Assembly (NCBI RefSeq): GCF_902832885.1
Contig: NZ_CADFDK010000006.1
Location: forward strand, 372,001-436,000
Direction of reading: 5' to 3'
DNA: 64,000 nucleotides
Source of the DNA: Burkholderia seminalis DSM 23518
Lineage (GTDB): Bacteria > Pseudomonadota > Gammaproteobacteria > Burkholderiales > Burkholderiaceae
Part shown: one piece after another, positions 1 to 64,000 of the stretch
Position numbering within the stretch: position 1 is the first letter of the stretch
How the letters are laid out: the number at the start of each line of letters is the position of its first letter
Made by a program: the position numbers and the translations under genes
The notes under the pieces: generated by a model
Told to the model about the DNA's origin: nothing
What the model saw: the letters and a program-made list of their open reading frames with translations, nothing else
The model's database searches: none

Positions 1-1065
1 CCCGAGGCTCTTCTTCACGTAGCCCACGTCGCCCGCGCGGAAGTCGGCTGTCTGCGCCTTCGGCCCCGTGTCGAACACGGTCATCCGCGCCTCGCCCTGC
101 AGGTAGTACTGCCATTCGTCCGCGTTCGGATGCCAGTGCAACTCGCGCATGCCGCCCGGATGGACCGTGACGAGCGCCGCCGCGACCGTCGTCGAGATGT
201 TGAAGTTGGTGCTGTCCGCGATCCGCACTTCGCCGCCGCGCGTCTTCTTGACGGGTTTCATGTCGCCGAGCGAGAAGATGAACGGATGCGGCGGCGCGCC
301 GGCCGACGAGGCCGATGCGCGCTGCGCGTCCGCGAGCGGGCCCGGTTCGTCGCCCTGGAAGATCCACAGGTTGTCGAGCGGAATGTTCCTGAACGCGTCG
401 GCCGGCACGCCGAAGTTGAGCGCGAGCACGTCCGGCGGCGTATGCGCGACCCAGTCGGTCAGCAGCAGCGTATTGAATTCCGATGCGCGGCCGTTATCGA
501 ACGCGAGCAGGAATTCGGCGCCGTCGGTGCCGAGGCCCTGCAGCGAATGCGGCAGGCCCGGCGGGAAATACCAGAGATCGCCGGTCTTGACGTCCTGCAC
601 CGACGGCCGCCCGAGTTCGTCGAGCACGGTGATCCGGCAGCGGCCGTCAAGCATGATTGCCCACTCGGCCTGCTGGTGCCAGTGCATCTCGCGAATGCCG
701 CCGCGCGTGAGGCGCATATTGACGCCGGAAATGGTTTCGGAAATCGCAAAATCGTCCTGCGTGACCTCGCGCGCCCACCCGCCGTTTTGAATGCGTTTAT
801 GGGCATTATTGAAAGACGCCCAGAATAACGGCATCCCGTTGATATCGGTGGCAGGCGGATCCTGAAAAGACGGGAATTGATTCGCCAATGCGGGATTTTG
901 TGGCCCCGGGTCGGTCAATCCCTGTGTGTTGCGCGCGTTGATCGCCCCTTCCGGCGGACTGTCCGGATTGCCGAACGACGCGGCTTTGGCCGTTACGGCA
1001 AGGCCTGCGGCGGCAATGGCGCCAGCCGTATTCGCCAGCATCTTGCGTCGAGAAAGATTCGTCAT
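1..1065 (-). CDS. Oxalate decarboxylase-family bicupin, Tat-exported (3' end outside window)
   Basis: About 355 residues are visible; the C-terminus lies beyond the left edge. The N-terminus has a twin-arginine motif (SRRKML) followed by a hydrophobic Ala-rich stretch ending AKA, so export by Tat is likely. There are two cupin metal sites: HWHQQAEW (His at about 128 and 130) and HWHPNADEW (about 310 and 312). Their spacing matches bicupin oxalate decarboxylases, which convert oxalate to formate and CO2 with Mn. A SEFNT segment sits where the OxdC active-site lid (SENST) is expected and keeps the lid Glu. The start is the ATG at 1065, chosen for the Tat signal. It is divergent from the RpiR regulator. 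Oxalate as substrate is inferred from family. Confidence 0.87.
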   Translation of the reverse strand, partial: MTNLSRRKMLANTAGAIAAAGLAVTAKAASFGNPDSPPEGAINARNTQGLTDPGPQNPALANQFPSFQDPPATDINGMPLFWASFNNAHKRIQNGGWAREVTQDDFAISETISGVNMRLTRGGIREMHWHQQAEWAIMLDGRCRITVLDELGRPSVQDVKTGDLWYFPPGLPHSLQGLGTDGAEFLLAFDNGRASEFNTLLLTDWVAHTPPDVLALNFGVPADAFRNIPLDNLWIFQGDEPGPLADAQRASASSAGAPPHPFIFSLGDMKPVKKTRGGEVRIADSTNFNISTTVAAALVTVHPGGMRELHWHPNADEWQYYLQGEARMTVFDTGPKAQTADFRAGDVGYVKKSLG

Positions 1066-1464
1066 GATTGCCTCTTCATTATTTCGATTGAGCGAATTTC
1101 CATTACGGAATACATGCCGTTTTCTGATTATCGAAAATCGAACATCCCGTCACGCAAGTTAAATCCAAATCGACGCAAAACTTAAATGAATTATTGACCT
1201 GAATTAATGATTTAATGTGATTCGCTTTAATTTTGTAATGATCGCGATACCGCGGGACACGACTGGCGGAACGGCTCACCGCGACATTCAAGGCGAACGA
1301 TCCGCCAATCGATCGGCGATTCAGGGGTTGAGCCGTGCGAACGCCGGTTCGTCGCGCACCTATCACCCATCCTCACACCATAGTTTTTATCCGCTGGCGC
1401 GAATGATTTTGGCTTTGTCAGATAGATGACATTCGATCACCAAACGACAACGATCTAACAGCCG
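1066..1464. other. AT-rich divergent intergenic region
   Basis: About 400 bases between the bicupin gene and the RpiR-type gene. It is clearly more AT-rich than its surroundings, especially around 1150-1245. It probably holds the promoters of both divergent genes. No convincing operator or gene was seen. Confidence 0.5.
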
Positions 1465-2364
1465 ATGACTTGCGCGTTCGCCCGTACCGTCGAATCCCGC
1501 TACGCGGAGCTGACACCGACCGCCAAGCGCATCGCGAGCTACATGCTCGCGAACCTCGACCGTCTGGGGCTCGAGACTGCCGACCAGATCGCGCAGCAGG
1601 CCGGCACCAGCGGCATCTCGGTCGGGCGCTTCCTGCGCAGCGTGGGCTACCGCAATCTCGACGACCTGAAGCGCGAGCTGCGCGGCGGCAGCGATCGTCC
1701 GTGGATGATCACCGACCGGCTCGACGAATACCGCCGCACGGTGGGCACGCACTCGGTCGACGGCGATGTCGGCGGCAACGACGGCGCCCGCCGCGGCGAA
1801 CGCGCGCTCGCGTTGTCGCTCGAACGCGAGCTCGATGCGATCCGCCACGTGTACCGGCTCGCCGAAGGCCCGGTGTTCGCGCAGGTCGCCGACCGGATCG
1901 CACAGGCCGACGCGGTGTTCATCCTCGGCATCCAGTCGACGCGCGGCATCAGCAACGCCTTCAGCAGCTACCTCGAATACTTGCGCCCGCGCGTGTTCTA
2001 TTCCGATGGCCAGTCGGGCTCGTACGTCGATTCGCTGAACTCCGAATTCGAGCGGCCGTACTGCATCGTTACCGATACGCGTGCGTATTCGCGCGGCGCG
2101 CGCCGCTATTGCCAGGCGGCCGCCGAGCGCGGGCAGCCGTTCGCGCTGGTCACCGACCTGTCGTGCCCGTGGGCGCGCGACTGGCCGTCCGACCTGCTGC
2201 AGGTGAAGACCGATGTCGGCCAGTTCTGGGATTCGCTCGCGCCGCTCACCTGCCTGTTCAACCTGCTGATCACGGCCGTGGTCGACCGCCTCGGCCCCGC
2301 GATCGACCGCCGCGTCGAACGCAACCGCGAACTGCAGCGCACGTTCGACCAATTCGAATCCTGA
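1465..2364 (+). CDS. MurR/RpiR-family transcriptional regulator (HTH + SIS)
   Basis: 299 residues, usual family length. Residues 1-80 form the RpiR helix-turn-helix region (LTPTAKRIASYM, then SGISVGRFLRSVGY). Residues about 130-270 form a SIS sugar-phosphate-binding domain (VFILGIQSTRGISNAFSSYL). Members such as MurR sense amino-sugar phosphates, including MurNAc-6-phosphate. It ends 17 bases before ddpX and faces the same way, so it probably regulates the peptidoglycan-dipeptide operon that follows; a muropeptide-derived effector is inference. Confidence 0.85.
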   Translation: MTCAFARTVESRYAELTPTAKRIASYMLANLDRLGLETADQIAQQAGTSGISVGRFLRSVGYRNLDDLKRELRGGSDRPWMITDRLDEYRRTVGTHSVDGDVGGNDGARRGERALALSLERELDAIRHVYRLAEGPVFAQVADRIAQADAVFILGIQSTRGISNAFSSYLEYLRPRVFYSDGQSGSYVDSLNSEFERPYCIVTDTRAYSRGARRYCQAAAERGQPFALVTDLSCPWARDWPSDLLQVKTDVGQFWDSLAPLTCLFNLLITAVVDRLGPAIDRRVERNRELQRTFDQFES

Positions 2365-2381
2365 GCGAGACCGCCCTGCCG

Positions 2382-2945
2382 ATGAACGATCACCGCCTCG
2401 TCGAAATCACGCCCGCCACGCATCGCGTCGACATCGATCTCGTCTACGCGACCGACCGCAACCTGACCGGCAAGCCGATCTACCGCCAAGCGCACTGCCT
2501 GCTGCTGGCGCCGGCCGAGGCCGCGTTGCGGCGGGCGGTCGACATCGCGGCGCAAGCCGGCTTCACGCTGCGCATCTACGACGCGTACCGGCCGCCGCAG
2601 GCGCAGCAGGTCCTGTGGGATTTCCTGCCCGACCCGAACTTCATCGCCGATCTCGGCCGCGGCTCGAATCACAGCCGCGGCACCGCACTCGACCTGACGC
2701 TCGTCGCCGCGAACGGCGAGCCGCTCGACATGGGTACCGGTTTCGACGAGATGGTCGCCGCGTCGGGTCACTTCCACGCCGGGCTGCCTGAAGCCGTGCA
2801 ACGCAACCGCCTGCTGCTGCTCGGCGTGATGCACGCGGCCGGCTTCGCGCACATCGACAGCGAATGGTGGCACTACGAACTGCCCGGCTCGCACGCGCTG
2901 CCGCAGATCGACGACGCGGCAAGCGGCCCGTGGCGCCTGATGTAA
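2382..2945 (+). CDS. ddpX: D-alanyl-D-alanine dipeptidase
   Basis: 187 residues, typical for the VanX/DdpX family of zinc dipeptidases that cut free D-Ala-D-Ala. The zinc-site signatures are present: SNHSRGTALDLTL (SxHxxGxAxD) in the middle and SEWWHYE (ExxWH) near the C-terminus. There is no signal peptide, so it is cytoplasmic. It lies between the RpiR regulator and the dipeptide-transport genes, as in ddpXABCDF of E. coli, where it releases D-Ala from imported wall dipeptides. The start at 2382 begins a protein with full homology; the longer open frame upstream overlaps the regulator and is not coding. Confidence 0.92.
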   Translation: MNDHRLVEITPATHRVDIDLVYATDRNLTGKPIYRQAHCLLLAPAEAALRRAVDIAAQAGFTLRIYDAYRPPQAQQVLWDFLPDPNFIADLGRGSNHSRGTALDLTLVAANGEPLDMGTGFDEMVAASGHFHAGLPEAVQRNRLLLLGVMHAAGFAHIDSEWWHYELPGSHALPQIDDAASGPWRLM

Positions 2946-3006
2946 CGACGATGCACGTCCCCCTCACCGTTCACGTTCAACGACTTCAACGACAGATGGA
3001 GCGCCC

Positions 3007-4608
3007 ATGAAATTCCCGACATCCCGACTCGTCGCGGCGCTGGCCGCCGCGGCCGTTCTCGCCGCCGTTCCGCTTTGCGCCGCGCATGCGGAAACACCGA
3101 AGGACATGTTCGTGATGGCCACGCTGCTCGACGAATTCACGACGCTCGACCCGGGCGAGATCTACGAACTGGTGCCGGAGGAATACGTCGCGAATACCTA
3201 TGACCGGCTCGTGCGCGTCGACCTGCGCGATCCGTCGAAATTCAACGGCGACGTCGCGCAGTCGTGGACGGTGAGCACCGACGGCCTGACCTATACGTTC
3301 AAGCTGCGCCCGGGCCTCAAGTTCCACTCGGGCAATCCGCTGACGGCCGACGACGTCGCCTGGTCGATCCAGCGCGCGGTGCTGCTCGACAAGGGCCCGG
3401 CCGCCGTGCTGACCGGCATCGGCCTGACGAAGGCGAACGTCGGCGCGAACGTGAAGAAGCTCGACGACCAGACGATTGCCGTCACCACCGACCGCAAGTA
3501 CGCGCCGACGTTCGTGCTGAACGTGCTCGGCTCGTGGCCCGCGTCGGTGCTGGACAAGAAGCTGCTGCTGTCGCATCAGCAAGGCAACGACTTCGGCAAT
3601 GCGTGGCTGAAGACCAACGAAGCCGGCTCCGGCGCGTACAGGCTGGTCAAGTGGACGGCCGGCGACAGCCTCGTGCTGCAGCGCTTCGACGGCTACCGGT
3701 TGCCGCTCGCGATGAAACGCATCGTGCTGCGCCACGTGCCCGAGGCCGCGAGCCAGCGCCTGCTGCTCGAAAACGGCGACGTCGACGCGGCGCGCGACCT
3801 GAGCCCCGACGATCTGGCGTCGGTCGTGAAATCGGGCAAGGCGAAGGTATCGGCTTCGCCGCAGGCGACGCTGTTGTATCTCGGCCTGAACACGAAGAAC
3901 CCGACGCTCGCGAAGCCCGACGTGCAGGAAGCGCTGAAATGGCTCGTCGACTATGCGGGCATCCAGGGCAACGTCGTGAAGACGACCTACAAGGTGCACC
4001 AGACCTTCCTGCCCGAAGGCTTCCTCGGCACGTTGAACGCGAACCCCTACAAGCTCGACGTCGCGAAGGCGAAGGCGCTGCTCGCGAAGGCCGGCGTGCC
4101 CGACGGCTTTTCGGTGACGATGGACGTGCGCAACGACTATCCGTACACGGAAATCGCGCAGGCGGTGCAGGCGAACTTCGCGCAGGCGGGCATCAAGGTG
4201 CAGTTGATCCCCGGCGACAACAAGCAGACGCTCGCGAAATACCGCGCGCGCCAGCACGACATCTACATCGGCGAATGGTCGGCCGACTACATCGATCCGC
4301 ACAGCAACGCGCAGGGTTTCGCGTGGAATCCGGACAACTCCGACAAGTCGAGCTATAAAATGCTGGCCTGGCGCAACAGCTGGGACATCCCGCAACTGAC
4401 GAAGGAGACCGACACCGCGCTCGCCGAGCCGACCGCCGCGAAACGCGCGCAGCGGTATCAGGCGATGCAGAAGGAAGTGCTCGCGCACTCGCCGTTCGTG
4501 ATCATGTTCGAGAAAGTCGCGCAGGTCGCGACACGGCCCGGCGTGAGCGGGCTCGAGGTCGGGCCGATCAACGATCTCGTGTCGTACCGCAACCTGAAGA
4601 AGCAATAA
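3007..4608 (+). CDS. Dipeptide ABC transporter, periplasmic substrate-binding protein (family 5)
   Basis: 533 residues with a Sec signal peptide (hydrophobic stretch ending CAAHA, about residues 5-28) and the SBP_bac_5 fold. Family hallmarks include FKLRPGLKFHSGNPLTADDV near residue 100. It is preceded by a GGAG ribosome site. It is the first transport gene after ddpX and lies 10 bases before the first permease. By position it corresponds to DdpA and should bind D-Ala-D-Ala or similar dipeptides, but sequence alone cannot separate it from DppA-type relatives. Confidence 0.88.
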   Translation: MKFPTSRLVAALAAAAVLAAVPLCAAHAETPKDMFVMATLLDEFTTLDPGEIYELVPEEYVANTYDRLVRVDLRDPSKFNGDVAQSWTVSTDGLTYTFKLRPGLKFHSGNPLTADDVAWSIQRAVLLDKGPAAVLTGIGLTKANVGANVKKLDDQTIAVTTDRKYAPTFVLNVLGSWPASVLDKKLLLSHQQGNDFGNAWLKTNEAGSGAYRLVKWTAGDSLVLQRFDGYRLPLAMKRIVLRHVPEAASQRLLLENGDVDAARDLSPDDLASVVKSGKAKVSASPQATLLYLGLNTKNPTLAKPDVQEALKWLVDYAGIQGNVVKTTYKVHQTFLPEGFLGTLNANPYKLDVAKAKALLAKAGVPDGFSVTMDVRNDYPYTEIAQAVQANFAQAGIKVQLIPGDNKQTLAKYRARQHDIYIGEWSADYIDPHSNAQGFAWNPDNSDKSSYKMLAWRNSWDIPQLTKETDTALAEPTAAKRAQRYQAMQKEVLAHSPFVIMFEKVAQVATRPGVSGLEVGPINDLVSYRNLKKQ

Positions 4609-4618
4609 GATTCGCCGC

Positions 4619-5689
4619 ATGTCGACTCCCGCCTCCTCACTCGAAGCACTGCGCACGCTGCCCGCGCGTCGCCCGGCCGTGCGCTGGGCGCTGCGCGTGC
4701 TGCGCTGGGCGCTCACGCTCGCCGTCACGTTCGCGGGGCTGCTCGCGCTGACGTTCGTGATCGGCCGCAAGGTGCCGATCGATCCCGTGCTCGCGATCCT
4801 CGGCGATCGCGCGTCGGCCGACGCATACGCGGCCGAACGCATCGCGCTCGGGCTCGACAAGCCGCTCGCCACGCAATTCATGATTTACGTGCGCGACGTG
4901 CTGCACGGCAATCTCGGCGTGTCGCTGCTGACCGCGAACCCGGTGCTCGACGACATCCGGCGCGTGTTCCCGGCCACGCTCGAACTCGCGACGATCGCCA
5001 CGCTGATCGGCATCGCGATCGGCGTGCCGCTCGGTGTCGCGGCCGCCGTGAAGCACAACCGGCCGATCGATCACATCGCGCGCTTCGTCGGGCTGATCGG
5101 CAATTCGGTGCCCGTGTTCTGGCTCGGGCTGATGGGGCTGCTGCTGTTCTACGCACGGCTGCACTGGGTCGGCGGGCCCGGCCGGCTCGACCCCGTGTAC
5201 GACGGGATGGTCGACCCGCGCACGGGCAGCCTGCTGATCGACGCCGCGCTCGCCGGCGAGTGGGACGTGTTCCGCAACGCGGTGTCGCACATCGCGCTGC
5301 CGGCCGCGATCCTCGGCTACTACTCGGTCGCGTATCTCAGCCGCATGACGCGCTCGTTCATGCTCGACCAGTTGAGCCAGGAATACATCGTCACCGCGCG
5401 CGCGAAGGGCTTGTCGGAACGGCGCGTGATCTGGCGGCATGCGTTCGGCAACATCGCGGTGCCGCTGCTGACCGTGATCGCGCTTACGTACAGCAACCTG
5501 CTCGAAGGCTCGGTGCTGACCGAGATCGTGTTCGCGTGGCCGGGGCTCGGTTCGTACTTGACCGGCGCGCTGTTGAACGCCGACATGAACGCGGTGCTCG
5601 GCGCGACGCTCGTGATCGGCGCGATGTTCATCACCGTCAACCTGCTGACCGACGCGCTCTACCGCGTGTTCGATCCGCGTGCGCGCTGA
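4619..5689 (+). CDS. Dipeptide ABC transporter permease (DppB/DdpB type)
   Basis: 356 residues, inner-membrane permease of the BPD_transp_1 family. One N-terminal membrane segment (about 25-48) is followed by a five-helix core starting near residue 120. The cytoplasmic EAA loop that contacts the ATPases is visible as ARAKGLSERRVIWRHAFGN. It is ten bases downstream of the binding-protein gene and clearly in the same operon. It forms the translocation pore with the next permease. Confidence 0.9.
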   Translation: MSTPASSLEALRTLPARRPAVRWALRVLRWALTLAVTFAGLLALTFVIGRKVPIDPVLAILGDRASADAYAAERIALGLDKPLATQFMIYVRDVLHGNLGVSLLTANPVLDDIRRVFPATLELATIATLIGIAIGVPLGVAAAVKHNRPIDHIARFVGLIGNSVPVFWLGLMGLLLFYARLHWVGGPGRLDPVYDGMVDPRTGSLLIDAALAGEWDVFRNAVSHIALPAAILGYYSVAYLSRMTRSFMLDQLSQEYIVTARAKGLSERRVIWRHAFGNIAVPLLTVIALTYSNLLEGSVLTEIVFAWPGLGSYLTGALLNADMNAVLGATLVIGAMFITVNLLTDALYRVFDPRAR

Positions 5690-5755
5690 GGGCTACGCCG
5701 ACATGACCGCTTTCCCCCCGCTTCTTTCATCGCCGATGCCGAAGGTCGTCCAATC

Positions 5756-6670
5756 ATGAACACCGAGCGCCTCACGCCGCGCGCGTGGCTGCTGTCCGAT
5801 GCGCCCGCGTCGCGCTCGCAGGCCGCACTCGGCCTCGCGTACCGACGCTGGCGCCGGTTCGCCACCAATCCGCTCAACCTGTTCGGGCTCGCGATCCTCG
5901 TCGCGCTGATCGTCGTCGCGATCATCGGCCCGCTGATCATGCCGCACGACCCACTGCGCCAGGTGCTGTCCGACCGGCTGCTGCCGCCCGGCTCGCCGTC
6001 GCACTGGTTCGGCACCGACCAGCTCGGCCGCGACATCCTTTCGCGGCTGATCGCCGGCTCGCGCCTCACGCTCGGCATCGCGCTGCTCGTCGTCGTGATC
6101 GTGGTGCCGATCGGCCTCCTGATCGGCACCACGGCCGGCTATTGCGGCGGCTTCGTCGACAGCGTGCTGATGCGCATCACCGACATCGCGCTCGCGTTCC
6201 CGAAGATCGTGCTCGCACTCGCGTTCGCGGCCGCGCTCGGGCCCGGCGTGATCAACGCGGTCGTCGCGATCTCGATCACCGCGTGGCCCGCGTATGCGCG
6301 GCTCGCGCGCGCGGAGACGATCCGCATCGCGCAAGCCGACTACATCCACGCCGCGCGGCTGCAGGGCGCGTCGGGCCCGCGCATCCTGCTGCGCTACATC
6401 ATGCCGCTGTGCATGTCGTCGGTGATCGTGCGCGCGACGCTCGACATGGCCGGCATCATCCTGACCGTCGCGGGCCTCGGCTTTCTCGGCCTGGGCGCGC
6501 AACCGCCGAGCCCCGAATGGGGCTTCATGGTCGCATCGGGCCGCAACGTGCTGCTCGACGCGTGGTGGGTCGCGACGCTGCCCGGCATCGCGATCCTGCT
6601 CGTGAGCCTCGCGTTCAACCTGCTCGGCGACGGGCTGCGCGACGTCTTCGATCCCCGCCATGGAGCATGA
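5756..6670 (+). CDS. Dipeptide ABC transporter permease (DppC/DdpC type)
   Basis: 304 residues. The N-terminal segment typical of DppC proteins (FATNPLNLFGLAILV) is followed by an extracytoplasmic stretch with GTDQLGRDILSRLI, a DppC signature, then a five-helix permease core with an EAA loop (AARLQGASGPRILLRYIMP). The partner permease is 66 bases upstream; the first ATPase gene overlaps its 3' end by 11 bases, which suggests coupled translation. Confidence 0.9.
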   Translation: MNTERLTPRAWLLSDAPASRSQAALGLAYRRWRRFATNPLNLFGLAILVALIVVAIIGPLIMPHDPLRQVLSDRLLPPGSPSHWFGTDQLGRDILSRLIAGSRLTLGIALLVVVIVVPIGLLIGTTAGYCGGFVDSVLMRITDIALAFPKIVLALAFAAALGPGVINAVVAISITAWPAYARLARAETIRIAQADYIHAARLQGASGPRILLRYIMPLCMSSVIVRATLDMAGIILTVAGLGFLGLGAQPPSPEWGFMVASGRNVLLDAWWVATLPGIAILLVSLAFNLLGDGLRDVFDPRHGA

Positions 6671-7565
6671 CATGCCGACGAATACCGCCCCCGCGCCCGC
6701 CCCACTCTGCGAGATCGACGGGCTGAAGATCGGCTTTCGCGGCCACGACGGCGTCGTCACCGACGCCGTGCGCGACCTGTCGCTGACGCTCGCGCCCGGC
6801 GAACGGCTCGGCATCGTCGGCGAATCGGGCTCCGGCAAGTCGCTGACGGGCCGCGCGCTGCTCGGCCTGCTGCCCGACGCCGCCCGCTGGTCGGCGCGCA
6901 CGATGCGCTTCGCGGGCCACGACCTGCTCGCGATGTCGCCGCGCGAGCGCCGGCGGCTGTGCGGCAGCCAGATGGGCATGATCCTGCAGGACCCGAAGTA
7001 TTCGCTGAACCCGGTGATGACAGTCGCGAAGCAGATGGGCGAAGCGTTTCGTCTGCACGAGCCCGGGCTGCGCGGCCGCGCGCTGCGCGACCGGATCGTC
7101 GACGCGCTCTCCGCCGTGCAGATCCGCGACCCGGCGCGCGTCGCCGATGCGTATCCGCATGAATTGTCGGGCGGCATGGGCCAGCGCGTGATGATCGCGA
7201 TGATGGTGTCGACCGGCCCGCGCCTGCTGATCGCCGACGAACCGACGTCCGCGCTCGACGTCGCGGTGTCGATGCAGGTGCTCGCGGTGCTCGACGCGAT
7301 GATCGCGCGCCACGGCACGGGCCTGATGTTCATCAGCCACGACCTGCCGCTCGTGATGTCGTTCTGCGACCGCGTCGCGGTGATGTATGCGGGCCGCGTG
7401 GTCGAGACCTGCGCCGCGCGCGACCTGCGCGACGCCTCGCATCCCTACACGCGCGGGCTGCTCGCGGCGACCCCGCCGCTCGCGAACCCGCCCGACGAAC
7501 TGCCCGTGCTGCGCCGCGATCCGGCGTGGCTCGAGCCCGCCGGCCGACAGGAGGCAGCACGATGA
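6660..7565 (+). CDS. Dipeptide ABC transporter ATP-binding protein (DppD/DdpD type)
   Basis: 301 residues, peripheral ATPase. Walker A GESGSGKS (about residues 57-64), signature LSGGMGQR, Walker B LLIADEPTSALD and the H-loop SHDLPL are all intact. The C-terminal oligopeptide/dipeptide domain is short. Signature LSGGMGQR is typical of the D-type subunit, which pairs with the F-type subunit next door. A start at 6672 (second Met) is possible. Confidence 0.9.
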   Translation: MEHDMPTNTAPAPAPLCEIDGLKIGFRGHDGVVTDAVRDLSLTLAPGERLGIVGESGSGKSLTGRALLGLLPDAARWSARTMRFAGHDLLAMSPRERRRLCGSQMGMILQDPKYSLNPVMTVAKQMGEAFRLHEPGLRGRALRDRIVDALSAVQIRDPARVADAYPHELSGGMGQRVMIAMMVSTGPRLLIADEPTSALDVAVSMQVLAVLDAMIARHGTGLMFISHDLPLVMSFCDRVAVMYAGRVVETCAARDLRDASHPYTRGLLAATPPLANPPDELPVLRRDPAWLEPAGRQEAAR

Positions 7566-8338
7566 TCGACGTCGATCACGCATCGATCCGTTTCCCGACC
7601 CGCACGGGTCACGTCGACGCCGTGCGCGACGCGAGCTTCGCGGTGCGCGACGGCGAAGTGTTCGGGCTCGTCGGCGAATCGGGTTCCGGCAAGTCGACGC
7701 TGTTGCGTGCGCTGACGGGCCTGGTGCCGCTCGCGTCCGGCAGCCTGTCGATCGACGGACGGCCGGTCGGCGGCACGCCCGATCGCGCGTTCCGCCGCCA
7801 CGTGCAGATGGTGTTCCAGGATCCGTACGCGTCGCTGCATCCGCGCTTCACGGTCGACCAGACGTTGCGCGAGCCGCTGTCGATCCATGCGATCGGCGAC
7901 GCCGATGCGCGCATCGCCCGCGCGCTGTCCGAGGTCGGCCTCGGCCCCGCGTTCCGTTTTCGCTATCCGCACCAGTTGTCGGGCGGCCAGCGGCAGCGCG
8001 TCGCGATCGCGCGTGCGTTGATCGTCGAACCGCGCGTGCTGCTGCTCGACGAACCGACGTCCGCACTCGACGTGTCGGTGCAGGCAGAAATCCTGAACCT
8101 GCTGCGCCGCCTGCATCGCGAACGCCAGCTGACGATGATCCTCGTGAGCCACAACCTCGCGGTGATCGGCTTCCTGTGCCAGCGCGTCGCGGTCATGCAG
8201 CACGGCGAGATCGTCGAACAGCTCCGTGTCGAGGACGTGCGGGCAGGACAGGTCGCACGCGACTACACGCGCACGCTGCTGAACGCGACCGAAGGCTACC
8301 GCCGTCTCGACCCGGTGGTTGCAACACCGGCGAACTGA
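7562..8338 (+). CDS. Dipeptide ABC transporter ATP-binding protein (DppF/DdpF type)
   Basis: 258 residues. Walker A GESGSGKST, signature LSGGQRQR, Walker B LLLDEPTSALD and H-loop SHNLAV are intact. Its start codon overlaps the stop of the preceding ATPase gene by four bases, so the two are translationally coupled and probably form the heterodimeric motor of the importer. It is the last gene of the ddp-like operon. The protein is shorter than many DppF proteins because the C-terminal oligopeptide-specific extension is largely missing. Confidence 0.9.
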   Translation: MIDVDHASIRFPTRTGHVDAVRDASFAVRDGEVFGLVGESGSGKSTLLRALTGLVPLASGSLSIDGRPVGGTPDRAFRRHVQMVFQDPYASLHPRFTVDQTLREPLSIHAIGDADARIARALSEVGLGPAFRFRYPHQLSGGQRQRVAIARALIVEPRVLLLDEPTSALDVSVQAEILNLLRRLHRERQLTMILVSHNLAVIGFLCQRVAVMQHGEIVEQLRVEDVRAGQVARDYTRTLLNATEGYRRLDPVVATPAN

Positions 8339-8467
8339 CATCCGCGCGACGCGCCGGCGTGCGATACTCGGCACGCCACGCGCCGGCTGGCCGTTGCATG
8401 GAACCCTTGCGCGCCACGCGGGTCCATTTCCTTTCATCAACAGCTCAATCGCAATAGGGAGGCGTTC

Positions 8468-8722
8468 ATGCTGCAATTCATCGAAACCCTGGTCGTCGGG
8501 CTCATCGTCGGCCTCCTCGCCCGCGCGCTCAAGCCCGGCGACGACAAGATGGGTATCCTGATGACCGTCGTGCTCGGCGTCGTCGGCTCGCTGATCGCCG
8601 GCTACGTCGGCCGCGCCGCCGGCTGGTATGCGCCGGGCCAGGGCGCCGGCTGGATCGCGTCCATCATCGGCGCGATCGTGCTGCTCGTGGTCGTCGGCGC
8701 GATCCGCAAGCGCACGGGCTGA
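8468..8722 (+). CDS. GlsB/YeaQ/YmgE-family small membrane protein
   Basis: 84 residues with three predicted membrane helices and the glycine-rich motifs of the transglycosylase-associated family (LIVGLLARALKPG, VVLGVVGSLIAGYVG). Members are stress-induced inner-membrane proteins of uncertain function. It is preceded by an AGGGAGG-like ribosome site and followed by a strong terminator, so it is monocistronic. A second family member lies at 49912-50172. Confidence 0.85.
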   Translation: MLQFIETLVVGLIVGLLARALKPGDDKMGILMTVVLGVVGSLIAGYVGRAAGWYAPGQGAGWIASIIGAIVLLVVVGAIRKRTG

Positions 8723-8746
8723 ACACCGCGCTCGCGTCGTGTCAAT

Positions 8747-8780
8747 GCAAAACGGCCGCTCGTCAGAGCGGCCGTTTTGC
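8747..8780 (+). terminator. Intrinsic terminator after the GlsB-type gene
   Basis: A perfect 15-bp inverted repeat with a four-base loop (gtca). The stem is flanked by AAAA on one side and TTTT on the other, so it can stop transcription from both directions. It starts 24 bases after the stop codon at 8722. Confidence 0.9.
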
Positions 8781-9085
8781 TTGTGGCGAGCCGGAGACCG
8801 GGTAACTACCGACTCGTTGGCTTCGCAACGATTCAACGGCACGCTCCCCCATCCGCCGCTGGTCTTCCAGCGAGCGTACGCGACCGGCGAATCCCCGACT
8901 TGCGGGCGCGCAAATTTGAGATAAATTGATTGAAGGAATAACGCGCGGTTTGCTTATTCCCTTTATTTCCATTTTTCGATTCAAGAGGTCCGATGGTTTT
9001 GCCGTTTACGCATACAGCATCGCAGCGTTGACGGACTGCCACCCGAGCGGCCCCGCTGCGACGCGCTTCCTCTCTGGAGCCTGTC
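8781..9085. other. Intergenic region, no gene recognised
   Basis: About 300 bases between the terminator and the fimbrial-like gene. Its last part (8925-8990) is AT-rich and may hold the promoter of the downstream gene. No RNA gene, repeat or coding frame could be supported. Confidence 0.4.
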
Positions 9086-9421
9086 ATGAAGCATCGCCTG
9101 TTCGCCGCCTCGTTCGTCCTGGCTGGCTCGCTTCTGGCCACGTCCTCGTCCTTTGCCGGCGGCACGTCCGGCATCATTCATTTCTCCGGCATGATCGTCG
9201 AGCCGCCCTGCTCGTTCGCGCTCGATACGGCCGATGTCGCCCACGCACACGTGCGCCCCGACTGCCCGCGTCCGGCAAGCGGACAAGTCGCGTTCGTCGA
9301 CGCGGCCAGCCTGCGCACGATCAAGACCACGACCTTTACGCAGGCCTCGCGCGCAATCGTTTTACCTGAGCGTACGGGCAGCAATCATGCGCCGATGATC
9401 GCCGTCGTGACCTACCAGTAA
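9086..9421 (+). CDS. Short secreted fimbrial-subunit-like protein
   Basis: 111 residues with a clear Sec signal peptide (cleavage probably after SSSFA, near residue 24). The mature part begins GGTSGIIHFSGMIVEPPCSF, which resembles the first strand and first cysteine of type 1 pilins; a second cysteine follows about 21 residues later (RPDCPRP). It ends VVTYQ, like pilin C-terminal strands. At about 87 mature residues it is far shorter than a normal pilin (about 150), and no chaperone or usher gene is nearby. It may be a minimal pilin-like protein or a deletion derivative. A GGAG ribosome site precedes the ATG. Confidence 0.6.
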   Translation: MKHRLFAASFVLAGSLLATSSSFAGGTSGIIHFSGMIVEPPCSFALDTADVAHAHVRPDCPRPASGQVAFVDAASLRTIKTTTFTQASRAIVLPERTGSNHAPMIAVVTYQ

Positions 9422-9443
9422 AACCCGCCGCCGTGGCCGCCCG

Positions 9444-10316
9444 TCAGTCGCGATGACGCGCGATCCAGTCGCTGAACGCGCGGATCTTCTGCTGGCTGCC
9501 GATGGTTTCGGGATACACGAAGAAGTAGCGCGCGCCGGTTTCGAGCACGATGTCGAACGGCCGTTCGAGCCGGCGCGCGCTGACGTCGTCGTCGACGAGC
9601 GTCACGTCGCCGATCGCGACGCCGAAACCCTGCATCGCCGCGTTCGTCGCGAGATCGAGCGTGTCGAACGTCGGCCCGCGCGCGGGATCGACGCCGCGCT
9701 CGCCCGCATGGTCGAGCCACGCACGCCAGTCACGATGGTCGCGCGTCGGATGGAGCAGCGTATGGCGCGCGAGATCGCCGACCGTATCGAGCGGCGACGC
9801 CTGCCGCAATTCGGGCGCGCAGACGGGCGTCAGCCGTTCGTCGAACAGCGGCAGCGCGAACACGCCGGGGCCCGGCGACGTGCCGTAGACGACCGCCGCA
9901 TCGAACGGCTCGGTCGAGAAATCGACGACGTGCTGCCACGCGGTCGTGATCTGCACATGGAGATCGGGGTGCTCGCCCTGGAAGCGCATGATGCGCGGCA
10001 GCATCCAGCGCATCACGCAGGTCGGCACCTTCAGCGCGAGATCGGTGCGCTGCCGCGTGAGCTTCATCGAGATGTCCTCGATCCGCGCGAAGCTCTCGTT
10101 GACGACCGGCAGCAGCTGCTCGCCCTCCGCCGTCAGCGTGAGCCCCTTCGCATGCCGCTTGAACAGCGGAAAGCCGTAGTGCGCCTCGAGCGTCTGGATC
10201 TGCCGGCTCACCGCGCCCTGCGTGATGCACAGCTGCTCGGCCGCGCGCGTGAAGCTGCGGTGGCGAGCCACCGTCGAGAAGATCTGCAACGCGTGCAGGG
10301 GCGGAAGTCGGCGCAT
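9444..10316 (-). CDS. LysR-type regulator, AmpR/GcvA subgroup
   Basis: 290 residues. N-terminal winged HTH (LPPLHALQIFSTVARHRSFTRAAEQL, residues 4-30) with the ALQIF pattern typical of GcvA/AmpR regulators, then a LysR effector domain. It lies 107 bases downstream of the beta-lactamase-like gene on the same strand. In Burkholderia penA/penR loci the regulator is usually divergent, so this co-directional order is unusual. It probably controls the upstream pseudo-lactamase gene or unlinked genes. The start at 10316 is fixed by the family N-terminus. Confidence 0.85.
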   Translation of the reverse strand: MRRLPPLHALQIFSTVARHRSFTRAAEQLCITQGAVSRQIQTLEAHYGFPLFKRHAKGLTLTAEGEQLLPVVNESFARIEDISMKLTRQRTDLALKVPTCVMRWMLPRIMRFQGEHPDLHVQITTAWQHVVDFSTEPFDAAVVYGTSPGPGVFALPLFDERLTPVCAPELRQASPLDTVGDLARHTLLHPTRDHRDWRAWLDHAGERGVDPARGPTFDTLDLATNAAMQGFGVAIGDVTLVDDDVSARRLERPFDIVLETGARYFFVYPETIGSQQKIRAFSDWIARHRD

Positions 10317-10423
10317 GGCGAACGGGAAACGGAAATACGGCGCGAAAGGGCCGCGCGCCGACACCGGCGCGCACAGACCGACACGATAAGCCAAACGTGC
10401 GCGTTGCGCGAGACGCCGGACGG

Positions 10424-11323
10424 TCAGGCCGTCGCGGTCAACGCACCCGCCGCGATGCGCGCCGCCGACGCGACGACGTCCGCGCGGGCCGCCGCGTCGG
10501 CCCGCTGCTGCGTGAACGACACGGCCATCACGATCGGCGCGCGCGACGGCGGCCACAGCACCGCGACATCGGTCGTCGTGCCGTAGCCGCCCGTACCGGC
10601 CTTGTCCGCGACGCGCCAGCCCGGCGGCACGCCCGCCGCGATGCCGGTCGCGCCGCGCGAGCCACCGGCCATCCATTCCGTCAGCTGCGTACGCTGCGGC
10701 TCGTGCAGCGTATCGCCGAGCAGCAATCGCTGCAGCGTGTCGACCATCGCGACCGGCGTCGACGTGTCGCGTTCGTCGCCGGGCGCGGCCCGGTTCAGTT
10801 CGGGCTCCCAGTGGTCGAGGCGGAACGTCGTGTCGCCGCTCTCGCGCGCGAACGACGTGACGGCCTGCGGGCCGCCGAGCACGCCCATCAGCAGGTTCCC
10901 CGCCCCCTTGTCGCCGGCCTGCAGCATCGCCTCGCACAGCTGCGCGATCGTCATGCCCGTGTCGACGCGGCTTTCGGTAATCGGCGAGCCCGACACGACT
11001 TCATAACGACGATACAGGATGCGGCGCGGCAGCAGCGACGCATCGAGCGACCCGCGCGCGAGCATCGCGGCGGCCGCCATGACCGCGTAGGTGCCGCACA
11101 GCGGGAAGCGTTCGCGCGCGTGATGGGCGATACGCACGCCATTCGACGTATCGAGCGCGGCGACGCCGAGCCGGCCGTTCGAGGCTTTTTCGAGCGCGGC
11201 CAGTTCGGCCTGCGCGGTATGGGCGCGCCCCTGGTCGGCAACCGGCGCGGACGTGCACGCGGCGACGAACGGTGCGGCAACGGCGGCAAGCAACAGCGAG
11301 CGGCGTGTCGGAGAATGTTCCAT
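10424..11323 (-). CDS. Class A beta-lactamase homologue lacking catalytic residues (putative pseudoenzyme)
   Basis: 299 residues, full class A length, with a Tat/lipoprotein-type signal (TRRSLLLAAVAAPFVAAC, lipid Cys at about 23). Alignment with Pen enzymes of Burkholderia is easy across the length, but key sites are changed. The STFK box is GTYA (residues 77-80), so Ser70 and Lys73 are lost. SDN is GDK (137-139), so Ser130 is lost. KTG is KAG (241-243). The omega-loop EPELN with Glu166 and Asn170 is kept. The frame is intact and well biased, so it is not a decaying gene. It cannot act by acyl-serine hydrolysis. A binding or regulatory role is speculation. Confidence 0.85.
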   Translation of the reverse strand: MEHSPTRRSLLLAAVAAPFVAACTSAPVADQGRAHTAQAELAALEKASNGRLGVAALDTSNGVRIAHHARERFPLCGTYAVMAAAAMLARGSLDASLLPRRILYRRYEVVSGSPITESRVDTGMTIAQLCEAMLQAGDKGAGNLLMGVLGGPQAVTSFARESGDTTFRLDHWEPELNRAAPGDERDTSTPVAMVDTLQRLLLGDTLHEPQRTQLTEWMAGGSRGATGIAAGVPPGWRVADKAGTGGYGTTTDVAVLWPPSRAPIVMAVSFTQQRADAAARADVVASAARIAAGALTATA

Positions 11324-11533
11324 GAATGCGGTGTGTTCTGTCGGAAACGGTGGCACGAAGCAACGCGGGCGCGCTTCGACGAAGCGCGCCGGTTCACGCC
11401 GACGGCCGGCCCGCGACGGCATTCGCCGCGCATCCCCGAATGACGCCCGTCGGCCCCGCCATGCGCGGGACGCGCATGAACAGCCCCTAGCGTAGCAGCG
11501 AGCGCCGCCACGTTCCAGCAAAACGGCCCCGCG

Positions 11534-12385
11534 TCACCCTTGCGACGAAGGCAGGTACGGCATCGGATTCACCGGCTTGCCGTCGCGCCGCACCTCGAAC
11601 AGCAGCGCGACGCGCGAGTTGTCGAGGTCGCCCATCTCGGCGATCGCGTCACCCTGGCGCACGATGTCGCCCGTCTTCACGAGCAGCTTGCGGTTGTGCG
11701 CATAGGCGGTCAGGAAATCGGCGTTGTGCTGGACGATGATCAGGCTGCCGTAATCGTTCAGGCCGGTGCCCGCATACATCACGCGGCCGTCGGCCGCGGC
11801 GCGCACCGGGTCGCCCGGTCGGCCGGCGATCTGGATGCCGCGGTTCTGCCCCGGCCGGAACCCGTCGACGATCTTGCCGTTGGCGGGCCACTTGAGCGCG
11901 ACCCCGCCCGCATGCCGTTTCGTTTCCTTGACGACCTGCCGGTCGCTCGCGTTCGACGCGGCGCTCTGCGACGTTGCCTGACTTCCCGCGGCCCCATTGG
12001 CCGCCGCGGTTTGCGTGCCGGCCGCGCCGGCCGGCGGCAACGGCTGCTGTTTGACGATGCGCAGTACCTGCCCCATGCGCAGCCTGCCGTGCGCGGCCAG
12101 TTTGTTCCAGGTGCGCAGGTCGGCAACGCTGCAGTCGTTCGCGGACGCGATGCCCGTCAGCGTGTCGCCGCGCTTCACGACGTACTTTTGCGCGACGAGA
12201 ATCGGCGCCGGCGGCAGCGCGGCGGACGTGGCCGCCGACGGAGCGGAAGCCGGCTGGTTCGACGTGGGGCCCGCGAGCGTGTCGCTCGGCGGGACGGACT
12301 GCGTACTTGCACAACCGGCCATGACGAGCGCGGCTGCCAGGCCCGGCAGCCACGCCGCGTTGCGGTAAATCTCGCGCGTTTTCAT
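11534..12385 (-). CDS. LysM / degenerate M23 lipoprotein (NlpD-like murein hydrolase activator)
   Basis: 283 residues. Lipoprotein signal ends MAGC (Cys about 24). A LysM domain (YVVKRGDTLTGIASAN) at about 78-122 binds peptidoglycan, an Ala/Ser-rich linker follows, and an M23/LytM domain occupies about 170-280. Zinc-binding residues of active LytM enzymes are missing: RGIQIAG replaces HxGxD, and LLFEVR has Leu where the HxH motif ends. This is the pattern of NlpD/EnvC activators, which stimulate amidases at the septum. It is not in an rpoS-linked locus, so it is a paralogue rather than canonical nlpD. Confidence 0.85.
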   Translation of the reverse strand: MKTREIYRNAAWLPGLAAALVMAGCASTQSVPPSDTLAGPTSNQPASAPSAATSAALPPAPILVAQKYVVKRGDTLTGIASANDCSVADLRTWNKLAAHGRLRMGQVLRIVKQQPLPPAGAAGTQTAAANGAAGSQATSQSAASNASDRQVVKETKRHAGGVALKWPANGKIVDGFRPGQNRGIQIAGRPGDPVRAAADGRVMYAGTGLNDYGSLIIVQHNADFLTAYAHNRKLLVKTGDIVRQGDAIAEMGDLDNSRVALLFEVRRDGKPVNPMPYLPSSQG

Positions 12386-12613
12386 GGACGATCCGACTCC
12401 GGTTTGACAATCTTTCAAGCATCTCAAAAACGGAACGGCCGACGTGTAACCGGATGCAAACAATGATGACAAACGATCACGAACCGGATGCCGGCCGGCA
12501 TTCGATACCGGTAATACGGTCCGATTCGGAAAAACTTGATGTCTTTTTGCAGGAAAGCGGAAGAATTTTCGTTTCAAAAAACTATGAAGGATCAATCTCG
12601 ATAGGCGCTCGAT

Positions 12614-12724
12614 TCAACGCAACCATCCGACGAATTCGGCACAGGCCCACGCGATGCCGATGCACAGGAACAACAGATGCAGCGCGATCTTGAACGACAC
12701 GCCCCATGACGAATCGATCTGCAT
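12614..12724 (-). CDS. Small single-span membrane protein (36 aa)
   Basis: A 36-codon frame starting MQIDSSWGVSFKIALHLLF and ending EFVGWLR. It has one hydrophobic helix (about residues 10-28), short charged ends, and a good GGGGAG ribosome site six bases before the ATG. It is in the otherwise empty 0.5-kb gap upstream of the LysR gene at 12882. No function is recognised. The ribosome site and compact membrane pattern support a real gene; conservation would have to confirm it. Confidence 0.5.
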   Translation of the reverse strand: MQIDSSWGVSFKIALHLLFLCIGIAWACAEFVGWLR

Positions 12725-12881
12725 GACAGGCTCCCCGGTTGATGTGCAGCCATGATCGGCCATCGATCGCGCCCCGGAAATGCGGAACCGTCGAAGCGGG
12801 CCTCAGGCTGCGCCTGAGACCGGCGCGGCGGTTCCTGCTAACTTATCGGCCATTCGACAACGTCCTCACGCCCCGCCCATC

Positions 12882-13778
12882 ATGCGCTTCGACCTGACCG
12901 ACCTGCGGCTCTTCCTGAACATCTGCGAAGCCGGCACGATCACGAGCGGCGCGGAGCGCACGCACATCACGCTGCAGGCCGCGAGCGAGCGGATCCGCGG
13001 CATGGAGGACGAGCTCGGCGTGCCGCTGCTGCACCGGACCAAGTCGGGCGCGCAGGCGACCGACGCGGGCCGCGCGCTCGAACACCATGCGCGCACCGTG
13101 TTGCAGCAGATCGACCACATGCGCGGCGAACTGCAGCAATACGGCCAGGGGCTGCGCGGCCATATCCGGCTGCTGTGCAACACGGCATCGTTGAGCGAAT
13201 ACCTGCCCGACGCGCTGGCCGATTATCTGCCGCATCACCCGAAGCTGTCGGTCAGCGTCGAGGAGCGCTCGAGCCAGGAGATCGTGCATGCGATCCGCAA
13301 CAAGACGGCCGAGGTCGGCATCGTCGCCGATTCGGTCGGGCTCGGCGGGCTCGAACAGAAGCCGTTCCGCGAGGACTGGCTGATCGTCGTCGTGCCGGCC
13401 GCGCATCCGCTCGCGTCGCACGAGAAGGTCGCGTTCGACGCGATCGCCGGCGAGGATTTCATCGGCCTCACCGACGGCAGCGCGTTGCAGGTGCATCTCG
13501 CCGACCAGGCGCGCGCGCTCGGCAAGCGGATCCGTTATCGCGTGCAGTTGAAGAGCTTCGATGCGATCTGCCGCGTGATCGCGAGCGGCGTGGGCATCGG
13601 CATCGTGTCGCGTCATGCGGCCGAGCGCGCGATGCAGACGATGGACGTGCGGCTCGTCGAATTGTCCGATCCGTGGAGCCACCGGAAACTGACGCTCTGC
13701 GCGCGCTCGTTCGACGCGCTGCCGAAGTACACGCGCGAATTCGTCGCATTCTTGTCCGGCGAGGCGGCGTCGCGGTGA
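12882..13778 (+). CDS. LysR-type transcriptional regulator
   Basis: 298 residues. N-terminal HTH (DLTDLRLFLNICEAGTIT onward) and a LysR effector domain from about residue 90. The start at 12882 was chosen because the HTH begins there; the open frame extends upstream without homology. It is followed 29 bases later by a SnoaL-like gene on the same strand, so the two may be co-transcribed. Its target is unknown. Confidence 0.85.
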   Translation: MRFDLTDLRLFLNICEAGTITSGAERTHITLQAASERIRGMEDELGVPLLHRTKSGAQATDAGRALEHHARTVLQQIDHMRGELQQYGQGLRGHIRLLCNTASLSEYLPDALADYLPHHPKLSVSVEERSSQEIVHAIRNKTAEVGIVADSVGLGGLEQKPFREDWLIVVVPAAHPLASHEKVAFDAIAGEDFIGLTDGSALQVHLADQARALGKRIRYRVQLKSFDAICRVIASGVGIGIVSRHAAERAMQTMDVRLVELSDPWSHRKLTLCARSFDALPKYTREFVAFLSGEAASR

Positions 13779-13807
13779 CGCATGCGGTCTCGTCGATACT
13801 CGGAGCC

Positions 13808-14200
13808 ATGACCATGACCGACACCGATCTCGCCACCCGCTATCGCGCCTATATCGACTGCCTGAACCGGCAGGACTGGCAGGCGCTCGGCGAATACGTG
13901 GCCGACGACGTGATCCACAACGACCGCCCGCTCGGCCTCGCCGGTTACCGCGCGATGCTCGAACGGGACTACCGCGACATTCCCGATCTCCGCTTCGAGA
14001 TCCGGCTGCTCGCGTGCGAGCCGCCGCGCGTCGCGTGCCGGCTGCGTTTCGCCTGTTCGCCGCAAGGAACGTTCATGGGGCTGGCCGTCGACGGCCGCAA
14101 GGTCACGTTCGCCGAGAACGTGTTCTACGAGTTTCATGACGGCAAGATCCGCCAGGTCTGGTCGGTGATCGACAAGGCCGCGATCGAGGCACAGCTTTAA
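13808..14200 (+). CDS. SnoaL-like / ester cyclase-family protein
   Basis: 130 residues, NTF2-like fold. The pattern YRAYIDCLNRQDWQALGEYVADDVIHN at the N-terminus and NVFYEFHDGKIRQVWSVIDKAAIEAQL at the C-terminus is typical of SnoaL-like polyketide cyclase/ester cyclase proteins. The family often includes stand-alone proteins of unknown substrate. It is probably co-transcribed with the LysR gene upstream. No partner biosynthetic genes are present, so no pathway can be given. Confidence 0.75.
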   Translation: MTMTDTDLATRYRAYIDCLNRQDWQALGEYVADDVIHNDRPLGLAGYRAMLERDYRDIPDLRFEIRLLACEPPRVACRLRFACSPQGTFMGLAVDGRKVTFAENVFYEFHDGKIRQVWSVIDKAAIEAQL

Positions 14201-14501
14201 CCCCGTCGCGGCAGCCGCTGCCGGTCGGGATCGGCGATCCGATTTCCCGCCTGATGCACTTCGGCCCTTCTGGATAACGTTTTCTCTCATGACTGGCCGA
14301 GAGCGTGCCGTCGTTCAGCCCTGCCGTTTGCCACGCCACCGCCCGCACCCAGGATGAAACGCGCTCGCCCATCGGCAATATCTTGCGTGATTTTCGCGAA
14401 ATTCTGATTCGCGCACCTGTCCGATCATTCCCACCATCCGGGTTTTCACCGGCGCCTCCGACGTGAAAGTTCATTGACATCGCACCGCGCGATGCCTAAA
14501 T

Positions 14502-14519
14502 TTGGAAAACGTTTTCCAA
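14502..14519. promoter_or_regulatory. LacI-family-type operator palindrome
   Basis: A perfect 18-bp palindrome, ttggaaaacgttttccaa, with the central CG and TGGAAAACGTTTTCCA form common for LacI/GalR-family operators. It lies about 180 bases before the lipoprotein gene at 14699 and is the only strong element in the 14201-14698 gap, where no gene was seen. It probably makes that gene sugar-responsive; no LacI-family gene is in the window. Confidence 0.65.
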
Positions 14520-14698
14520 TTCATCGGCGCGACGTCGGCCACGGTCCGCGCAGGGGAAACGCTTGCCCGCTCGAGTTGTGATTCAGGCCGTCCGCCTTCA
14601 GGGATCAGGGTTGCAAGGCGACGGTCAGGTACGGGCATCGAGCGCGGCAACGGCCACACCCGCCCGTCCTTCATCACTATTCAAAAACTGGAGACACA

Positions 14699-16870
14699 AT
14701 GCATCCGCGCAGCAGATTCGCGCTCGGCGCCGCGCTCAGCGCCCTTTCCGTCGTGTTCGTCAGCGCGTGCGGCGGCAACGACGTGACCGATACGCCGCCG
14801 TCATCGCCGCCCCCGTCCACGTCCACGCCCCCCGCGCTCGCGGCGAACTCGCTGCAGGCGCTCGTCTACGGCGCGCCCGACACCAGCGTGCCGGCCGGCA
14901 CGAACGTGCCGGTCACGATGATGGGCCAGATGCGCGCGCTGTTCGACCTGATCCGGAAATCGCCCGACTTCACGCAGGTCGTGATGGATCTCGGCGACGG
15001 CACGCCCGTCCACGTGCTCGACACGAACACCGGCGACAAATTCCTGCCCGGCAAGCTCGCGCTCGGCCTGTCGTACATCCTGATCGACATGAAGTCGAAG
15101 AACGACCCGCAGTATGCGAGCTACCTCGCGACCTACCAGACGATCACGACCGCGATGATGGCGCAGTCGGGCGGCAACTACACGTACGCGAACACGTCGT
15201 GGGGCGAGTACTACTATCTCGTCGCGCTGAACAACCTGAAGGCGCACGGGATGCTCAACGAAGTCTTCAGCGACGCGATGCTCGCGACACTGCAGCAGCG
15301 CCTCACCTTCTGCGACATGTTCGGCCCCGATGCGAGCGGCAAGACCAGTACGTGCCCGGCCGCCGGCACGCCGATCGACATCGCGTCGCTCAACACCGCG
15401 CAGAATTACTATGCGGTGTCCTACGGCATTGCCGGGCTGCGCCAGAAACTCGGCTGGAGCAGCCCGTCGTTCGCGTCGAAGACGGATCCGTCCGTCGCGG
15501 CGATGGGCGCGCGCGATGCGCTGCTGTACACGCTGACGAACCACATCCGCAACGATTCTTCCGGCGGCTTCTCCGATGAAGCGTCGAACACGCACACGAC
15601 CTACTACGACGAGGCGCGCTTCGACCGCTACAGCACGCTGCTGATCGGCGAAGTGGTCGAGCGCACGTTCGAGATGGACAACGTGGCGAATCTCACGCCC
15701 GAACTGAAGGGCTATCTGCGCAAGTCGGTCGACCTGATCCTGCCGCAGCTGAACGCCAGCGGCCAGGGCTTCAACTACGGCCGCTCGATCGGCCCGTACG
15801 GCGATTCCGCGTTCATGGAAGTGCTGACGGCCGCCGCCAACGCCGGCGTGCTGACCGACCAGGAGAAGCGCGTCGCGTACACGTTCATCTACCAGGCCGC
15901 GCATCGTTTCGACACGTACTGGTATGACCCGTCGCTGCCGACACCGTCGGTGAACATGTGGGTCAAAGGCCGCGGCACTGACGCGTATCGCGGTAAGCCG
16001 CGCGTGATGGGCGAGAACTTCAGCCTGCTGCACCAGTACCTGTACGTGAACGCGTGGTGGAACAAGCTCGGTTTCGGCGGCAAGGCGCCGATGGCCGATG
16101 CGGACTACGGCGCATGGCTCGACGCGCTGCCGCGCTATACGCTGACCTGGTACAACCAGCCAACCGACGCCGCGCATCCGTACAGCGCCGCGCTGCTCAC
16201 CGTGCGCGACGGCCGGCGCGTGATCAACCTGAACCTGAGCCAGGCGCCCGACTACAACTCGTACACGCCGTACTACCCGGTACCGTTCTCGGACAAGCTG
16301 ATCTACGGCACGACCGACCTCGGCTACGCGCTGCTGGTGCCGCAGGTGACGTACAACGCGAAGACGTACATTCCCGTCACGTACTACAAGAACCTGAACG
16401 TGCAGCAAGCCAACGGCCAGGTGATCGTGTCGTTCGATACGACGAAGTTCCGCCTCGCATCGAAGAACGCCGCCTACACGACGGATCTCGACCTGCAGGT
16501 GCATACGGTGCTGACGTTCGCGCACGGCACGATCTCGCGCAGCGATACGCTCAGCTCGGGTACGCTCACGGGCAACCTCGCGGTCGAGACGGACTTCACG
16601 TCGTTCGCGGATTTCGCATCGACGCAAGCCAACGGCGATGGCGTGTCGGTGACGTACGCCAACAGCGCCGCGACCGGTTATGCGGCGTCGGGGTTCGACA
16701 CCTGCGCGCTGTCCGCCTTCGACACGGCGAACGGCACGACGAACCCGCTGTCGACGACACCGATCGGCCAGCTGCACTCGAACTTCGCGTGCACGACGAA
16801 GCCGTTCGCACTCGGCGCGGGCACGACGCGCACGTTCGGGTGGTCGCTGAAGTACGCCGACCCGGCCTGA
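14699..16870 (+). CDS. Large lipoprotein with toroid-plus-sandwich architecture (putative polysaccharide-active protein)
   Basis: 723 residues. Lipoprotein signal (SVVFVSACGG, lipid Cys about 24) and a Pro/Ser/Thr-rich linker. The first 400 or so mature residues are helical and Tyr/Trp-rich (NYGRSIGPYGDSAF near residue 360), followed by a beta-rich C-terminal part. This resembles helical-toroid plus beta-sandwich polysaccharide lyases, and the GRS motif recalls DUF2264-type proteins. I cannot assign a family with certainty. The LacI-type operator upstream fits a carbohydrate role. It is followed by a strong hairpin. Substrate unknown. Confidence 0.6.
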   Translation: MHPRSRFALGAALSALSVVFVSACGGNDVTDTPPSSPPPSTSTPPALAANSLQALVYGAPDTSVPAGTNVPVTMMGQMRALFDLIRKSPDFTQVVMDLGDGTPVHVLDTNTGDKFLPGKLALGLSYILIDMKSKNDPQYASYLATYQTITTAMMAQSGGNYTYANTSWGEYYYLVALNNLKAHGMLNEVFSDAMLATLQQRLTFCDMFGPDASGKTSTCPAAGTPIDIASLNTAQNYYAVSYGIAGLRQKLGWSSPSFASKTDPSVAAMGARDALLYTLTNHIRNDSSGGFSDEASNTHTTYYDEARFDRYSTLLIGEVVERTFEMDNVANLTPELKGYLRKSVDLILPQLNASGQGFNYGRSIGPYGDSAFMEVLTAAANAGVLTDQEKRVAYTFIYQAAHRFDTYWYDPSLPTPSVNMWVKGRGTDAYRGKPRVMGENFSLLHQYLYVNAWWNKLGFGGKAPMADADYGAWLDALPRYTLTWYNQPTDAAHPYSAALLTVRDGRRVINLNLSQAPDYNSYTPYYPVPFSDKLIYGTTDLGYALLVPQVTYNAKTYIPVTYYKNLNVQQANGQVIVSFDTTKFRLASKNAAYTTDLDLQVHTVLTFAHGTISRSDTLSSGTLTGNLAVETDFTSFADFASTQANGDGVSVTYANSAATGYAASGFDTCALSAFDTANGTTNPLSTTPIGQLHSNFACTTKPFALGAGTTRTFGWSLKYADPA

Positions 16871-16897
16871 ACCGTGTGATTCGCGCCACGTGAACGC

Positions 16898-16930
16898 GCC
16901 CGAAGCCGGCCGCTTGAGCCGGCTTCGGGC
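16898..16930. terminator. Hairpin between convergent genes
   Basis: A perfect 13-bp inverted repeat with a seven-base loop, 27 bases after the lipoprotein stop codon and 45 bases before the end of the convergent permease gene. No clear T-run follows, so it may act as a weak bidirectional terminator or an mRNA-stabilising hairpin. Confidence 0.6.
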
Positions 16931-16974
16931 ACTTCAGCAAGGAGCAGCGCCCACGCGCGGCGCGTGGTACCCGT

Positions 16975-17715
16975 TCACAGCCACCCCGCAACGGCCATAT
17001 ACGCGCCGAGCGCGATCAGCCCGACGAAGAAGCAGCGCTTGAACGCCGTTTCGCTCATCACGCGTCGCGCATACTGCCCGCCGGCCATCCCCGCCAGGGC
17101 CGGCACGAGCGCGAGTGCCGACACGCCGAGGTCGACCGCCTGCAACGCACCCGATACGCGCAACTGCAGGCCGAGCGCGATCGTCGATGCGGTAAACGAC
17201 AGCCCGAGCGCCTGGATCAGGTCGTCCTTCGACAACCGCAGCGCCTGCAGATACGGCACGGCCGGCACGACGAACACGCCGGTTGCCGCCGTCACGACAC
17301 CCGTCAGGTAACCGACCACGGCGGACAGCCATTTCTCGCGGCGTCCCGGCGCGGGCAGCCGCGCGGCGGCCAGCCCCCACACCCCGTACAGGATCAGCAC
17401 GACACCGAGCGCCGCGTGCGTCCACGTGCTGCCGGCCGCGAGCGCGGGCAGCCCGCCCGTCAGCGTGCCGATCGTGAGGCCAGCGAGCAGCGGCCACAGC
17501 CGGCGCAGCAGCGGCCCGAACGACGGGCCGAGGCCCAACTGCCACACGTTGGTGATGAACGACGGCACGAGCAGCAGGCTCGCCGCGGCCGACGGCGGCA
17601 TCGCGAGCGTCAGCAGCCCCATCGCGATCGTCGGCAGCCCGAGCCCGATCATGCCCTTGACCGCGCCGGCCAGCAGGAACACCAGCACGATGATTGTCAG
17701 CGTATGAATTTGCAT
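16975..17715 (-). CDS. TauE/SafE (TSUP)-family permease
   Basis: 246 residues, with about eight hydrophobic segments and the glycine-rich N-terminal repeat GAVKGMIGLGLPTIAMG that marks TSUP proteins; the second repeat (VGYLTGVVTAATGVFVVPAVPYLQAL) starts near residue 140. Members export or import sulfite, sulfoacetate or related anions in the inner membrane. No sulfur genes are adjacent, so the substrate is open. The start at 17715 has a GGAGG-like upstream sequence. Confidence 0.85.
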   Translation of the reverse strand: MQIHTLTIIVLVFLLAGAVKGMIGLGLPTIAMGLLTLAMPPSAAASLLLVPSFITNVWQLGLGPSFGPLLRRLWPLLAGLTIGTLTGGLPALAAGSTWTHAALGVVLILYGVWGLAAARLPAPGRREKWLSAVVGYLTGVVTAATGVFVVPAVPYLQALRLSKDDLIQALGLSFTASTIALGLQLRVSGALQAVDLGVSALALVPALAGMAGGQYARRVMSETAFKRCFFVGLIALGAYMAVAGWL

Positions 17716-17829
17716 GGAGGCGGTTCCATCCGGTCGAGTACGGCGCCGATGGTGCCGCTCCGCCACGCAGCCCGCCATCTGGTTTTGCCTGAGGCTGGCT
17801 AGGCCCCGCCGGACGGGCCGGCCCCTGGC

Positions 17830-18831
17830 TCACCCCCGTCCGTGCTCGCTGTCGAGGTGGGCCATCTGGGCGGCGGGATAACGCTCGCCGGCAGCCGACC
17901 CGGCGGGTACCGCCGCTTCGATGCGGTCGACATCATTGACCGTTAGTTGCATTCTTGTCGCCAGCAAACCGTCCTGCAGCTGCGTGCGCTTGCGCGCACC
18001 GACCAGCGGCACGATGTCGGTGCCGCGCGACAGCGCCCATGCGATCGCGACCTGCGCCGGATTGCTGCCCTTCTCGTCGGCGATCGCACGCAGCGCGTCG
18101 ACGAGCGCGAGGTTGTGTACGAGGTTGTCGCCCTGGAAGCGCGGGCTCGCCGCGCGGAAGTCGCGCTCGCCCTGCCGTGCCGCGCTCCAGCGCCCGCCGA
18201 GCAGCCCGCGCGACAGCACGCCGTAGGCCGTCACGCCGATGCCGAGCGCGCGACAGGCCGGCAGGATGTCGGCTTCGATGCCGCGCGACAGCAGCGAATA
18301 CTCGATCTGCAGGTCGGCAATCGGCGCGACGGCCGCCGCGCGGCGGATCGTGTCGACGCCGGCTTCGGACAGCCCGATATGGCGCACGTACCCGGCTTTC
18401 ACGAGATCGGCGATCGCGCCGACCGTGTCCTCGATCGGCACGGCCGGATCGACGCGCGCGGGCCGGTAGATGTCGATGTAGTCGGTGCCGAGCCGCTTCA
18501 GCGAATACGCGACGAAGTTCCGGATCGCGACGGGCCGTGCGTCGTAGCCGGCAAACCCGCCGGCCGGATCGCGCAGCGCGCCGAATTTCACGCTGATCAG
18601 CACTTGGTCGCGCGCGCGGCCGCGCAACGCGTCGCGGATCAGCATCTCGTTGTCGCCCATCCCGTAGAAATCGCCGGTGTCGAGCATCGTGATGCCGTTG
18701 TCGAGCGCCGCGTGCAGCGTGGCGATGCTCTCGTCGCGGTCGGCCGGCCCGTACAAGTCCGACATACCCATGCAGCCGAGTGCGATCGCCGATACCTGCG
18801 GGCCCGTGCGGCCCAGTTGACGCGTGTCCAT
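17830..18831 (-). CDS. Aldo/keto reductase with altered catalytic tetrad
   Basis: 333 residues, AKR TIM-barrel fold starting [19 protein letters not shown]. Asp51, Tyr56 (DTGDFYG) and Lys82 (SVKFG) of the catalytic tetrad are present, but the usual His in YxxHRxDP is Ala (YRPARVDP, residue 125). The C-terminal NADPH site ([10 protein letters not shown]) is kept. The His loss probably changes pH dependence or substrate class; I recall the variant from other bacterial AKRs but cannot verify this. It is divergent from the LysR gene at 18974, which probably regulates it. Confidence 0.87.
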
Positions 18832-18973
18832 GTCCGTTTCCTCCGAAGGGTGAGTGGATGGAACGGATTCTGGGCGCACGACGCCGCGCGATAAACGCGA
18901 AACGCGCCACCAAACCATTCGACGCTGATTAACAATGGAGCCTGTTCTCCTCCCCGCCCAGGCTTCCGCCCGC

Positions 18974-19885
18974 ATGGACCATCTGCAAGCAATGCGCATC
19001 TTCGCGCGCGTCGCCCATCTCGGCAGCTTCACGAAAGCGGCCGAGCAGTTGCACCTGCCGCGCCCGACCGTCAGCAACGCCGTCCAGTATCTCGAAAAGC
19101 ACCTGAAGATCCGCCTGCTGCAACGCACGACGCGGCGCGTCGCGCTGACGGCCGAAGGCGCGACCTACTACGAACGCTGCGTGCAGCTGCTCGCCGATCT
19201 CGACGATGCGGAAACGCTGTTCGAGGACGCCGGCGCGTCGCCGCGCGGCGTGATCCGCGTCGACCTGCCCGAACGCTTCGCGCTGAACCAGGTGATTCCG
19301 GCGCTGCCGGATTTCCACGCGCGCTACCCCGACCTGCGCGTCGTGATCGGCACGACCGACCGTTTCGTCGATCTCGTCGCCGACGGCATCGACTGCGCGG
19401 TACGCGTCGGTGTGCTGTCCGACACGTCGCTCGTCGCGCGGCGCATCGGCGAGCTGGCGCAGATCAACTGCGCGTCGCCCGCGTATCTGGCGCGCCACGG
19501 CACGCCGCGCTCGCCGGACGAGTTGCCGGACCACGTCGCGGTCGGCTATTTCTCGAGCCGGACGGGCCGCGAGCTGGACTGGGAATACGCGGACATGGAT
19601 TCGGGCGAGATGCACGCGGTGAAGATGCACAGCGTCGTGTCGGTCAACAGTTCGCAGGCGTATCTCGCCTGCTGCCTCGCGGGCCTCGGGCTGATCCAGG
19701 CGCCGCGCGAGGGGCTCGCGCCGCTGCTCGCCGACGGCTCGCTGGTCGAAGTGCTGCCGGAATGGCGTGCCGGGCCGCTGCCCGTGTCGGTGGTGTTCCC
19801 GTACGGCCGGCACCTGGCGCCGCGCGTGCGGATCTTCGTGGACTGGCTTGCCGACACGCTCGGCGGCACCCACCTGGCGGACTGA
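18974..19885 (+). CDS. LysR-type transcriptional regulator
   Basis: 303 residues. HTH at the N-terminus ([32 protein letters not shown]) and a CrgA-like effector domain with an [20 protein letters not shown] segment near the C-terminus, typical of the AaeR/CrgA group of LysR proteins. The start at 18974 begins the HTH; an in-frame ATG at 18935 is possible. It is transcribed away from the aldo/keto reductase gene with a 142-base shared promoter region, so it is likely its regulator. Confidence 0.87.
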
Positions 19886-19922
19886 CGCGGGCCGACGCCG
19901 GGGCGCCGGCCCCGCCCGCCGA

Positions 19923-21077
19923 TCAGAACTTGTGGCGAATCGCGGCGCGCACCGCGAACTGGTTCGACGACGCCGACGGGCCGTCGGTCCCGACGACGTA
20001 GCCGCCATCGGCCGCCGTGCCGGTCTTGTCGCCGGCCACCTTCTGCCACGCGCCCTGCAGGTACACGTCGGTCCGCTTCGACAGGCTGTAGTCGGCCATC
20101 AGGCCGACCGTGTGGTACTTCGGCTTGAACGAGCCGGCGGCCGCATCGAACTTCCCGTCGGTGTACACGTACTGCGCACCGAGATAGAAATCGGGCGTGA
20201 GCTGGTACTTGCCGTTGATCTCGATGTTCTGGAACTTGGTCGCGGTCAGCCCGAGGCCGGCGAACGTCGAGGCCGGCAGGTAGACGGTCGACACCGGGTT
20301 CTTCACGTCCGTCTTCGTGTAGACGACGCCGACCGTCGCCGGGCCGAACGTGTAGTTCACGCCGCCGCCGAAGATGCGCAGGCGGTCGGCGACGAAGTTC
20401 GCGTCGTCGGCCGCGATCGCGCCCGCGTTGCCGATGCCCGGATTGTTCGCCTGCAGATAGGCGGCCGCGACCTGCAGCCCGGCCAGCGAATACTGCGCGC
20501 CGATGCTGTACTGGCGGTTGTTCGAGAAGCCCGTGCTGTTGCTGAAGCTGTACGTGCCGCCCAACGTCAGGCCGTTCCAGTCGGGACTCGCGTACTTGAC
20601 CGTGTTGTTGACGCGGAACGAGTTGTCCGTGTTGTCGTTGTCGAACGGGTGCGAGAACAGCGTGCCGCCCCAGTTGCCGTTCGCGGTCAGCGGCGCGAGA
20701 TAGTCGACGACGGCGTCGTACTGACGGCCGAAGGTAAGCGTGCCGAAGCGCGACTGGCTCAGCCCGACGAACGCCTGGCGGCCGAACATGCGGCCGCCCT
20801 GGCCGAGCCGGCCGTTGTTGACGTCAAATCCGTTTTCCAGCGTGAAGATCGCCTTCAGCCCGCCGCCGAGATCCTCGCTGCCCTTCAGCCCCCAGCGGCT
20901 GCCCTGCGCGTAGCCGCTCGCGAGCTGGTAATTCGTCTTTCCGACCCCATTGACGTTGACGTTGTTCGTGTAATTGATGCCTTCATCGATCAGGCCGTAC
21001 AGCGTCACGCTGTTCTGGGCAAAGGCCGGCGCGGCGAATGCAGCGAGCGCGGCGGCAAAAATGGCGTGCTTCTTCAT
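19923..21077 (-). CDS. Gram-negative general porin (OmpC-like, Burkholderiales type)
   Basis: 384 residues. Signal peptide MKKHAIFAAALAAFAAPAFA, then the mature start QNSVTLYGLIDEGINYTNN, the standard opening of betaproteobacterial 16-strand trimeric porins. Internal motifs include RWGLKGSEDLGGGLKAIFTLE and GRQAFVGLSQSRFGTLTFGRQYD, and it ends with Phe (RHKF) as outer-membrane barrels do. A GGAG ribosome site precedes the ATG. It is monocistronic and convergent with the LysR gene. Permeates small hydrophilic solutes; specificity unknown. Confidence 0.93.
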   Translation of the reverse strand: MKKHAIFAAALAAFAAPAFAQNSVTLYGLIDEGINYTNNVNVNGVGKTNYQLASGYAQGSRWGLKGSEDLGGGLKAIFTLENGFDVNNGRLGQGGRMFGRQAFVGLSQSRFGTLTFGRQYDAVVDYLAPLTANGNWGGTLFSHPFDNDNTDNSFRVNNTVKYASPDWNGLTLGGTYSFSNSTGFSNNRQYSIGAQYSLAGLQVAAAYLQANNPGIGNAGAIAADDANFVADRLRIFGGGVNYTFGPATVGVVYTKTDVKNPVSTVYLPASTFAGLGLTATKFQNIEINGKYQLTPDFYLGAQYVYTDGKFDAAAGSFKPKYHTVGLMADYSLSKRTDVYLQGAWQKVAGDKTGTAADGGYVVGTDGPSASSNQFAVRAAIRHKF

Positions 21078-21458
21078 GACGTATCTCCGGAGCCGGGGGC
21101 CGGGCGGGCCGAGCGCCCGGCGAATGTTTGGTCTGTTGTATGTGTGGCCCGCAGGGCGGACGACGCGGTGTGCGGCCGCGTGAGGATAAAATGGTGTCAC
21201 GTCGGAAACCGTCCGTCCATCGGGGGGGCGTCGCCGTGCGCAAAGCGTTGCGCTCGTCCAACTGCCCGGTTGCGCCGACCGCCTGACCGGGCTTATCGGC
21301 AGCGGCAGGCGGGCCCGCCATCCGCGTAAACCCGGTGGGTGTCGCATCGGTGGCACAATGCGCATCCGTTCGCCATTTCTTCACGAAGTCATGCTTCACC
21401 CCGACTCATGCGCGGCCCGTGCCGGCCGCGCCCGCGGCGCGCGCCGCGCGGCGGTCCG
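21078..21458. other. Divergent intergenic region between porin and acyltransferase genes
   Basis: About 380 bases. It carries the porin leader and promoter on the minus strand. Its right part may be coding if the acyltransferase starts at an upstream in-frame ATG (21339 or 21408). No RNA gene or clear operator was seen. Confidence 0.4.
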
Positions 21459-22556
21459 ATGACCGCGCCTGCCCGGGCCGGCCGCTACGCCGAACTCGAT
21501 TTCTTCCGCGGCCTCGTGCTGCTCGTCATCGTCGTCGACCATATCGGCGGCAGCATCCTGTCGCGCGTGACGCTGCATGCGTACGCGCTGTGCGACGCGG
21601 CCGAGGTGTTCGTGTTTCTCGGCGGCTTCGCGACCGCCATTGCCTACAACTCGCTCGCCGAACGGCACGACGAGGCCGCCGCGCGCCAGCGCTTCATCCG
21701 GCGCGCGTTCGAGATCTATCGCGCGTTCCTCGTGACGGCCGGGCTGATGCTGCTGATCACCGCCGCGCTGAACGCGTTCGCGATCGACGGCCCGAACATG
21801 CCGACCAACGACCTCGACGGCCTGCTGCACAAGCCGCTCGCCGCGCTGCGCGACATCCTGCTGTTCCGCCGCCAGCCGTACCTCGCGTCGGTGCTGCCGA
21901 TGTATGCGTTCTTCGCGCTGCTCGTCCCGCTCACCCTGCCGCTGGCGCGCACGCAGCCGTGGCTGCTGCTCGCGTTCAGCGGGTCGCTCTGGTACGCGGC
22001 GCCGCACGTCGCACGCTTCTTGCCGACCGTCGAAGGCGTGCCGTGGGACTTCAACCCGTTCGCGTGGCAGTTCCTGTTCGTGCTCGGCGTGATCGCGCGC
22101 TGCCAGCCCGTCTACCAGACACTCGCTCCCCGCCCGCAGGGCTGGCTGCTGACGGCCGGCTCGCTCGCGATCGTCGCGGCCGGCGCGTACTACCGGCTGC
22201 GCATCGAGCCGTTCCCGACCGATCCGTCGATCAAGCAGAACCTCGGCGCGCTGCGGCTCGTGAACTTTCTCGCGATCGCATGGCTCGCCGCGAAGCTCGT
22301 GCACCTCGGCTGGATGAAGAAGGTCGCGCACGCGATGCCGTGGATCGGCACGATCGGCCGGCAGGGGCTGCTGTGCTTCGTCGCGGGCACCGGCATCTCG
22401 CTCGCCGTCGATTCGCTGCTCTACCAGGCGACCGAAGGTTATCTGAACGTGCCGCTCGGCCTGGCCGCCGACGCCGTCGCGATGGGCCTGCTGTATCTCG
22501 TCGCCAAACTCTACGGGCCGCTCGTCGCGCGGCTGCCGTTCCGTTCGCGGCGATGA
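21459..22556 (+). CDS. OpgC-family membrane acyltransferase
   Basis: 365 residues, about ten membrane helices. It opens RYAELDFFRGLVLLVIVVDHIGGS, the OpgC pattern (DxxRG near the start, a His after the first helix). OpgC succinylates or otherwise acylates osmoregulated periplasmic glucans, and relatives modify other glycans. No opgG/opgH gene is nearby. The start at 21459 is a choice: two upstream in-frame ATGs (21339, 21408) would add an Arg-rich, non-conserved extension. Confidence 0.82.
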   Translation: MTAPARAGRYAELDFFRGLVLLVIVVDHIGGSILSRVTLHAYALCDAAEVFVFLGGFATAIAYNSLAERHDEAAARQRFIRRAFEIYRAFLVTAGLMLLITAALNAFAIDGPNMPTNDLDGLLHKPLAALRDILLFRRQPYLASVLPMYAFFALLVPLTLPLARTQPWLLLAFSGSLWYAAPHVARFLPTVEGVPWDFNPFAWQFLFVLGVIARCQPVYQTLAPRPQGWLLTAGSLAIVAAGAYYRLRIEPFPTDPSIKQNLGALRLVNFLAIAWLAAKLVHLGWMKKVAHAMPWIGTIGRQGLLCFVAGTGISLAVDSLLYQATEGYLNVPLGLAADAVAMGLLYLVAKLYGPLVARLPFRSRR

Positions 22557-22617
22557 CGCGCCGCGCCGTCACGCGCCGCTGCTACGATAGCCGGCGCCTC
22601 TCCTGAAACGCTTCGCC

Positions 22618-23553
22618 ATGCGCCGACTCGCCCTTCCGTTCGCCATCGCCCTGATCGCCGGCTCCATCGCCACCGCCGGTGCCACGCCGGCCGCGCCGCC
22701 GGTCTCGCCCGTGCCGCCGCCCCCGGCCGTCCAGACCGCCACGACACCGTCGAGCGCCCAGGAACCGCCGGTCAACCCGGGCAGCAGCGTCGTGCTGCGC
22801 ACGTTCCGGTCGGCGTCGCTGAAGCGCGACTGGTCATACACCGTCTACCTGCCGCCCGGCTACAACCCGGAAGGCGCGCGCTACCCGGTGATGTACCTGC
22901 TGCACGGCAATGCCGGCAACGCGAACGACTGGGTCACGCAAGGCCGCCTGCAGGCCACCGCCGACACGCTGATCGAGCGCCGCGAGATTCCGCCCGTCGT
23001 GATCGTGATGCCGCAGGGCGGCACCGACTGGTACGTCGACCGCAAGGAGAAGATGCAGAGCGCGTTCCTCAACGACCTGCTGCCGGAGGTCGAGGCGCAC
23101 TTCGCGGTGTCGAACCAGCGTGCGGGCCGCGCGATCGGCGGCGTGTCGATGGGCGGCTTCGGCGCGTTGCGCTTCTCGCTGCTCGAGCCGGGCCTGTTCT
23201 GCGGCGTGATGCTGCTGAGCCCCGCGATCTATGCGAACGAGCCGCCGCTCAATTCCGCCGCGCGCTACGTCGGCGTGTTCGGCGACCGGCAGTTCGATTC
23301 ACGCGTGTGGCACGAGCTGAACTACCCGGCGCTGCTGCGCGGCTATTTCGCGCGCAGCTGGCGCGTGCCGATGTTCATCGCGGCCGGCGACGACGACCTG
23401 ACGATCCAGGCGGAATCGAGCGTGCTGTACACGCACCTGCGCCGCGCGCAGAATCCGGCCGAGCTGCGCATCGTCGACGGCGGGCACACGTGGGACGTGT
23501 GGCGCGGGGTGCTCGGGCAGGGGTTGAAGTACGCGCTGGAGTGCGTGAAGTGA
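22618..23553 (+). CDS. Secreted putative esterase (esterase D / enterochelin esterase-like fold)
   Basis: 311 residues with a signal peptide (about 1-25) and a Pro-rich linker. The alpha/beta-hydrolase domain starts near residue 60: YTVYLPPGYNPEG and YPVMYLLHGNAGNANDW (oxyanion region), nucleophile elbow GVSMGGFG (Ser about 177), and a C-terminal GGHTWDVW carrying the catalytic His. This is the feruloyl/S-formylglutathione esterase superfamily. It lies 61 bases after the acyltransferase gene and may be in one operon with it; a linked acylation/deacylation function is only inference. Confidence 0.83.
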   Translation: MRRLALPFAIALIAGSIATAGATPAAPPVSPVPPPPAVQTATTPSSAQEPPVNPGSSVVLRTFRSASLKRDWSYTVYLPPGYNPEGARYPVMYLLHGNAGNANDWVTQGRLQATADTLIERREIPPVVIVMPQGGTDWYVDRKEKMQSAFLNDLLPEVEAHFAVSNQRAGRAIGGVSMGGFGALRFSLLEPGLFCGVMLLSPAIYANEPPLNSAARYVGVFGDRQFDSRVWHELNYPALLRGYFARSWRVPMFIAAGDDDLTIQAESSVLYTHLRRAQNPAELRIVDGGHTWDVWRGVLGQGLKYALECVK

Positions 23554-23604
23554 CGACCGGCCGATAACCGGCGAACGCAACACCTGTCGCGTCCGCCATC
23601 GGGC

Positions 23605-24819
23605 TCAAAGCCAGGTACCGCCCTGCCGCTCGCTCGGCTCATCGTCGAGCGCGTCGAAGTCGTGAATCCAGTCGAGGTGCTGCAGCACGCGATCGCGGTC
23701 GGCCAGACGCGCGTTGCGCGCCTGCGCGGCCGGCCCGTCGGGCAGGTGCAGCACGTCGGCCGCGGAGATCGATGCGTATTGCACCTTGCGCGTGCGGCCG
23801 CGACGCAACCGCTCGTAGGCTTCCTGCGCCTCGCGCCACTTCCCAGGCCCGGCCTTCGCGAGCTGTGCCGCCAGCACCACCGCATCCTCGATCGACTGGT
23901 TCGCGCCCTGCCCGTGGTGCGGCACCAGCGCATGCGCGGCATCGCCGATCAGCGTCACGCGCCCGCGGCTCCAGCGGCCGAGCGGCGGACGGTGGAACAG
24001 CCCCCAGCGCTGGCTGATCGGCACCGCGGTGATCATCTGCACCACGGCCGGGTGCCAGTCGCCGAACACGCGCAGTTGCTCTCCCTCCTGAGCCGGCATG
24101 ACCCAGTCGCGCGACGGCCACAGCGACGGATGCCGCTCGACCAGCAGGAAGTTCTGGTCGCCGTTGTCGCCGATCGGATAGTGCAGCAGATGCCCGTGCG
24201 GCCCGACCCAGAACTGGATCGTGTCGGGATCGGGCAGCAGGTCCATGCGTGCGGCCGGCACCACGCCGCGAAAACCCGAGCAGCCCGAATACAGCGCATC
24301 GTCGTAGCCGAGCATCCAGCGCCGCGTGATCGAACGCACGCCGTCCGCGCCGATCACGAGATCGGCGTCGACGCGCGTGCCGTTGTCGAACGACAGCGTC
24401 ACGCGATCGGGATGCTGCGCGAGATCGACCAGACGATGGCCGAGATGGATGCAGTCGGGACCGACCGCGTTCGACAGCACCGCCTGCAGATCCGCGCGAT
24501 GCACGCCCCAGTACGCGCCGCCGAATTGCCGGCGGTAGTCGGGCTCGCCGCGATGATGGCCGATCACCGCGCCGCTGCGCCCGTCGCGATACACGAGCCC
24601 CGGGATGTCCGCGCACACCGCATCGAAGGCCGCGCGCAAGCCCATGCGTTCGTAGAAGCGCGTCGCATTGGCCGACAGCGCGACGGCCGCGCCGACTTCG
24701 CGCAATTCATGGGTCTGCTCGTAGAGCTGCGCGTCGATGCCGTGCTCGCGCAATGCGAGCGCGAGCGTCAGGCCGCCGATGCCGGCGCCGACGATCGCAA
24801 TCTTCAGATTCGTCTGCAT
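23605..24819 (-). CDS. FAD-dependent aromatic monooxygenase (salicylate / 3-hydroxybenzoate hydroxylase type)
   Basis: 404 residues. N-terminal FAD Rossmann motif IVGAGIGGLTLALALREHG (GxGxxG), the middle DG motif (DLVIGADGVRSITRR) and the third FAD motif VTLIGDAAHALVPHHGQGANQSIEDA are all present. Closest in pattern to single-component salicylate 1-hydroxylases and 3-hydroxybenzoate 6-hydroxylases, which use NADH and O2. No ring-cleavage dioxygenase is adjacent, so the exact substrate is open. Divergent from its likely LysR regulator at 24986. Start at 24819 fixed by the FAD motif. Confidence 0.87.
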   Translation of the reverse strand: MQTNLKIAIVGAGIGGLTLALALREHGIDAQLYEQTHELREVGAAVALSANATRFYERMGLRAAFDAVCADIPGLVYRDGRSGAVIGHHRGEPDYRRQFGGAYWGVHRADLQAVLSNAVGPDCIHLGHRLVDLAQHPDRVTLSFDNGTRVDADLVIGADGVRSITRRWMLGYDDALYSGCSGFRGVVPAARMDLLPDPDTIQFWVGPHGHLLHYPIGDNGDQNFLLVERHPSLWPSRDWVMPAQEGEQLRVFGDWHPAVVQMITAVPISQRWGLFHRPPLGRWSRGRVTLIGDAAHALVPHHGQGANQSIEDAVVLAAQLAKAGPGKWREAQEAYERLRRGRTRKVQYASISAADVLHLPDGPAAQARNARLADRDRVLQHLDWIHDFDALDDEPSERQGGTWL

Positions 24820-24936
24820 GATGAAGGTGTCTCCGATATTTCCGTGTGGGGCCCGCGCCTTGCGCAGCGGCCATGTCGAGTGCATGGGCCGTATCGGTAT
24901 TTTCAGGAGTGGACTTTCATCCCGCAATAAAATGAA

Positions 24937-24951
24937 ATGAATCTGCTTCAT
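24937..24951. promoter_or_regulatory. Probable LysR-type binding site (T-N11-A dyad)
   Basis: The 15-bp inverted repeat atgaatctgcttcat has the T-N11-A form and dyad symmetry expected for LysR binding. It lies in the 166-bp divergent gap, 35 bases before the LysR start and about 118 bases before the monooxygenase start. Confidence 0.55.
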
Positions 24952-24985
24952 CACGGAATGCAATGAACCGGGCACCGCGAAACCC

Positions 24986-25930
24986 ATGGAACTGAGCGAG
25001 ATCGACCTCAACCTGCTGCTGCTTTTCCAGCGGCTGATGCAGGAGCGGCGCGTGTCGAGCGTCGCCGAACAGATGAACATGAGCCAGCCGGGCGTCAGCA
25101 ACGCGCTCGCGAAGCTGCGCCGCCGGCTGGGCGATCCGTTGTTCGTGCGCGGGCCGGGCGGCGTCGTGCCGACGCCGTTCGCGCTACGCCTGGCCGAACC
25201 CGTGTCGCATGCGCTGGCGACGCTGCACGCCGCGCTGAATCCCGAGACCGGTTTCGATCCGCTGCGCGCCACGCGCACGCTGACGATCGGCATGACCGAT
25301 ATCGGCGAAGTCGTGTTCCTGCCCGCGCTGCTCGAACACCTCGCGCGCGCGGCGCCGGGCATCGCGCTCAATACCGTGCGCAACACGAGCGTCAACCTCG
25401 GCGGCGAAATGGCCGACGGCCGCGTCGATCTCGCGATCGGCCTGCTCCCGCAGCTCAAGGGCGGGTTCTATCAGCGCCGGTTGTTCGATCAGCGCTACGT
25501 GTGCCTGTTCAGGCGCGACCATCCGCTCGAGGAAGCGGCGCTGACGGTCGACGCATGGCGCGACGCCGAACATCTGGTCGTGGTGTCGGCCGGCACCGGT
25601 CACGGGCAGGTGGACGAATGGCTGCAGCGGCGCCGCGTGAAGCGCCGGGTAAGGCTGACGGTGCCGCATTTCATGAGCGTGGGCTACATCCTGCAGCGCA
25701 CCGACCTGATCGCGACGGTGCCCGAGCATCTCGCGCAGCAGCTCGCCGCGCCGTTCTCGCTCGGCTGGCGCGCGCTGCCCGTCGCGCTGCCCGGCACGCC
25801 GATCCACATGCTGTGGCACACGCGCGTCAATCAGGATGAAGGCAACCGCTGGCTGCGCGACGTCGTGGTCGACCTGTTCGCGGAGACGGGCGCACGAGCA
25901 CGGAAGGCCGCGACTGGCCGGAAGAAATGA
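24986..25930 (+). CDS. LysR-type regulator of the NodD/NahR/DntR group
   Basis: 314 residues. It starts ELSEIDLNLLLLFQRLMQERRVSSVAEQMNMSQPGVSNALAKLR, the N-terminal form of NahR/DntR/LinR proteins that sense aromatic compounds such as salicylate. The effector domain follows from about residue 95 (RTLTIGMTDIGEVVFLPALLEHL). It is divergent from the aromatic hydroxylase and therefore its likely activator, probably with the hydroxylase substrate as inducer. Confidence 0.88.
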   Translation: MELSEIDLNLLLLFQRLMQERRVSSVAEQMNMSQPGVSNALAKLRRRLGDPLFVRGPGGVVPTPFALRLAEPVSHALATLHAALNPETGFDPLRATRTLTIGMTDIGEVVFLPALLEHLARAAPGIALNTVRNTSVNLGGEMADGRVDLAIGLLPQLKGGFYQRRLFDQRYVCLFRRDHPLEEAALTVDAWRDAEHLVVVSAGTGHGQVDEWLQRRRVKRRVRLTVPHFMSVGYILQRTDLIATVPEHLAQQLAAPFSLGWRALPVALPGTPIHMLWHTRVNQDEGNRWLRDVVVDLFAETGARARKAATGRKK

Positions 25931-26070
25931 TCGCCTTCGCCGCGTGGTCGGACACGAGTGCCGATATCGCTCGAATCCGTGCGCCGCGCATTTCGACTAC
26001 ATTGCCGAAGGGCTGACGACATCGAACCTCGCCCGCCTCGTTCCTCACTCAACCCGCAGGAAATCAAGCC

Positions 26071-26829
26071 ATGTCTGTCTCGAAGAAATTCGCCGCCGTT
26101 ACGGGCGCCGGCTCCGGCATCGGTCGGGCAGCAGCAATCGCGCTCGCGCAGGCCGGCTTCACCGTCGCGCTGCTCGGGCGCACGGAGGCCTCGTTGCGAG
26201 AAACGCAGGACACCATCCGCGCCGCCAGCGGCGACGCGCACGCGTTTCCCGCCGACGTCACCGACGAGGCGTCGGTCGACCGCGCGTTCGCGCAGATCGC
26301 GCAGCAATTCGGCCGGCTCGACGTCCTGTTCAACAATGCCGGACGCAACGCCCCGGTCGTGTCGCTCGACGAATACGACCTCGACGTGTGGAACAGCGTC
26401 GTCGCGACGAACCTGACCGGCGTCTTTCTGTGCGCACGGGCCGCGTGGCGCGTGATGAAAGCGCAGACGCCGCAAGGCGGCCGGATCATCAACAACGGCT
26501 CGATCTCGGCGCACGCGCCGCGCCCCGATACGATCGCGTACACGGCCACCAAGCATGCGGTGACCGGGATCACCAAATCGCTGGCGCTGGACGGCCGCCG
26601 GTACAACATCGCATGCGGCCAGATCGACATCGGCAACGCGGCGACCTCGCTCACGGAACGGATGACGCAAGGCGTCCCGCAAGCGGACGGCAGCCTCGCG
26701 CCCGAGGCGCGGATGGACGTCGCGCATGTCGCGAACGCAGTCGTCCAGATGGCGAACCTGCCGCTCGACACGAACATCCTGAACATGACGATCATGGCGA
26801 CCGCGATGCCGTTCGTGGGGCGCGGATAG
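26071..26829 (+). CDS. Short-chain dehydrogenase/reductase (classical SDR)
   Basis: 252 residues. Cofactor motif TGAGSGIG (residues 11-18), NNAG (88-91), catalytic Ser near 144-146, Tyr157 and Lys161 (YTATK). Asp/Arg preference after the second strand (LGRTEA) suggests NADP. The classical fold acts on alcohols or ketones; the substrate is unknown. It stands alone between the LysR gene and the convergent operon ending at 26890. Confidence 0.87.
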
Positions 26830-26889
26830 CGCGCGCTGCGGGCGAAGGCGCGTTGCGCGCGCCGCACCGGCCGATTCTTCGGAACCCGA

Positions 26890-27321
26890 TCACCGGGTCG
26901 CCGTGCAGTATCGCTCCAGGCGCTTCGCGACTTCGTCGATCACCTTGACGGGGGCGACTTCCAGCTGCAAATCATGCGTTGTCAGCACCCTCGCGAACAG
27001 ATGGAATGCGTCGCCGTCGAAATGGAAATGCCCTTGGCAACCCGAGGAAAACGCGTGGTTCGCGATCTTTTCCAGGTCCTTGTACGAAGCGTCCTCGACA
27101 TCCCCGTAGCCGTATTCGCACAGGATGCCCGTGGCGATCACGGTCCTCATCAGGACCTGAAGCGCGACAAGCGACCCCACCCCGGCATGCAGCGCTTCGA
27201 GCTGAAGGTGATACTCCAGCGACAAGGCATCGCGTATCGGCCTCGGCAAGGGCAGCAGTTCCGTTTTCGCCTCGCGTTGCGTGCGGCTGGACTGACTGAG
27301 ACGATGAGCCCATTTATTCAC
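26890..27321 (-). CDS. Uncharacterised protein (about 143 aa), last gene of the TonB-tldD operon
   Basis: A cytosolic, mainly helical protein with no signal peptide or membrane segment. It starts VNKWAHRLSQSSRTQREAK (GTG at 27321; a TTG at 27339 is an alternative) and contains LPLPRPIRDALSLEYHLQLEALHAG and a Cys/His pair (SSGCQGHFHFDGDAFHLF). I know similar small Burkholderia proteins with no assigned function. It follows tldD by about 40 bases and ends the long operon, though it could also be a separate small transcript. Confidence 0.65.
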   Translation of the reverse strand: MNKWAHRLSQSSRTQREAKTELLPLPRPIRDALSLEYHLQLEALHAGVGSLVALQVLMRTVIATGILCEYGYGDVEDASYKDLEKIANHAFSSGCQGHFHFDGDAFHLFARVLTTHDLQLEVAPVKVIDEVAKRLERYCTATR

Positions 27322-27361
27322 GTTCCATTCCACCGGCAATGCGCCGCCTCGACGGCCATGA

Positions 27362-28846
27362 CTATGCGGTGCCTCCGACGGTCATTTCATCCACCCTCAC
27401 GGTCGGTTGGCCCACGCCCACCGGGATCGACTGCCCCGCCTTGCTGCACGTCGCCCTGCCGGGATCGCAGGCGAGATCGTTGCCGACCAGGCTGATGTTC
27501 CGGATGGTATCGGGGCCGTGGCCCGCGATCGTCGCGCCCTTGACCGGCGCGGTGATCCTGCCGTTTTCGATCAGGTAGGCCTCGGATGCCTCGAAGACGA
27601 ACTGACCGCTCGTGATGTCGACCTGCCCGCCCTCGAGACCCGACACGTAGATACCGTTGCGTACCGACTCGATGATTTCCTGCGGCTCGTGGTCCCCGTT
27701 CAGCATGAACGTGTTCGTCATGCGCGGCATGGGCGGCGACGCGTAACCCTCGCGGCGGCCGTTTCCGGTCGGCTCCATTCCCATCAACCTCGCGCTCAGC
27801 GCATCCTGCATGTACGCGCGCAGCACGCCGTTCTCGATCAAGGTCGTGCGCCGCGTCGCGCACCCTTCGTCGTCGATATTCAAGGAACCGCGGCCCCCCT
27901 GGAGCGTTCCGTCGTCGACGATGGTCACGTTCCCGGACGCCACCTTTTCGCCGAGGCGTCCCGCGAAGGCGGACGTCCCGCGGCGCACGCCGTCGGCTTC
28001 CAGTCCATGGCCGACCGCTTCGTGCAGCAAGACGCCATTCCAGCCCGGGCCGACCACCACCGTCATTTTTCCGGCCGGCGCCGGCCGCGCCTGCAGCTTC
28101 GTGAGGGCGGCCGTCACACGCTCCCGCACGAAGGTACGAAGTTCGTCGTCATCCCACGTCCGGATGCCATAGCGCCCGCCGATCCCTCCGCTCGCGCTCT
28201 CCACGCGCGCGCCGGACCTGACGCGCACGTTGATCCACAAGGCCAGTTGCGGACGCACGTCGCCGCCACTCAGGCCGTCGCATCGCGCGATCCAGATCGT
28301 TTCATGCACGGCGCTCAGCACGGCATGCACTTCGATCACGCGCGGGTCGGCGGCCCGGGCGATCTCGTCGAGCGTCTTCAGCAGCGCGATCTTGTCCGCT
28401 CCCTCCGTCGTCCGCAACGGATGAGCCGGGTCGTAGAACGATCGTGCCGTTGCAACCGGCCTGCGCTGCATCGCTGCCGAGCCGTCACGCGACATGCCGC
28501 TTCCGGTTTCGCTAAGTCGCGACGCAACATGCCGGAGCGCCATCGCGTCGATGCGTTGCGAACTCGCCAGCGTCGCCTGCTCTCCCTTCAACACGCGCAG
28601 TCCGAAGCCGCTATCGCAACGATACGAACTCGCGCGCACGGCCCCGCCTTCCAGCGACCAGGATTCCGCGGTCGTTTCCTTGAGGAAGACATCCGCAAAG
28701 TCCCATCGCTGGCCGAGGGCGATGCCCATCGCGGAAAAAAGCGCCGTTTCGTCGATGCCATGCCGGTCCAGCAGCGCGTGCCGCGCCAGCGTGCGGATCT
28801 CCTCGCGGGCAGGCCGCAATACCTGCCGCTGCTTCATGTCACTCAT
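27362..28846 (-). CDS. tldD: TldD-family metalloprotease subunit
   Basis: 494 residues, near full TldD length. The zinc motif HEAVGH (HExxxH, residues 275-280) followed by GLEADG is intact, and the C-terminal hallmark with Cys (DPGRATCSKAGQSIPVGVGQPTVRV) is present. TldD with TldE/PmbA forms a heterodimeric protease that degrades unfolded peptides threaded into its cavity and matures microcin B17. The start lies three bases after the stop of tldE, so the pair is translationally coupled. This is probably an extra, operon-specific copy rather than the housekeeping pair, because of its TonB-linked context (inference). Confidence 0.9.
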   Translation of the reverse strand: MSDMKQRQVLRPAREEIRTLARHALLDRHGIDETALFSAMGIALGQRWDFADVFLKETTAESWSLEGGAVRASSYRCDSGFGLRVLKGEQATLASSQRIDAMALRHVASRLSETGSGMSRDGSAAMQRRPVATARSFYDPAHPLRTTEGADKIALLKTLDEIARAADPRVIEVHAVLSAVHETIWIARCDGLSGGDVRPQLALWINVRVRSGARVESASGGIGGRYGIRTWDDDELRTFVRERVTAALTKLQARPAPAGKMTVVVGPGWNGVLLHEAVGHGLEADGVRRGTSAFAGRLGEKVASGNVTIVDDGTLQGGRGSLNIDDEGCATRRTTLIENGVLRAYMQDALSARLMGMEPTGNGRREGYASPPMPRMTNTFMLNGDHEPQEIIESVRNGIYVSGLEGGQVDITSGQFVFEASEAYLIENGRITAPVKGATIAGHGPDTIRNISLVGNDLACDPGRATCSKAGQSIPVGVGQPTVRVDEMTVGGTA

Positions 28847-28849
28847 GTT

Positions 28850-30208
28850 TCAAGCTCCCCCGATCTTCATTGCATCGATCAGCCACGATCCGGAGGTCGC
28901 CCATCCCCTCGTCAACGCGTCGCTGCCGATCGCCTGTAGTCCGCCGAACATCCGGCGGAGATTCGACGCTATCGTGATACCGCTCACCGGGAAGCGGATC
29001 TCGCCGTCTTCCACCCAGAACCCCTTGGCGCCGCGGGAGAAATCGCCGGTCAGGCGGTTCACGCCGCCGCCGACCATCTCCGTGACCAGAAGTCCGCGAT
29101 GCAGCTTCCTCAGCATCGCGGCGAAGTCGTCGCCGGGCTGGGTCCGTGTACTGCGCATGTCGAGGTTGTGAGGCCCGTAGCCGTTGCCGGTGGGCGTCAG
29201 GTTCAAGCGGCGCGCCGCATAAAGTCCGAGAAACAGCCCGCGCAGGCGGCCGTCCTCCACCACCTTGCGGCGCCCGCCCGGAATGCCGTCGCTGTCGAAG
29301 CAGCGGCTGGCCATCCCGCGCCTGACGAATGGATCCTCGTCAAGCTGGACATGCGGCGGAAACAACGGCGCGTCGATGTCATCCTTCAGGAACGATCCGC
29401 TCCGGTACAGCGCATCCCCCGATGCCGAGGACACCAGTTCGGCCAGCAGCCCCAGCGACGCCGACGGCTCGAACAAAACCGGGCATTGCTGCGTGGGGAC
29501 TTGCGTCGCGCCGAGCGCGTCGATGGCTCGCCTGGCGGCCAGCGCCCCGACCTCCTCCGGTTTCGCGAGATCGTCGAATGCGCGACTTGCATGGCCCCAG
29601 AAACCGATCTGCTTCTCGCCGGTGCCGAACGCGACGGGCGCACATGCGATCGAATGGACGGACCACGGCGCCGTCGCATGGAACCCCGCCGACGTGGCCA
29701 GCAACGACGTGCCCGACATCGTTCTCACCGTCACGCCCTTCGACGCCTTGATCGACGGGTCATGTGCGAACGCCGCATCCTCGGCGCGTTGCGCATGGGC
29801 ACCGATATCGTCGAGCGACCAATCCAGCGGGTGATGGAGATCGAGATCGGGAAAGTCCCTGGCCAACTGGCTCGAATCGGCGAATCCGGCCGCGGGATCG
29901 GGCTCGGTTGCGGCGGTACTCTCGATCGCCGCGCGAACGATCTTTTTCAGCCCGTCGTCCGACAGGTCCGACGATTTCGCGAAAGCGCGTTTTCCGTCGC
30001 GCAATACCGTCACCGTCATCTCCAGGGTGCCGCAAAAACTGCGTTCCGTCTGTACCCGGTTCGTCACGGTCACGGCGCTCGATTCGGCGGCCTCGATCTC
30101 CACGCGCGTCCCCTCGGCACCCGCCTGCCGCGCGAACGCGATCACACGCTCCGCCGAACTCGCCAGTTCAGCGGCAACGGTTTGCAACTGCGTACTGCTC
30201 GATTGCAT
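28850..30208 (-). CDS. pmbA: TldE/PmbA-family protease partner
   Basis: 452 residues, typical of PmbA/TldE, the non-catalytic partner of TldD; it lacks HExxxH as expected. Recognisable features are the N-terminal helical region (ASSAERVIAFARQAG), the central GSFLKDDIDAPLFPPHVQLDEDPF part and the C-terminal FSRGAKGFWVEDGEIRFPV / TIASNLRRMF motifs conserved in the family. It is 42 bases after the thioredoxin-fusion gene and directly precedes tldD. Confidence 0.9.
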   Translation of the reverse strand: MQSSSTQLQTVAAELASSAERVIAFARQAGAEGTRVEIEAAESSAVTVTNRVQTERSFCGTLEMTVTVLRDGKRAFAKSSDLSDDGLKKIVRAAIESTAATEPDPAAGFADSSQLARDFPDLDLHHPLDWSLDDIGAHAQRAEDAAFAHDPSIKASKGVTVRTMSGTSLLATSAGFHATAPWSVHSIACAPVAFGTGEKQIGFWGHASRAFDDLAKPEEVGALAARRAIDALGATQVPTQQCPVLFEPSASLGLLAELVSSASGDALYRSGSFLKDDIDAPLFPPHVQLDEDPFVRRGMASRCFDSDGIPGGRRKVVEDGRLRGLFLGLYAARRLNLTPTGNGYGPHNLDMRSTRTQPGDDFAAMLRKLHRGLLVTEMVGGGVNRLTGDFSRGAKGFWVEDGEIRFPVSGITIASNLRRMFGGLQAIGSDALTRGWATSGSWLIDAMKIGGA

Positions 30209-30250
30209 CAGCCTGCTCCTCCGCCATGCGGCATCGTGTCGTCGAATGCG

Positions 30251-31474
30251 TCAGGCGGTCTGCCCGGTGAGCGCGATCAGCATGTCGCCGATCGCGCTGC
30301 CCCGCTCGGCCGCGGCAAGATGGCCGTCCTCGTAATAGGACAGGAAACGCCCCACGAGTTGAGGATCGACCTCCGCCGCCCGCTCCATCAGCGCGCTGCC
30401 CCGCGGCGGCTCGACACCGGCGTCGATTGCCTGCTTGAAGACACCTTCCGCCAATTGATTCAAGCGCGCATCGTCCTGCGCGCCCCAGTTGCATTTGACC
30501 TGAAGCCATTTCCGCACGGAGCTGCAAAGTGAAAAGACGAATTCCTTCAAGACGTCCGGATTCCGGGCCAACGACGACGAAGCGGCCTCCAGCACCTCGG
30601 CGGCCACGGCAGCACTCCCGTCGCCGAGTTCGGCCGCCGCCGCCCTGGATGCCTGTCGGACGTCCGCCCAGTTCGCGTCCGCCACAGGAGCGCCGTCCGT
30701 TTCCGCCGCGTGCAGCGAAACCAGCTCGTCACGAATCGCCAGCAACCTCGATTCTCCCTCCAGCGTGTCCGAGACGATCCGGCTCGACAGGATCGACACC
30801 AGCAGCCGGCCGGGCAGCGTCGAGAGATTCGCGCCGACCGGCACCCTTTCCAGCCAGTCCGCCACGAACAGCGCCGCCTTGAAATGGGTGCCTCGATAGC
30901 TCGACAGGACCGTCACTGCCTCGACCACATCGGTCGGCATGCCCAACACGGATGCGCACTCGTCCGGATCATGCGAGTCGGCGACGAATTCCAGTGCGCC
31001 GCTGATCTTGTCCGGCCACATGGGGGTGTCCAGAGCGGCTTGCTTGTGATCCAGATAATCGCGCAACCGTGCGATGCGCGCCGCTTTCACCTGCGGATCA
31101 CCGCCGAACGCGCGAAGCGTCACTTCGGGCCTGGCCAGCTGCGTGACGGTTCCCAGGTGCGCATCGAGATAACTCGCCAGTTGCGTGGCCGACCGGGGGC
31201 CCACGATGCGGCCCGCCTCGTGGCCGCCGTTCATGAGCACCAGGGCGGGAATGCCACGCACACCGAAACGCTCGCGCAAGGACGGATGCTCGTCGACGTT
31301 GACCTTGACGATGTCGACCTTGCCGTCGAAGTTCCGCGCCACCTTCTCGAGCGTCGGCGCCAGCGCCTTGCACGGCCCGCACCATTCGGCCCAGAAGTCG
31401 ACCAGCACCGGACGGCTGTTCATCATCACGTCGGCCTCGAAGCTCGCGGCGGTCACACTTTTCAAATCGCTCAT
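30251..31474 (-). CDS. Thioredoxin domain fused to an unrecognised helical domain
   Basis: 407 residues. Residues 1-110 are a complete thioredoxin fold with active site WCGPC (31-35), DFWAEWCGPCKALAP and the cis-Pro region RGIPALVLMNGG. About 290 residues follow that are rich in helix and not recognised. E. coli CnoX/YbbN also joins a thioredoxin to a helical domain, but it is shorter and its TPR repeats are not evident here. No signal peptide, so it is cytosolic. The position between the ABC transporter and tldE suggests reduction or chaperoning of an imported client before proteolysis (inference). Confidence 0.8.
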   Translation of the reverse strand: MSDLKSVTAASFEADVMMNSRPVLVDFWAEWCGPCKALAPTLEKVARNFDGKVDIVKVNVDEHPSLRERFGVRGIPALVLMNGGHEAGRIVGPRSATQLASYLDAHLGTVTQLARPEVTLRAFGGDPQVKAARIARLRDYLDHKQAALDTPMWPDKISGALEFVADSHDPDECASVLGMPTDVVEAVTVLSSYRGTHFKAALFVADWLERVPVGANLSTLPGRLLVSILSSRIVSDTLEGESRLLAIRDELVSLHAAETDGAPVADANWADVRQASRAAAAELGDGSAAVAAEVLEAASSSLARNPDVLKEFVFSLCSSVRKWLQVKCNWGAQDDARLNQLAEGVFKQAIDAGVEPPRGSALMERAAEVDPQLVGRFLSYYEDGHLAAAERGSAIGDMLIALTGQTA

Positions 31475-31553
31475 TTCACGTTCCTGTCCATCAGTTCGGT
31501 TTTGTCGGAGCTTGCCCCCGGTGAGGTGCAAGCGTCCTGACGGGATCACGGTG

Positions 31554-33335
31554 TCATGCCGGGCAGGCAGACGAAGCCGGGCCGGTCAGGCCGGCCGCGA
31601 CCGCGGATGCCCGTTCCGGCGAAAAGTCGAGGGTCTGCTGATGAAAGGCCAGCAACGCCTGTCGATGCGCGACGCTGAGGATCGTGGCCTGAGGTAGCCG
31701 GTCGATCAGCAGTTGGTAGAGCGTTCGCTCGCTCTCGGTGTCGAGCGCCGACGTGCATTCATCGAGAAATATCGTGGTCGGGCGGGCCAGCAACACGCGT
31801 GCGAACGCCACCCGCTGCTGCTCTCCGCCGGAAAGCCGGTCGCTCCAGCGATCGGCGTCCAGCATCGATGCAACGTGCGCATCGAGGCCGCATGCGCGCA
31901 GGACGTCCGCGCATTGGCCGTCGGTGTACGTCGATTCCTCGTGCGGATACGCGATCGCCGCCTTCAACGTGCCGACGGGAATGTAGCTGCGCTGCGGAAC
32001 GAACATCGTTCCTTCGGCACCGCAGGTGACGATTCCCTCGCCGTAGGGCCAGAGGCCCGCGAGCGCTCTGAGCAGCGTGCTTTTCCCGCTTCCGGAGCGC
32101 CCGCGGATCAGACAGCGCGAACCGGGTGCGAGCGAGAAGTCGGGCACGCGGGCAATCTCCGCGCCGGCTGCGTCGCGCAGAACCAACCCGTGGGCGCCTA
32201 CGGCTCCGCGCTCGCCGGCGGTCAACACGACGTTTCCCCGCGAATCCAGCGCGTTCACGTAGAGAAATTCCCGAAGCCGGTTCGCTTCGGCGCGCCACGC
32301 GGTGAATCCCAGATAGGCCTGCGGAAAGAACGCCAGGGAACTGGACACGGAACTGAATGCTGCGTTCGATTGCATCAGCCCACCCAGCGTCAGCCCCCCC
32401 GTTATCAGTTGCGGCAATACCAGCAACGTGGGCACCACGGGCACCACCGAGCTGAATTGCCCGACGATGTTGGTAAACAGCGAGACCCGCGTGTTGACCC
32501 AAAGCAGCGCATAAAGATTCGAAACGACCTGGCGAAAAGCCCCGTTCAATCGCTTGCCTTCCGCGCCGCTTCCATCGAAGAAGGCGATCTGCTCGGCGAA
32601 TTCGCGCACCCGCACCGTCAGCACGCGGAAGTCGCCCTCCACGCGGTTCTGCTTGGCATTGAGGGTGATCAAGCGTCGGCCGAGCAGGTGCGTGGCCCAG
32701 AAAAACAGGCCTTGATAGAGAAAGACGGCATAGACCAGGTATCCGTGGATGCTGTACGTGTGTCCACCGATATCGAGATCCAGGGAATGGCCGATCGACC
32801 ACAGGATCACGCTGAAGCTCACGATGCTCACCGGCACCTGAAGCACGCCCATCGACAGCTGCAAGGTGTCCTTGACGAACTGCTTCGCATCCTCCGCGAT
32901 ACGCTGATCGATGTTCTCGAGCGCGCGGTCGCGCTCGATGCGGTAGTAGGTATGGCGGGCCAGCCACTGATCGGCCAGCCAGGTCGTCAGCCATCGCCGC
33001 CAGCGAATCTCGACGATCGATTGCATCACCACCGTGGACACCGTCAGCGCGGCGGCGGCCATGGACACCAGCAGGAACTGCAACAGCAGGTTCGGCAGCG
33101 CCTGAAACCTCCCGGATCCCACGGCGTCGTAGAACGTGCCGGTCCATCGGTTGAGCCACACGGCGATATAGGTGTGGCTCCAGCCCGCCCCAAGCACGTA
33201 GGCGAGCATCAATGCCGACAGCATGCCCTCCCTGGTGGTCCAGTACGGCGTGATCAACTTCCAGACGGAAGGAAAGTGACGTCTGGCATCCCGATCCTCT
33301 GCGCGATCCGTCGGGAATGCCCGATTCCTGATCAT
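31554..33335 (-). CDS. ABC transporter with fused membrane and ATPase domains (SbmA/BacA-YddA-like)
   Basis: 593 residues. Six membrane segments lie in the first 350 residues, with the ABC_membrane_2/SbmA-like pattern (WRRWLTTWLADQWLARHTYYRIE, then NIDQRIAEDAKQF). The ATPase domain has Walker A GRSGSGKST, signature LSGGEQQR and Walker B TIFLDECTSALD. Related proteins (SbmA/BacA without ATPase, mycobacterial Rv1819c with it) import peptides, bleomycin or B12. Its start overlaps the exbD stop by four bases, so it is coupled to the ExbBD-TonB genes. It is the likely inner-membrane step for whatever the receptor imports, but export is not excluded. Confidence 0.87.
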   Translation of the reverse strand: MIRNRAFPTDRAEDRDARRHFPSVWKLITPYWTTREGMLSALMLAYVLGAGWSHTYIAVWLNRWTGTFYDAVGSGRFQALPNLLLQFLLVSMAAAALTVSTVVMQSIVEIRWRRWLTTWLADQWLARHTYYRIERDRALENIDQRIAEDAKQFVKDTLQLSMGVLQVPVSIVSFSVILWSIGHSLDLDIGGHTYSIHGYLVYAVFLYQGLFFWATHLLGRRLITLNAKQNRVEGDFRVLTVRVREFAEQIAFFDGSGAEGKRLNGAFRQVVSNLYALLWVNTRVSLFTNIVGQFSSVVPVVPTLLVLPQLITGGLTLGGLMQSNAAFSSVSSSLAFFPQAYLGFTAWRAEANRLREFLYVNALDSRGNVVLTAGERGAVGAHGLVLRDAAGAEIARVPDFSLAPGSRCLIRGRSGSGKSTLLRALAGLWPYGEGIVTCGAEGTMFVPQRSYIPVGTLKAAIAYPHEESTYTDGQCADVLRACGLDAHVASMLDADRWSDRLSGGEQQRVAFARVLLARPTTIFLDECTSALDTESERTLYQLLIDRLPQATILSVAHRQALLAFHQQTLDFSPERASAVAAGLTGPASSACPA

Positions 33336-33754
33336 TGCTGTCCCTTGTCCGGTTGCATGACGAAATTGATCTTGTTCAGCCCGCCGCCCTGCAACGCCGC
33401 GAGTATCGTGGCGACCTTCCCGTATTCGACGTGCTCGTCGGCATTGATGTTGACGGCCGGTGGATCGCCCTGCTTCGACGCCGCCTCGACACGCAGCTTC
33501 AGCGCCGCATCGTCGACTACATCCTTGTTCCACAGCACGGTCTTGTCAGCCGTGATCGACAGGTCGATGTCCTGCGTTTTCGACTGGGCGGGTTGGGCCG
33601 CGGCCTTGGGCAGATCGACCTTCACCGCCTTGTTGATGACCGGCAGCGTCACGATGAAAATGATCAGCAGAACCAACATGACGTCGATCAATGGCGTCAT
33701 GTTGATGTCGTTCATCACGCCTTCGTCGTTGTTGCCATCCATGAGAATCGACAC
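33332..33754 (-). CDS. exbD: ExbD biopolymer transport protein
   Basis: 140 residues, single N-terminal membrane helix (MTPLIDVMLVLLIIFIVTLPV, with the essential Asp of the ExbD/TolR family) and a periplasmic domain ending in NADEHVEYGKVATILAALQGGGLNKINFV. It works with ExbB to convert proton flow into TonB movement. It lies 13 bases after exbB. Confidence 0.93.
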   Translation of the reverse strand: MSILMDGNNDEGVMNDINMTPLIDVMLVLLIIFIVTLPVINKAVKVDLPKAAAQPAQSKTQDIDLSITADKTVLWNKDVVDDAALKLRVEAASKQGDPPAVNINADEHVEYGKVATILAALQGGGLNKINFVMQPDKGQQ

Positions 33755-33767
33755 GATAGGCTCCCGG

Positions 33768-34502
33768 TCAGGCGGCGGCGTTGACGCGCTTGCTCGTCGC
33801 CGGCGCCGCGGGCACCGGGCGAACGTCGCAGCGGGCCTTGGCGCCCGTCACGAAGTACACGTGCAACTCGTGCACGAACCGGTTCAGCCGATGGCTCACC
33901 CGCTTGTTGCCTCGATTGACGTAGTTGAATCCGAGCACGGCGGGGATCGCCACGAACAGGCCGATCGCCGTCATGATCAGCGACTCGCCGACCGGGCCCG
34001 CGACATGATCGAGGCTGGCCTGTCCCGACACGCCGATGGCCATCAGTGCGTGATAGATGCCCCACACGGTCCCGAACAGGCCGACGAACGGCGCGGTACT
34101 GCCGATCGACCCGAGAATGGCCAGGCCGTTCTGCAGGCGGGCAACCTCGTCGTCGAACGCGTTGCGCAGGCCGCGCGCCACCCATTCGCTGCTGCTGAGG
34201 CTGCCTTGCAGCGACGCGTCGCCGCCGGCCTGCTGGTCGTTCGCCTCGCGGCCGGCAAGGGCCACGGCACGATACGGATTGTCGGTGCCGTCGCCCAGCG
34301 CCTCGATGCCGTCATCGAGCGACGGCGTGGACCAGAAGCGCGTCTGCGCACGCTTGCCCATGACCTCGAGACGTCGATTCGCCAGGCCCTTGGTCACGAT
34401 GACGAACCACGACACGATCGACATGCCGAGAAGAAAGACGAAGATGAACCGGGTGATGAAGTCGCCCTGCTGCCAGACGTTGGCGATGCCGTACTGTTCC
34501 AT
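33768..34502 (-). CDS. exbB: ExbB biopolymer transport protein
   Basis: 244 residues, MotA/TolQ/ExbB family with three membrane helices (about 15-38, 120-145, 165-190). The motif FVGLFGTVWGIYHALMAIG and the following IMTAIGLFVAIPAVLGFNYVN are standard ExbB proton-channel regions. The ATG at 34502 is preferred because GGAG lies seven bases upstream; an upstream in-frame ATG at 34532 overlaps the tonB stop. Confidence 0.93.
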   Translation of the reverse strand: MEQYGIANVWQQGDFITRFIFVFLLGMSIVSWFVIVTKGLANRRLEVMGKRAQTRFWSTPSLDDGIEALGDGTDNPYRAVALAGREANDQQAGGDASLQGSLSSSEWVARGLRNAFDDEVARLQNGLAILGSIGSTAPFVGLFGTVWGIYHALMAIGVSGQASLDHVAGPVGESLIMTAIGLFVAIPAVLGFNYVNRGNKRVSHRLNRFVHELHVYFVTGAKARCDVRPVPAAPATSKRVNAAA

Positions 34503-34524
34503 TTTTTGCTCCGTAGATTCCAGG

Positions 34525-35280
34525 TCAATCATTCAGGTTGAAGGCGATCGGCTGCTCGGCCTCTACGGCACGGGCAATACCGGCGGTCGTGTAGGGCTGG
34601 CAATGGCCGGCTTCGATCGCCGCCAGCGCGGCCGCATCCAGCAGCGGGTAGCCGCTGCTTTGCGCAACCCGCGCCGTCTTCACCACACCGTCCACGCCGA
34701 TGTTCAGCCTCACCACCACCGTGCCTTGCTGCTCCAGCCGCCGGGCCTTCGGCGGATAGTCCGGCCGCGGGATACGGCAACCGAGCTGCTTGAGCTCCGC
34801 GCTGCTGATCTGCTTCGGGCTATCGAGCAGTTGGGGGCCCGGCGCGGGTGCGGGCGGTGTCGCTGCGGAGGGCGCGACCGCGCTGGGCACCGGTACCGGC
34901 GGCGCCGGCGGCGCCGGCTCGACCGGTTTGACGGGCTCGGTCTTGGCTGGCGCGACGGTCCGGGCAGCAGGAGCCTCCGAGGAAAGCAAGGGTGCCGTCT
35001 TCCGCACCACGGTCTTTTCGACGGGCTTGGGTTCCGGCTTCCGCTGAGGCTCCTGCTTGGGCTTCGGTTCCGGCCGCGCGACGGGCTCGGGTGTCGGCGC
35101 GGCAACGAGCCTGACCTGAACCGACGCACCGGAGGCCCGGTCGGCCTCCAGCCTGATCAGGTCCACGCTGCGATGAACGATCAGATACAGCCCCAGTGCG
35201 TGCGCCAGCACGACCGCGCCCCCGATCGCCGCGCGCCGCCATCGCGCCCGCGAATGAGTGATGCGCTCAGGATTCGACAT
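34525..35280 (-). CDS. tonB: TonB energy transducer
   Basis: About 251 residues. One N-terminal membrane anchor (about 15-37, with a His near HALGLYLIVHR), a long Pro/Glu/Lys-rich periplasm-spanning region (PEPKPKQEPQRKPEPKP), and a C-terminal TonB domain (PRPDYPPKARRLEQQGTVVV onward, ending in YPLLDAAALAAIEAGHC). The ATG at 35280 has a GGAG site; an in-frame ATG at 35322 overlapping the receptor gene is possible. It is dedicated to the receptor 31 bases upstream by gene order. Confidence 0.92.
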   Translation of the reverse strand: MSNPERITHSRARWRRAAIGGAVVLAHALGLYLIVHRSVDLIRLEADRASGASVQVRLVAAPTPEPVARPEPKPKQEPQRKPEPKPVEKTVVRKTAPLLSSEAPAARTVAPAKTEPVKPVEPAPPAPPVPVPSAVAPSAATPPAPAPGPQLLDSPKQISSAELKQLGCRIPRPDYPPKARRLEQQGTVVVRLNIGVDGVVKTARVAQSSGYPLLDAAALAAIEAGHCQPYTTAGIARAVEAEQPIAFNLND

Positions 35281-35311
35281 GCCGCCGCTCCACGGCCGAG
35301 TCTCGAGGGTG

Positions 35312-37708
35312 TCAGAAATCATAGGTACCGGTGAGCATGACGGTCCGCTCCGGTCCCATCGGGATCAAGGAGGGCGTCGTGCTGCTGTAGTAGAGCTTGC
35401 GATTGAATACGTTCTTGACCGAAAGATTCAGGCCGTAACCCTTCTTCCGATAGAACACGCCGAGATCCGTCTCCACCTGGCTGGGGATGCGATACGCCGA
35501 GCCCGTGCCGATGTACTGCCCACTCGCGAAGAACAACCCCGCGCCGACACCGAAACCCTGGAGCTTCTCGGAGCGGAAGTTGTAGGTCGCCCACAGGCTG
35601 GCGCTGTTCTTGGGCAGGTTCACCGCCAGCTTGCTGTTCGGCGGCTGCACGAAGTCGTTGTACGTGTAGCTACCGATCAGGTTGACGCCGGGAAGCGGCT
35701 GGCCGCTGATCTCCGCTTCGAATCCGCGACTCACTGCGCCGCCGGCGGGAAGATAGAAGCCGCGATGGGCCGGGTCGGCAACGTTGTAATTGCTGAACGA
35801 GGTGCGGTAAGCCGAGGTCGTGATGGCCAGCTTGTCGTCCAGCAGGTTGAACTTCATGCCCACTTCGACCTGCTGGCTGGTTTGCGGGGGGAGCACGCCG
35901 CCGCCGAATTCAAGCGCCGTGCCCGGCTGAAAGCCACGGTTGTAGCTGGCGTAGGCGGCAACCTCGGACGTCAGTTCGTAGAGCAGGCCGAGGCTCGGGC
36001 TATACGCATTCTGATGGTTTCCCGGGGGTGGGTTACCGGCGTAGGTCGCATGTGTCAGATAGGTATCCCGGCGCACGGACGCGAGTGCATGGAAATTCTT
36101 GTAGGAGAACTGATCTTGTAGATACAAGCCGGTTTGGGTGAAGTAGGTAGTCCCATTCGGCATCAGGTTTCCCGTGTCGGAAGACGGAAGCGTAAATGAG
36201 CCGAAGACATTCGGAATGGAAATGAATTTCGATGTCGTGGTGTCAAACTGATGCTGGCTGTAGCGAAGAACGTCCCAGCCAGCAATCACCGTATTTTTCG
36301 CAGCGCCGACATTGAACTTGGCGCGCAGGTAGTTCTGGAAGCTCCAACTGTAGAAATCCGAGAGCGAATCGAAATTGTGGAACAACACGCCGTTGGTCGC
36401 CGAGAGCGGCGTGGCCGTAGTCCAGGCTTGCTGCGTTTGTTGGGTCCGCGTATAGGAACCCTTGCTCACGAAGGTCAGCGCCGAGCCGAGCTTTTGTTCG
36501 AGATGAATGAAAATATTGTCCGTTTGCGCGCCGAAATGGTCGGACGGCGTGCCAAGCGGCTTGTCGATATAGTTTCGATAGATATCGCCGGCAGCATGGC
36601 CGAGCGTGAACTGGGGAACCGGCTCGCGGTAGACCGTGCGCTCATAGCCGACCGTCACATCCGTGGTCGAGTCCTTCCATTGCACAGTCGGCGCAAAGTA
36701 GAAATTTCTCTTGCCGTCATATCCCATCGAATTCTGGCCGACCCGTTCACCCGAGATGATGAAGCGATACCGGAGTTTCTTGTCGGCGGTGATCGCGCCC
36801 GTGCTGTCCAGCGCGATCTGGGTGTCGCCGTACGATCCGTAGCCCACCTGGATTTCATGAAACGGATCGGCCTGCGGCGTCTTCTTGACGAGATTGATGA
36901 CGCCTCCCGGCGGACTGTTGCCATTCACGATGGCCGAGGGTCCCTTGACCACTTCCACGCTCGAGATGGCGATCGTCGGCGTAACGTTAGGGGCCGTCCC
37001 GACAGTCGACAATCCATCCGACGTGAGGTTTTGCGCTACAAACCCGCGAATCGTGTAACTCGGCACGCCCAGCGGCCCCGGCCGCGTGACGACACCGGAA
37101 GCATTCCTCAGCACATCGGAGAGCGACTGAGCACCCTGGCTCTGGATCACCGCGGCATTGATGACGCTGACCGATTTCGGCGTCTCGCTCAGCGGCACAT
37201 CCGAGCGCGCATAGGTGGAGGACGATTCCGCGACGAAGCCGGTACCGCCTGAATCCCGGCTGGCCGCCACGCTGATGAGGGGCAAGGTGGTGTCCACCTG
37301 CGCCGTGGTCGCCGCGGCTGCGGCTGCGGCAGCGGCCGGCGCCGACGAAACCCCCTTGGCATCCGCCTTGACGTGAGCCAGCGTGTAACCGCCGTTCGCC
37401 GTCGGAACCAGGTCGAGGCCCGTGCCCTGCAACGCCTTGCGGATCGCGGCCTCGGCCGAATACGTGCCGTCCACCGGCGCCGATTTGAGCGACTGCACCA
37501 ATGACGCGTCATAGCTCAACGGAAGCTGCGCGACCCGGGCGATCTCCACCAACGTGCGATCCAGCGGACCGCTCGGCAGATGATAGGTGTGTTGTTCCGC
37601 CTGCTGCGCATACGCCGCGGACACCATGAAAGTCTGGGCAACCGCCATTGCGATCGCCATTGCCGCAACGTTGCGGGCCATACCCTTGCCGTCGAACTTG
37701 ATCCCCAC
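35312..37708 (-). CDS. TonB-dependent siderophore-type receptor with N-terminal signalling (STN) domain
   Basis: About 798 residues from a GTG at 37708 (ATG at 37681 is the alternative). A signal sequence ends SAAYAQQ. The STN domain follows (YHLPSGPLDRTLVEIARVAQ to GLDLVPTANGGYTLAHV), as in FpvA/FecA-type transducers. Next come the plug (SVINAAVIQSQGAQSLSDVL, GPSAIVNGNSPPGGVINLVKK) and a 22-strand barrel ending in Phe (TYDF). The pattern is that of FhuE/FpvA-like receptors. The STN domain implies signalling to a FecR-type anti-sigma, one of which is encoded 0.9 kb upstream. First gene of the operon; ligand unknown, no synthesis genes nearby. Confidence 0.92.
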   Translation of the reverse strand: MGIKFDGKGMARNVAAMAIAMAVAQTFMVSAAYAQQAEQHTYHLPSGPLDRTLVEIARVAQLPLSYDASLVQSLKSAPVDGTYSAEAAIRKALQGTGLDLVPTANGGYTLAHVKADAKGVSSAPAAAAAAAAATTAQVDTTLPLISVAASRDSGGTGFVAESSSTYARSDVPLSETPKSVSVINAAVIQSQGAQSLSDVLRNASGVVTRPGPLGVPSYTIRGFVAQNLTSDGLSTVGTAPNVTPTIAISSVEVVKGPSAIVNGNSPPGGVINLVKKTPQADPFHEIQVGYGSYGDTQIALDSTGAITADKKLRYRFIISGERVGQNSMGYDGKRNFYFAPTVQWKDSTTDVTVGYERTVYREPVPQFTLGHAAGDIYRNYIDKPLGTPSDHFGAQTDNIFIHLEQKLGSALTFVSKGSYTRTQQTQQAWTTATPLSATNGVLFHNFDSLSDFYSWSFQNYLRAKFNVGAAKNTVIAGWDVLRYSQHQFDTTTSKFISIPNVFGSFTLPSSDTGNLMPNGTTYFTQTGLYLQDQFSYKNFHALASVRRDTYLTHATYAGNPPPGNHQNAYSPSLGLLYELTSEVAAYASYNRGFQPGTALEFGGGVLPPQTSQQVEVGMKFNLLDDKLAITTSAYRTSFSNYNVADPAHRGFYLPAGGAVSRGFEAEISGQPLPGVNLIGSYTYNDFVQPPNSKLAVNLPKNSASLWATYNFRSEKLQGFGVGAGLFFASGQYIGTGSAYRIPSQVETDLGVFYRKKGYGLNLSVKNVFNRKLYYSSTTPSLIPMGPERTVMLTGTYDF

Positions 37709-38012
37709 GATGCACCCATCCCTAGTCGGTTGTATTTCGGCAAAACGCCTGTCTTGTCCCACACGATCGAGAAGTCGGGAAGCAGCGGCCAACCGCAACG
37801 GCATGCCTTCCCCCTTCACTCCCGGCTTCGCTCGAGGCCGCCGGCCCCGGCAGGCTTGCCGGCTCCTCATCCACATGAAAAAGTCTAGCGATCCTGCCCG
37901 GAATACTTTTTTGAAAGAATTCGTCGTTCGCGCCATTTCCGGTTTTTTATTCCCACCGACCGCGCCGTCCTTGAAAATTCAATCCAGCAGGCGGAATCCG
38001 CAGACAAGAAAA
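37709..38012. promoter_or_regulatory. Leader/promoter region of the receptor operon
   Basis: About 300 bases between the receptor start and the end of the Lrp-type gene on the same strand. The stretch 37900-38000 is AT-richer and is the likely site of a FecI-dependent promoter. I see no Fur-box that I can defend and no coding frame, including any candidate precursor peptide. Confidence 0.4.
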
Positions 38013-38477
38013 TCAGCAAACGTAATCGAGGGGCAACCTCGTCGTATGCTTGATGGTCTCCATCGAGAAACTCGAACTCACATCGAAAATTTCCAGCTCG
38101 CTGATCAAGCGCTTGTACACGCCGTCATACCCGGCAATGTGCGGAACGACCACCTTCAGCAGGTAGTCGATATGACCGCTCATGCGGTACACCTCGATCA
38201 CCTCGGGGATGTCGGCGACCACGTCGCAGAAGCGTTTGAGCCAGGCCGCGGTATGCTGCGCAGTCCTGATTTCGACGAGCACGGTCACGCCGACATTGAG
38301 CTTGTCGGCGTCGAGCAGAGCAACCCGGCGGGCGATGACGCCGTCCTGCTCGAGCTTCTGTATGCGGCGCCAGCAAGGCGTCGTCGACAAATGCACGCGA
38401 TCGGCGATTTCCGCCACTGAAAGCGTGCTGTCCTCTTGCAGGACTGTCAGGATGGCCTTGTCGATATGGTCGATCAC
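38013..38477 (-). CDS. Lrp/AsnC-family transcriptional regulator
   Basis: 154 residues. N-terminal HTH (IDHIDKAILTVLQEDSTLSVAEIADRVHLSTTPCWRRIQKLE) and a C-terminal RAM ligand-binding domain. It uses a GTG start at 38477. Such regulators respond to amino acids or small peptides-related metabolites. It lies between a terminator behind fecR and the receptor operon, so it is probably its own transcript and may co-regulate the operon. An amino-acid sensor next to a peptide-processing operon is suggestive but not proof. Confidence 0.88.
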   Translation of the reverse strand: MIDHIDKAILTVLQEDSTLSVAEIADRVHLSTTPCWRRIQKLEQDGVIARRVALLDADKLNVGVTVLVEIRTAQHTAAWLKRFCDVVADIPEVIEVYRMSGHIDYLLKVVVPHIAGYDGVYKRLISELEIFDVSSSFSMETIKHTTRLPLDYVC

Positions 38478-38582
38478 AGTTCCCCCCTTCGGGACAAGGT
38501 AAGCGTCGCAGGCATTCGGACGCCTTCATTCACCTTGTGCAACGAAGCGGGAAAAGTGACACCGGGAAAGAAAAATTTTTTT

Positions 38583-38606
38583 CGCGCCCCGGCTGAACGG
38601 GGCGCG
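38583..38606 (-). terminator. Intrinsic terminator after fecR
   Basis: A perfect 9-bp GC stem with a six-base loop, four bases beyond the fecR stop. Read on the minus strand it is followed by a run of A then TTTTT. It separates the fecI-fecR transcript from the Lrp gene and the receptor operon. Confidence 0.75.
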
Positions 38607-38609
38607 GCG

Positions 38610-39584
38610 TCAAGCCTCGGAGGCGACGGCCAGAACCTTGCCATACACGGCCAGGGAGAGTCCCAGGCCGTTGGCGAGCTGGTGCAGCGCCGCCTCGGCG
38701 TCGTTGAGCGGGAACACGCCGCTGACCCGGCGAGCGAGCGCGGTCTGCGGAAACCGGATATAGCCGCCGTAGTAGCGGCCCAGCGTCTCGAGGATGTCAG
38801 GCAGCGGCCGATCCAGGACGACGAGCGTGCCGCGGCTCCAGGCGAAGATGTCGGCGGCCGTCTCCGGCATGCGGGCAATGCGCCCCGGCGATAGCGACCA
38901 GACCGAACCATCGGCGATGCGGACGCTACCGCCGCGCGGCGTCGCAAGGGTTGCATCGCCGCCCTGCACCGCGACCACGGTGTGATAACGCAATGCATCG
39001 ACGCTCAGGCGGGCGCGGCTCGTGATTGCCGTCCCGTCCCGCGTCCTCACGGCGAACGGCGAGCGGTTCGTCGTGGCGGGACTCGACAGGATCTGGCCGG
39101 ACGCAAGATAGACGTCGCCGCGCGCGCCGTCCCGCGTCCAATAAACACGCGCCGATGCCCCGAGGACGATCGGCGTTCCGTCTTTCAGCGCCACGGCCTG
39201 CGGCGTCAGATCGCCATTGTGATAATCGGCGTCGAGCGAATAGGCCCGGACCAGTTCTCGCGTCCCGATCGCGGCCAGCGCCAGCGCGCCCACCCCGGCG
39301 CCCGCCTTCAACATGCGGCGCCGCGCACGGGACGGCTCGTTCAGCGCGCTTCGCACCGCCGTGCCGGGTGCGTTCCGCAGCGACGCAAACCGTGCCAGCC
39401 CTTCCTGGAGCCGTATCCACGCCGCTTCGTGCGCGGGATCGGCGCGGCGCCATGCCTCGAAGCCATCGCGATCCTGCTGCGTGGCGTCCTCGGCACGCAA
39501 CCGGACCTCCCACTGAATGGCTTCCTCCGCGCACGAATCGACCGTGCCGGCGCCGCGCGCGGCATTCAACTGATCAGAAAGCAT
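38610..39584 (-). CDS. FecR-family anti-sigma / signal transduction protein
   Basis: 324 residues. The N-terminal cytoplasmic DUF4880-type segment (AIQWEVRLRAEDATQQDRDGF, then AHEAAWIRL), one membrane helix after RRRMLKAG (about 91-110), the periplasmic FecR domain (GDVYLASGQILSS), and a C-terminal STN-like part (DRPLPDILETLGRYYGGYIRF) that should touch the receptor's signalling domain. It overlaps fecI by 19 bases. It should hold the sigma factor until the receptor binds its ligand. Confidence 0.9.
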   Translation of the reverse strand: MLSDQLNAARGAGTVDSCAEEAIQWEVRLRAEDATQQDRDGFEAWRRADPAHEAAWIRLQEGLARFASLRNAPGTAVRSALNEPSRARRRMLKAGAGVGALALAAIGTRELVRAYSLDADYHNGDLTPQAVALKDGTPIVLGASARVYWTRDGARGDVYLASGQILSSPATTNRSPFAVRTRDGTAITSRARLSVDALRYHTVVAVQGGDATLATPRGGSVRIADGSVWSLSPGRIARMPETAADIFAWSRGTLVVLDRPLPDILETLGRYYGGYIRFPQTALARRVSGVFPLNDAEAALHQLANGLGLSLAVYGKVLAVASEA

Positions 39585-40117
39585 CGGGTAAGCGCCTGGG
39601 CGATGTATTTGCGAACCATGCTTGTCGAGACGCCGAGTCGAGCGGCAATCTCGGAATAAGTGAGGCCGTCGATCTGGCTGTAGATAAAGGCACTTCTCGC
39701 TTTCGGAGGCAATCCATCGAGCGCCTGATCGATCAGGAACAATGCCTGGGAAATCTCGACGATCGATTCGGCGGACGGCGCGAGGGGTTCCTCGGCATTG
39801 AGGAGCGCCTCATGATACGCGCGCTCGAGATCCCGGCGGCGCCACATCTCGAAGGCGAGACGCTGGGCGATGACGGTCAGCCACGCTCGAGGCTCGCGAA
39901 TACCCGGCGGGTCATCGACGCCGGCAAGCGCCTCGAACGACGACGACGCCAGATCCTCGGCATCGGCCGGCGATCCGACACGCCGCAGCAGCTTCGCCTT
40001 CAGCCATCCGTAGCTGGCCCGAAACTCGTTGGCAAGCCAAACCGAGCGGGAACGAGCCGACTCGTCGTCGCTCCTTTCCAGTTTGTCGAGAGGCTGTGCT
40101 GCCGGGCCAGTGCTCAT
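39566..40117 (-). CDS. FecI-type ECF sigma factor
   Basis: 183 residues. Sigma region 2 (FRASYGWLKAKLLRRVGSPADAEDLASSSFEAL) and region 4 (LDGLPPKARSAFIYSQIDGLTYSEIAARLGVSTSMVRKYIAQAL) with the FecI-type C-terminus. ATG at 40117; a longer frame upstream is not needed. Paired with the overlapping fecR gene. It is expected to drive the receptor operon downstream when the ligand is bound, following the FecIRA model. Confidence 0.9.
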   Translation of the reverse strand: MSTGPAAQPLDKLERSDDESARSRSVWLANEFRASYGWLKAKLLRRVGSPADAEDLASSSFEALAGVDDPPGIREPRAWLTVIAQRLAFEMWRRRDLERAYHEALLNAEEPLAPSAESIVEISQALFLIDQALDGLPPKARSAFIYSQIDGLTYSEIAARLGVSTSMVRKYIAQALTRCFLIS

Positions 40118-40518
40118 GTACCAATTTCCAAAGCGATGGCGCGATGGGCGTGCACTGCAGGATGCCAATCATCTGCCGAAATGCAACGTCATGCCCCGCT
40201 AGATCGGTGTCGTAGTATGCCATTTCAAAATCGCCGCGTGCCGGCGCGATATCAATCCAGAACCCTGATGTCCGGGGCAGTCGTCCTCGACGCCGGGACG
40301 GCAAGGGCGCCCCGATCACGTCGCCGAGCCGCAGGCCGCCCCGAATCATGCGCGCTCAACCGGCTGCGAGATATCGCTGCGGCGATTCGCCCGTGGATCC
40401 GTCGGAACATGACGACGCGCGCGCTGGCGCCGCGATACCCGAGATCCATCGTCACCGGCTCGCCTGTGTCAAATGCCGCCCACTGCCCGGTCCATGTCGA
40501 GTCGGCAGCGAAATCGAA

Positions 40519-40546
40519 GCGGCCGGGCGCAATAACGCCCGGCCGC
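40519..40546 (-). terminator. Hairpin terminator after the DJ-1/PfpI gene
   Basis: A perfect 11-bp GC-rich stem with a six-base loop, 17 bases past the stop codon of the gene ending at 40564. The rest of the 40118-40563 gap should hold the fecI promoter. A stretch near 40260-40500 has coding-like base bias on the minus strand, but I could not support a gene. Confidence 0.7.
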
Positions 40547-40563
40547 TGCCGTCACCGACGAAC

Positions 40564-41433
40564 TCAGTTCGCGCGGGCCGTCAGTTTCGCCACGAGGACG
40601 TCGCCGAATTCCGGCGCCGACATCGGCTGCTGCCCCGTGATCAGCTCGCGATCGACGACGACATTGCCGTGCCAGTTCGCCACCGTGTCGACGTGGGCGC
40701 CGGCTTCTGCCAACGCGTTCACCGGATAGAACGGCACGTTGCCGCCAAGCCCGTTCGGCCCCTCGAGCTGCTGCTCCTCGCCCGTCGAGAAGACCGTCAT
40801 CCGGTAACCGGCATACGGCCAGCCGGCCGCGAAGGCATTCGCCTTGCCGTCGTTGGCGGTCATCGATGCAACGAAGGCATCCGGATCGTGCAGCGTCGAC
40901 AACAACACAATCGGCCCGTGACAGATGATCCCGGTGGGACGGCCGCTGTCATGGAAGCTGACCAGGATCTTGCCGAGATTCCGGTCCTTGAGCAGGTCGA
41001 CCATCGGCGCATGGCCGCCGGGGATAAACAGGCCGACATAACCGTCGGTCCCCTCGGAGACGACGGACGCGAGCGTCTTCGGATGCTTCAGTTGCGCGAT
41101 ACCTTGCGCATATTTCAGTGCATCCGCGCGCGCGGCATCGTCTCCGCCGAAAAACAGCTTGTTGTTCGAGTTCGCGTCCATCACCGGCATGTCGCCATTC
41201 GGATTGGCGATCACCGGCTCGTAGCCCGCCTCGACGAGCTTGCGGTACGGCACGACGAATTCGTTGAGGTAATAACCGGTCGAATATGTCTTGCCGTCGC
41301 GCAGATCGAGCGCGTGAGCGCTCGACATGACAACCAGCACCTTGCCGCGCGACTGCGCCGACGCGCCCACCGGCAATGCAAACGCGGCCGACGTGGCGAG
41401 TACGGCAGCACCGATCTTGAGGATGTTCATCAT
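40564..41433 (-). CDS. Exported DJ-1/PfpI-family protein
   Basis: 289 residues. Signal peptide (about 1-26, ending ASAQS), so probably periplasmic, which is unusual for this mostly cytosolic family. The DJ-1/PfpI fold is shown by KVLVVMSSAHAL, GLFIPGGHAPMVDL and the nucleophile elbow GIICHGPIVLL with the reactive Cys. Relatives (Hsp31-like) act as glyoxalases, deglycases or chaperones. It lies 31 bases downstream of an SDR gene, same strand; the pair is divergent from a GlxA-type regulator. Start at the first of two adjacent Met codons, behind a GAAGGG site. Confidence 0.85.
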   Translation of the reverse strand: MMNILKIGAAVLATSAAFALPVGASAQSRGKVLVVMSSAHALDLRDGKTYSTGYYLNEFVVPYRKLVEAGYEPVIANPNGDMPVMDANSNNKLFFGGDDAARADALKYAQGIAQLKHPKTLASVVSEGTDGYVGLFIPGGHAPMVDLLKDRNLGKILVSFHDSGRPTGIICHGPIVLLSTLHDPDAFVASMTANDGKANAFAAGWPYAGYRMTVFSTGEEQQLEGPNGLGGNVPFYPVNALAEAGAHVDTVANWHGNVVVDRELITGQQPMSAPEFGDVLVAKLTARAN

Positions 41434-41464
41434 CAAACCCTTCCGAAAAAATGAGTGAGCCGGT

Positions 41465-42274
41465 TCAAGCGCCGGCCTTGGCATCCGCCGCGTAGCGCGG
41501 AGCGGCCTTGGCGTTCGCGAATTTCGGCGTAAGCGCGCGGCGGGCCGCTTCCCATTGCGTCCAGCCGTCGCCGTCGTGCAGCGTCGGGATCGTCACGAGC
41601 TCGCCCTGATCGAGGCCCGCGAGCGCGGCATCCACCAGGTCGTCGGCCGTCATCGTGCTGGCGGCTTCCTTCTGTTTCGCATAGCCCGCCACCTCCCAGA
41701 ACTCGGTCGCCGTCGCTGCGGGCAGCACGGTCTGCACGCGCACGCCCTTGTCCGCCAGGTCGCGCTGAAGGGCGTGGCCGAAGCTCAGCACGTACGACTT
41801 CGACGCGCTGTACACGCCGTTGAGCAGTTCGACCGCAATGCCAACGACGGAGCCGATGTTGACGATGGTGCCCGTGCCCTTGCCGGCGAACACCGGGGCG
41901 ACGGCGTAAGTCAGGCGGGTGAGCGCGGTGATGTTCAGATTGATCATCGACTCCATCGTGTCGACGTCGCCGTTGAGAATCGACGCGACCGAGCCAATTC
42001 CCGCGTTGTTCACCAGCATCGTGATGCTGCTGTCCTCGCGCAGAATGCCTTCGATCTTCGCGAGCGCGGCCTTGTCGTTCAGATCGGCGGCAACGGTCTC
42101 GACCGAGCGGCCGGTTTCGGCCGTAAGGCGACCCGCCAGCGTATTCAGACGATCCTGATTACGCGCCACCAGAATGAGGTCGTAGCCGCGTTTGGCGAGG
42201 CGGTCCGCGTAAATGGCGCCGATGCCGGCCGATGCGCCGGTGATCAGCGCGGTGCCTTTCGTAGAAGTGCTCAT
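41465..42274 (-). CDS. Short-chain dehydrogenase/reductase
   Basis: 269 residues, classical SDR: GASAGIG cofactor motif near the N-terminus (ALITGASAGIGAIYADRLAKRGY), VNNAGIGSVA, catalytic Ser in NIGSVVG, and YSASKSY with Tyr and Lys. Arg after the second strand suggests NADP. Operon with the exported DJ-1 gene, probably controlled by the divergent GlxA-type regulator. Together they may handle a reactive carbonyl; this is inference. Confidence 0.88.
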   Translation of the reverse strand: MSTSTKGTALITGASAGIGAIYADRLAKRGYDLILVARNQDRLNTLAGRLTAETGRSVETVAADLNDKAALAKIEGILREDSSITMLVNNAGIGSVASILNGDVDTMESMINLNITALTRLTYAVAPVFAGKGTGTIVNIGSVVGIAVELLNGVYSASKSYVLSFGHALQRDLADKGVRVQTVLPAATATEFWEVAGYAKQKEAASTMTADDLVDAALAGLDQGELVTIPTLHDGDGWTQWEAARRALTPKFANAKAAPRYAADAKAGA

Positions 42275-42531
42275 GTCTTTTCCTTTCCGTGGATTGAGCC
42301 GACCGGGTGTCGGTTCGTGGAATGAATTCTGGTTTCGACCACGCTCTTCCTCAATGTCATAGATGCAATGATTTCTGCCATCCGTGTATTGACCGGAAAC
42401 CTTGCGGATTCGTCCTTTGCAAGTGACGCCCGGTTACTCAAAATCGGCCCTGCAGGGGGTGCCGCGCGGCGCCTTGCCTCCTCCGAAGACGGCCGACAGG
42501 ACGACCCTGGAAAAAGACAGCGGAAAAACCG

Positions 42532-42720
42532 GTGAAGATAGGCATCCTGATTGAATCAAGGCCACACGAAACGCGCGTCGCGCGATGCCCGAAACGGTCG
42601 CGCAATCCGTTGCGCCACGCCATCGGGCGGCGCCTCGACGACATCGACGGGCATGCCGGCGAAAGCGCGGCAGCCCCGGATCCGGCCGCGCACAAGGGCA
42701 TGAGTGAAGCGCCACCGCAG
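42532..42720 (+). pseudogene. Possible remnant of a pntA (NAD(P) transhydrogenase alpha) N-terminus
   Basis: The first codons from a GTG at 42532 read KIGILIESRPHETRVA, which closely resembles the universal start of PntA/alanine dehydrogenase-type proteins. After that the frame shifts: a MPETVAQS-like continuation appears in another frame. Nothing more of the gene follows. It lies in the 0.5-kb gap before the GlxA-type gene. Evidence is about 30 codons only, so chance similarity cannot be excluded. The rest of the gap (42275-42531) holds no visible gene. Confidence 0.35.
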
Positions 42721-42782
42721 CCCGCGGCGATGTCCGTTTTATGCTAGATTCAATTAATCAGGCCATCCACCTGGCGGACATC

Positions 42783-43730
42783 ATGCACACCGTAGGACTC
42801 GTTGTTTACCCAAATTTCCAGTCGCTCGCGCTCGCGGTGGCGAGCGTGTTCGAGTACGCGAATCTGCTCCGCGGCGAGGCGGTGTACCAGTTCCGGATCG
42901 TGTCCGAGCACGGCGGAGCGGTCGTGTCGTCGCAGGGGTTTTCGGTCAACACCGAGCCACTGGCCAACGACGGCTATGACACGCTGATCGTCGCCGGCGA
43001 CAACGAATGCCGGCTTCCGTCGGCGAGGCTGGTGGACTTCCTGCGTCGCGCGCCCTTCCACTCGCGGCGCATTGCGTCGATATGCACGGGCGCCTTCGTC
43101 CTCGCGGCCGCCGGCCTCCTCGACGGGAAACGGGCCACGACGCACTGGTATCACGCGCGGGATTTCAGGAAACAATATCCGGACGTGCAGCTCGACGAAG
43201 ACCGCATCTTCGTCGTGGACGGCCAGGTCTGGACTTCGGCCGGAATGAGCGCCGGGGTGGATCTCGCGCTCGCGATCGTCGAAAGCGACTTCGGGCTGGA
43301 AACGGCGCGCATGGTCGCGCGCAAGCTCGTGCTGTACCAACGGCGCGGCGGCGGGCAGTCGCAATTCTCGACGTTGCTGGAACTGGACGCGCGATCGGAC
43401 CGCGTGCGAATGGCGCTGACCTATGCGAGCGAAAACCTGGCGAGCGATCTGTCGGTGGAACGACTGGCGGAGGCGGCACGTTTGAGCCCGCGCCAATTCA
43501 GCCGCGTGTTCCGGGAGGAGACGGGGCAATCCCCCGCCAAGGCGGTCGAGCGGCTGCGCGTCGAAGCCGCGCGCCTGATGATGGAAACGACGCGCCACCC
43601 GATCGAAATCATTGCGAGAGAAACCGGCTTCGGCGACCGCGAGCGCATGCGCCAGGCGTTTCTGCGCGCGTTCGGGCAACCCCCGCAGACCATCCAGCGA
43701 GCCTCGGGAGTCGCGCCGCTCGTGAACTAG
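42783..43730 (+). CDS. GlxA-family AraC-type transcriptional regulator
   Basis: 315 residues. The N-terminal DJ-1/PfpI-like sensor domain (HTVGLVVYPNFQSLALAVASVFEYAN, IASICTGAFVLAAAGLLDGKRATTHW, with the elbow Cys kept) is followed by a C-terminal AraC double HTH (SVERLAEAARLSPRQFSRVFREETGQSPAKAVERLRVEAARLMM). The start at 42783 begins the sensor domain; ATG 42741 would add 14 residues. It is divergent from the SDR and exported DJ-1 genes and likely regulates them, so both regulator and target carry a DJ-1-type fold. Confidence 0.88.
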   Translation: MHTVGLVVYPNFQSLALAVASVFEYANLLRGEAVYQFRIVSEHGGAVVSSQGFSVNTEPLANDGYDTLIVAGDNECRLPSARLVDFLRRAPFHSRRIASICTGAFVLAAAGLLDGKRATTHWYHARDFRKQYPDVQLDEDRIFVVDGQVWTSAGMSAGVDLALAIVESDFGLETARMVARKLVLYQRRGGGQSQFSTLLELDARSDRVRMALTYASENLASDLSVERLAEAARLSPRQFSRVFREETGQSPAKAVERLRVEAARLMMETTRHPIEIIARETGFGDRERMRQAFLRAFGQPPQTIQRASGVAPLVN

Positions 43731-43835
43731 GACTTGTTGAACCAAAAGGCGAGGTTTGCGCGGTCTTGCCTGCCCAAACCCCGAGCGCCCGACCACCGGC
43801 AGGTCTGCAGGCAGCGAGCCGTGCAAGCGGACGAT

Positions 43836-44231
43836 CTATTGCTCGCCGGGGCCCCACTCCGGGCTGTAACCGCCCAGCGCCGGGTGGTACATCTCGTCGC
43901 CGGAATGCTGCGTGAATTCGACATTGAGCCGGCCCTCACGCAGGCCGAGAATCTCCACGCAGTGCGCGCAAAGCGCCTGCGCCACTTCCATGCGCTGCTC
44001 GGGCGGGCGCCCCCGCCGGATATCCAGCATCATCACGGCGACCGGGACCGGCGCTTTGCCCGCCTCGGCAATGCGCCAGACACCGCCTTGCCCCAGTTCC
44101 CGGATCGCGACGCTGATACGCCGAATATCGACCGACATCATCCGCGCATAGGTCTCGCTCATTCTGGCGGCGAGCAATTGCTTGGCTTCCACCGAATAGT
44201 GGTCGTTCACGTCCAGTTGCAGATAGGGCAT
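43836..44231 (-). CDS. Tautomerase-superfamily protein (Pro-1)
   Basis: 131 residues starting MPYLQLDV, so Met removal leaves the catalytic amino-terminal Pro of the 4-oxalocrotonate tautomerase superfamily. The length suggests two fused beta-alpha-beta units, as in cis-CaaD/MSAD-like members. The middle (YARMMSVDIRRISVAIRELGQGGVWRI) fits the first repeat. It lies 133 bases downstream of a LysR gene on the same strand, and another tautomerase lies on the far side of that LysR gene. Substrate unknown. Confidence 0.82.
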   Translation of the reverse strand: MPYLQLDVNDHYSVEAKQLLAARMSETYARMMSVDIRRISVAIRELGQGGVWRIAEAGKAPVPVAVMMLDIRRGRPPEQRMEVAQALCAHCVEILGLREGRLNVEFTQHSGDEMYHPALGGYSPEWGPGEQ

Positions 44232-44364
44232 GGTGGTCAGGATTCCAGGTGATTGATCGAACTCGTGCGGCATCGGCCTGTGCGTAGGCTGCCAGCCGAT
44301 TCTGGCACCCGGCTCGCCGCCCTCGCCATGTCGGATAAGCAATGATTCCGGACACAGCGCGTCG

Positions 44365-45273
44365 CTACTGCCCAATGGCCTGTTGCTCGAAGGAGGCCGC
44401 CACCGACTCCGCGAGCACGTCGACCGCGCGCCGCAGATTGCCTAGCGCGCGCGGAAACACGAGCCACACGTCCAGCGCCAGCGCAAAGCCGCCGACCTCG
44501 ACGACGCTGAGCTGCGAACGCCACGGGCTCGCGCGCAACACGTCCGTCGGCACGAGGCCAAGCCCGAGCCCGCTGGCCACGAGCCTGAGTTGCATGTCGG
44601 TTCCATAGGTGTCGATGCTCAATCGAAAGCGCTGCCCCCGATTGGCCATCGCACGCTCGAGCGCGGCGCGATAGCCGCAGCCGTCAGGGTTGAGTATCCA
44701 CCCGTGGGCGGACAGCGCTTCCACCGTCGCGCGAGCATCCACGACCGGCTTCGACGCGCTCTGCACCACCTTCACATCGAATCTCGTGACGAGGCTGCAG
44801 CCGAAGTCCTCCGGCAGCGAAGCCCCCGCCGGCAACATCAGCAACGCGACGTCGAGCGATCCGTTTTCGACCATGCGCTGCAAACCGACGCTCCAGTCGG
44901 TAAGCAACCTCACGTCCAGCGCAGGAAACCGCGCCTTCATGGTCATGACGGCGTCGAACAGCACGATATCCGCGACGGCCTGCGGCAAGCCGAAGCGCAG
45001 CGTCCCCGACGGCGGAGAATCTTCCCGGGCAATGTCGTGAAGCTGGTTCAACGCGCGCAGAACCGGCACGGCCTGTTCGTAGACCCGGCTGGCAAGCGCC
45101 GTCGGCCGCGGCGGCTTGGCGTTTCTGTCGAACAACGTGGCGCCCAGCCCCTCCTCGAGCCGCTGTATGCGCTTCGATATCGTCGATTGCGACACGCACA
45201 GCTGATCGGCCGCGCGGGTCAGCGAAGCCGCGTCGACTACCGCGATGAACGATTTCAGTTCTTCAATCATCAT
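44365..45273 (-). CDS. LysR-type transcriptional regulator
   Basis: 302 residues. N-terminal HTH (MIEELKSFIAVVDAASLTRAADQL, VSQSTISKRIQRLEEGLGATLFDR) and a typical effector domain from about 90. Divergent from the tautomerase at 45373 with a 99-base shared promoter and followed by the tautomerase at 44231, so it probably controls one or both. The second Met (45270) is an equal start. Confidence 0.87.
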   Translation of the reverse strand: MMIEELKSFIAVVDAASLTRAADQLCVSQSTISKRIQRLEEGLGATLFDRNAKPPRPTALASRVYEQAVPVLRALNQLHDIAREDSPPSGTLRFGLPQAVADIVLFDAVMTMKARFPALDVRLLTDWSVGLQRMVENGSLDVALLMLPAGASLPEDFGCSLVTRFDVKVVQSASKPVVDARATVEALSAHGWILNPDGCGYRAALERAMANRGQRFRLSIDTYGTDMQLRLVASGLGLGLVPTDVLRASPWRSQLSVVEVGGFALALDVWLVFPRALGNLRRAVDVLAESVAASFEQQAIGQ

Positions 45274-45372
45274 TCCGATTCGTCAACATTTCAATGAAAA
45301 ACATTCGTTTGTGGAAACTTTTGCACTAGCCTACTCTCAACCGCAATCGCACACCAGTCCACGGAGAATGAA

Positions 45373-45765
45373 ATGCCCCTCGTCCGAATCAATCTGTCGA
45401 AAGACGCATCGCCCGAAGTCGTCAAGGCTGTCAGCGACACGGTCTACGAAGCGATGACCACGATCGCCAACGTCCCGGAGAACGACAAGTTCCAGATCAT
45501 TTCGCGCCATGCGCCGGACGAGCTCGTCTATCCGGCCGACGGTTATCTGGGCGTGACTTACACGTCCGGCATCGTGTTTATCCAGGTCACCTGGAACGCG
45601 GGGCGCACGATCGACGTGAAGAAGGCCTTCTACCGCGCCGTTGCGGACGGCATCCACGCGAAGGCCGGCGTGCGCAAGGAAGATGTGTGGATCAGCCTCG
45701 TTGACGTCGCGCGCGAAGACTGGTCGTTCGGCAACGGCGAGATGCAATACGCGCCGAAGGCGTAA
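45373..45765 (+). CDS. Tautomerase-superfamily protein (Pro-1, MSAD-like)
   Basis: 130 residues starting MPLVRINLSKDASPEVVKAVSDTVYEAM, with the amino-terminal Pro and the typical first strand and helix. GRTIDVKKAFYRAVADGIHAKAGVRKEDVWISLVDV forms the second unit. The EDWSFGNGEMQY C-terminus is common to the tautomerase family of about 130 residues related to malonate-semialdehyde decarboxylase. It is divergent from the LysR gene. Only weakly similar to the other tautomerase here, so probably not a recent duplicate. Confidence 0.87.
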   Translation: MPLVRINLSKDASPEVVKAVSDTVYEAMTTIANVPENDKFQIISRHAPDELVYPADGYLGVTYTSGIVFIQVTWNAGRTIDVKKAFYRAVADGIHAKAGVRKEDVWISLVDVAREDWSFGNGEMQYAPKA

Positions 45766-46274
45766 CTCCGCCGCCCCAACTCCTGCGTCACTCGCGCCAT
45801 CGGACGGTCGGTCACGATGCGCTTTGCCGACATCACGCCGAGCGGCCAGCCGACCGTGTCGCCGGTATCGGCGGCGAGACGGCCTACTGGCCGGAGCACG
45901 ACCGGGTGTGCCGGGGATAGGGTCGAACCGGGCGTGATCACCGGCAACGCCAGCGCGATGGTTTCGCCGTTCCCTCCTCGATCGAGACGAACCCAATTCC
46001 CGGCCATCGAATCGAAACGTCATCCCCGAAAGCGAATCCAACCCGTTTCAGGGTCAGTCAAGCAACTTGGCGGCACAAATTTGACTCAACGTTCTGTTGG
46101 CTGCGCCGCAAAGTACTGCGATTGAACTTACAAGAACAGGAGGCCAGAACAGTTTTTGAAACGTAAGGATCGCCATTTCCCCGTCTATTCTCAAGAATTG
46201 TTAGTATCTGCCGTTATTGCAGGTTTGTCGGCAACCTCTTCCTCGTCGTGGCGGCGACGTGCTTTATAACGACG
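45766..46274. other. Gap of about 0.5 kb without a supported gene
   Basis: The left half (45770-46010) has GC-rich, coding-like composition on the minus strand but no recognisable protein or start, so it may be a decayed fragment. The right half (46050-46270) is AT-richer and is probably the promoter region of the diguanylate cyclase gene. Confidence 0.4.
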
Positions 46275-47459
46275 ATGAAAGTCGATCTTGCTACCCTCTA
46301 CCTTTTAGCGATCGGAACCTTGTTGGCCAGTTCCGCCATGACATATTGGGAGCACGTATCGCATCCCAAGCGCAGCAACGAACTGCGAATGCTGGCGGCC
46401 GGCTATGCGACGCTAGGGGTCGGTTGCGCGGTGGCTGCGTTTCGGCTTGAACTGCTGGGCTCCGCTGGCGCTGCTATAAGCAATCTCGTGATTCTGGGCG
46501 GCTATCTCCCGGTTTTGCACGCTGTGGCAATGTTCAACGGCCGGCGGCATCTCGCAAGCTCGATCGGTCTGCTTCTCCTGATGGGGCTTACATGGGCGGC
46601 GGCCGGTGCGCGCTGGCAGGCCGCAGTATGGCTCTATGCCAGCGCGATACCCATCGCGCTCGTTTCCGCAATGACAACCCTCGAACTGACACGACGTGAC
46701 GCGATGCCGGCCGTTCAATCTCGACGCGTCGCTGTGGCGGTGACGGGAATCCATGCATTGTTCTACGCTGCCAGAGCCATTGTCCTGCCATGGCTGGTCT
46801 CGATTTTTGGGACGCAAGCATTGTCAATTTCGAGCAAAATCACGATGTACGAGGGTGTCCTCTATTCCGTCATTTTGCCGATGACGCTACTCCGGCTCAC
46901 CCGGGAGGAAGTTCATGGCGAACTCCTGCAAGAGTCCCGTACGGATTACTTGACCCGCCTGGGAAATCGCAGGCTGTTTTTTGAAGAGGGAGAGCGAGTG
47001 ATCGACGATTGCGCAATACGTCGACGCCCCGTCACGCTCCTTGCGTTTGATCTCGACCACTTCAAGAGAATTAACGATCGCTATGGTCACAAGGCCGGCG
47101 ACGAGGTATTGAGGTCGTTCGCGAGCGTGGTTCGCGCCAGTACCGACGCGAATACGATTCTGGCGCGCATCGGCGGTGAAGAATTTGCTGCCCTGCTGCC
47201 TGACCACGATAGCCATCGCGCGAAAACAGTCGGAGAAATCATTGCGAGCCAGTTTGCCAGGATGGTTCACAGCGCCGACGGTCATCGAATTCAAGCAACC
47301 GTCAGCATTGGCCTGGCGACATCGAATTCGGAGATGATTGCACTCACCGATCTGCTCGCAGCTGCAGATCAAGCACTATATCTGGCCAAGTCCCAAGGTG
47401 GCAGTCAGCTGGTTCATCACGCCCGAGAACAAGAGCGCGACGAGACCGCACGTGCGTAG
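46275..47459 (+). CDS. Membrane-bound diguanylate cyclase (GGDEF)
   Basis: 394 residues. About six N-terminal membrane helices (1-200) form a MASE-like sensor, followed by a GGDEF domain (DYLTRLGNRRLFFEEGERVI onward). The active-site motif is GGEEF (300-304), so the enzyme should make c-di-GMP. The inhibitory RxxD site five residues upstream is replaced by DANT, so product inhibition at that site is unlikely. Codon use is less GC-biased than in neighbours, hinting at later acquisition. The gene lies at the left border of the rearranged 47.5-51.8 kb region. Confidence 0.9.
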   Translation: MKVDLATLYLLAIGTLLASSAMTYWEHVSHPKRSNELRMLAAGYATLGVGCAVAAFRLELLGSAGAAISNLVILGGYLPVLHAVAMFNGRRHLASSIGLLLLMGLTWAAAGARWQAAVWLYASAIPIALVSAMTTLELTRRDAMPAVQSRRVAVAVTGIHALFYAARAIVLPWLVSIFGTQALSISSKITMYEGVLYSVILPMTLLRLTREEVHGELLQESRTDYLTRLGNRRLFFEEGERVIDDCAIRRRPVTLLAFDLDHFKRINDRYGHKAGDEVLRSFASVVRASTDANTILARIGGEEFAALLPDHDSHRAKTVGEIIASQFARMVHSADGHRIQATVSIGLATSNSEMIALTDLLAAADQALYLAKSQGGSQLVHHAREQERDETARA

Positions 47460-47481
47460 CATCGCGAATAAGTCAACTGTG

Positions 47482-47845
47482 AGCGATCGATAAACGACGC
47501 CCCTCGGTCATCAAACGCGCAAGAACGCTCTAATAGCTTTCGCCTCTCATTCTGGCTGACCAGGAGCAGTGACATGCGTTGGATAGTGCCTCTCGTACTG
47601 GCGATCGTATGTACGCGTTCCGCGCTGGCTGATTCGGCCGCTTTTAACGCAGGGGTAATCCGGCTCTGCCGCTTTCAATCCGGTGATCTTTTACCCTTAC
47701 GCGTGAGCGTGAGGTTCCGTGGCAAGCGGGCCCGGTCACCGTTGAGGCGACGCGCGATGCTTCGCCGGTACCGGATGGCCGCTTCCCCGTTGTATTGATT
47801 TCACATGGGCGAGGCGGCGGTCCCCTCAGCCTCCGTGAATGAGCC
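47482..47845 (+). repeat. Left arm of an imperfect inverted duplication
   Basis: About 364 bases that match, in reverse orientation, 48705-49082. It includes the leader and first part of the alpha/beta hydrolase gene. The arms share long identical blocks (for example aacgacgcccctcggtcatc) but differ by point changes, a deletion of about 15 bases and an extra base here. Confidence 0.85.
47574..47845 (+). pseudogene. 5' fragment of the alpha/beta hydrolase gene, frameshifted
   Basis: Starts MRWIVPLVLAIVCTRSALAD, almost identical to the N-terminus of the intact hydrolase on the other strand (48988 downward). A short deletion near 47665 and one extra base near 47697 destroy the frame, and the similarity stops near 47845, about one third into the gene. 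It is a product of the inverted duplication. Confidence 0.85.
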
Positions 47846-47977
47846 AAGGCAACGGAATCGGCCGTGGCGACTAGTCGACTTTGAAGATAGACACTGCCGC
47901 TTTCAGGCTTTCCGCTTGGTCGGCCATCGACCACGCCGCGTTGCTTCCCTGGAGCAGGTCAGCTCAGTCTGGATGAC

Positions 47978-48988
47978 TTATAGATTTGCGCGTAGGAACT
48001 CCACGACCTCATGGTCGATCTGGCGATGAATCTCCACACGATCGATCCCGGGCGCATCCTGACAGATCAGTGCCGCACTGGCGGCGACCGAGGCCGGACA
48101 AGGATCAATGAAAACGAAGTGGTTGCCTGGCACGATGTGGACTGCGGGCGGTGTGGGCAAGCCTGACACAACTCCAAGAGCGTTTCTCGCAGAACCAAGA
48201 TAGCTGTCGTCCCGCGGTCGATAGAGCATCGTCGGTACGCGCACGGCGGACAAGCCAGATGCCTCAAACATCATCGCCAGCGGATCCATCAGCACCAAGG
48301 CCTTCAGGCGGCGATCAACGGGCGGTTGCCAAGCTACCAGGTCAGCGGGTACGGCCGCTTTGCCTTGGGTGCCGTGCGCACCATTGCTGGTTGCTGGACG
48401 CGGACACGATCCCGGATCATCGTGATCTGCGCAGTACGCACCGGCATACGCAAAATCGGGTTTCGCTCCGGCCAGAATCAGCGCAGTGTAGCCACCGGCT
48501 GAGTATCCGATCATGCCAATTCGGCCGACATCGGCGCTCGCGGAAAACCGTGGATCCGCGAGGACTGCATTGAGCGCGGCCTCTGCCTGCCGGGGGCGAT
48601 CAATCAGAATCTGGGCTTGGGACTGCGCTCGGGGATAGCCTGAAGCGTCCCCAACGTGCGTCGGCAAGACGACGATAAATCCGGCGCGAGCCAGAGTTGT
48701 GGCCAATTCACGGTGGCTGAAGGGACCGCCGCCTCGTCCATGTGAAATCAATACAACGGGGAAACGGCCATCCGGTACAGGCAAAGCATCGCGCGTCGCC
48801 TCAACAGTGAACGGGCCCGCTTGCCACGGAACCTCGCGCTCACGCGTAGGGTAAAAGATCACCGTGTTGAAAGGGGCAGCTTCGTTCACCCCCGTGAGCC
48901 GGATTATCCCTGCGTTAAAAGCGGCCGGATCAGCCAGCGCGGAACACGGACATACGATCGCCAGTACGAGAGGCACTATCCAACGCAT
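47978..48988 (-). CDS. Secreted alpha/beta hydrolase (PAF-acetylhydrolase / dienelactone hydrolase-like)
   Basis: 336 residues with a signal peptide (cleavage after about ALAD, residue 20). Features are VIFYPTRERE, VVLISHGRGGGPFSHREL (oxyanion region) and the nucleophile elbow GYSAGGY (Ser163), with a C-terminal GNHFVFIDPC that should carry the catalytic His. Pattern of predicted dienelactone hydrolases exported to the periplasm. It lies between the arms of the inverted duplication; its own first third is the right arm. Substrate unknown. Confidence 0.85.
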   Translation of the reverse strand: MRWIVPLVLAIVCPCSALADPAAFNAGIIRLTGVNEAAPFNTVIFYPTREREVPWQAGPFTVEATRDALPVPDGRFPVVLISHGRGGGPFSHRELATTLARAGFIVVLPTHVGDASGYPRAQSQAQILIDRPRQAEAALNAVLADPRFSASADVGRIGMIGYSAGGYTALILAGAKPDFAYAGAYCADHDDPGSCPRPATSNGAHGTQGKAAVPADLVAWQPPVDRRLKALVLMDPLAMMFEASGLSAVRVPTMLYRPRDDSYLGSARNALGVVSGLPTPPAVHIVPGNHFVFIDPCPASVAASAALICQDAPGIDRVEIHRQIDHEVVEFLRANL

Positions 48989-49082
48989 GTCACTACTCCC
49001 CTGGTCAGCCAGAATGAGAGGCGAAGGATATCAGAGCGTTCTTACACGTTTGATGACCGAGGGGCGTCGTTTATCGATCGCT
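48705..49082 (-). repeat. Right arm of the inverted duplication
   Basis: About 378 bases, inverted match to 47482-47845, containing the start and leader of the intact hydrolase gene. Its outer end lies at the point where the chemoreceptor remnant (49083 onward) breaks off, so the junction of the rearrangement cuts into that gene. Confidence 0.85.
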
Positions 49083-49541
49083 TGCGATCGGACGATCTCC
49101 TCCATTGTCGCTCCAGCGTTCGAAACCGGATTTGAACCCGCAGCGACGTGAGATACCGATGTTCCGATGAGCTCGTTGATTTCCTTCGCCGCTACCGCAC
49201 TTCGTTGTGCCAAGGTTCGGACTTCACCTGCGACAACCGCGACGCCTCGTCCCTGCTCATCCGCACGCGCCGCGTCGACCGCTGCGTTGAGCGCAAGGAA
49301 TGCGGTCGGCTTCCTGTGCCATATCTTGCTGGGCAGTGAGCAACGCCAGATTCCGGATGGCGATTGCGCGATCCTGTATTGATGAGCATAGTGGGTTCGC
49401 CAACCGTGCTTCCGTATTGCTTACTCGCGTAATAGCGTCAAGTTGATGGTTCAATTGCCACAGTCCGTAAAACGCGGTCACGGCTATTGCCACCGGTAGG
49501 ACCGTCAATAACCCGAATCCGATAGTCAGGCGGCTAGATCC
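49083..49541 (-). pseudogene. Collapsed methyl-accepting chemotaxis protein gene
   Basis: Minus-strand reading gives SRLTIGFGLLTVLPVAIAV (first membrane helix) and a piece of ligand-binding bundle ([25 protein letters not shown]). Then, in another frame and after a large deletion, it gives the signalling hairpin ([39 protein letters not shown]). A TAA stop is just upstream of the first part, so the start is lost. The 3' end stops at the inverted-repeat border. Two intact or nearly intact relatives lie at 55005 and 58596. Confidence 0.85.
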
Positions 49542-49544
49542 TTA

Positions 49545-49911
49545 CCTATTTCTCATAGAGGTTCCCGAGGCGATGATGAATGGTCCATACAAGTTGTTTA
49601 CGACAAAATGCAAACTTGCGGAAGGGAACTCGTGATCGACGGCATTGGGAACCCCGTGCTCCATCGCGTGGGACCGTCATCGTCGATCTGCGTGCGGCTC
49701 CGGACGCGCGATTCCGATGCCGCGGGGCGCACAGCAGAAAATGCCGGAGCCCCCTCTACAAACGCCGCGCGCGTACTTTTAGGAGGGGAACTTGAAGGCG
49801 CATGCAGGATTCTCGCCCTGTAACATCCTCAGTTGCCTGACGATCGTCGGTTGCAGCGCGGCGCGCGACGACAATCGGTGTATCGAGCGTATCAGCCGCT
49901 TGCGCGTCAGA
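49545..49911. other. Gap without recognised gene
   Basis: About 370 bases between the chemoreceptor remnant and the GlsB-type gene. Several short frames exist on the plus strand but none has a family pattern or a convincing ribosome site. Confidence 0.4.
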
Positions 49912-50172
49912 CTAGGTCTTGCGCAATTGACGCATTGCGGCGAGTGCGACGAGCGCACCCGCCGTGGAGGTGACAATGTCGAGAAACACGCTGTTGGCTA
50001 CCGATAAATCTAGGACATGAGCAATACCTGAGACCACGCATGCGCCCATGACGCCCAGAACGATATCGCGAATGATCTGGTACGGGCGTCCACGCCAGAC
50101 CACCCCGGCAAAGCAGCCTGACGCACCGCCGATGAGAATCCACGTTAGCAGGCTATGGGAGGTATCGCTCAC
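49912..50172 (-). CDS. GlsB/YeaQ/YmgE-family small membrane protein
   Basis: 86 residues, three hydrophobic segments (LLTWILIGGASGCFAG, DIVLGVMGACVVSGIAHVL, IVTSTAGALVALAAM). GTG start at 50172, six bases after the yfdX-like stop, so both are in one operon. The family is stress-linked; co-transcription with a YfdX protein supports this. Divergent from the copy at 8468. Confidence 0.8.
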   Translation of the reverse strand: MSDTSHSLLTWILIGGASGCFAGVVWRGRPYQIIRDIVLGVMGACVVSGIAHVLDLSVANSVFLDIVTSTAGALVALAAMRQLRKT

Positions 50173-50178
50173 GATGGT

Positions 50179-50856
50179 TTATCCGCGGGTGGCCGGCACG
50201 GCATTAATATCGAGTTGATCGAAGCGCTGGCTGTCCTGCACGTGGTGCAGGACGACACCTGCTTCGTAATACTTGCCCGCGTTCAGCAGTGCCGACGCCT
50301 GATCGATACGCTCGGCGGTTTGGTCGAGTGGAACGACGTCGACGGTATAGGCGACATTGACGTCAGCAAGTTTCAGCGCCTTGATCGCCCCTTCGCGGTC
50401 CCCCTTCTTCAAGGCCGCGTTGGCGTTGGCGACTGCCTTGGCCTTGACCGGCTGGGCGGTAAAGTCATCCAGTACGGTCATGTCACCGCCGACCGGCAGC
50501 CATGCCGTAGCCTGATTGCTCGTAGCCGTGTTGGCGTGTGCACCGGCGGCGTCGCTCAGCGTCGATTCGGCCTTCATGAAGGCCGAGTTGTCGGACTTCG
50601 CCGCCTGCATGGCCGTCTTGGCGTCGGCCAGCAGATGGGTGGCCGCCTCAGGATGGCCGTCGAAGAGCGCAGATCGGGCAATCATGACGTCAATCATGGC
50701 CCGATTCCCGGCATGCGACAGTTTCGTGAAATCCTGGTTGACGGCCTTTGCCTGGGTGACGGCCGCGACCGCATAGCCGGCAGGCACAGTGCCGCAGACC
50801 AGCAATGCGACCGACATCACGCAGAAGGCTACTTTCTTTCTGTTCAGGGTGGACAT
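50179..50856 (-). CDS. YfdX-family periplasmic stress protein
   Basis: 225 residues. Signal peptide (about 1-32, ending AVAAV). The rest is helical with YfdX family features: FTKLSHAGNRAMIDVMIARSALFDG near the start of the mature part and LNAGKYYEAGVVLHHVQDS at the end. E. coli YfdX is part of the EvgA acid-resistance regulon. First gene of a two-gene unit with the GlsB-type protein; GGAG-type ribosome site. Confidence 0.85.
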   Translation of the reverse strand: MSTLNRKKVAFCVMSVALLVCGTVPAGYAVAAVTQAKAVNQDFTKLSHAGNRAMIDVMIARSALFDGHPEAATHLLADAKTAMQAAKSDNSAFMKAESTLSDAAGAHANTATSNQATAWLPVGGDMTVLDDFTAQPVKAKAVANANAALKKGDREGAIKALKLADVNVAYTVDVVPLDQTAERIDQASALLNAGKYYEAGVVLHHVQDSQRFDQLDINAVPATRG

Positions 50857-51779
50857 GTCGAATTCTCCTTCTCTGATCGTTGTTGTTCCCGTAGGGCGGA
50901 CTGGACCTCACGCAGTTGCATCATTCACGCGCCCTGAACACAAGATACGAAGGCGGACTTAAAAGAAACTTAACCCTGGCGGTCAACACGAGATTTCACC
51001 ACCCCATCTGGCGCGCAGTGGGAAGCCTCTCGATGGAAATCAACACATGAGTTGATTCGGATTCCGCAGAATGGAGGGCGTCATGTCCCGGTGGATGCGC
51101 GGAGCATGTTCCATCCTGACGAGATCTTTACCGAGGCCGGCCTGAAAAAATGGAACCGACAGACTCCCTCGTCCCATTAACGTTGCGCTCCACGGCCTTC
51201 AGCCGTTCGCGTTCGTCAGTGGTCACGCCATCACGCTCGCCATGATCAACCTGGTTTGCCCAATGCGAGCGGCGTCTGCGCCGTACAGCCCATCATCGGC
51301 GCCATTGACTCGACCGCCGCTCGCGTCGACGAATGTTCGCTACGCTGCTCGCGCAAACTTGCCGAGGTGGAACTTCCACACGCGCGGCGTGCCGGTGCGG
51401 ACGCGGGACCGCATTGCTTTTTATTGATCGCGCACATACGCAAACGATTGCGCACAGGACGAAAATAAAACGTTTCTGTACCATTCAGATAATAAGGATC
51501 ACTTCCGGATACGACCGCGAACCGGCCTGACACATTGATTTCACAGCCGGAACGTGTCGCATTTCAGAAGCTGTTGTCTGACAAAACCTGCCAATCGAGC
51601 GATGCGAGTGCGTGCGTACCGCATACATCGCATGCTTCAAACAAGAATGGCCCGCCACATCGTCCCCACGGCCACCCCATTATTCTCGACCGAACGTCGA
51701 CGCAGACGCGAACGCGATTGCCCTGCATTGTGCAGACCATTTCCATGAGCACCGACGTAGCACCGTTCCACGCAAGACC
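50857..51779. other. Gap of about 0.9 kb without a supported gene
   Basis: Contains only short, overlapping frames with poor codon bias on both strands and scattered AT-rich patches (around 51460-51500). It follows the yfdX promoter and ends at the sensor kinase start. It may be decayed DNA; no mobile-element part or RNA was recognised. Confidence 0.4.
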
Positions 51780-53312
51780 ATGCCGCTAGTCAGACCGAGG
51801 TTTTCAACGCAATTGTCGCTACTCAGGGCACTTGCCGCGGCGTTGTGCGCATCGCTGGTCGCAATCGTCTGGTTAATGGCCAGTTGCACCGAAGGCCACC
51901 GGATCGCATCCGCCAGGCAGCGCGCGAGCGACGCGTGCGACGCGATTGCTTCCCACTACACGCTGTCGTTACCTCACGCGACGGAGCCGAGCGTTCAACT
52001 GTTGCGCGACGTACTCAACGCGGCCCTTGCCGCATCCGCGGGTATCGAAGGGGGCTTCTGGCACGCTGGCGCGTTGCATTCCGCGCCGTCGGCGAATGCG
52101 CCCGAGCGTGCCGGTGGATTTCTGGCTTACGCGTTTCCGTCGTACCCCGGCAGCGGCATCAAGCGCGACATTCCGGAAGCGGAAACCCCGCTGATCCTGA
52201 GCGCGCTCTCGGCAGCGTCCACCGGCGTGCGCTCCGCCGCCGAAATAGCGGGAAGGCACCACGACGCAGTCGTCGCGATCGCGTGCCCCGTGAACGGACA
52301 TGCCGGGCTCTATGCATGGACCCTTGTGCGCGCGCAATCGATGTTGGTCCGTCAGGGCGACGCCATCGTAGCAACGTTTGCCGTCGTTCTGGCGCTTCTG
52401 TTCGCCGTTTCCCTGTATCTCGCCTTCGCACTGCGCGCATGGCGCGACAAACTCGTGCGGCTCGACACGGCGCTCTCGAACGACGACGCCGATTCCGCCG
52501 GCAGCATCCCCTGCCCGGGCGAGCCGGAACTGGATCGGATCGCGCATGCATTCAACCGCTGTACTGCGCGTACCCGCAATGCTCGCGAACAAGCGAGCGA
52601 ACTGGAAATACGCCTCGCGCAAGCACATCGTGTCGCGCTGCTCGGCACACTGGCCGCCGAGGTTGCGCATGAAATTCGCAATCCGGCTGGCGCGATGCGA
52701 TTGAAAGCCGAGAACGCGCTGGCCGGCGATGCCTGCCGGCAGCAATCGGCGCTGCGCTCGATACTCGGCCAGATCGAGCGCATCGAAATCCAGGTGTCCA
52801 GGCTCCTGGCGCTCACCCAGCCCGTTACGCCGCGCCTGGAGCCGGTCGATCCGGCCACGTGGCTTTCGGAAAGCGTGCAGACACACGACGAGCTCGCGCG
52901 CGGCAAGAATGTCGCGCTGACGGTGGCCTGCAATATGCCGACGGCCTCCGCCAGCGACACGACCGATCGCCCCGTATTCGACCCTGCCCAGATGCGTCGT
53001 GCGCTCGACAATCTGATCGTCAATTCGCTGGCGCACGTTCGCCCGGGCGGCAAGGTTCACGTCGAGGCCAGCCGCCGCGCTTCACCATGCGGCGCACGCT
53101 TCGTGCTCGAAGTCGCCGACGACGGCCCCGGCGTTGCCGAAGCCGAGCGCGCGCGCATCTTCGAGCCCTTCGTCAGCGCGCGGCCCGGCGGCTGCGGGCT
53201 CGGTCTCACCCTGGTTCGAGAGATCGCAGCGTCGCACGGCGGCAACGCCTGTCACGCCGCCACCCCTACTACTTGCTTTGTCATCGATATCCCATGGCGA
53301 CCATCCTGCTGA
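51780..53312 (+). CDS. Membrane sensor histidine kinase (NtrB-like partner of the sigma-54 regulator)
   Basis: 510 residues. Two membrane helices (about 14-36 and 195-220) enclose a periplasmic sensor of about 155 residues. A HAMP-like linker, HisKA with AAEVAHEIRNPAGAM (phospho-His297) and a HATPase with N box (NLIVNSLAH), G1 (VADDGPGV) and G2 (GGCGLGLTLVREI) follow. All catalytic boxes are intact. It overlaps the response regulator gene by 19 bases. The ATG at 51780 opens the first helix; an upstream extension is not supported. Signal unknown. Confidence 0.9.
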   Translation: MPLVRPRFSTQLSLLRALAAALCASLVAIVWLMASCTEGHRIASARQRASDACDAIASHYTLSLPHATEPSVQLLRDVLNAALAASAGIEGGFWHAGALHSAPSANAPERAGGFLAYAFPSYPGSGIKRDIPEAETPLILSALSAASTGVRSAAEIAGRHHDAVVAIACPVNGHAGLYAWTLVRAQSMLVRQGDAIVATFAVVLALLFAVSLYLAFALRAWRDKLVRLDTALSNDDADSAGSIPCPGEPELDRIAHAFNRCTARTRNAREQASELEIRLAQAHRVALLGTLAAEVAHEIRNPAGAMRLKAENALAGDACRQQSALRSILGQIERIEIQVSRLLALTQPVTPRLEPVDPATWLSESVQTHDELARGKNVALTVACNMPTASASDTTDRPVFDPAQMRRALDNLIVNSLAHVRPGGKVHVEASRRASPCGARFVLEVADDGPGVAEAERARIFEPFVSARPGGCGLGLTLVREIAASHGGNACHAATPTTCFVIDIPWRPSC

Positions 53313-54673
53313 TCGACGACGACGATGCCTTCTGCGAAGGATTGTCTGAAACGCTGACCGATCTGGGTCACGAAACCCTATGCGCCGGCACGGGCGAGCA
53401 CGCGCTCGCCCGCGTCGACCGAGGTCTGCAACCCGCCTGCATATTCCTCGACATCCGGTTGCCCGACATGGACGGCATTGCCGTGCTCGCGAAACTGCGG
53501 CGCGTCCCTCGACTCGCGACGGTCCCCGTCGTGGTACTGACCGCCTATGCCCGTAGCGGCAACACGATCGCCGCCATGCGCCTCGGCGCATTCGACCACC
53601 TGACGAAGCCGGTCGGCCGCGACGATATCGCGAGCCTGCTCGAGCGGATCTTCGCGGCCCATCCTCTGTCCGATGCCGCTCCCCATGCGCAGGCGAACGT
53701 CGACGCGTTCGACGAACCTGTCGGTGCGGAGCCGCGCTTGCTCGGCATCAGCGCGGCGATGCGCGAAGTACAGAAATGTATCGGCCGCGCGGCAGCGTCG
53801 GACGCGACCGTTCTCATCACCGGGGAAACGGGAACCGGCAAGGAAGTCGCGGCCAGGGTGCTCCACGTCGAGTCGTCGCGTAGCGCCGGCCCGTTCGTTG
53901 CCGTGAATTGCGCGGCGATTCCTCATGAGCTGCTCGAAAGCGAGCTTTTCGGCCATTGCAAAGGTGCCTTCACGGGCGCCACGGCCGCCCGGACCGGCCG
54001 AATCGTCGAAGCCGATGGCGGCACGCTTTTTCTGGATGAGGTCGGCGACATGGCGACCTCCATGCAAGCCAAGCTGCTGCGGGTGCTGCAGGAACAGCAA
54101 GTCACCCCACTCGGCGTCAACCGGTCCATTTCGGTGAACGTCCGCGTGATTGCGGCAACCCATCGGGACCTGCGGACCATGGTCGCGAACGGAACGTTTC
54201 GCGAAGACCTGCTTTACCGACTCAACGTCATCCCCATTCATCTGCCGCCGCTGCGCGAGCGGCTGGCCGACATCCTGCCGCTCGCCGTCCATTTTCTCGA
54301 CACGACGTCGGCCTCGACTACGACGAAGCGGCTGTCCGTGCAGGCGGAGCGCCGCCTGATCGCGTATGCGTGGCCGGGCAACGTACGCGAACTGCGCAAC
54401 GCGATCGCGCGCGTGAATGCGCTCGCGCCCGGCGCCGTCGTCACCGGATGCGATCTCGCGTTCCTCGACGAACCGGGTGTTCCTTCGCGCGACGCGCTGC
54501 TGCCTGCCGCGATGCTCAATCGTCCGCTGTCGGAAGCACTCGCCGCCGTCGAGCGCGAGATGATCCTGCGCACGCTCGGACTCACCGGCGACAATCGCGC
54601 GGAAGCAGCGAAGCGGCTCGGCATCAGCCGCCAGTCGCTGTACACGCGCATGGCAAACCTCGACATCGGCTAG
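53294..54673 (+). CDS. Sigma-54-dependent response regulator (NtrC family)
   Basis: 459 residues. Receiver domain with LLIDDDDAF and phospho-acceptor Asp53 (FLDIRLPDMDG). The AAA+ domain has Walker A GETGTGKE (177-184), GAFTGA loop (224-229) that contacts sigma-54, and Walker B GGTLFLDEVGDM. A C-terminal Fis-type HTH (NRAEAAKRLGISRQSLYTRM) ends the protein. It is complete and should activate sigma-54 promoters. Three such promoters with a shared upstream dyad lie in the next 6 kb; the first is 90 bases downstream of this gene. Confidence 0.92.
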   Translation: MATILLIDDDDAFCEGLSETLTDLGHETLCAGTGEHALARVDRGLQPACIFLDIRLPDMDGIAVLAKLRRVPRLATVPVVVLTAYARSGNTIAAMRLGAFDHLTKPVGRDDIASLLERIFAAHPLSDAAPHAQANVDAFDEPVGAEPRLLGISAAMREVQKCIGRAAASDATVLITGETGTGKEVAARVLHVESSRSAGPFVAVNCAAIPHELLESELFGHCKGAFTGATAARTGRIVEADGGTLFLDEVGDMATSMQAKLLRVLQEQQVTPLGVNRSISVNVRVIAATHRDLRTMVANGTFREDLLYRLNVIPIHLPPLRERLADILPLAVHFLDTTSASTTTKRLSVQAERRLIAYAWPGNVRELRNAIARVNALAPGAVVTGCDLAFLDEPGVPSRDALLPAAMLNRPLSEALAAVEREMILRTLGLTGDNRAEAAKRLGISRQSLYTRMANLDIG

Positions 54674-54694
54674 CGTCGGATTGCCGGACACGCG

Positions 54695-54712
54695 TGTCCG
54701 GATGCGTTGACA
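54695..54712. promoter_or_regulatory. Predicted enhancer dyad (TGTCM-N8-TGACA), copy 1
   Basis: The 18-bp element TGTCC-N8-TGACA, an imperfect inverted repeat. It lies 50 bases upstream of the sigma-54 -24 box at 54763. Elements with the same arrangement and spacing are at 57892 and 60492. It overlaps the right half of an 18-bp perfect palindrome (54684-54701). Likely binding site for the response regulator encoded just upstream. Confidence 0.65.
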
Positions 54713-54762
54713 GTCTCGCTGCCGCGCTGCCCGCAAAGCCTTGTCCGACAGTCCCCTTTATG

Positions 54763-54778
54763 TGGCACACCGCTTGCA
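54763..54778 (+). promoter_or_regulatory. Sigma-54 promoter of the chemoreceptor operon
   Basis: TGGCAC-ACCGC-TTGCA, a perfect -24/-12 match, about 230 bases before the chemoreceptor start at 55005. The sequence after it (TGTATTGC) is repeated at the third promoter. Confidence 0.9.
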
Positions 54779-55004
54779 TGTATTGCCCGGAGCGATCTCG
54801 CGGATCGCACCGGGCAGGCGGCGCTCATCCTTCGCGAAACAGCACGCGAAGACATCGAAGCCGGTACCGGTCCCTGCGTGATCGTGATTTCAACGACGGG
54901 ACGCGGATGAGCGTCGACGCATGTCGATGCCTTCCCGACCCGACGTTCATAACAAGCACAACGACAACCGCTCGACCAGGGCAAACGACAGGGGAAGACT
55001 AAAC

Positions 55005-56735
55005 ATGAGCTTCGGACAATTGACCGTGCGAGCGAAACTCGCGCTGACCTTCGGCATGATGGCCGCGCTGGTGGTTCTGGTTTCGGTGATCGCACTCGGT
55101 GCGCTCGGGGATGCGAACGACAGTTTCGCCAACTACGTCGACGGTGCGCGTGCGCGCGCGGAGTTGACCGAAAAAGTTCGTGCGGCGGTACTTCGTCGCG
55201 CGGTCGCCGTCCGTAATCTGGTGCTCGTGACGAAGCCCGACGATATCGAAGCCGAACGCGTTGCGATGACGCAGGCGCACGACGAAGTGCAGGCACGGCT
55301 TCGCCAGCTGAACGAAGCCATCGCCACCAACCCCGACGTGACGGCGAAAGGCCGCGCGCTGGTGGCCGAGATCAACCGCATCGAGTCGCGATACGGCCCG
55401 GTGGCCGTCGCGATCGGCGACGCCGCGTTGCACGGCCAGCGAGACCAGGCGATCGCGATGATCGACGATCAATGCCGGCCGCTACTGAAGGAACTCGTCG
55501 CAGCAGCCGACACCTACGCCGGCTTCGCAAGCAATCGGGCGGCCGAAAGCAAGCAGGCGTCCGCGCAACAGTACGACAGACACCGCGCGCTGCTGATCGG
55601 CATCTGTCTCGCCGCCGTCGCCGCCGCCGTCGTTGCTGCGCTCCTGATCACGCGCAGCATCACGCGCGCACTCGGCGCGGAACCCGGCGCCCTGAGCGAC
55701 ATCACACGCCGCGTCGCGGCGGGCGACCTCGGCACCGTGGACGGCGCCGCGGTCGCGCCGCAGGGAAGCGTGCTGGCATCGATGGGCGAGATGCAGGCGA
55801 GCCTCGTCCGGCTGATCGGGCAAGTCCGTACCGCCGCGGACAGCATCGCGACGGGATCCAGCCAGATCGCGTCCGGCAACCAGGACCTGTCGTCCCGCAC
55901 GGAGCAACAGGCGGCGTCGCTGCAGGAGACGGCATCGAGCATGGAACAGCTCACCGCTACCGTGCGTCAGAACGCGGAGAGCGCGCAACAGGCGAGCGCC
56001 CTGGCCAACGGTGCGTCGGACGTCGCGCACAAAGGCAGCGCGGTGGTGAGCCAGGTCGTGGAAACCATGACCGACATCAGCGACAGCTCGTCGAAGATAG
56101 CCGAGATCACCGGGATCATCGAGGGCATCGCGTTCCAGACCAACATTCTCGCGCTGAACGCCGCCGTGGAAGCTGCCCGCGCGGGCGAACAGGGTCGCGG
56201 CTTCGCCGTCGTGGCGAGCGAAGTGAGAAGCCTCGCGCAGCGTTCATCGAGTGCAGCCAAGGAAATCAAGGCGTTGATCGGCGCATCCGTCCAGAAGATT
56301 CGGGACGGCTCGCGTTTTGCCGACGATGCGGGCCATACGATGGCCGACGTGACGAAGGCCGTGGCACGCGTGACAGACATCATGGGTGAAATCGCCGCGG
56401 CGTCCTCCGAACAAAGTCGCGGGATCGAACAGGTCAACATCGCGATCACACAGATGGACGAAGTTACGCAACAGAACGCGGCACTGGTGGAAGAAGCGGC
56501 GGCCGCGTCGAAGTCGCTCGAAGATCAGGGCCATCGATTGACCGAGGCCGTCTCGTTCTTCCGTGTCGGGTCCGTGGATAGCCATGCCTACGATCAGCCG
56601 GCGACGCGCCGGGGTGCGGCCACCACGGCGGCCGTGTCACGGCCGGTGCGACCGGGCCGCACGCCCGTGACGGAGGCAAGCGCGCCGTCACCCCGTGCCG
56701 CGATGGACGCGGCAGCAGACTGGACCGCCTTTTGA
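55005..56735 (+). CDS. Methyl-accepting chemotaxis protein
   Basis: 576 residues. Membrane helices at about 14-34 and 195-217, a four-helix-bundle ligand-binding domain between them, HAMP, and a full signalling domain with the hairpin tip [35 protein letters not shown]. It ends DWTAF, a CheR/CheB-binding pentapeptide, so it can be adapted by methylation. The ATG at 55005 has AGGGGAAG upstream. First gene of the sigma-54 operon with cheW and a small unknown gene. Attractant unknown. Confidence 0.92.
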
Positions 56736-56769
56736 TACGGCACGAACCATCCATTTTCTGGAGCATGAC

Positions 56770-57300
56770 ATGACGGAAGCAGTTGAAATCGCGGAGAGCA
56801 TACCCGTACGCGAAAGCGCCGGCGACGCGACCAAGCAGGTATTTGTCGCTTTCGTGCTCGGCGACGACGAATACGGTATCGATATCATGAGTGTCCGCGA
56901 AATTCGCCCCTATGTAGAACCGACGCCCGCCGCCGATGCGCCGCCGTTCGTCAAAGGCACGATCAACCTGCGCGGCCTCGTCATGCCGATCGTCGACCTG
57001 CACATGACGTTCTCGCTGGACCCGATCAGCGACACCGTACCGACCGCCATCATCGTACTCGACGGTGCGGAACAGGCGATCGGTTTGATCGTCGACTCGG
57101 TGAGCGGCGTGGTCGATATCGATCTCTCCGCTCGCCGCCCCGCGCCGGAGGTCGGGACCGCGATGCAAACGGAATGCGTCACGGGCCTCGCCATCCATGA
57201 AGGGGACGACGGCGAACAAATGCTGACCCTGCTCGACATCGATCGACTGATGGAAACGATCGATGTCGGCGCGCGCTGGAACCGGCCGAGCGAAGCTTGA
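56770..57300 (+). CDS. cheW: CheW-family chemotaxis adaptor
   Basis: 176 residues, one CheW domain (QVFVAFVLGDDEYGIDIMSVREI, FVKGTINLRGLVMPIVDL, GLIVDSVSGVVDID). CheW links receptors to the CheA kinase. It starts 34 bases after the receptor gene with a GGAG site, so receptor and adaptor are made together. No cheA, cheR, cheB or cheY is in the window, so this would be a dedicated adaptor feeding a kinase encoded elsewhere. Confidence 0.93.
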   Translation: MTEAVEIAESIPVRESAGDATKQVFVAFVLGDDEYGIDIMSVREIRPYVEPTPAADAPPFVKGTINLRGLVMPIVDLHMTFSLDPISDTVPTAIIVLDGAEQAIGLIVDSVSGVVDIDLSARRPAPEVGTAMQTECVTGLAIHEGDDGEQMLTLLDIDRLMETIDVGARWNRPSEA

Positions 57301-57314
57301 TCGACATTCAACCG

Positions 57315-57734
57315 ATGACGAAAGACACGCAACGGCCGCCGGTATGGCGGCCCATCGAGTTTTTGCCGATCCTGTTTTATCTGGTCGACATTCAAGTGGA
57401 CGAAGCGAGGGCGACCTTCGACAAATTGACCCGGCACACGACGGAAGGACGCATGGCCGATCCTGCGATGCGCGAGCGAGTCACGCATTACTACATCGGG
57501 CAACGGAAGCTGTTGCCGATTCAATACGAGCAATTCATGCGCTGGCAATGGGAAGCCACGACTACGGAGCAACGGGAAATGCTCAGGCGGATCGGCGAGC
57601 GCGCCGACCACCTCGCCGCGCTGTACGATTCGATCATCGCGTGGCTCGACGAATCGTCCCGGGCAACATCCGGCGTCAAGCAGCCGAACGATTCGTCGAC
57701 GTTCGCCCGACCTCGATTCGAGCCGGCGCCATGA
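57315..57734 (+). CDS. Uncharacterised chemoreceptor-linked protein, copy 1
   Basis: 139 residues, cytosolic and helical. It starts MTKDTQRPPVWRPIEFLPIL. It shares the patterns WRPI-FLP--LYL-D-Q-DEAR, HYY--QRK-LPIQ-EQFMRWQ-EA and TAEQREML-R with the protein at 60682, roughly half identical. I do not recognise the family. It is the third gene of the sigma-54 receptor-cheW operon, 14 bases after cheW (a TTG at 57297 overlapping the cheW stop is possible). The context suggests a role in receptor signalling or assembly. Confidence 0.75.
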   Translation: MTKDTQRPPVWRPIEFLPILFYLVDIQVDEARATFDKLTRHTTEGRMADPAMRERVTHYYIGQRKLLPIQYEQFMRWQWEATTTEQREMLRRIGERADHLAALYDSIIAWLDESSRATSGVKQPNDSSTFARPRFEPAP

Positions 57735-57891
57735 GCCTATGCGCACTGGCTTTGCGAAAACCCGCCGTGCGAATGAACGGTATCGGCGATGTAACCGGCA
57801 TCGCCTCCCTTTCCAAACTATTTCGGTTGATTGACGACAATAAAACAATACCCACATCAACCTCGATCGGCGTCTAATTCGTTGACGCCGG

Positions 57892-57909
57892 TGTATCGAT
57901 TGCTTGACA
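57892..57909. promoter_or_regulatory. Predicted enhancer dyad, copy 2
   Basis: TGTAT-N8-TGACA, same form as the elements at 54695 and 60492, 51 bases before the -24 box at 57961. The left half is less conserved than in the other copies. Confidence 0.55.
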
Positions 57910-57960
57910 CATCTGATTGTTCGCTGTTGGCAGTGCCTTTGTCCGGCATAGGCCTTGACG

Positions 57961-57976
57961 TGGCACGTCGCTTGCA
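57961..57976 (+). promoter_or_regulatory. Sigma-54 promoter of the DUF1488-like gene
   Basis: TGGCAC-GTCGC-TTGCA, a perfect -24/-12 match, about 146 bases before the likely start at 58123. Confidence 0.9.
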
Positions 57977-58122
57977 TATTTCGCGCGAACAGGAAGCGGC
58001 CCGTGCAACGGTGGACGTAGTCGAAAGCGGACCGGATAGCGCGGCATGCTAGCCTGGCCGTCACGCTGCTCCTATGCGCGGCGACATACCGTATGGTCTC
58101 CAAACAGGTGCCAAGGATGAAC

Positions 58123-58386
58123 ATGCTACCGATCGAGAGCACGCTGCCCGTTTTGACGGATGCGGGCACGCTGCAATTTTCCGCTTATGGATTCGGTTGG
58201 GGATATCGCTCGTTTTCGTTATTGCGCGAGACGGTCCGCACCTGCCTCGGCGCCCGGGATACGAGCGAACAGCAGATTCGGTTGGCCTTCGAACTGAATC
58301 GGCATCGGATCCTTCGCGCGGTCGGACCGTTCTCGGCGATACCGTATCAAGGCGAGACGATTCCCGTTCCGGTCGAGAACCTGTAG
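58123..58386 (+). CDS. Small DUF1488-like protein
   Basis: 87 residues. The C-terminal half (VRTCLGARDTSEQQIRLAFELN, then NRHRILRAVGPFSA) fits the DUF1488 pattern of small Proteobacterial proteins in which an AF-x2-NR-x2-I core is followed by a short strand. The assignment is by eye and not certain. Function unknown. ATG 58123 has AAGGA seven bases upstream; earlier in-frame starts at 58093 and 58117 exist. It has its own sigma-54 promoter with the shared dyad, so it belongs to the same regulon as the receptor genes. Confidence 0.65.
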   Translation: MLPIESTLPVLTDAGTLQFSAYGFGWGYRSFSLLRETVRTCLGARDTSEQQIRLAFELNRHRILRAVGPFSAIPYQGETIPVPVENL

Positions 58387-58595
58387 AAAGCTTGCGCAGA
58401 CATTCATCCACGCTTGAAGAGGGGCGAAACGACATGCGGGCATGACGCGGTCGCCACACGGAAGCGCGATACGGCCGGCGCTCGGTTCACCGGACATCCT
58501 GCGACAAACTGCCTCGATCCATGAAAGCATCGCCATGCGAGCGACTCGGCGCCTCGCGCATCGACTTCGAGTGGAGCACCGGGATTCGGGGGGCG

Positions 58596-60165
58596 TCAGT
58601 GCGCGAGCGCGCGACCGATCCTGAATACCCCGACCACCTCGCGCAGCGTGGTCGCCTGCTGCGCCATCGCCTGCGCGGCCGCCGATGCCTGCTCCACGAG
58701 CGCCGCGTTCTGCTGCGTGACCGAGTCCATCTGGCCCACGGCGACGTTGACCTGCTCGATACCCGTTCCCTGTTCGTCCGACGCCGATGCAATTTCATTC
58801 ATGATGTCGGTCACTCGCCGCACGGACTGCACGATCTCCGACATGGTGGCGCCCGCGCGTTCGACCTGCTGCGACCCTTGGGCCACGCTTTCCACCGAAC
58901 CCGTGATGAGATCCTTGACTTCCTTGGCCGCGTTCGCGCTGCGTTGCGCCAACGTGCGCACTTCGCCGGCCACCACCGCAAATCCGCGCCCCTGCTCGCC
59001 CGCACGCGCGGCCTCGACTGCCGCATTCAGCGCGAGGATGTTCGTCTGGAACGCAATCCCCTCGATCACGGTGATGATTTCGGCAACCTTGCCCGAACTG
59101 CTCGAAATGGCGCGCATGGAGTCGACCACCTGGTTCACCACTTCGCCGCCGCGCATCGCGACCTCGCACGCGCTGCCCGCGAGCGCATTCGCCTGCCGGG
59201 CGTTTTCCGTATTCTGACGAACCGTCGCGGTCAACTGCTCCATGCTGGCCGCCGTTTCCTCAAGCGAAGCCGCCTGCTCCTCCGTTCGCTGCGAGAGATC
59301 CAGGTTACCTTGCGCGATTTCGCCAGCCGAAGTCGTGATCGATTCCGCGGTCGACTGGATTTCCGACACGATGCCGCTCAGTTGCCGCCGCATCGATTCG
59401 AGCGACGCCATCAGGCTGCCGCGATCGTTCGGCGCGACCGGCACAGGTGCTTCGAGATTGCCTTCGGCAATACGCCCGGCCACGACCGCGGCGTCGGCGG
59501 GCTCGCCCCCCCAGCGACCGCATGATTCCGCGCGTGATGACGGTTCCCAGCACGATCGAGAGGACGACGGTGATGACGCCTGCTGCCGCCAGCGTCAACT
59601 TGGTCAACGCAGTCAAGCTAGCCACTTCCCCTGAGCGCTGATCGAGCAGCGACTGCTCGGCCTCGTTCAGCTCGGCGGCCACGGCTCGATAGCGATCCAT
59701 GAACTGCTTGTCGTTGCCCTGCTTGAAGTAGTCGATCAGCACGTTGGCCGGCTGCGTACCGGCATTGACGTCACGCCGCATCGCGATCAGCTTGTCATCG
59801 ATCTCCGCCACCTTCCGATGCATGTCGCGCAGTGTCTCGAGACGACGCTGCTGCGCCGCGTTGTCCGCGGTGAGGCCGCGAACGACATCGAGCGACGCGG
59901 CGAACTGCTTGACGCCTGCCTTGTAGGGCTCCAGAAACCGGTCATCCCCCGAGGCCACGTAGCCGCGCACGCCCGTCTCCATGTTGACCATGCTGGTCAG
60001 CATGTCGTCGTTCGCTCGCAAGACCTGGTAACTATGAACGTTCCAGCCGTTCGCCTGATTCAGCTTCAGAAAATTGACGATCGAGATCGCGCTGCCGATC
60101 AACGATATAAGTACGACGATACCGAATGCAACGCCCAGCTTCCTGCCGACTGTCATGGAGCCCAT
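58596..60165 (-). pseudogene. Methyl-accepting chemotaxis protein with a frameshift in a C7 run
   Basis: The minus-strand frame from ATG 60165 (GGGGAAG site) encodes a membrane helix, a CHASE3-like periplasmic domain (ETGVRGYVASGDDRFLEPYKAG), the second helix and GIMRSLGG. A run of seven C on the plus strand (59506-59512) then shifts the frame. With six C the reading continues [21 protein letters not shown] into an intact signalling domain ([20 protein letters not shown]) ending at 58596. The protein would be 522 residues, without a CheR pentapeptide. It may be a real frameshift, a phase-variable tract or a sequencing error. Confidence 0.85.
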
Positions 60166-60491
60166 GCTTGCTTCCCCCCGTGTGTTGTTGTTCGTTATGT
60201 CGGCACGCAAGCAAACTTCCTGTAACTCATGCATTCCTCGCCTGAGGAAACCTTTCGCGAGATGGTCGGATATATCGGTCGGCTTGCCCTGACACGCTTG
60301 CGCCTCAGGTGACTATCCGTCCTCGCAAACGATCACGGGCGTATTATCTTTTTATCGATTGCCGCGAAAAACGTCGCGTCGGCCGTGATGAAAATGCAGG
60401 ACGCCCTCGTCACTGGGGAAACGGGAAACGGGAAACGGCAGCGCGGTCGCATCGTCGCGTACCGCGACGAGTACGGATTTCCATACATCGG

Positions 60492-60509
60492 TGTCACGAA
60501 CCGTTGACA
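60492..60509. promoter_or_regulatory. Predicted enhancer dyad, copy 3
   Basis: TGTCA-N8-TGACA with perfect dyad symmetry, flanked by G and C so that GTGTCA and TGACAC are mirror halves. It is 50 bases upstream of the -24 box at 60560, the same distance as in copy 1. This is the best version of the element. Confidence 0.65.
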
Positions 60510-60559
60510 CATGGGTTTCAGCCCTGCCGGCCAACCCTTGCCTGATCGAGCGGACCCGA

Positions 60560-60575
60560 TGGCATACCGATTGCA
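60560..60575 (+). promoter_or_regulatory. Sigma-54 promoter of the second unknown-protein gene
   Basis: TGGCAT-ACCGA-TTGCA, a -24/-12 match with one change (T for C), followed by TGTATTGC exactly as at the first promoter. It lies about 106 bases before the start at 60682. Confidence 0.85.
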
Positions 60576-60681
60576 TGTATTGCGCGGTCGATGTCCAGCC
60601 AGTGGCTCAATACCGGCGCGCGCAGCGTGGGGGACTCTCGACACAGATCGACAAAACAGTCATCCCGGCGGATTTCCAACG

Positions 60682-61098
60682 ATGAACGACACCACGCGAC
60701 AAGCGCCGGCATGGCGACCGATCCGGTTTTTGCCGACCTTCCTTTATTTGTTCGACGCTCAACTGGACGAAGCGCGTGGGATACAGGTCAAACTGACCAC
60801 GCACAAAATGGAGCCGCACGTGCTGGACGGCGCGATGCTTGGACGAATCCGGCATTACTACGCCCGGCAACGAAAAACGTTACCGATTCAAGACGAGCAG
60901 TTCATGCGCTGGCAAGCAGAGGCCGCGACCGCCGAGCAGCGAGAAATGCTTGCTCGCGTCAGTGTGCACGCAGACGAACTCTCCGGGCTGTTCAATTCGA
61001 TCATTGCGGCAATCGACGCGCTGTCTCGAGATACGCTCGACAGCAGTAGGCAGAATGCGTCAATCTCCGCCGAACCTCGCGTCGCGGCATCGCCATGA
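60682..61098 (+). CDS. Uncharacterised chemoreceptor-linked protein, copy 2
   Basis: 138 residues, paralogue of the protein at 57315 with the same length and conserved blocks (AWRPIRFLPTFLYLFDAQLDEAR, RIRHYYARQRKTLPIQDEQF, TAEQREMLARV). Like copy 1 it is driven by a sigma-54 promoter with the shared dyad and lies next to a chemoreceptor gene, here on the other strand. It overlaps the 3' end of the convergent hydrolase gene by 39 bases. Family not recognised. Confidence 0.75.
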   Translation: MNDTTRQAPAWRPIRFLPTFLYLFDAQLDEARGIQVKLTTHKMEPHVLDGAMLGRIRHYYARQRKTLPIQDEQFMRWQAEAATAEQREMLARVSVHADELSGLFNSIIAAIDALSRDTLDSSRQNASISAEPRVAASP

Positions 61099-62034
61099 TG
61101 CCGTCGCATCGGGGCCCGTGCCGACGGTGCGCAACGCTCCGTCCGTCACATACGGAATGAGACCCGTCGCGCGAATCTTCGCGGCGATCGTGTCGCGGCA
61201 CGCCGCGTCTTCCGGCGGGCAATAGTCGATCGAGACCACCGGTAGCGCGTAGCGCGCTTCAATCGCCTTTGCTTGCGCGAGCAACCAGTCGCGATCCGCC
61301 GCGGGGACGGCGCCGTAACGCCGGTTGCGCTGATCCCAGTTGCCGAACAGCGATTCGAATGCAACCGCGGCGATCGCGTCATGCACCTTCGGCAAGATCT
61401 CGAAGCCGCGGTTCAGGATCAGTTGCGCGGCCGGATAGCGCGATTTCACGGCGTGGATCACGGCGACCAGGCCAGCCTCCTGCTTCGCGCGCGCCGCTTC
61501 CGTCTTCGCGACGAGCTGGTACGAATCCAGCGTGTCGAAAAAGAAGCCTCGGTACCCACGCGCCCACAGCGGCGCGATCACCTGTTCGACGAAAAACGAC
61601 GGCCACCCCTGCGCCGACTGATCGACGACCGCCGACGCCCATGTCGTATTACGCCCGAACAACCACCGTTTCGGCATCCTGCGCGCATAGTCGCGCTCCT
61701 GCGTGACTTCGCCGACGCTCACATAGGCGAACCACGCGGGGCGTTGCATGTCTTGCGCACGTGGATCGAAGCCGCTGTCAGGTTCGACGACAACGACATC
61801 GAACTTCTCCAGCTGGCGAACCGGCACGTCGTTGCCGTAGAAGAACGCGACGGAATGCGCACGCATCGCATCGGCCGGATCGCACGCGTCAGGCGACGAT
61901 ACGGACGGCGCGGGTTGCGCATAGCCTGCCCGCCCGCACAGCGCACCCAAGATGACGACTGCGACGGCGGCCGCGGCCGGCGCCAGCGCCATCATCGGCC
62001 GCCCGTGCGGCCGACGGATTCGGAATGAAAACAT
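61060..62034 (-). CDS. Endo-alpha-1,4-polygalactosaminidase-like hydrolase (PelA hydrolase-domain type)
   Basis: 324 residues. N-terminal membrane anchor or signal (about 14-38), then a TIM-barrel of the GH114/TM1410 type: VAFFYGNDVPVRQLEKFDVVVVEPD, FAYVSVGEVTQER, RGYRGFFFDTLDSYQ (catalytic-site Asp region) and QLILNRGFEI. In Pseudomonas this activity is the first domain of PelA and cuts the GalNAc-rich Pel polymer. Here it is a separate protein, six bases after pelG, so it acts with the Pel system in the periplasm. No deacetylase domain is attached. Confidence 0.83.
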   Translation of the reverse strand: MFSFRIRRPHGRPMMALAPAAAAVAVVILGALCGRAGYAQPAPSVSSPDACDPADAMRAHSVAFFYGNDVPVRQLEKFDVVVVEPDSGFDPRAQDMQRPAWFAYVSVGEVTQERDYARRMPKRWLFGRNTTWASAVVDQSAQGWPSFFVEQVIAPLWARGYRGFFFDTLDSYQLVAKTEAARAKQEAGLVAVIHAVKSRYPAAQLILNRGFEILPKVHDAIAAVAFESLFGNWDQRNRRYGAVPAADRDWLLAQAKAIEARYALPVVSIDYCPPEDAACRDTIAAKIRATGLIPYVTDGALRTVGTGPDATASWRCRDARFGGD

Positions 62035-62040
62035 ATCTCC

Positions 62041-63414
62041 TCAATGACGCAACATATAGGTTTCGTATTCGAGGCGGCCGAACTTGCGGTCGAGCAGCAG
62101 GACCGCCGCGACATCGAGAACGAGCAGCGCAAGCGCGAAGCCATAGCCGTATGCATCCGGCGTCATCCATAGCGTGATGCCGGTCAGCACGCCGTTGAGC
62201 GCGACGAACGCCGTCGACAGCGCCACGACCAGCCGGCGCGCGTCGAGATAGAAGAATACGTTCAGCAAACCCAGCAGCAGCACCTGCAGACTCGCGGCGA
62301 TCACGTCGACGAGCAGAAGCGGAAGGTACAGCGTCGAGATATGCAGGGCCGCCAGCAACCAGTGACCGAATGCGACGATCAGCACCAACACGGCGGCCTG
62401 CACCTTGATGATTTCATACAGCCCGGCGCGCACGCTGCCGACCATCATGTCGCGCATGTCGTTGATGTGCCGCAGCGTCGCACCGCTGCGCACGGCTTCG
62501 TAGAACGCATCGTAATACTCGACGAAGTCCGCCTCGATGCGTACCAGGAACGTCGCCATCCCGGGCATCACGCAGACGTACGCAATGAACACGGGTATGT
62601 CGTAGATCACCGATGCACGCAACGGCCCGATCACCTGCGCACCCGTGCCCGGTGCATACCAGAACATGAACTTGTCGAGCCATACGCCGAGATTGAACAG
62701 CAGTCCGACAAGCGCGAGCGTCGGATACGCGAAGCGCCGGTCGAGCATCTCGAACGAGACGAAGCGATCGCTGCGGTAGTTTCGGTAGATCAACCCCGAA
62801 AGCCCGGTAAGCAAGACGAGATGCCCGGCGACGAAACCGCCGAGCAGGCCGCAAATGCCCTGCCGGTTCAGCATCAGCGCGAACGCGACCGTGCAGCCGT
62901 ATCCGACCAGGAATACCGCAAGAATCTGCCGGTACTGTTTCACGCTGGACAAAAAGATCACCGCGATCCAGATATTGCTGACGATGACGAATCCCGCGAC
63001 CATCAGCAGCCGATACAGCAGCGGCTCGCCGCGAAATCCCGACGCCACCGCGATGAAGCCGGCACATCCCGATGCCGCCGTGGCAATCAGCGCCACACCG
63101 TTATAGTTCGACAGCACGAGATCGTCGCGCTTCTCGAACAGCCGGTCGGAGATGAAGCGCGTGAACGACAATTGCAGCGGCCCGGTCAGAATCAGACTGC
63201 ACGCGATCAGGTAAGTCACCGACACCTGAAACTGGACGATCGCATATTTGGGTATCACGAACGCGACGCTCATCACGCCGATGATCAGAATTCCGAATAT
63301 CGACAGAATCAGCGGCCCGGAGCTGATCAGCCCCGCATACGCGTATGCGCGTGCGACGCCGAAGAGCGTCTGTTGCCGCAGGATCTTGCGCAACTCGAAG
63401 CCGATGCCGGCCAT
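62041..63414 (-). CDS. pelG: Pel exopolysaccharide transporter PelG
   Basis: 457 residues, about twelve membrane helices, starting MAGIGFELRKILRQQTLFGV, the hallmark N-terminus of PelG (MATE/Wzx-like superfamily). PelG moves the Pel polymer across the inner membrane with PelD, PelE and PelF. Its ATG overlaps the pelF stop by four bases. Length and motifs such as LSFTRFISDRLFEKR are normal. Confidence 0.92.
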   Translation of the reverse strand: MAGIGFELRKILRQQTLFGVARAYAYAGLISSGPLILSIFGILIIGVMSVAFVIPKYAIVQFQVSVTYLIACSLILTGPLQLSFTRFISDRLFEKRDDLVLSNYNGVALIATAASGCAGFIAVASGFRGEPLLYRLLMVAGFVIVSNIWIAVIFLSSVKQYRQILAVFLVGYGCTVAFALMLNRQGICGLLGGFVAGHLVLLTGLSGLIYRNYRSDRFVSFEMLDRRFAYPTLALVGLLFNLGVWLDKFMFWYAPGTGAQVIGPLRASVIYDIPVFIAYVCVMPGMATFLVRIEADFVEYYDAFYEAVRSGATLRHINDMRDMMVGSVRAGLYEIIKVQAAVLVLIVAFGHWLLAALHISTLYLPLLLVDVIAASLQVLLLGLLNVFFYLDARRLVVALSTAFVALNGVLTGITLWMTPDAYGYGFALALLVLDVAAVLLLDRKFGRLEYETYMLRH

Positions 63415-64000
63415 CAGCGGCCCTCCTTGCTCGAGCCGGATGCAACCACGCCCGCACCTGCATGGTGCACCGGGCAGCCGGCTTCGAACGGCCGCCCGCG
63501 GCGCATCCGGTCGGGGGCGATCGCGAGCGCATCGTACAACGCCCGATACCGGTCGATCATCTGTGCACGCGTGTAGAAGCGTCGGACGCGGGAGAGGCCG
63601 GCTTGCTGCGCGGCCTGCCAGCGCTGCGCGTCGCCGAGCAGGTCGAGCGCCGCCTGCGCGAACGCGGCCGGATTCGCGATCGGCACGACCGCGCCGGCGG
63701 GCCCGAACGCGCGGTCATCCTCTCCGAGCCCTTCGATCAGTTGCCGGCACGACCCGACGTCCGTGGTAATCGACGGCACGCCGGCCGCGAAGCCTTCGAG
63801 CACGACGAGCGGGAGCGCCTCGCTGATCGAGGTCAGCGCGATCACGTCGACTTTCGGCAAAATGTCGTGCATCCGCTGGAAGCCGAGAAAGCGCACCGTC
63901 GTCGCGAGCCCGAGGCTCTGCGCGAGCGCCCGGCATTCCAGCGCGTACGCGGGATCCTCTTCTTCCGGCCCGACGATCCAGCCTTCGATTTCCGGCATCG
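63414..64000 (-). CDS. pelF: Pel glycosyltransferase PelF, C-terminal part (5' end outside window)
   Basis: About 195 C-terminal residues of a GT4-family glycosyltransferase are visible. The nucleotide-sugar site is ALTSISEALPLVVLEGFAAG (the EX7E motif), preceded by VRFLGFQRMHDILPKVDVI. PelF is the cytosolic Pel polymerase using UDP-GalNAc-type donors. Position directly before pelG with a four-base overlap matches the conserved pelFG order. The upstream pel genes should lie to the right of the window. Confidence 0.9.
   Translation of the reverse strand, partial: MPEIEGWIVGPEEEDPAYALECRALAQSLGLATTVRFLGFQRMHDILPKVDVIALTSISEALPLVVLEGFAAGVPSITTDVGSCRQLIEGLGEDDRAFGPAGAVVPIANPAAFAQAALDLLGDAQRWQAAQQAGLSRVRRFYTRAQMIDRYRALYDALAIAPDRMRRGRPFEAGCPVHHAGAGVVASGSSKEGR

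Follow-up and report, generated by a model that had tools for sequence, protein, structure and literature searches.

Twelve genes on the minus strand, running from fecI to a conserved small gene, form a block within the 64-kb stretch of DNA that we analyzed (the window; Table 1). The first-pass annotation, made from the sequence alone, had grouped a receptor, tonB, exbB, exbD, an ABC transporter gene, a thioredoxin fusion, tldE, and tldD on one strand with gaps of 3–79 bases or overlaps. This grouping is real: all of the named genes matched their families above Pfam cut-offs, and neighboring genes from the receptor to TldD overlap by 11, 8, or 4 bases or are separated by gaps of 13, 79, 42, and 3 bases. 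Placement of FecI/FecR just upstream held in part, as both genes are present (overlapping by 19 bases, with the fecI ATG at 40117) but are parted from the receptor gene by an Lrp/AsnC-family gene, with gaps of 132 and 331 bases on its two sides. Neither this regulator nor the small gene after tldD had been listed. A precursor peptide in the ~670-base gap between the FecR and receptor ORFs was rejected as a candidate, as the gap holds the Lrp gene. Profile searches of the 12 block proteins and inspection by eye of the remaining ORFs of the window turned up no periplasmic binding protein, ferric reductase, or synthetase, in agreement with the original remark that binding-protein, reductase, and siderophore-synthesis genes were missing. 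Values of dN/dS ranged from 0 to 0.44 across all 12 genes (72 comparisons, six relatives); these low values, together with recurrence of the grouping in relatives and its absence from all 20 control stretches (see below), led us to reject a chance grouping.

Table 1. Genes of the block, with coordinates given as positions within the 64-kb window.
Feature	Position	Strand	Evidence
FecI-like ECF sigma factor	39566..40117	-	Pfam Sigma70_r2/r4
FecR-like regulator	38610..39584	-	Pfam DUF4880 + FecR
Lrp/AsnC-family regulator	38013..38477	-	Pfam AsnC_trans_reg
TonB-dependent receptor, N-terminal STN signaling domain	35312..37681	-	Pfam STN, Plug, barrel
TonB	34525..35322	-	Pfam TonB_C
ExbB (ExbB/TolQ family)	33768..34532	-	Pfam MotA_ExbB
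ExbD (ExbD/TolR family)	33332..33754	-	Pfam ExbD
BclA/Rv1819c-like ABC transporter, SbmA/BacA-type membrane domain and ATPase fused	31554..33335	-	Pfam, PDB
Thioredoxin (WCGPC) fusion, C-terminal domain of ~280 residues	30251..31474	-	Pfam Thioredoxin, NCBIfam TIGR01068
TldE (PmbA), second genome copy	28850..30208	-	Pfam PmbA_TldD domains 1-3
TldD, HEAVGH motif, second genome copy	27362..28846	-	Pfam PmbA_TldD domains 1-3
Conserved small protein, last gene of block	26890..27321	-	Same-place conservation in relatives, dN/dS

The receptor contains the STN signaling domain that had been claimed for it, together with plug and barrel domains, and scored 279.6 bits against the NCBIfam TonB-siderophor model TIGR01783 (cut-off, 223.5 bits); its nearest solved structures in a PDB sequence search were the enantio-pyochelin receptor and CntO/FoxA. 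By Pfam, the block contains the ECF sigma factor, FecR protein, and STN receptor of FecIR-type surface signaling. Against NCBIfam models, the FecI gene scored above cut-off for a sigma-factor subfamily and below it for the FecI equivalogs, and the FecR gene fell below the FecR equivalog cut-off. The ExbB gene scored higher against the TolQ model than the ExbB model, and the ExbD gene higher against TolR than ExbD, with both scores below cut-off in each case. The Lrp regulator was 83–100% identical in six relatives, with dN/dS values of at most 0.08, and may resemble the cysteine-sensing regulator DecR/YbaO. YbaO responds to cysteine, according to PMC7373191. Upstream of fecI, lrp, and the receptor gene, the best match to a Fur-box consensus was 11/19, compared to a mean of 9.5 and a maximum of 13 for the best matches in single-strand shuffles of the fecI region; no Fur-box-like site in these regions stood above chance.

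The ABC transporter matched ABC_membrane_2 (5.9e-47), SbmA_BacA (1.5e-20), and ABC_tran above Pfam cut-offs, giving an SbmA/BacA/BclA-type membrane domain with a fused ATPase; fusion of the membrane domain to an ATPase is the architecture of BclA. The best solved structure was 6tqe (249 bits), which we take to be Rv1819c, and transporters of the Rv1819c group are able to carry non-peptides, such as cobalamin. An order-wide search with the ABC alignment gave matches at 1e-120 in 77 of 399 genomes, with the only ortholog-level match being that of the block itself (1209 bits; next, 513 bits). Receptor and thioredoxin neighbors stood beside one (L050) of the 29 next-best ABC loci (L047–L075, 1.5-kb flanks).

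TldD and TldE have three PmbA_TldD domains each, with a HEAVGH (HExxxH) motif in TldD. Scores of 512.2 bits for TldD, just under its NCBIfam equivalog cut-off of 513, and 330.6 bits for TldE (cut-off, 438) are in keeping with a paralogous pair. The genome carries a further tldD-type gene (on C5) as well as one of the pmbA/tldE type (on C1), and in trees the block tldD and tldE fell into clades apart from the presumed housekeeping genes. On the strength of these extra copies and separate clades, we rejected the idea that the block pair are the housekeeping genes, and the first-pass annotation, which had named a tldD phylogeny as a check and a sole genomic copy as a refutation, withstood both. 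The tldD and tldE genes of one related cluster (G1099) lay inside the Burkholderia clades of presumed housekeeping genes, from which they were seemingly recruited, implying that clusters of this kind acquired TldDE on at least two occasions or that gene conversion replaced the genes.

The thioredoxin part of the fusion matched Pfam Thioredoxin (2.1e-30) and exceeded the TIGR01068 cut-off. Searches of Pfam, NCBIfam, and PDB sequences gave no relatives for its C-terminal domain, which a class-wide search placed in 1 of 369 genomes, the source genome itself. The small gene, which had no match in Pfam or NCBIfam, occupies the same place in relatives, with 52–99% identity and dN/dS values of 0.08–0.41. 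A second copy in the source genome (C3), considered as a working system, was rejected as a remnant, in which the small gene is represented by a 3' piece and the thioredoxin fusion is interrupted by an in-frame stop.

We surveyed 29 loci carrying the thioredoxin-fusion family; because the loci were found through this fusion, linkage to thioredoxin cannot be counted as a finding, and some loci are close kin rather than independent (the window, L118, and L120; L044 and L121; L045 and L119; and the B. glumae copies). A TonB-dependent receptor and the ABC transporter occurred together in 22 of the 29 loci, and 19 loci had a peptidase as well, with none found in the other three (L125, L128, and L133). 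Of 20 control stretches of 20 kb, chosen arbitrarily from relatives' genomes, none had this combination, with or without a peptidase. Copies of the block occur in Burkholderia, Trinickia, and Paraburkholderia, and all twelve genes were detected in 12 of the 29 loci. The block is complete in the non-pathogenic relative Trinickia dinghuensis (L036/L040); FecIR, TldDE, and the small gene are missing from the three B. glumae plasmids examined. Thus, the grouping is kept in relatives, albeit patchily, and its absence there, which had been named as grounds for refutation, can be dismissed. Some carriers came from plants (B. glumae from rice and one P. caribensis record from Mimosa).

Peptidases associated with these loci varied by lineage, with TldDE in Burkholderiaceae and S9, M3, M17, or M24 enzymes in another family, and diverged relatives keep the transporter and thioredoxin module with peptidases of unrelated families. 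These clusters replace or supplement the peptidases: in one (G398), an S9 peptidase follows the thioredoxin C-domain within a fusion, and M17 and M24 are present as well; three clusters (G1199, G1321, and G1257) have S9 and M3 peptidases; and another (G072) has M1, M24, and TldDE. Judged from sequence, the cluster peptidases are exchangeable. The cluster PepN was a second copy in 4/4 genomes tested, TrxB was a second copy over cut-off in 3/3, and M3 was one of several copies in 3/3; given these further copies elsewhere, we rejected, where tested, the idea that PepN, TrxB, and M3 are mere housekeeping genes in place by chance. In the source genome, no cysteine-dioxygenase-like (CDO) or TrxB gene adjoins the block, and the PepN and M24 genes are at other sites. 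Against the NCBIfam lasso_peptidase model (cut-off, 400), the S9 part of L085 scored 76 bits, and a lasso-peptide isopeptidase reading of this enzyme was rejected on that score. MocR-type regulators (6/29 loci and 2/20 controls) and DUF2891 (3/29 loci versus 1/20 controls) were not counted as evidence.

On balance, we favor the reading that the block is a dedicated, surface-sensed system for peptide import and degradation, with reduction and proteolysis in the cytosol. Recurrence and the swapped peptidases, present as extra copies where tested, support the route that the first-pass annotation had proposed, in which a peptide-like ligand passes from the outer membrane to the cytosol and is proteolyzed there. 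The receptor would bind a peptide outside the cell, and its STN domain would signal to FecR/FecI to turn the genes on; passage of the ligand into the periplasm would be driven by TonB–ExbB–ExbD, and its import from there to the cytosol by the BclA-like transporter. Once the peptide is inside, the thioredoxin fusion would reduce its disulfides or hold it open, and TldD/TldE would cut it; in relatives, PepN, aminopeptidase P, S9, M3, and M17 enzymes would cut the peptide or finish the cutting, and the CDO-like enzyme may handle released cysteine. We infer transport direction, cytosolic reduction, and proteolysis from the gene families. More tentatively, the ligand may be a cysteine- or disulfide-containing peptide, as thioredoxin reductase and CDO-like genes, each in 3 of the 29 loci, tilt the reading in that direction, and the cell may benefit through nutrition or by getting rid of a harmful peptide. 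It is conceivable, but distinctly less probable than import and degradation as such, that these loci make up a previously undescribed modular class of "peptide-eating" systems, which would bring whole disulfide-bonded peptides to the cytosol through a signaling TonB receptor and a BclA-type importer, unfold them by thioredoxin with a new partner domain, and cut them by interchangeable cytosolic peptidases (TldDE, S9, M3, M17, M24, or M1), with cysteine catabolism attached; the cargo would be cysteine-rich peptides from plants or fungi or RiPPs from competitors.

Several observations count against the favored reading: membership of the receptor in the siderophore-receptor subfamily (TIGR01783), the genes missing from the B. 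glumae plasmids, the three receptor-and-transporter loci in which no peptidase was found, the position of the CDO-like, TrxB, PepN, and M24 genes away from the block in the source genome, and the capacity of Rv1819c-group transporters for non-peptide cargo. The main rival is a peptidic metallophore: in xenosiderophore/peptidic-metallophore uptake, a metal-loaded peptide would be taken up by the receptor and imported whole by the ABC transporter, and TldDE and thioredoxin would break the ligand and free the metal. The TonB-siderophor score, the names of the nearest solved receptors (enantio-pyochelin, pseudopaline/ferrioxamine, and ferrichrome), and FecIR regulation, which is typical of siderophore-type receptors, all favor such uptake. 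We nevertheless consider it doubtful, as the search with the Fur-box consensus gave nothing above chance; ferric reductase, FhuF, and a binding-protein-dependent importer are absent from the block proteins; and the Lrp regulator and the PepN, M3, M17, S9, and cysteine-related genes of relatives suit peptide catabolism better. An immunity or counter-defense role, which we rate as somewhat less probable again, would use the machinery of the import-and-degradation reading for another benefit, and the odds of the two overlap. A harmful peptide (a plant or fungal cysteine-rich peptide or a competitor's RiPP) would be imported and destroyed, in line with the protective role ascribed to BacA-type import in rhizobia. 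The BclA-type transporter, the plant origin of some carriers, and papers on SbmA/BacA/BclA (PMC12003926 and PMC10128002) are consistent with this role, but importing a toxin by TonB is a risk, and FecIR induction and the PepN and CDO genes beside relatives' blocks fit nutrition equally well.

Two further explanations appear very improbable. TldDE could be maturation proteases for a self-made peptide, with the receptor serving in its retrieval, as suggested by the processing of microcin B17, in which TldDE take part (PMC5209427 and work cited there), but no modification enzyme or precursor gene was recognized by eye among ORFs of the block and flanks, and related clusters have general peptidases in place of TldDE. 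Protein uptake of the Fus/YddAB-PqqL type, with a ferredoxin-like ligand, shares the logic of a receptor, TonB-like protein, protease, and fused ABC transporter, and the Fus ligand is a protein (both from PMC5095587). The 12 block proteins, however, include no M16 protease, and the receptor matches siderophore-receptor structures, with FusA not among the 22 matches listed at 1e-20.

TldDE are widespread, but only a few of their substrates have been identified, and what SbmA/BclA importers are for in nature is a matter of debate. Both questions become testable in a cluster where TldDE, an SbmA/BclA-type importer, and a dedicated thioredoxin are tied to a single receptor, and finding the inducing ligand of the sigma factor may answer both. 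If the import-and-degradation reading is true, the block adds a Gram-negative route by which whole peptides reach the cytosol for breakdown, with relevance to plant–microbe contact and peptide antibiotics.

No paper describing this gene combination stood out among titles and abstract starts of the open-licence PMC literature. The available parts of one survey (PMC12003926) contain nothing on synteny, neighborhood, or thioredoxin, and mention TonB and operon nowhere but in the titles of references; PMC7688217 describes two TldD genes in a different operon, with a MoxR-like ATPase. Compared to a classical siderophore-uptake locus, the block has a TonB-siderophor receptor but, among block proteins and flanks inspected by eye, lacks a binding-protein-dependent importer, reductase, and synthesis genes. 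As in FecIRA and other surface-signaling receptor systems, there is a FecI, a FecR, and an STN receptor; unlike in FecIRA, the FecR and receptor genes have an Lrp regulator gene between them, and the block runs on to peptidases. Its TldD and TldE resemble the known TldD/TldE (PmbA) pair in being full three-domain proteins with HEAVGH in TldD, but differ in being paralogs that branch in clades of their own and are tied to a transporter. The transporter shares the SbmA_BacA/ABC_membrane_2 membrane domain with SbmA, BacA, BclA, and Rv1819c, and a fused ATPase with the latter two, but unlike the SbmA/BacA/BclA importers it sits with its own receptor and peptidases. A TonB-dependent receptor, a TonB-like protein, and a fused YddA-type ABC transporter are common to the block, FusABCD of Pectobacterium, and YddA-YddB-PqqL of E. 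coli; the block adds FecIR, Lrp, and ExbB/ExbD, and its receptor is of the siderophore type. Whereas the protease of those systems is a predicted periplasmic M16 enzyme, the block has TldDE and thioredoxin; inspection by eye revealed no signal peptide in these proteins, which would act past the inner membrane, unlike FusC/PqqL.

Peptidase exchange among related clusters is the main new evidence on the twelve-gene block. In Trinickia and Paraburkholderia caribensis, a PepN-type M1 aminopeptidase is encoded downstream of the block (the enzyme at locus L036 passes the NCBIfam PepN equivalog), and one Trinickia carries an M81 peptidase besides. The cluster of genome G072 comprises FecR, FecI, M24, M1, Lrp, receptor to ABC transporter, TldE and TldD, together with a DUF2891 gene, a cysteine-dioxygenase-like gene and thioredoxin reductase; here the thioredoxin and the C-terminal domain (C-domain) that are fused in the window are separate genes. 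G398, from another family, has a receptor, ABC transporter, thioredoxin, a C-domain–S9 peptidase fusion, a weak TonB match, ExbB, two ExbD, M17 and M24, with no TldDE in the stretch, and G1199, G1321 and G1257 of that other family carry S9 and M3 enzymes. A second PepN copy lies elsewhere in 4/4 genomes tested and a second TrxB over cut-off in 3/3, the window's own genome having one copy of each, and further M3 copies occur in 3/3 genomes tested. Where tested, these copies rule out the cluster enzymes being mere normal genomic copies. They also strengthen the case for a general mechanism that we consider probable, in which a peptide would be taken up under surface sensing and then reduced and proteolysed in the cytosol.

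The window's block lies on the minus strand, in the order FecI, FecR, Lrp/AsnC regulator, STN-type TonB receptor, TonB, ExbB, ExbD, fused ABC transporter, thioredoxin fusion, TldE, TldD and small gene (families assigned with Pfam and NCBIfam). From receptor to small gene, neighbors overlap by 11, 8 and 4 bases or are separated by 13, 79, 42, 3 and 40 bases. The genes and spacing listed in the first-pass annotation are correct, with the Lrp regulator and final small gene overlooked. The thioredoxin fusion keeps WCGPC and, by eye, its N-terminus has no signal-peptide-like stretch; TldD keeps HEAVGH. Promoter- or terminator-like sites within the block did not exceed those in shuffled sequence. 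Values of dN/dS were 0–0.44 for all twelve genes (72 comparisons, six relatives), with ≤0.08 for the Lrp gene and 0.08–0.41 for the small gene, so the latter is a real gene. Between the window and L121, dS was 0.35 for the receptor, 0.64 for ExbB, 0.73 for ExbD and 0.99–1.49 for the nine other block genes; the low receptor value suggests receptor exchange by recombination. About 19 kb from the block, by eye, lies an operon for a dipeptide-type ABC importer, with genes for a binding protein, two permeases and two ATPases.

Coordinates of features in the window and in related loci
Feature	Sequence	Position	Strand or remark
Block, FecI ATG to small-gene end	window	40117 to 26890	minus
Receptor gene	window	35312-37681	minus
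C-domain, ~280 residues	window	30251-31093	minus
Dipeptide-type ABC importer operon	window	3007-8338	opposite to block
Remnant	L035 (C3:80000-99900)	9031-10620	own genome
Thioredoxin + C-domain relative, J-domain-like and Hsp70-like ORFs	L127 (G1133)	850-5365 and 9749-10872	ORFs by eye
Two tandem cluster versions	L131 (G1099)	3603-18180	one incomplete
sfnG + FMN reductase gene	L042/L043	18061-19829	after cluster
DUF2891 protein	L076	10599-11621	
DUF2891 protein	L123	3728-4723	
DUF2891 protein	L126	15142-16143	
C-domain match	G1089	C3:258461	outside panel
C-domain match	G1135	C4:38691	outside panel

We ran tblastn over 29 loci carrying the thioredoxin-fusion family (the window, L035–L038, L044, L045, L118–L137, plus G072 and G398 as joined stretches) and over 20 arbitrary ~20-kb control stretches from relatives' genomes; two C-domain matches and loci L041, L042 and L043 stood outside the panel. 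The receptor was found in 22/29 loci, the ABC transporter in 25/29, both in 22/29, and both with a peptidase in 19/29, compared to 0/20 controls for each; presence of the thioredoxin fusion is no result, because the loci were chosen by it. Receptor and ABC transporter were both absent at L035 (a remnant), L127, L129 and L130; L038 is cut off by the end of its contig, the remnant L124 retains fragments of the ABC gene, and L137 has the ABC transporter with receptor pieces under threshold. No peptidase was found beside the receptor and ABC transporter of L125, L128 and L133. DUF2891 proteins occur in 3/29 loci and 1/20 controls. Searches of Pfam, NCBIfam and PDB sequences found no relatives of the C-domain itself. 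At L127, where no receptor or ABC transporter was found, a thioredoxin plus C-domain relative lies near ORFs that by eye look chaperone-like, so the C-domain may there have a chaperone context.

The system is real, conserved and patchily spread, and the blocks are rare and partly plasmid-borne. The C-domain was detected at 1e-6 in 18/398 genomes sampled from the window's family, in 1/369 of a class sample and in 5/200 from the family of G398; in 22 other genomes of the window's genus (family sample of 200), best matches all stayed around 1e-33, as the thioredoxin domain gives by itself. Named carriers are Trinickia dinghuensis, 52 Burkholderia glumae plasmids, one B. cenocepacia record and two P. 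caribensis records, and a Burkholderia MAG (L041) carries the end of a block. All twelve genes were detected in 12/29 loci (window, L036, L037 with FecI counted via L078, L044, L045, L118–L123 and L126), which are not independent, as window/L118/L120, L044/L121 and L045/L119 are close kin. FecI sits at the far end on the opposite strand in L044, L121 and L122, receptor and TonB are ~1.7 kb apart in L045 and L119, and L044 matches TonB in two fragments that differ in reading frame.

Some forms are reduced or broken. Lrp through thioredoxin fusion persist on the three examined plasmids of B. glumae (L042, L043, L125), which lack FecIR, TldDE and the small gene; L123 is a complete block on a B. 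glumae chromosome. The thioredoxin-fusion match falls into more than one piece in 34/52 B. glumae plasmids. On L042 and L043, sulfur-metabolism genes follow the cluster. The second copy in the window's own genome is a remnant: an in-frame stop interrupts its thioredoxin fusion, next to which a 3' fragment of the small gene survives (92% identity across 52 residues). No block-type transporter or TldDE was found in that 20-kb stretch.

PmbA/TldD genes number four in the own genome; besides the pair in the block, contigs C5 and C1 carry one each. In a 52-row tree, window-type blocks of Burkholderia, Trinickia and Paraburkholderia form TldD (10 rows, 100/100) and TldE (14 rows, 99/99) clades apart from the presumed housekeeping proteins, which are called so for being the other copy. 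These second copies and separate clades rule out the block's TldDE as the housekeeping pair. G072 TldD groups with the window-type side (97/92); G072 and G016 TldE are placed elsewhere on long branches. The tldD and tldE of the G1099 cluster both nest within Burkholderia clades of presumed housekeeping genes, and therefore TldDE either joined such clusters on two or more occasions or was replaced through gene conversion. The gene order differs in G016 and G1099, being TldD-ABC-TldE. The tandem versions at L131, together with an equally spaced tldD/tldE pair on G1099 contig C1, point to repeated duplication.

The SbmA/BacA-type transporter and the peptidases point to a peptide ligand. Cysteine or disulfide clues are the thioredoxin (by construction), thioredoxin reductase (3/29 loci, 0/20 controls), a CDO_I-family gene (3/29 loci, 0/20 controls; Pfam 1.2e-9 and 4.4e-11, no NCBIfam match) and an aminotransferase-V/rhodanese protein at L134; the CDO and reductase genes adjoin relatives' blocks, not the window's. 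The Lrp regulator may be of the cysteine-sensing DecR/YbaO kind. We hold only tentatively, at somewhat lower confidence than the general mechanism, that the ligand is a cysteine or disulfide peptide. The M24 and S9 enzymes offer a weak proline clue. A metallophore would fit the receptor subfamily and FecIR, but no Fur-box-like site indicating iron control rose above chance. The benefit could be nutritional, a supply of metal, or getting rid of a peptide that does harm.

In the parts of the open-licence literature consulted, no account of this combination of genes stood out. A 2025 SbmA/BacA/BclA survey places BclA in 32/60 Burkholderiales species, and the text seen gave no match on gene-neighborhood terms (PMC12003926). 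In B. terrae facing a fungus, four upregulated genes are predicted peptidases processing a peptide antibiotic, and a TonB-family gene is also upregulated, without implying membership in such a block (PMC5209427). The Fus operon of Pectobacterium and yddA-yddB-pqqL of E. coli share their logic with the block but differ in construction: unlike in the block, their protease is a predicted periplasmic M16 enzyme, and the block is therefore not a member of these protein-uptake systems.
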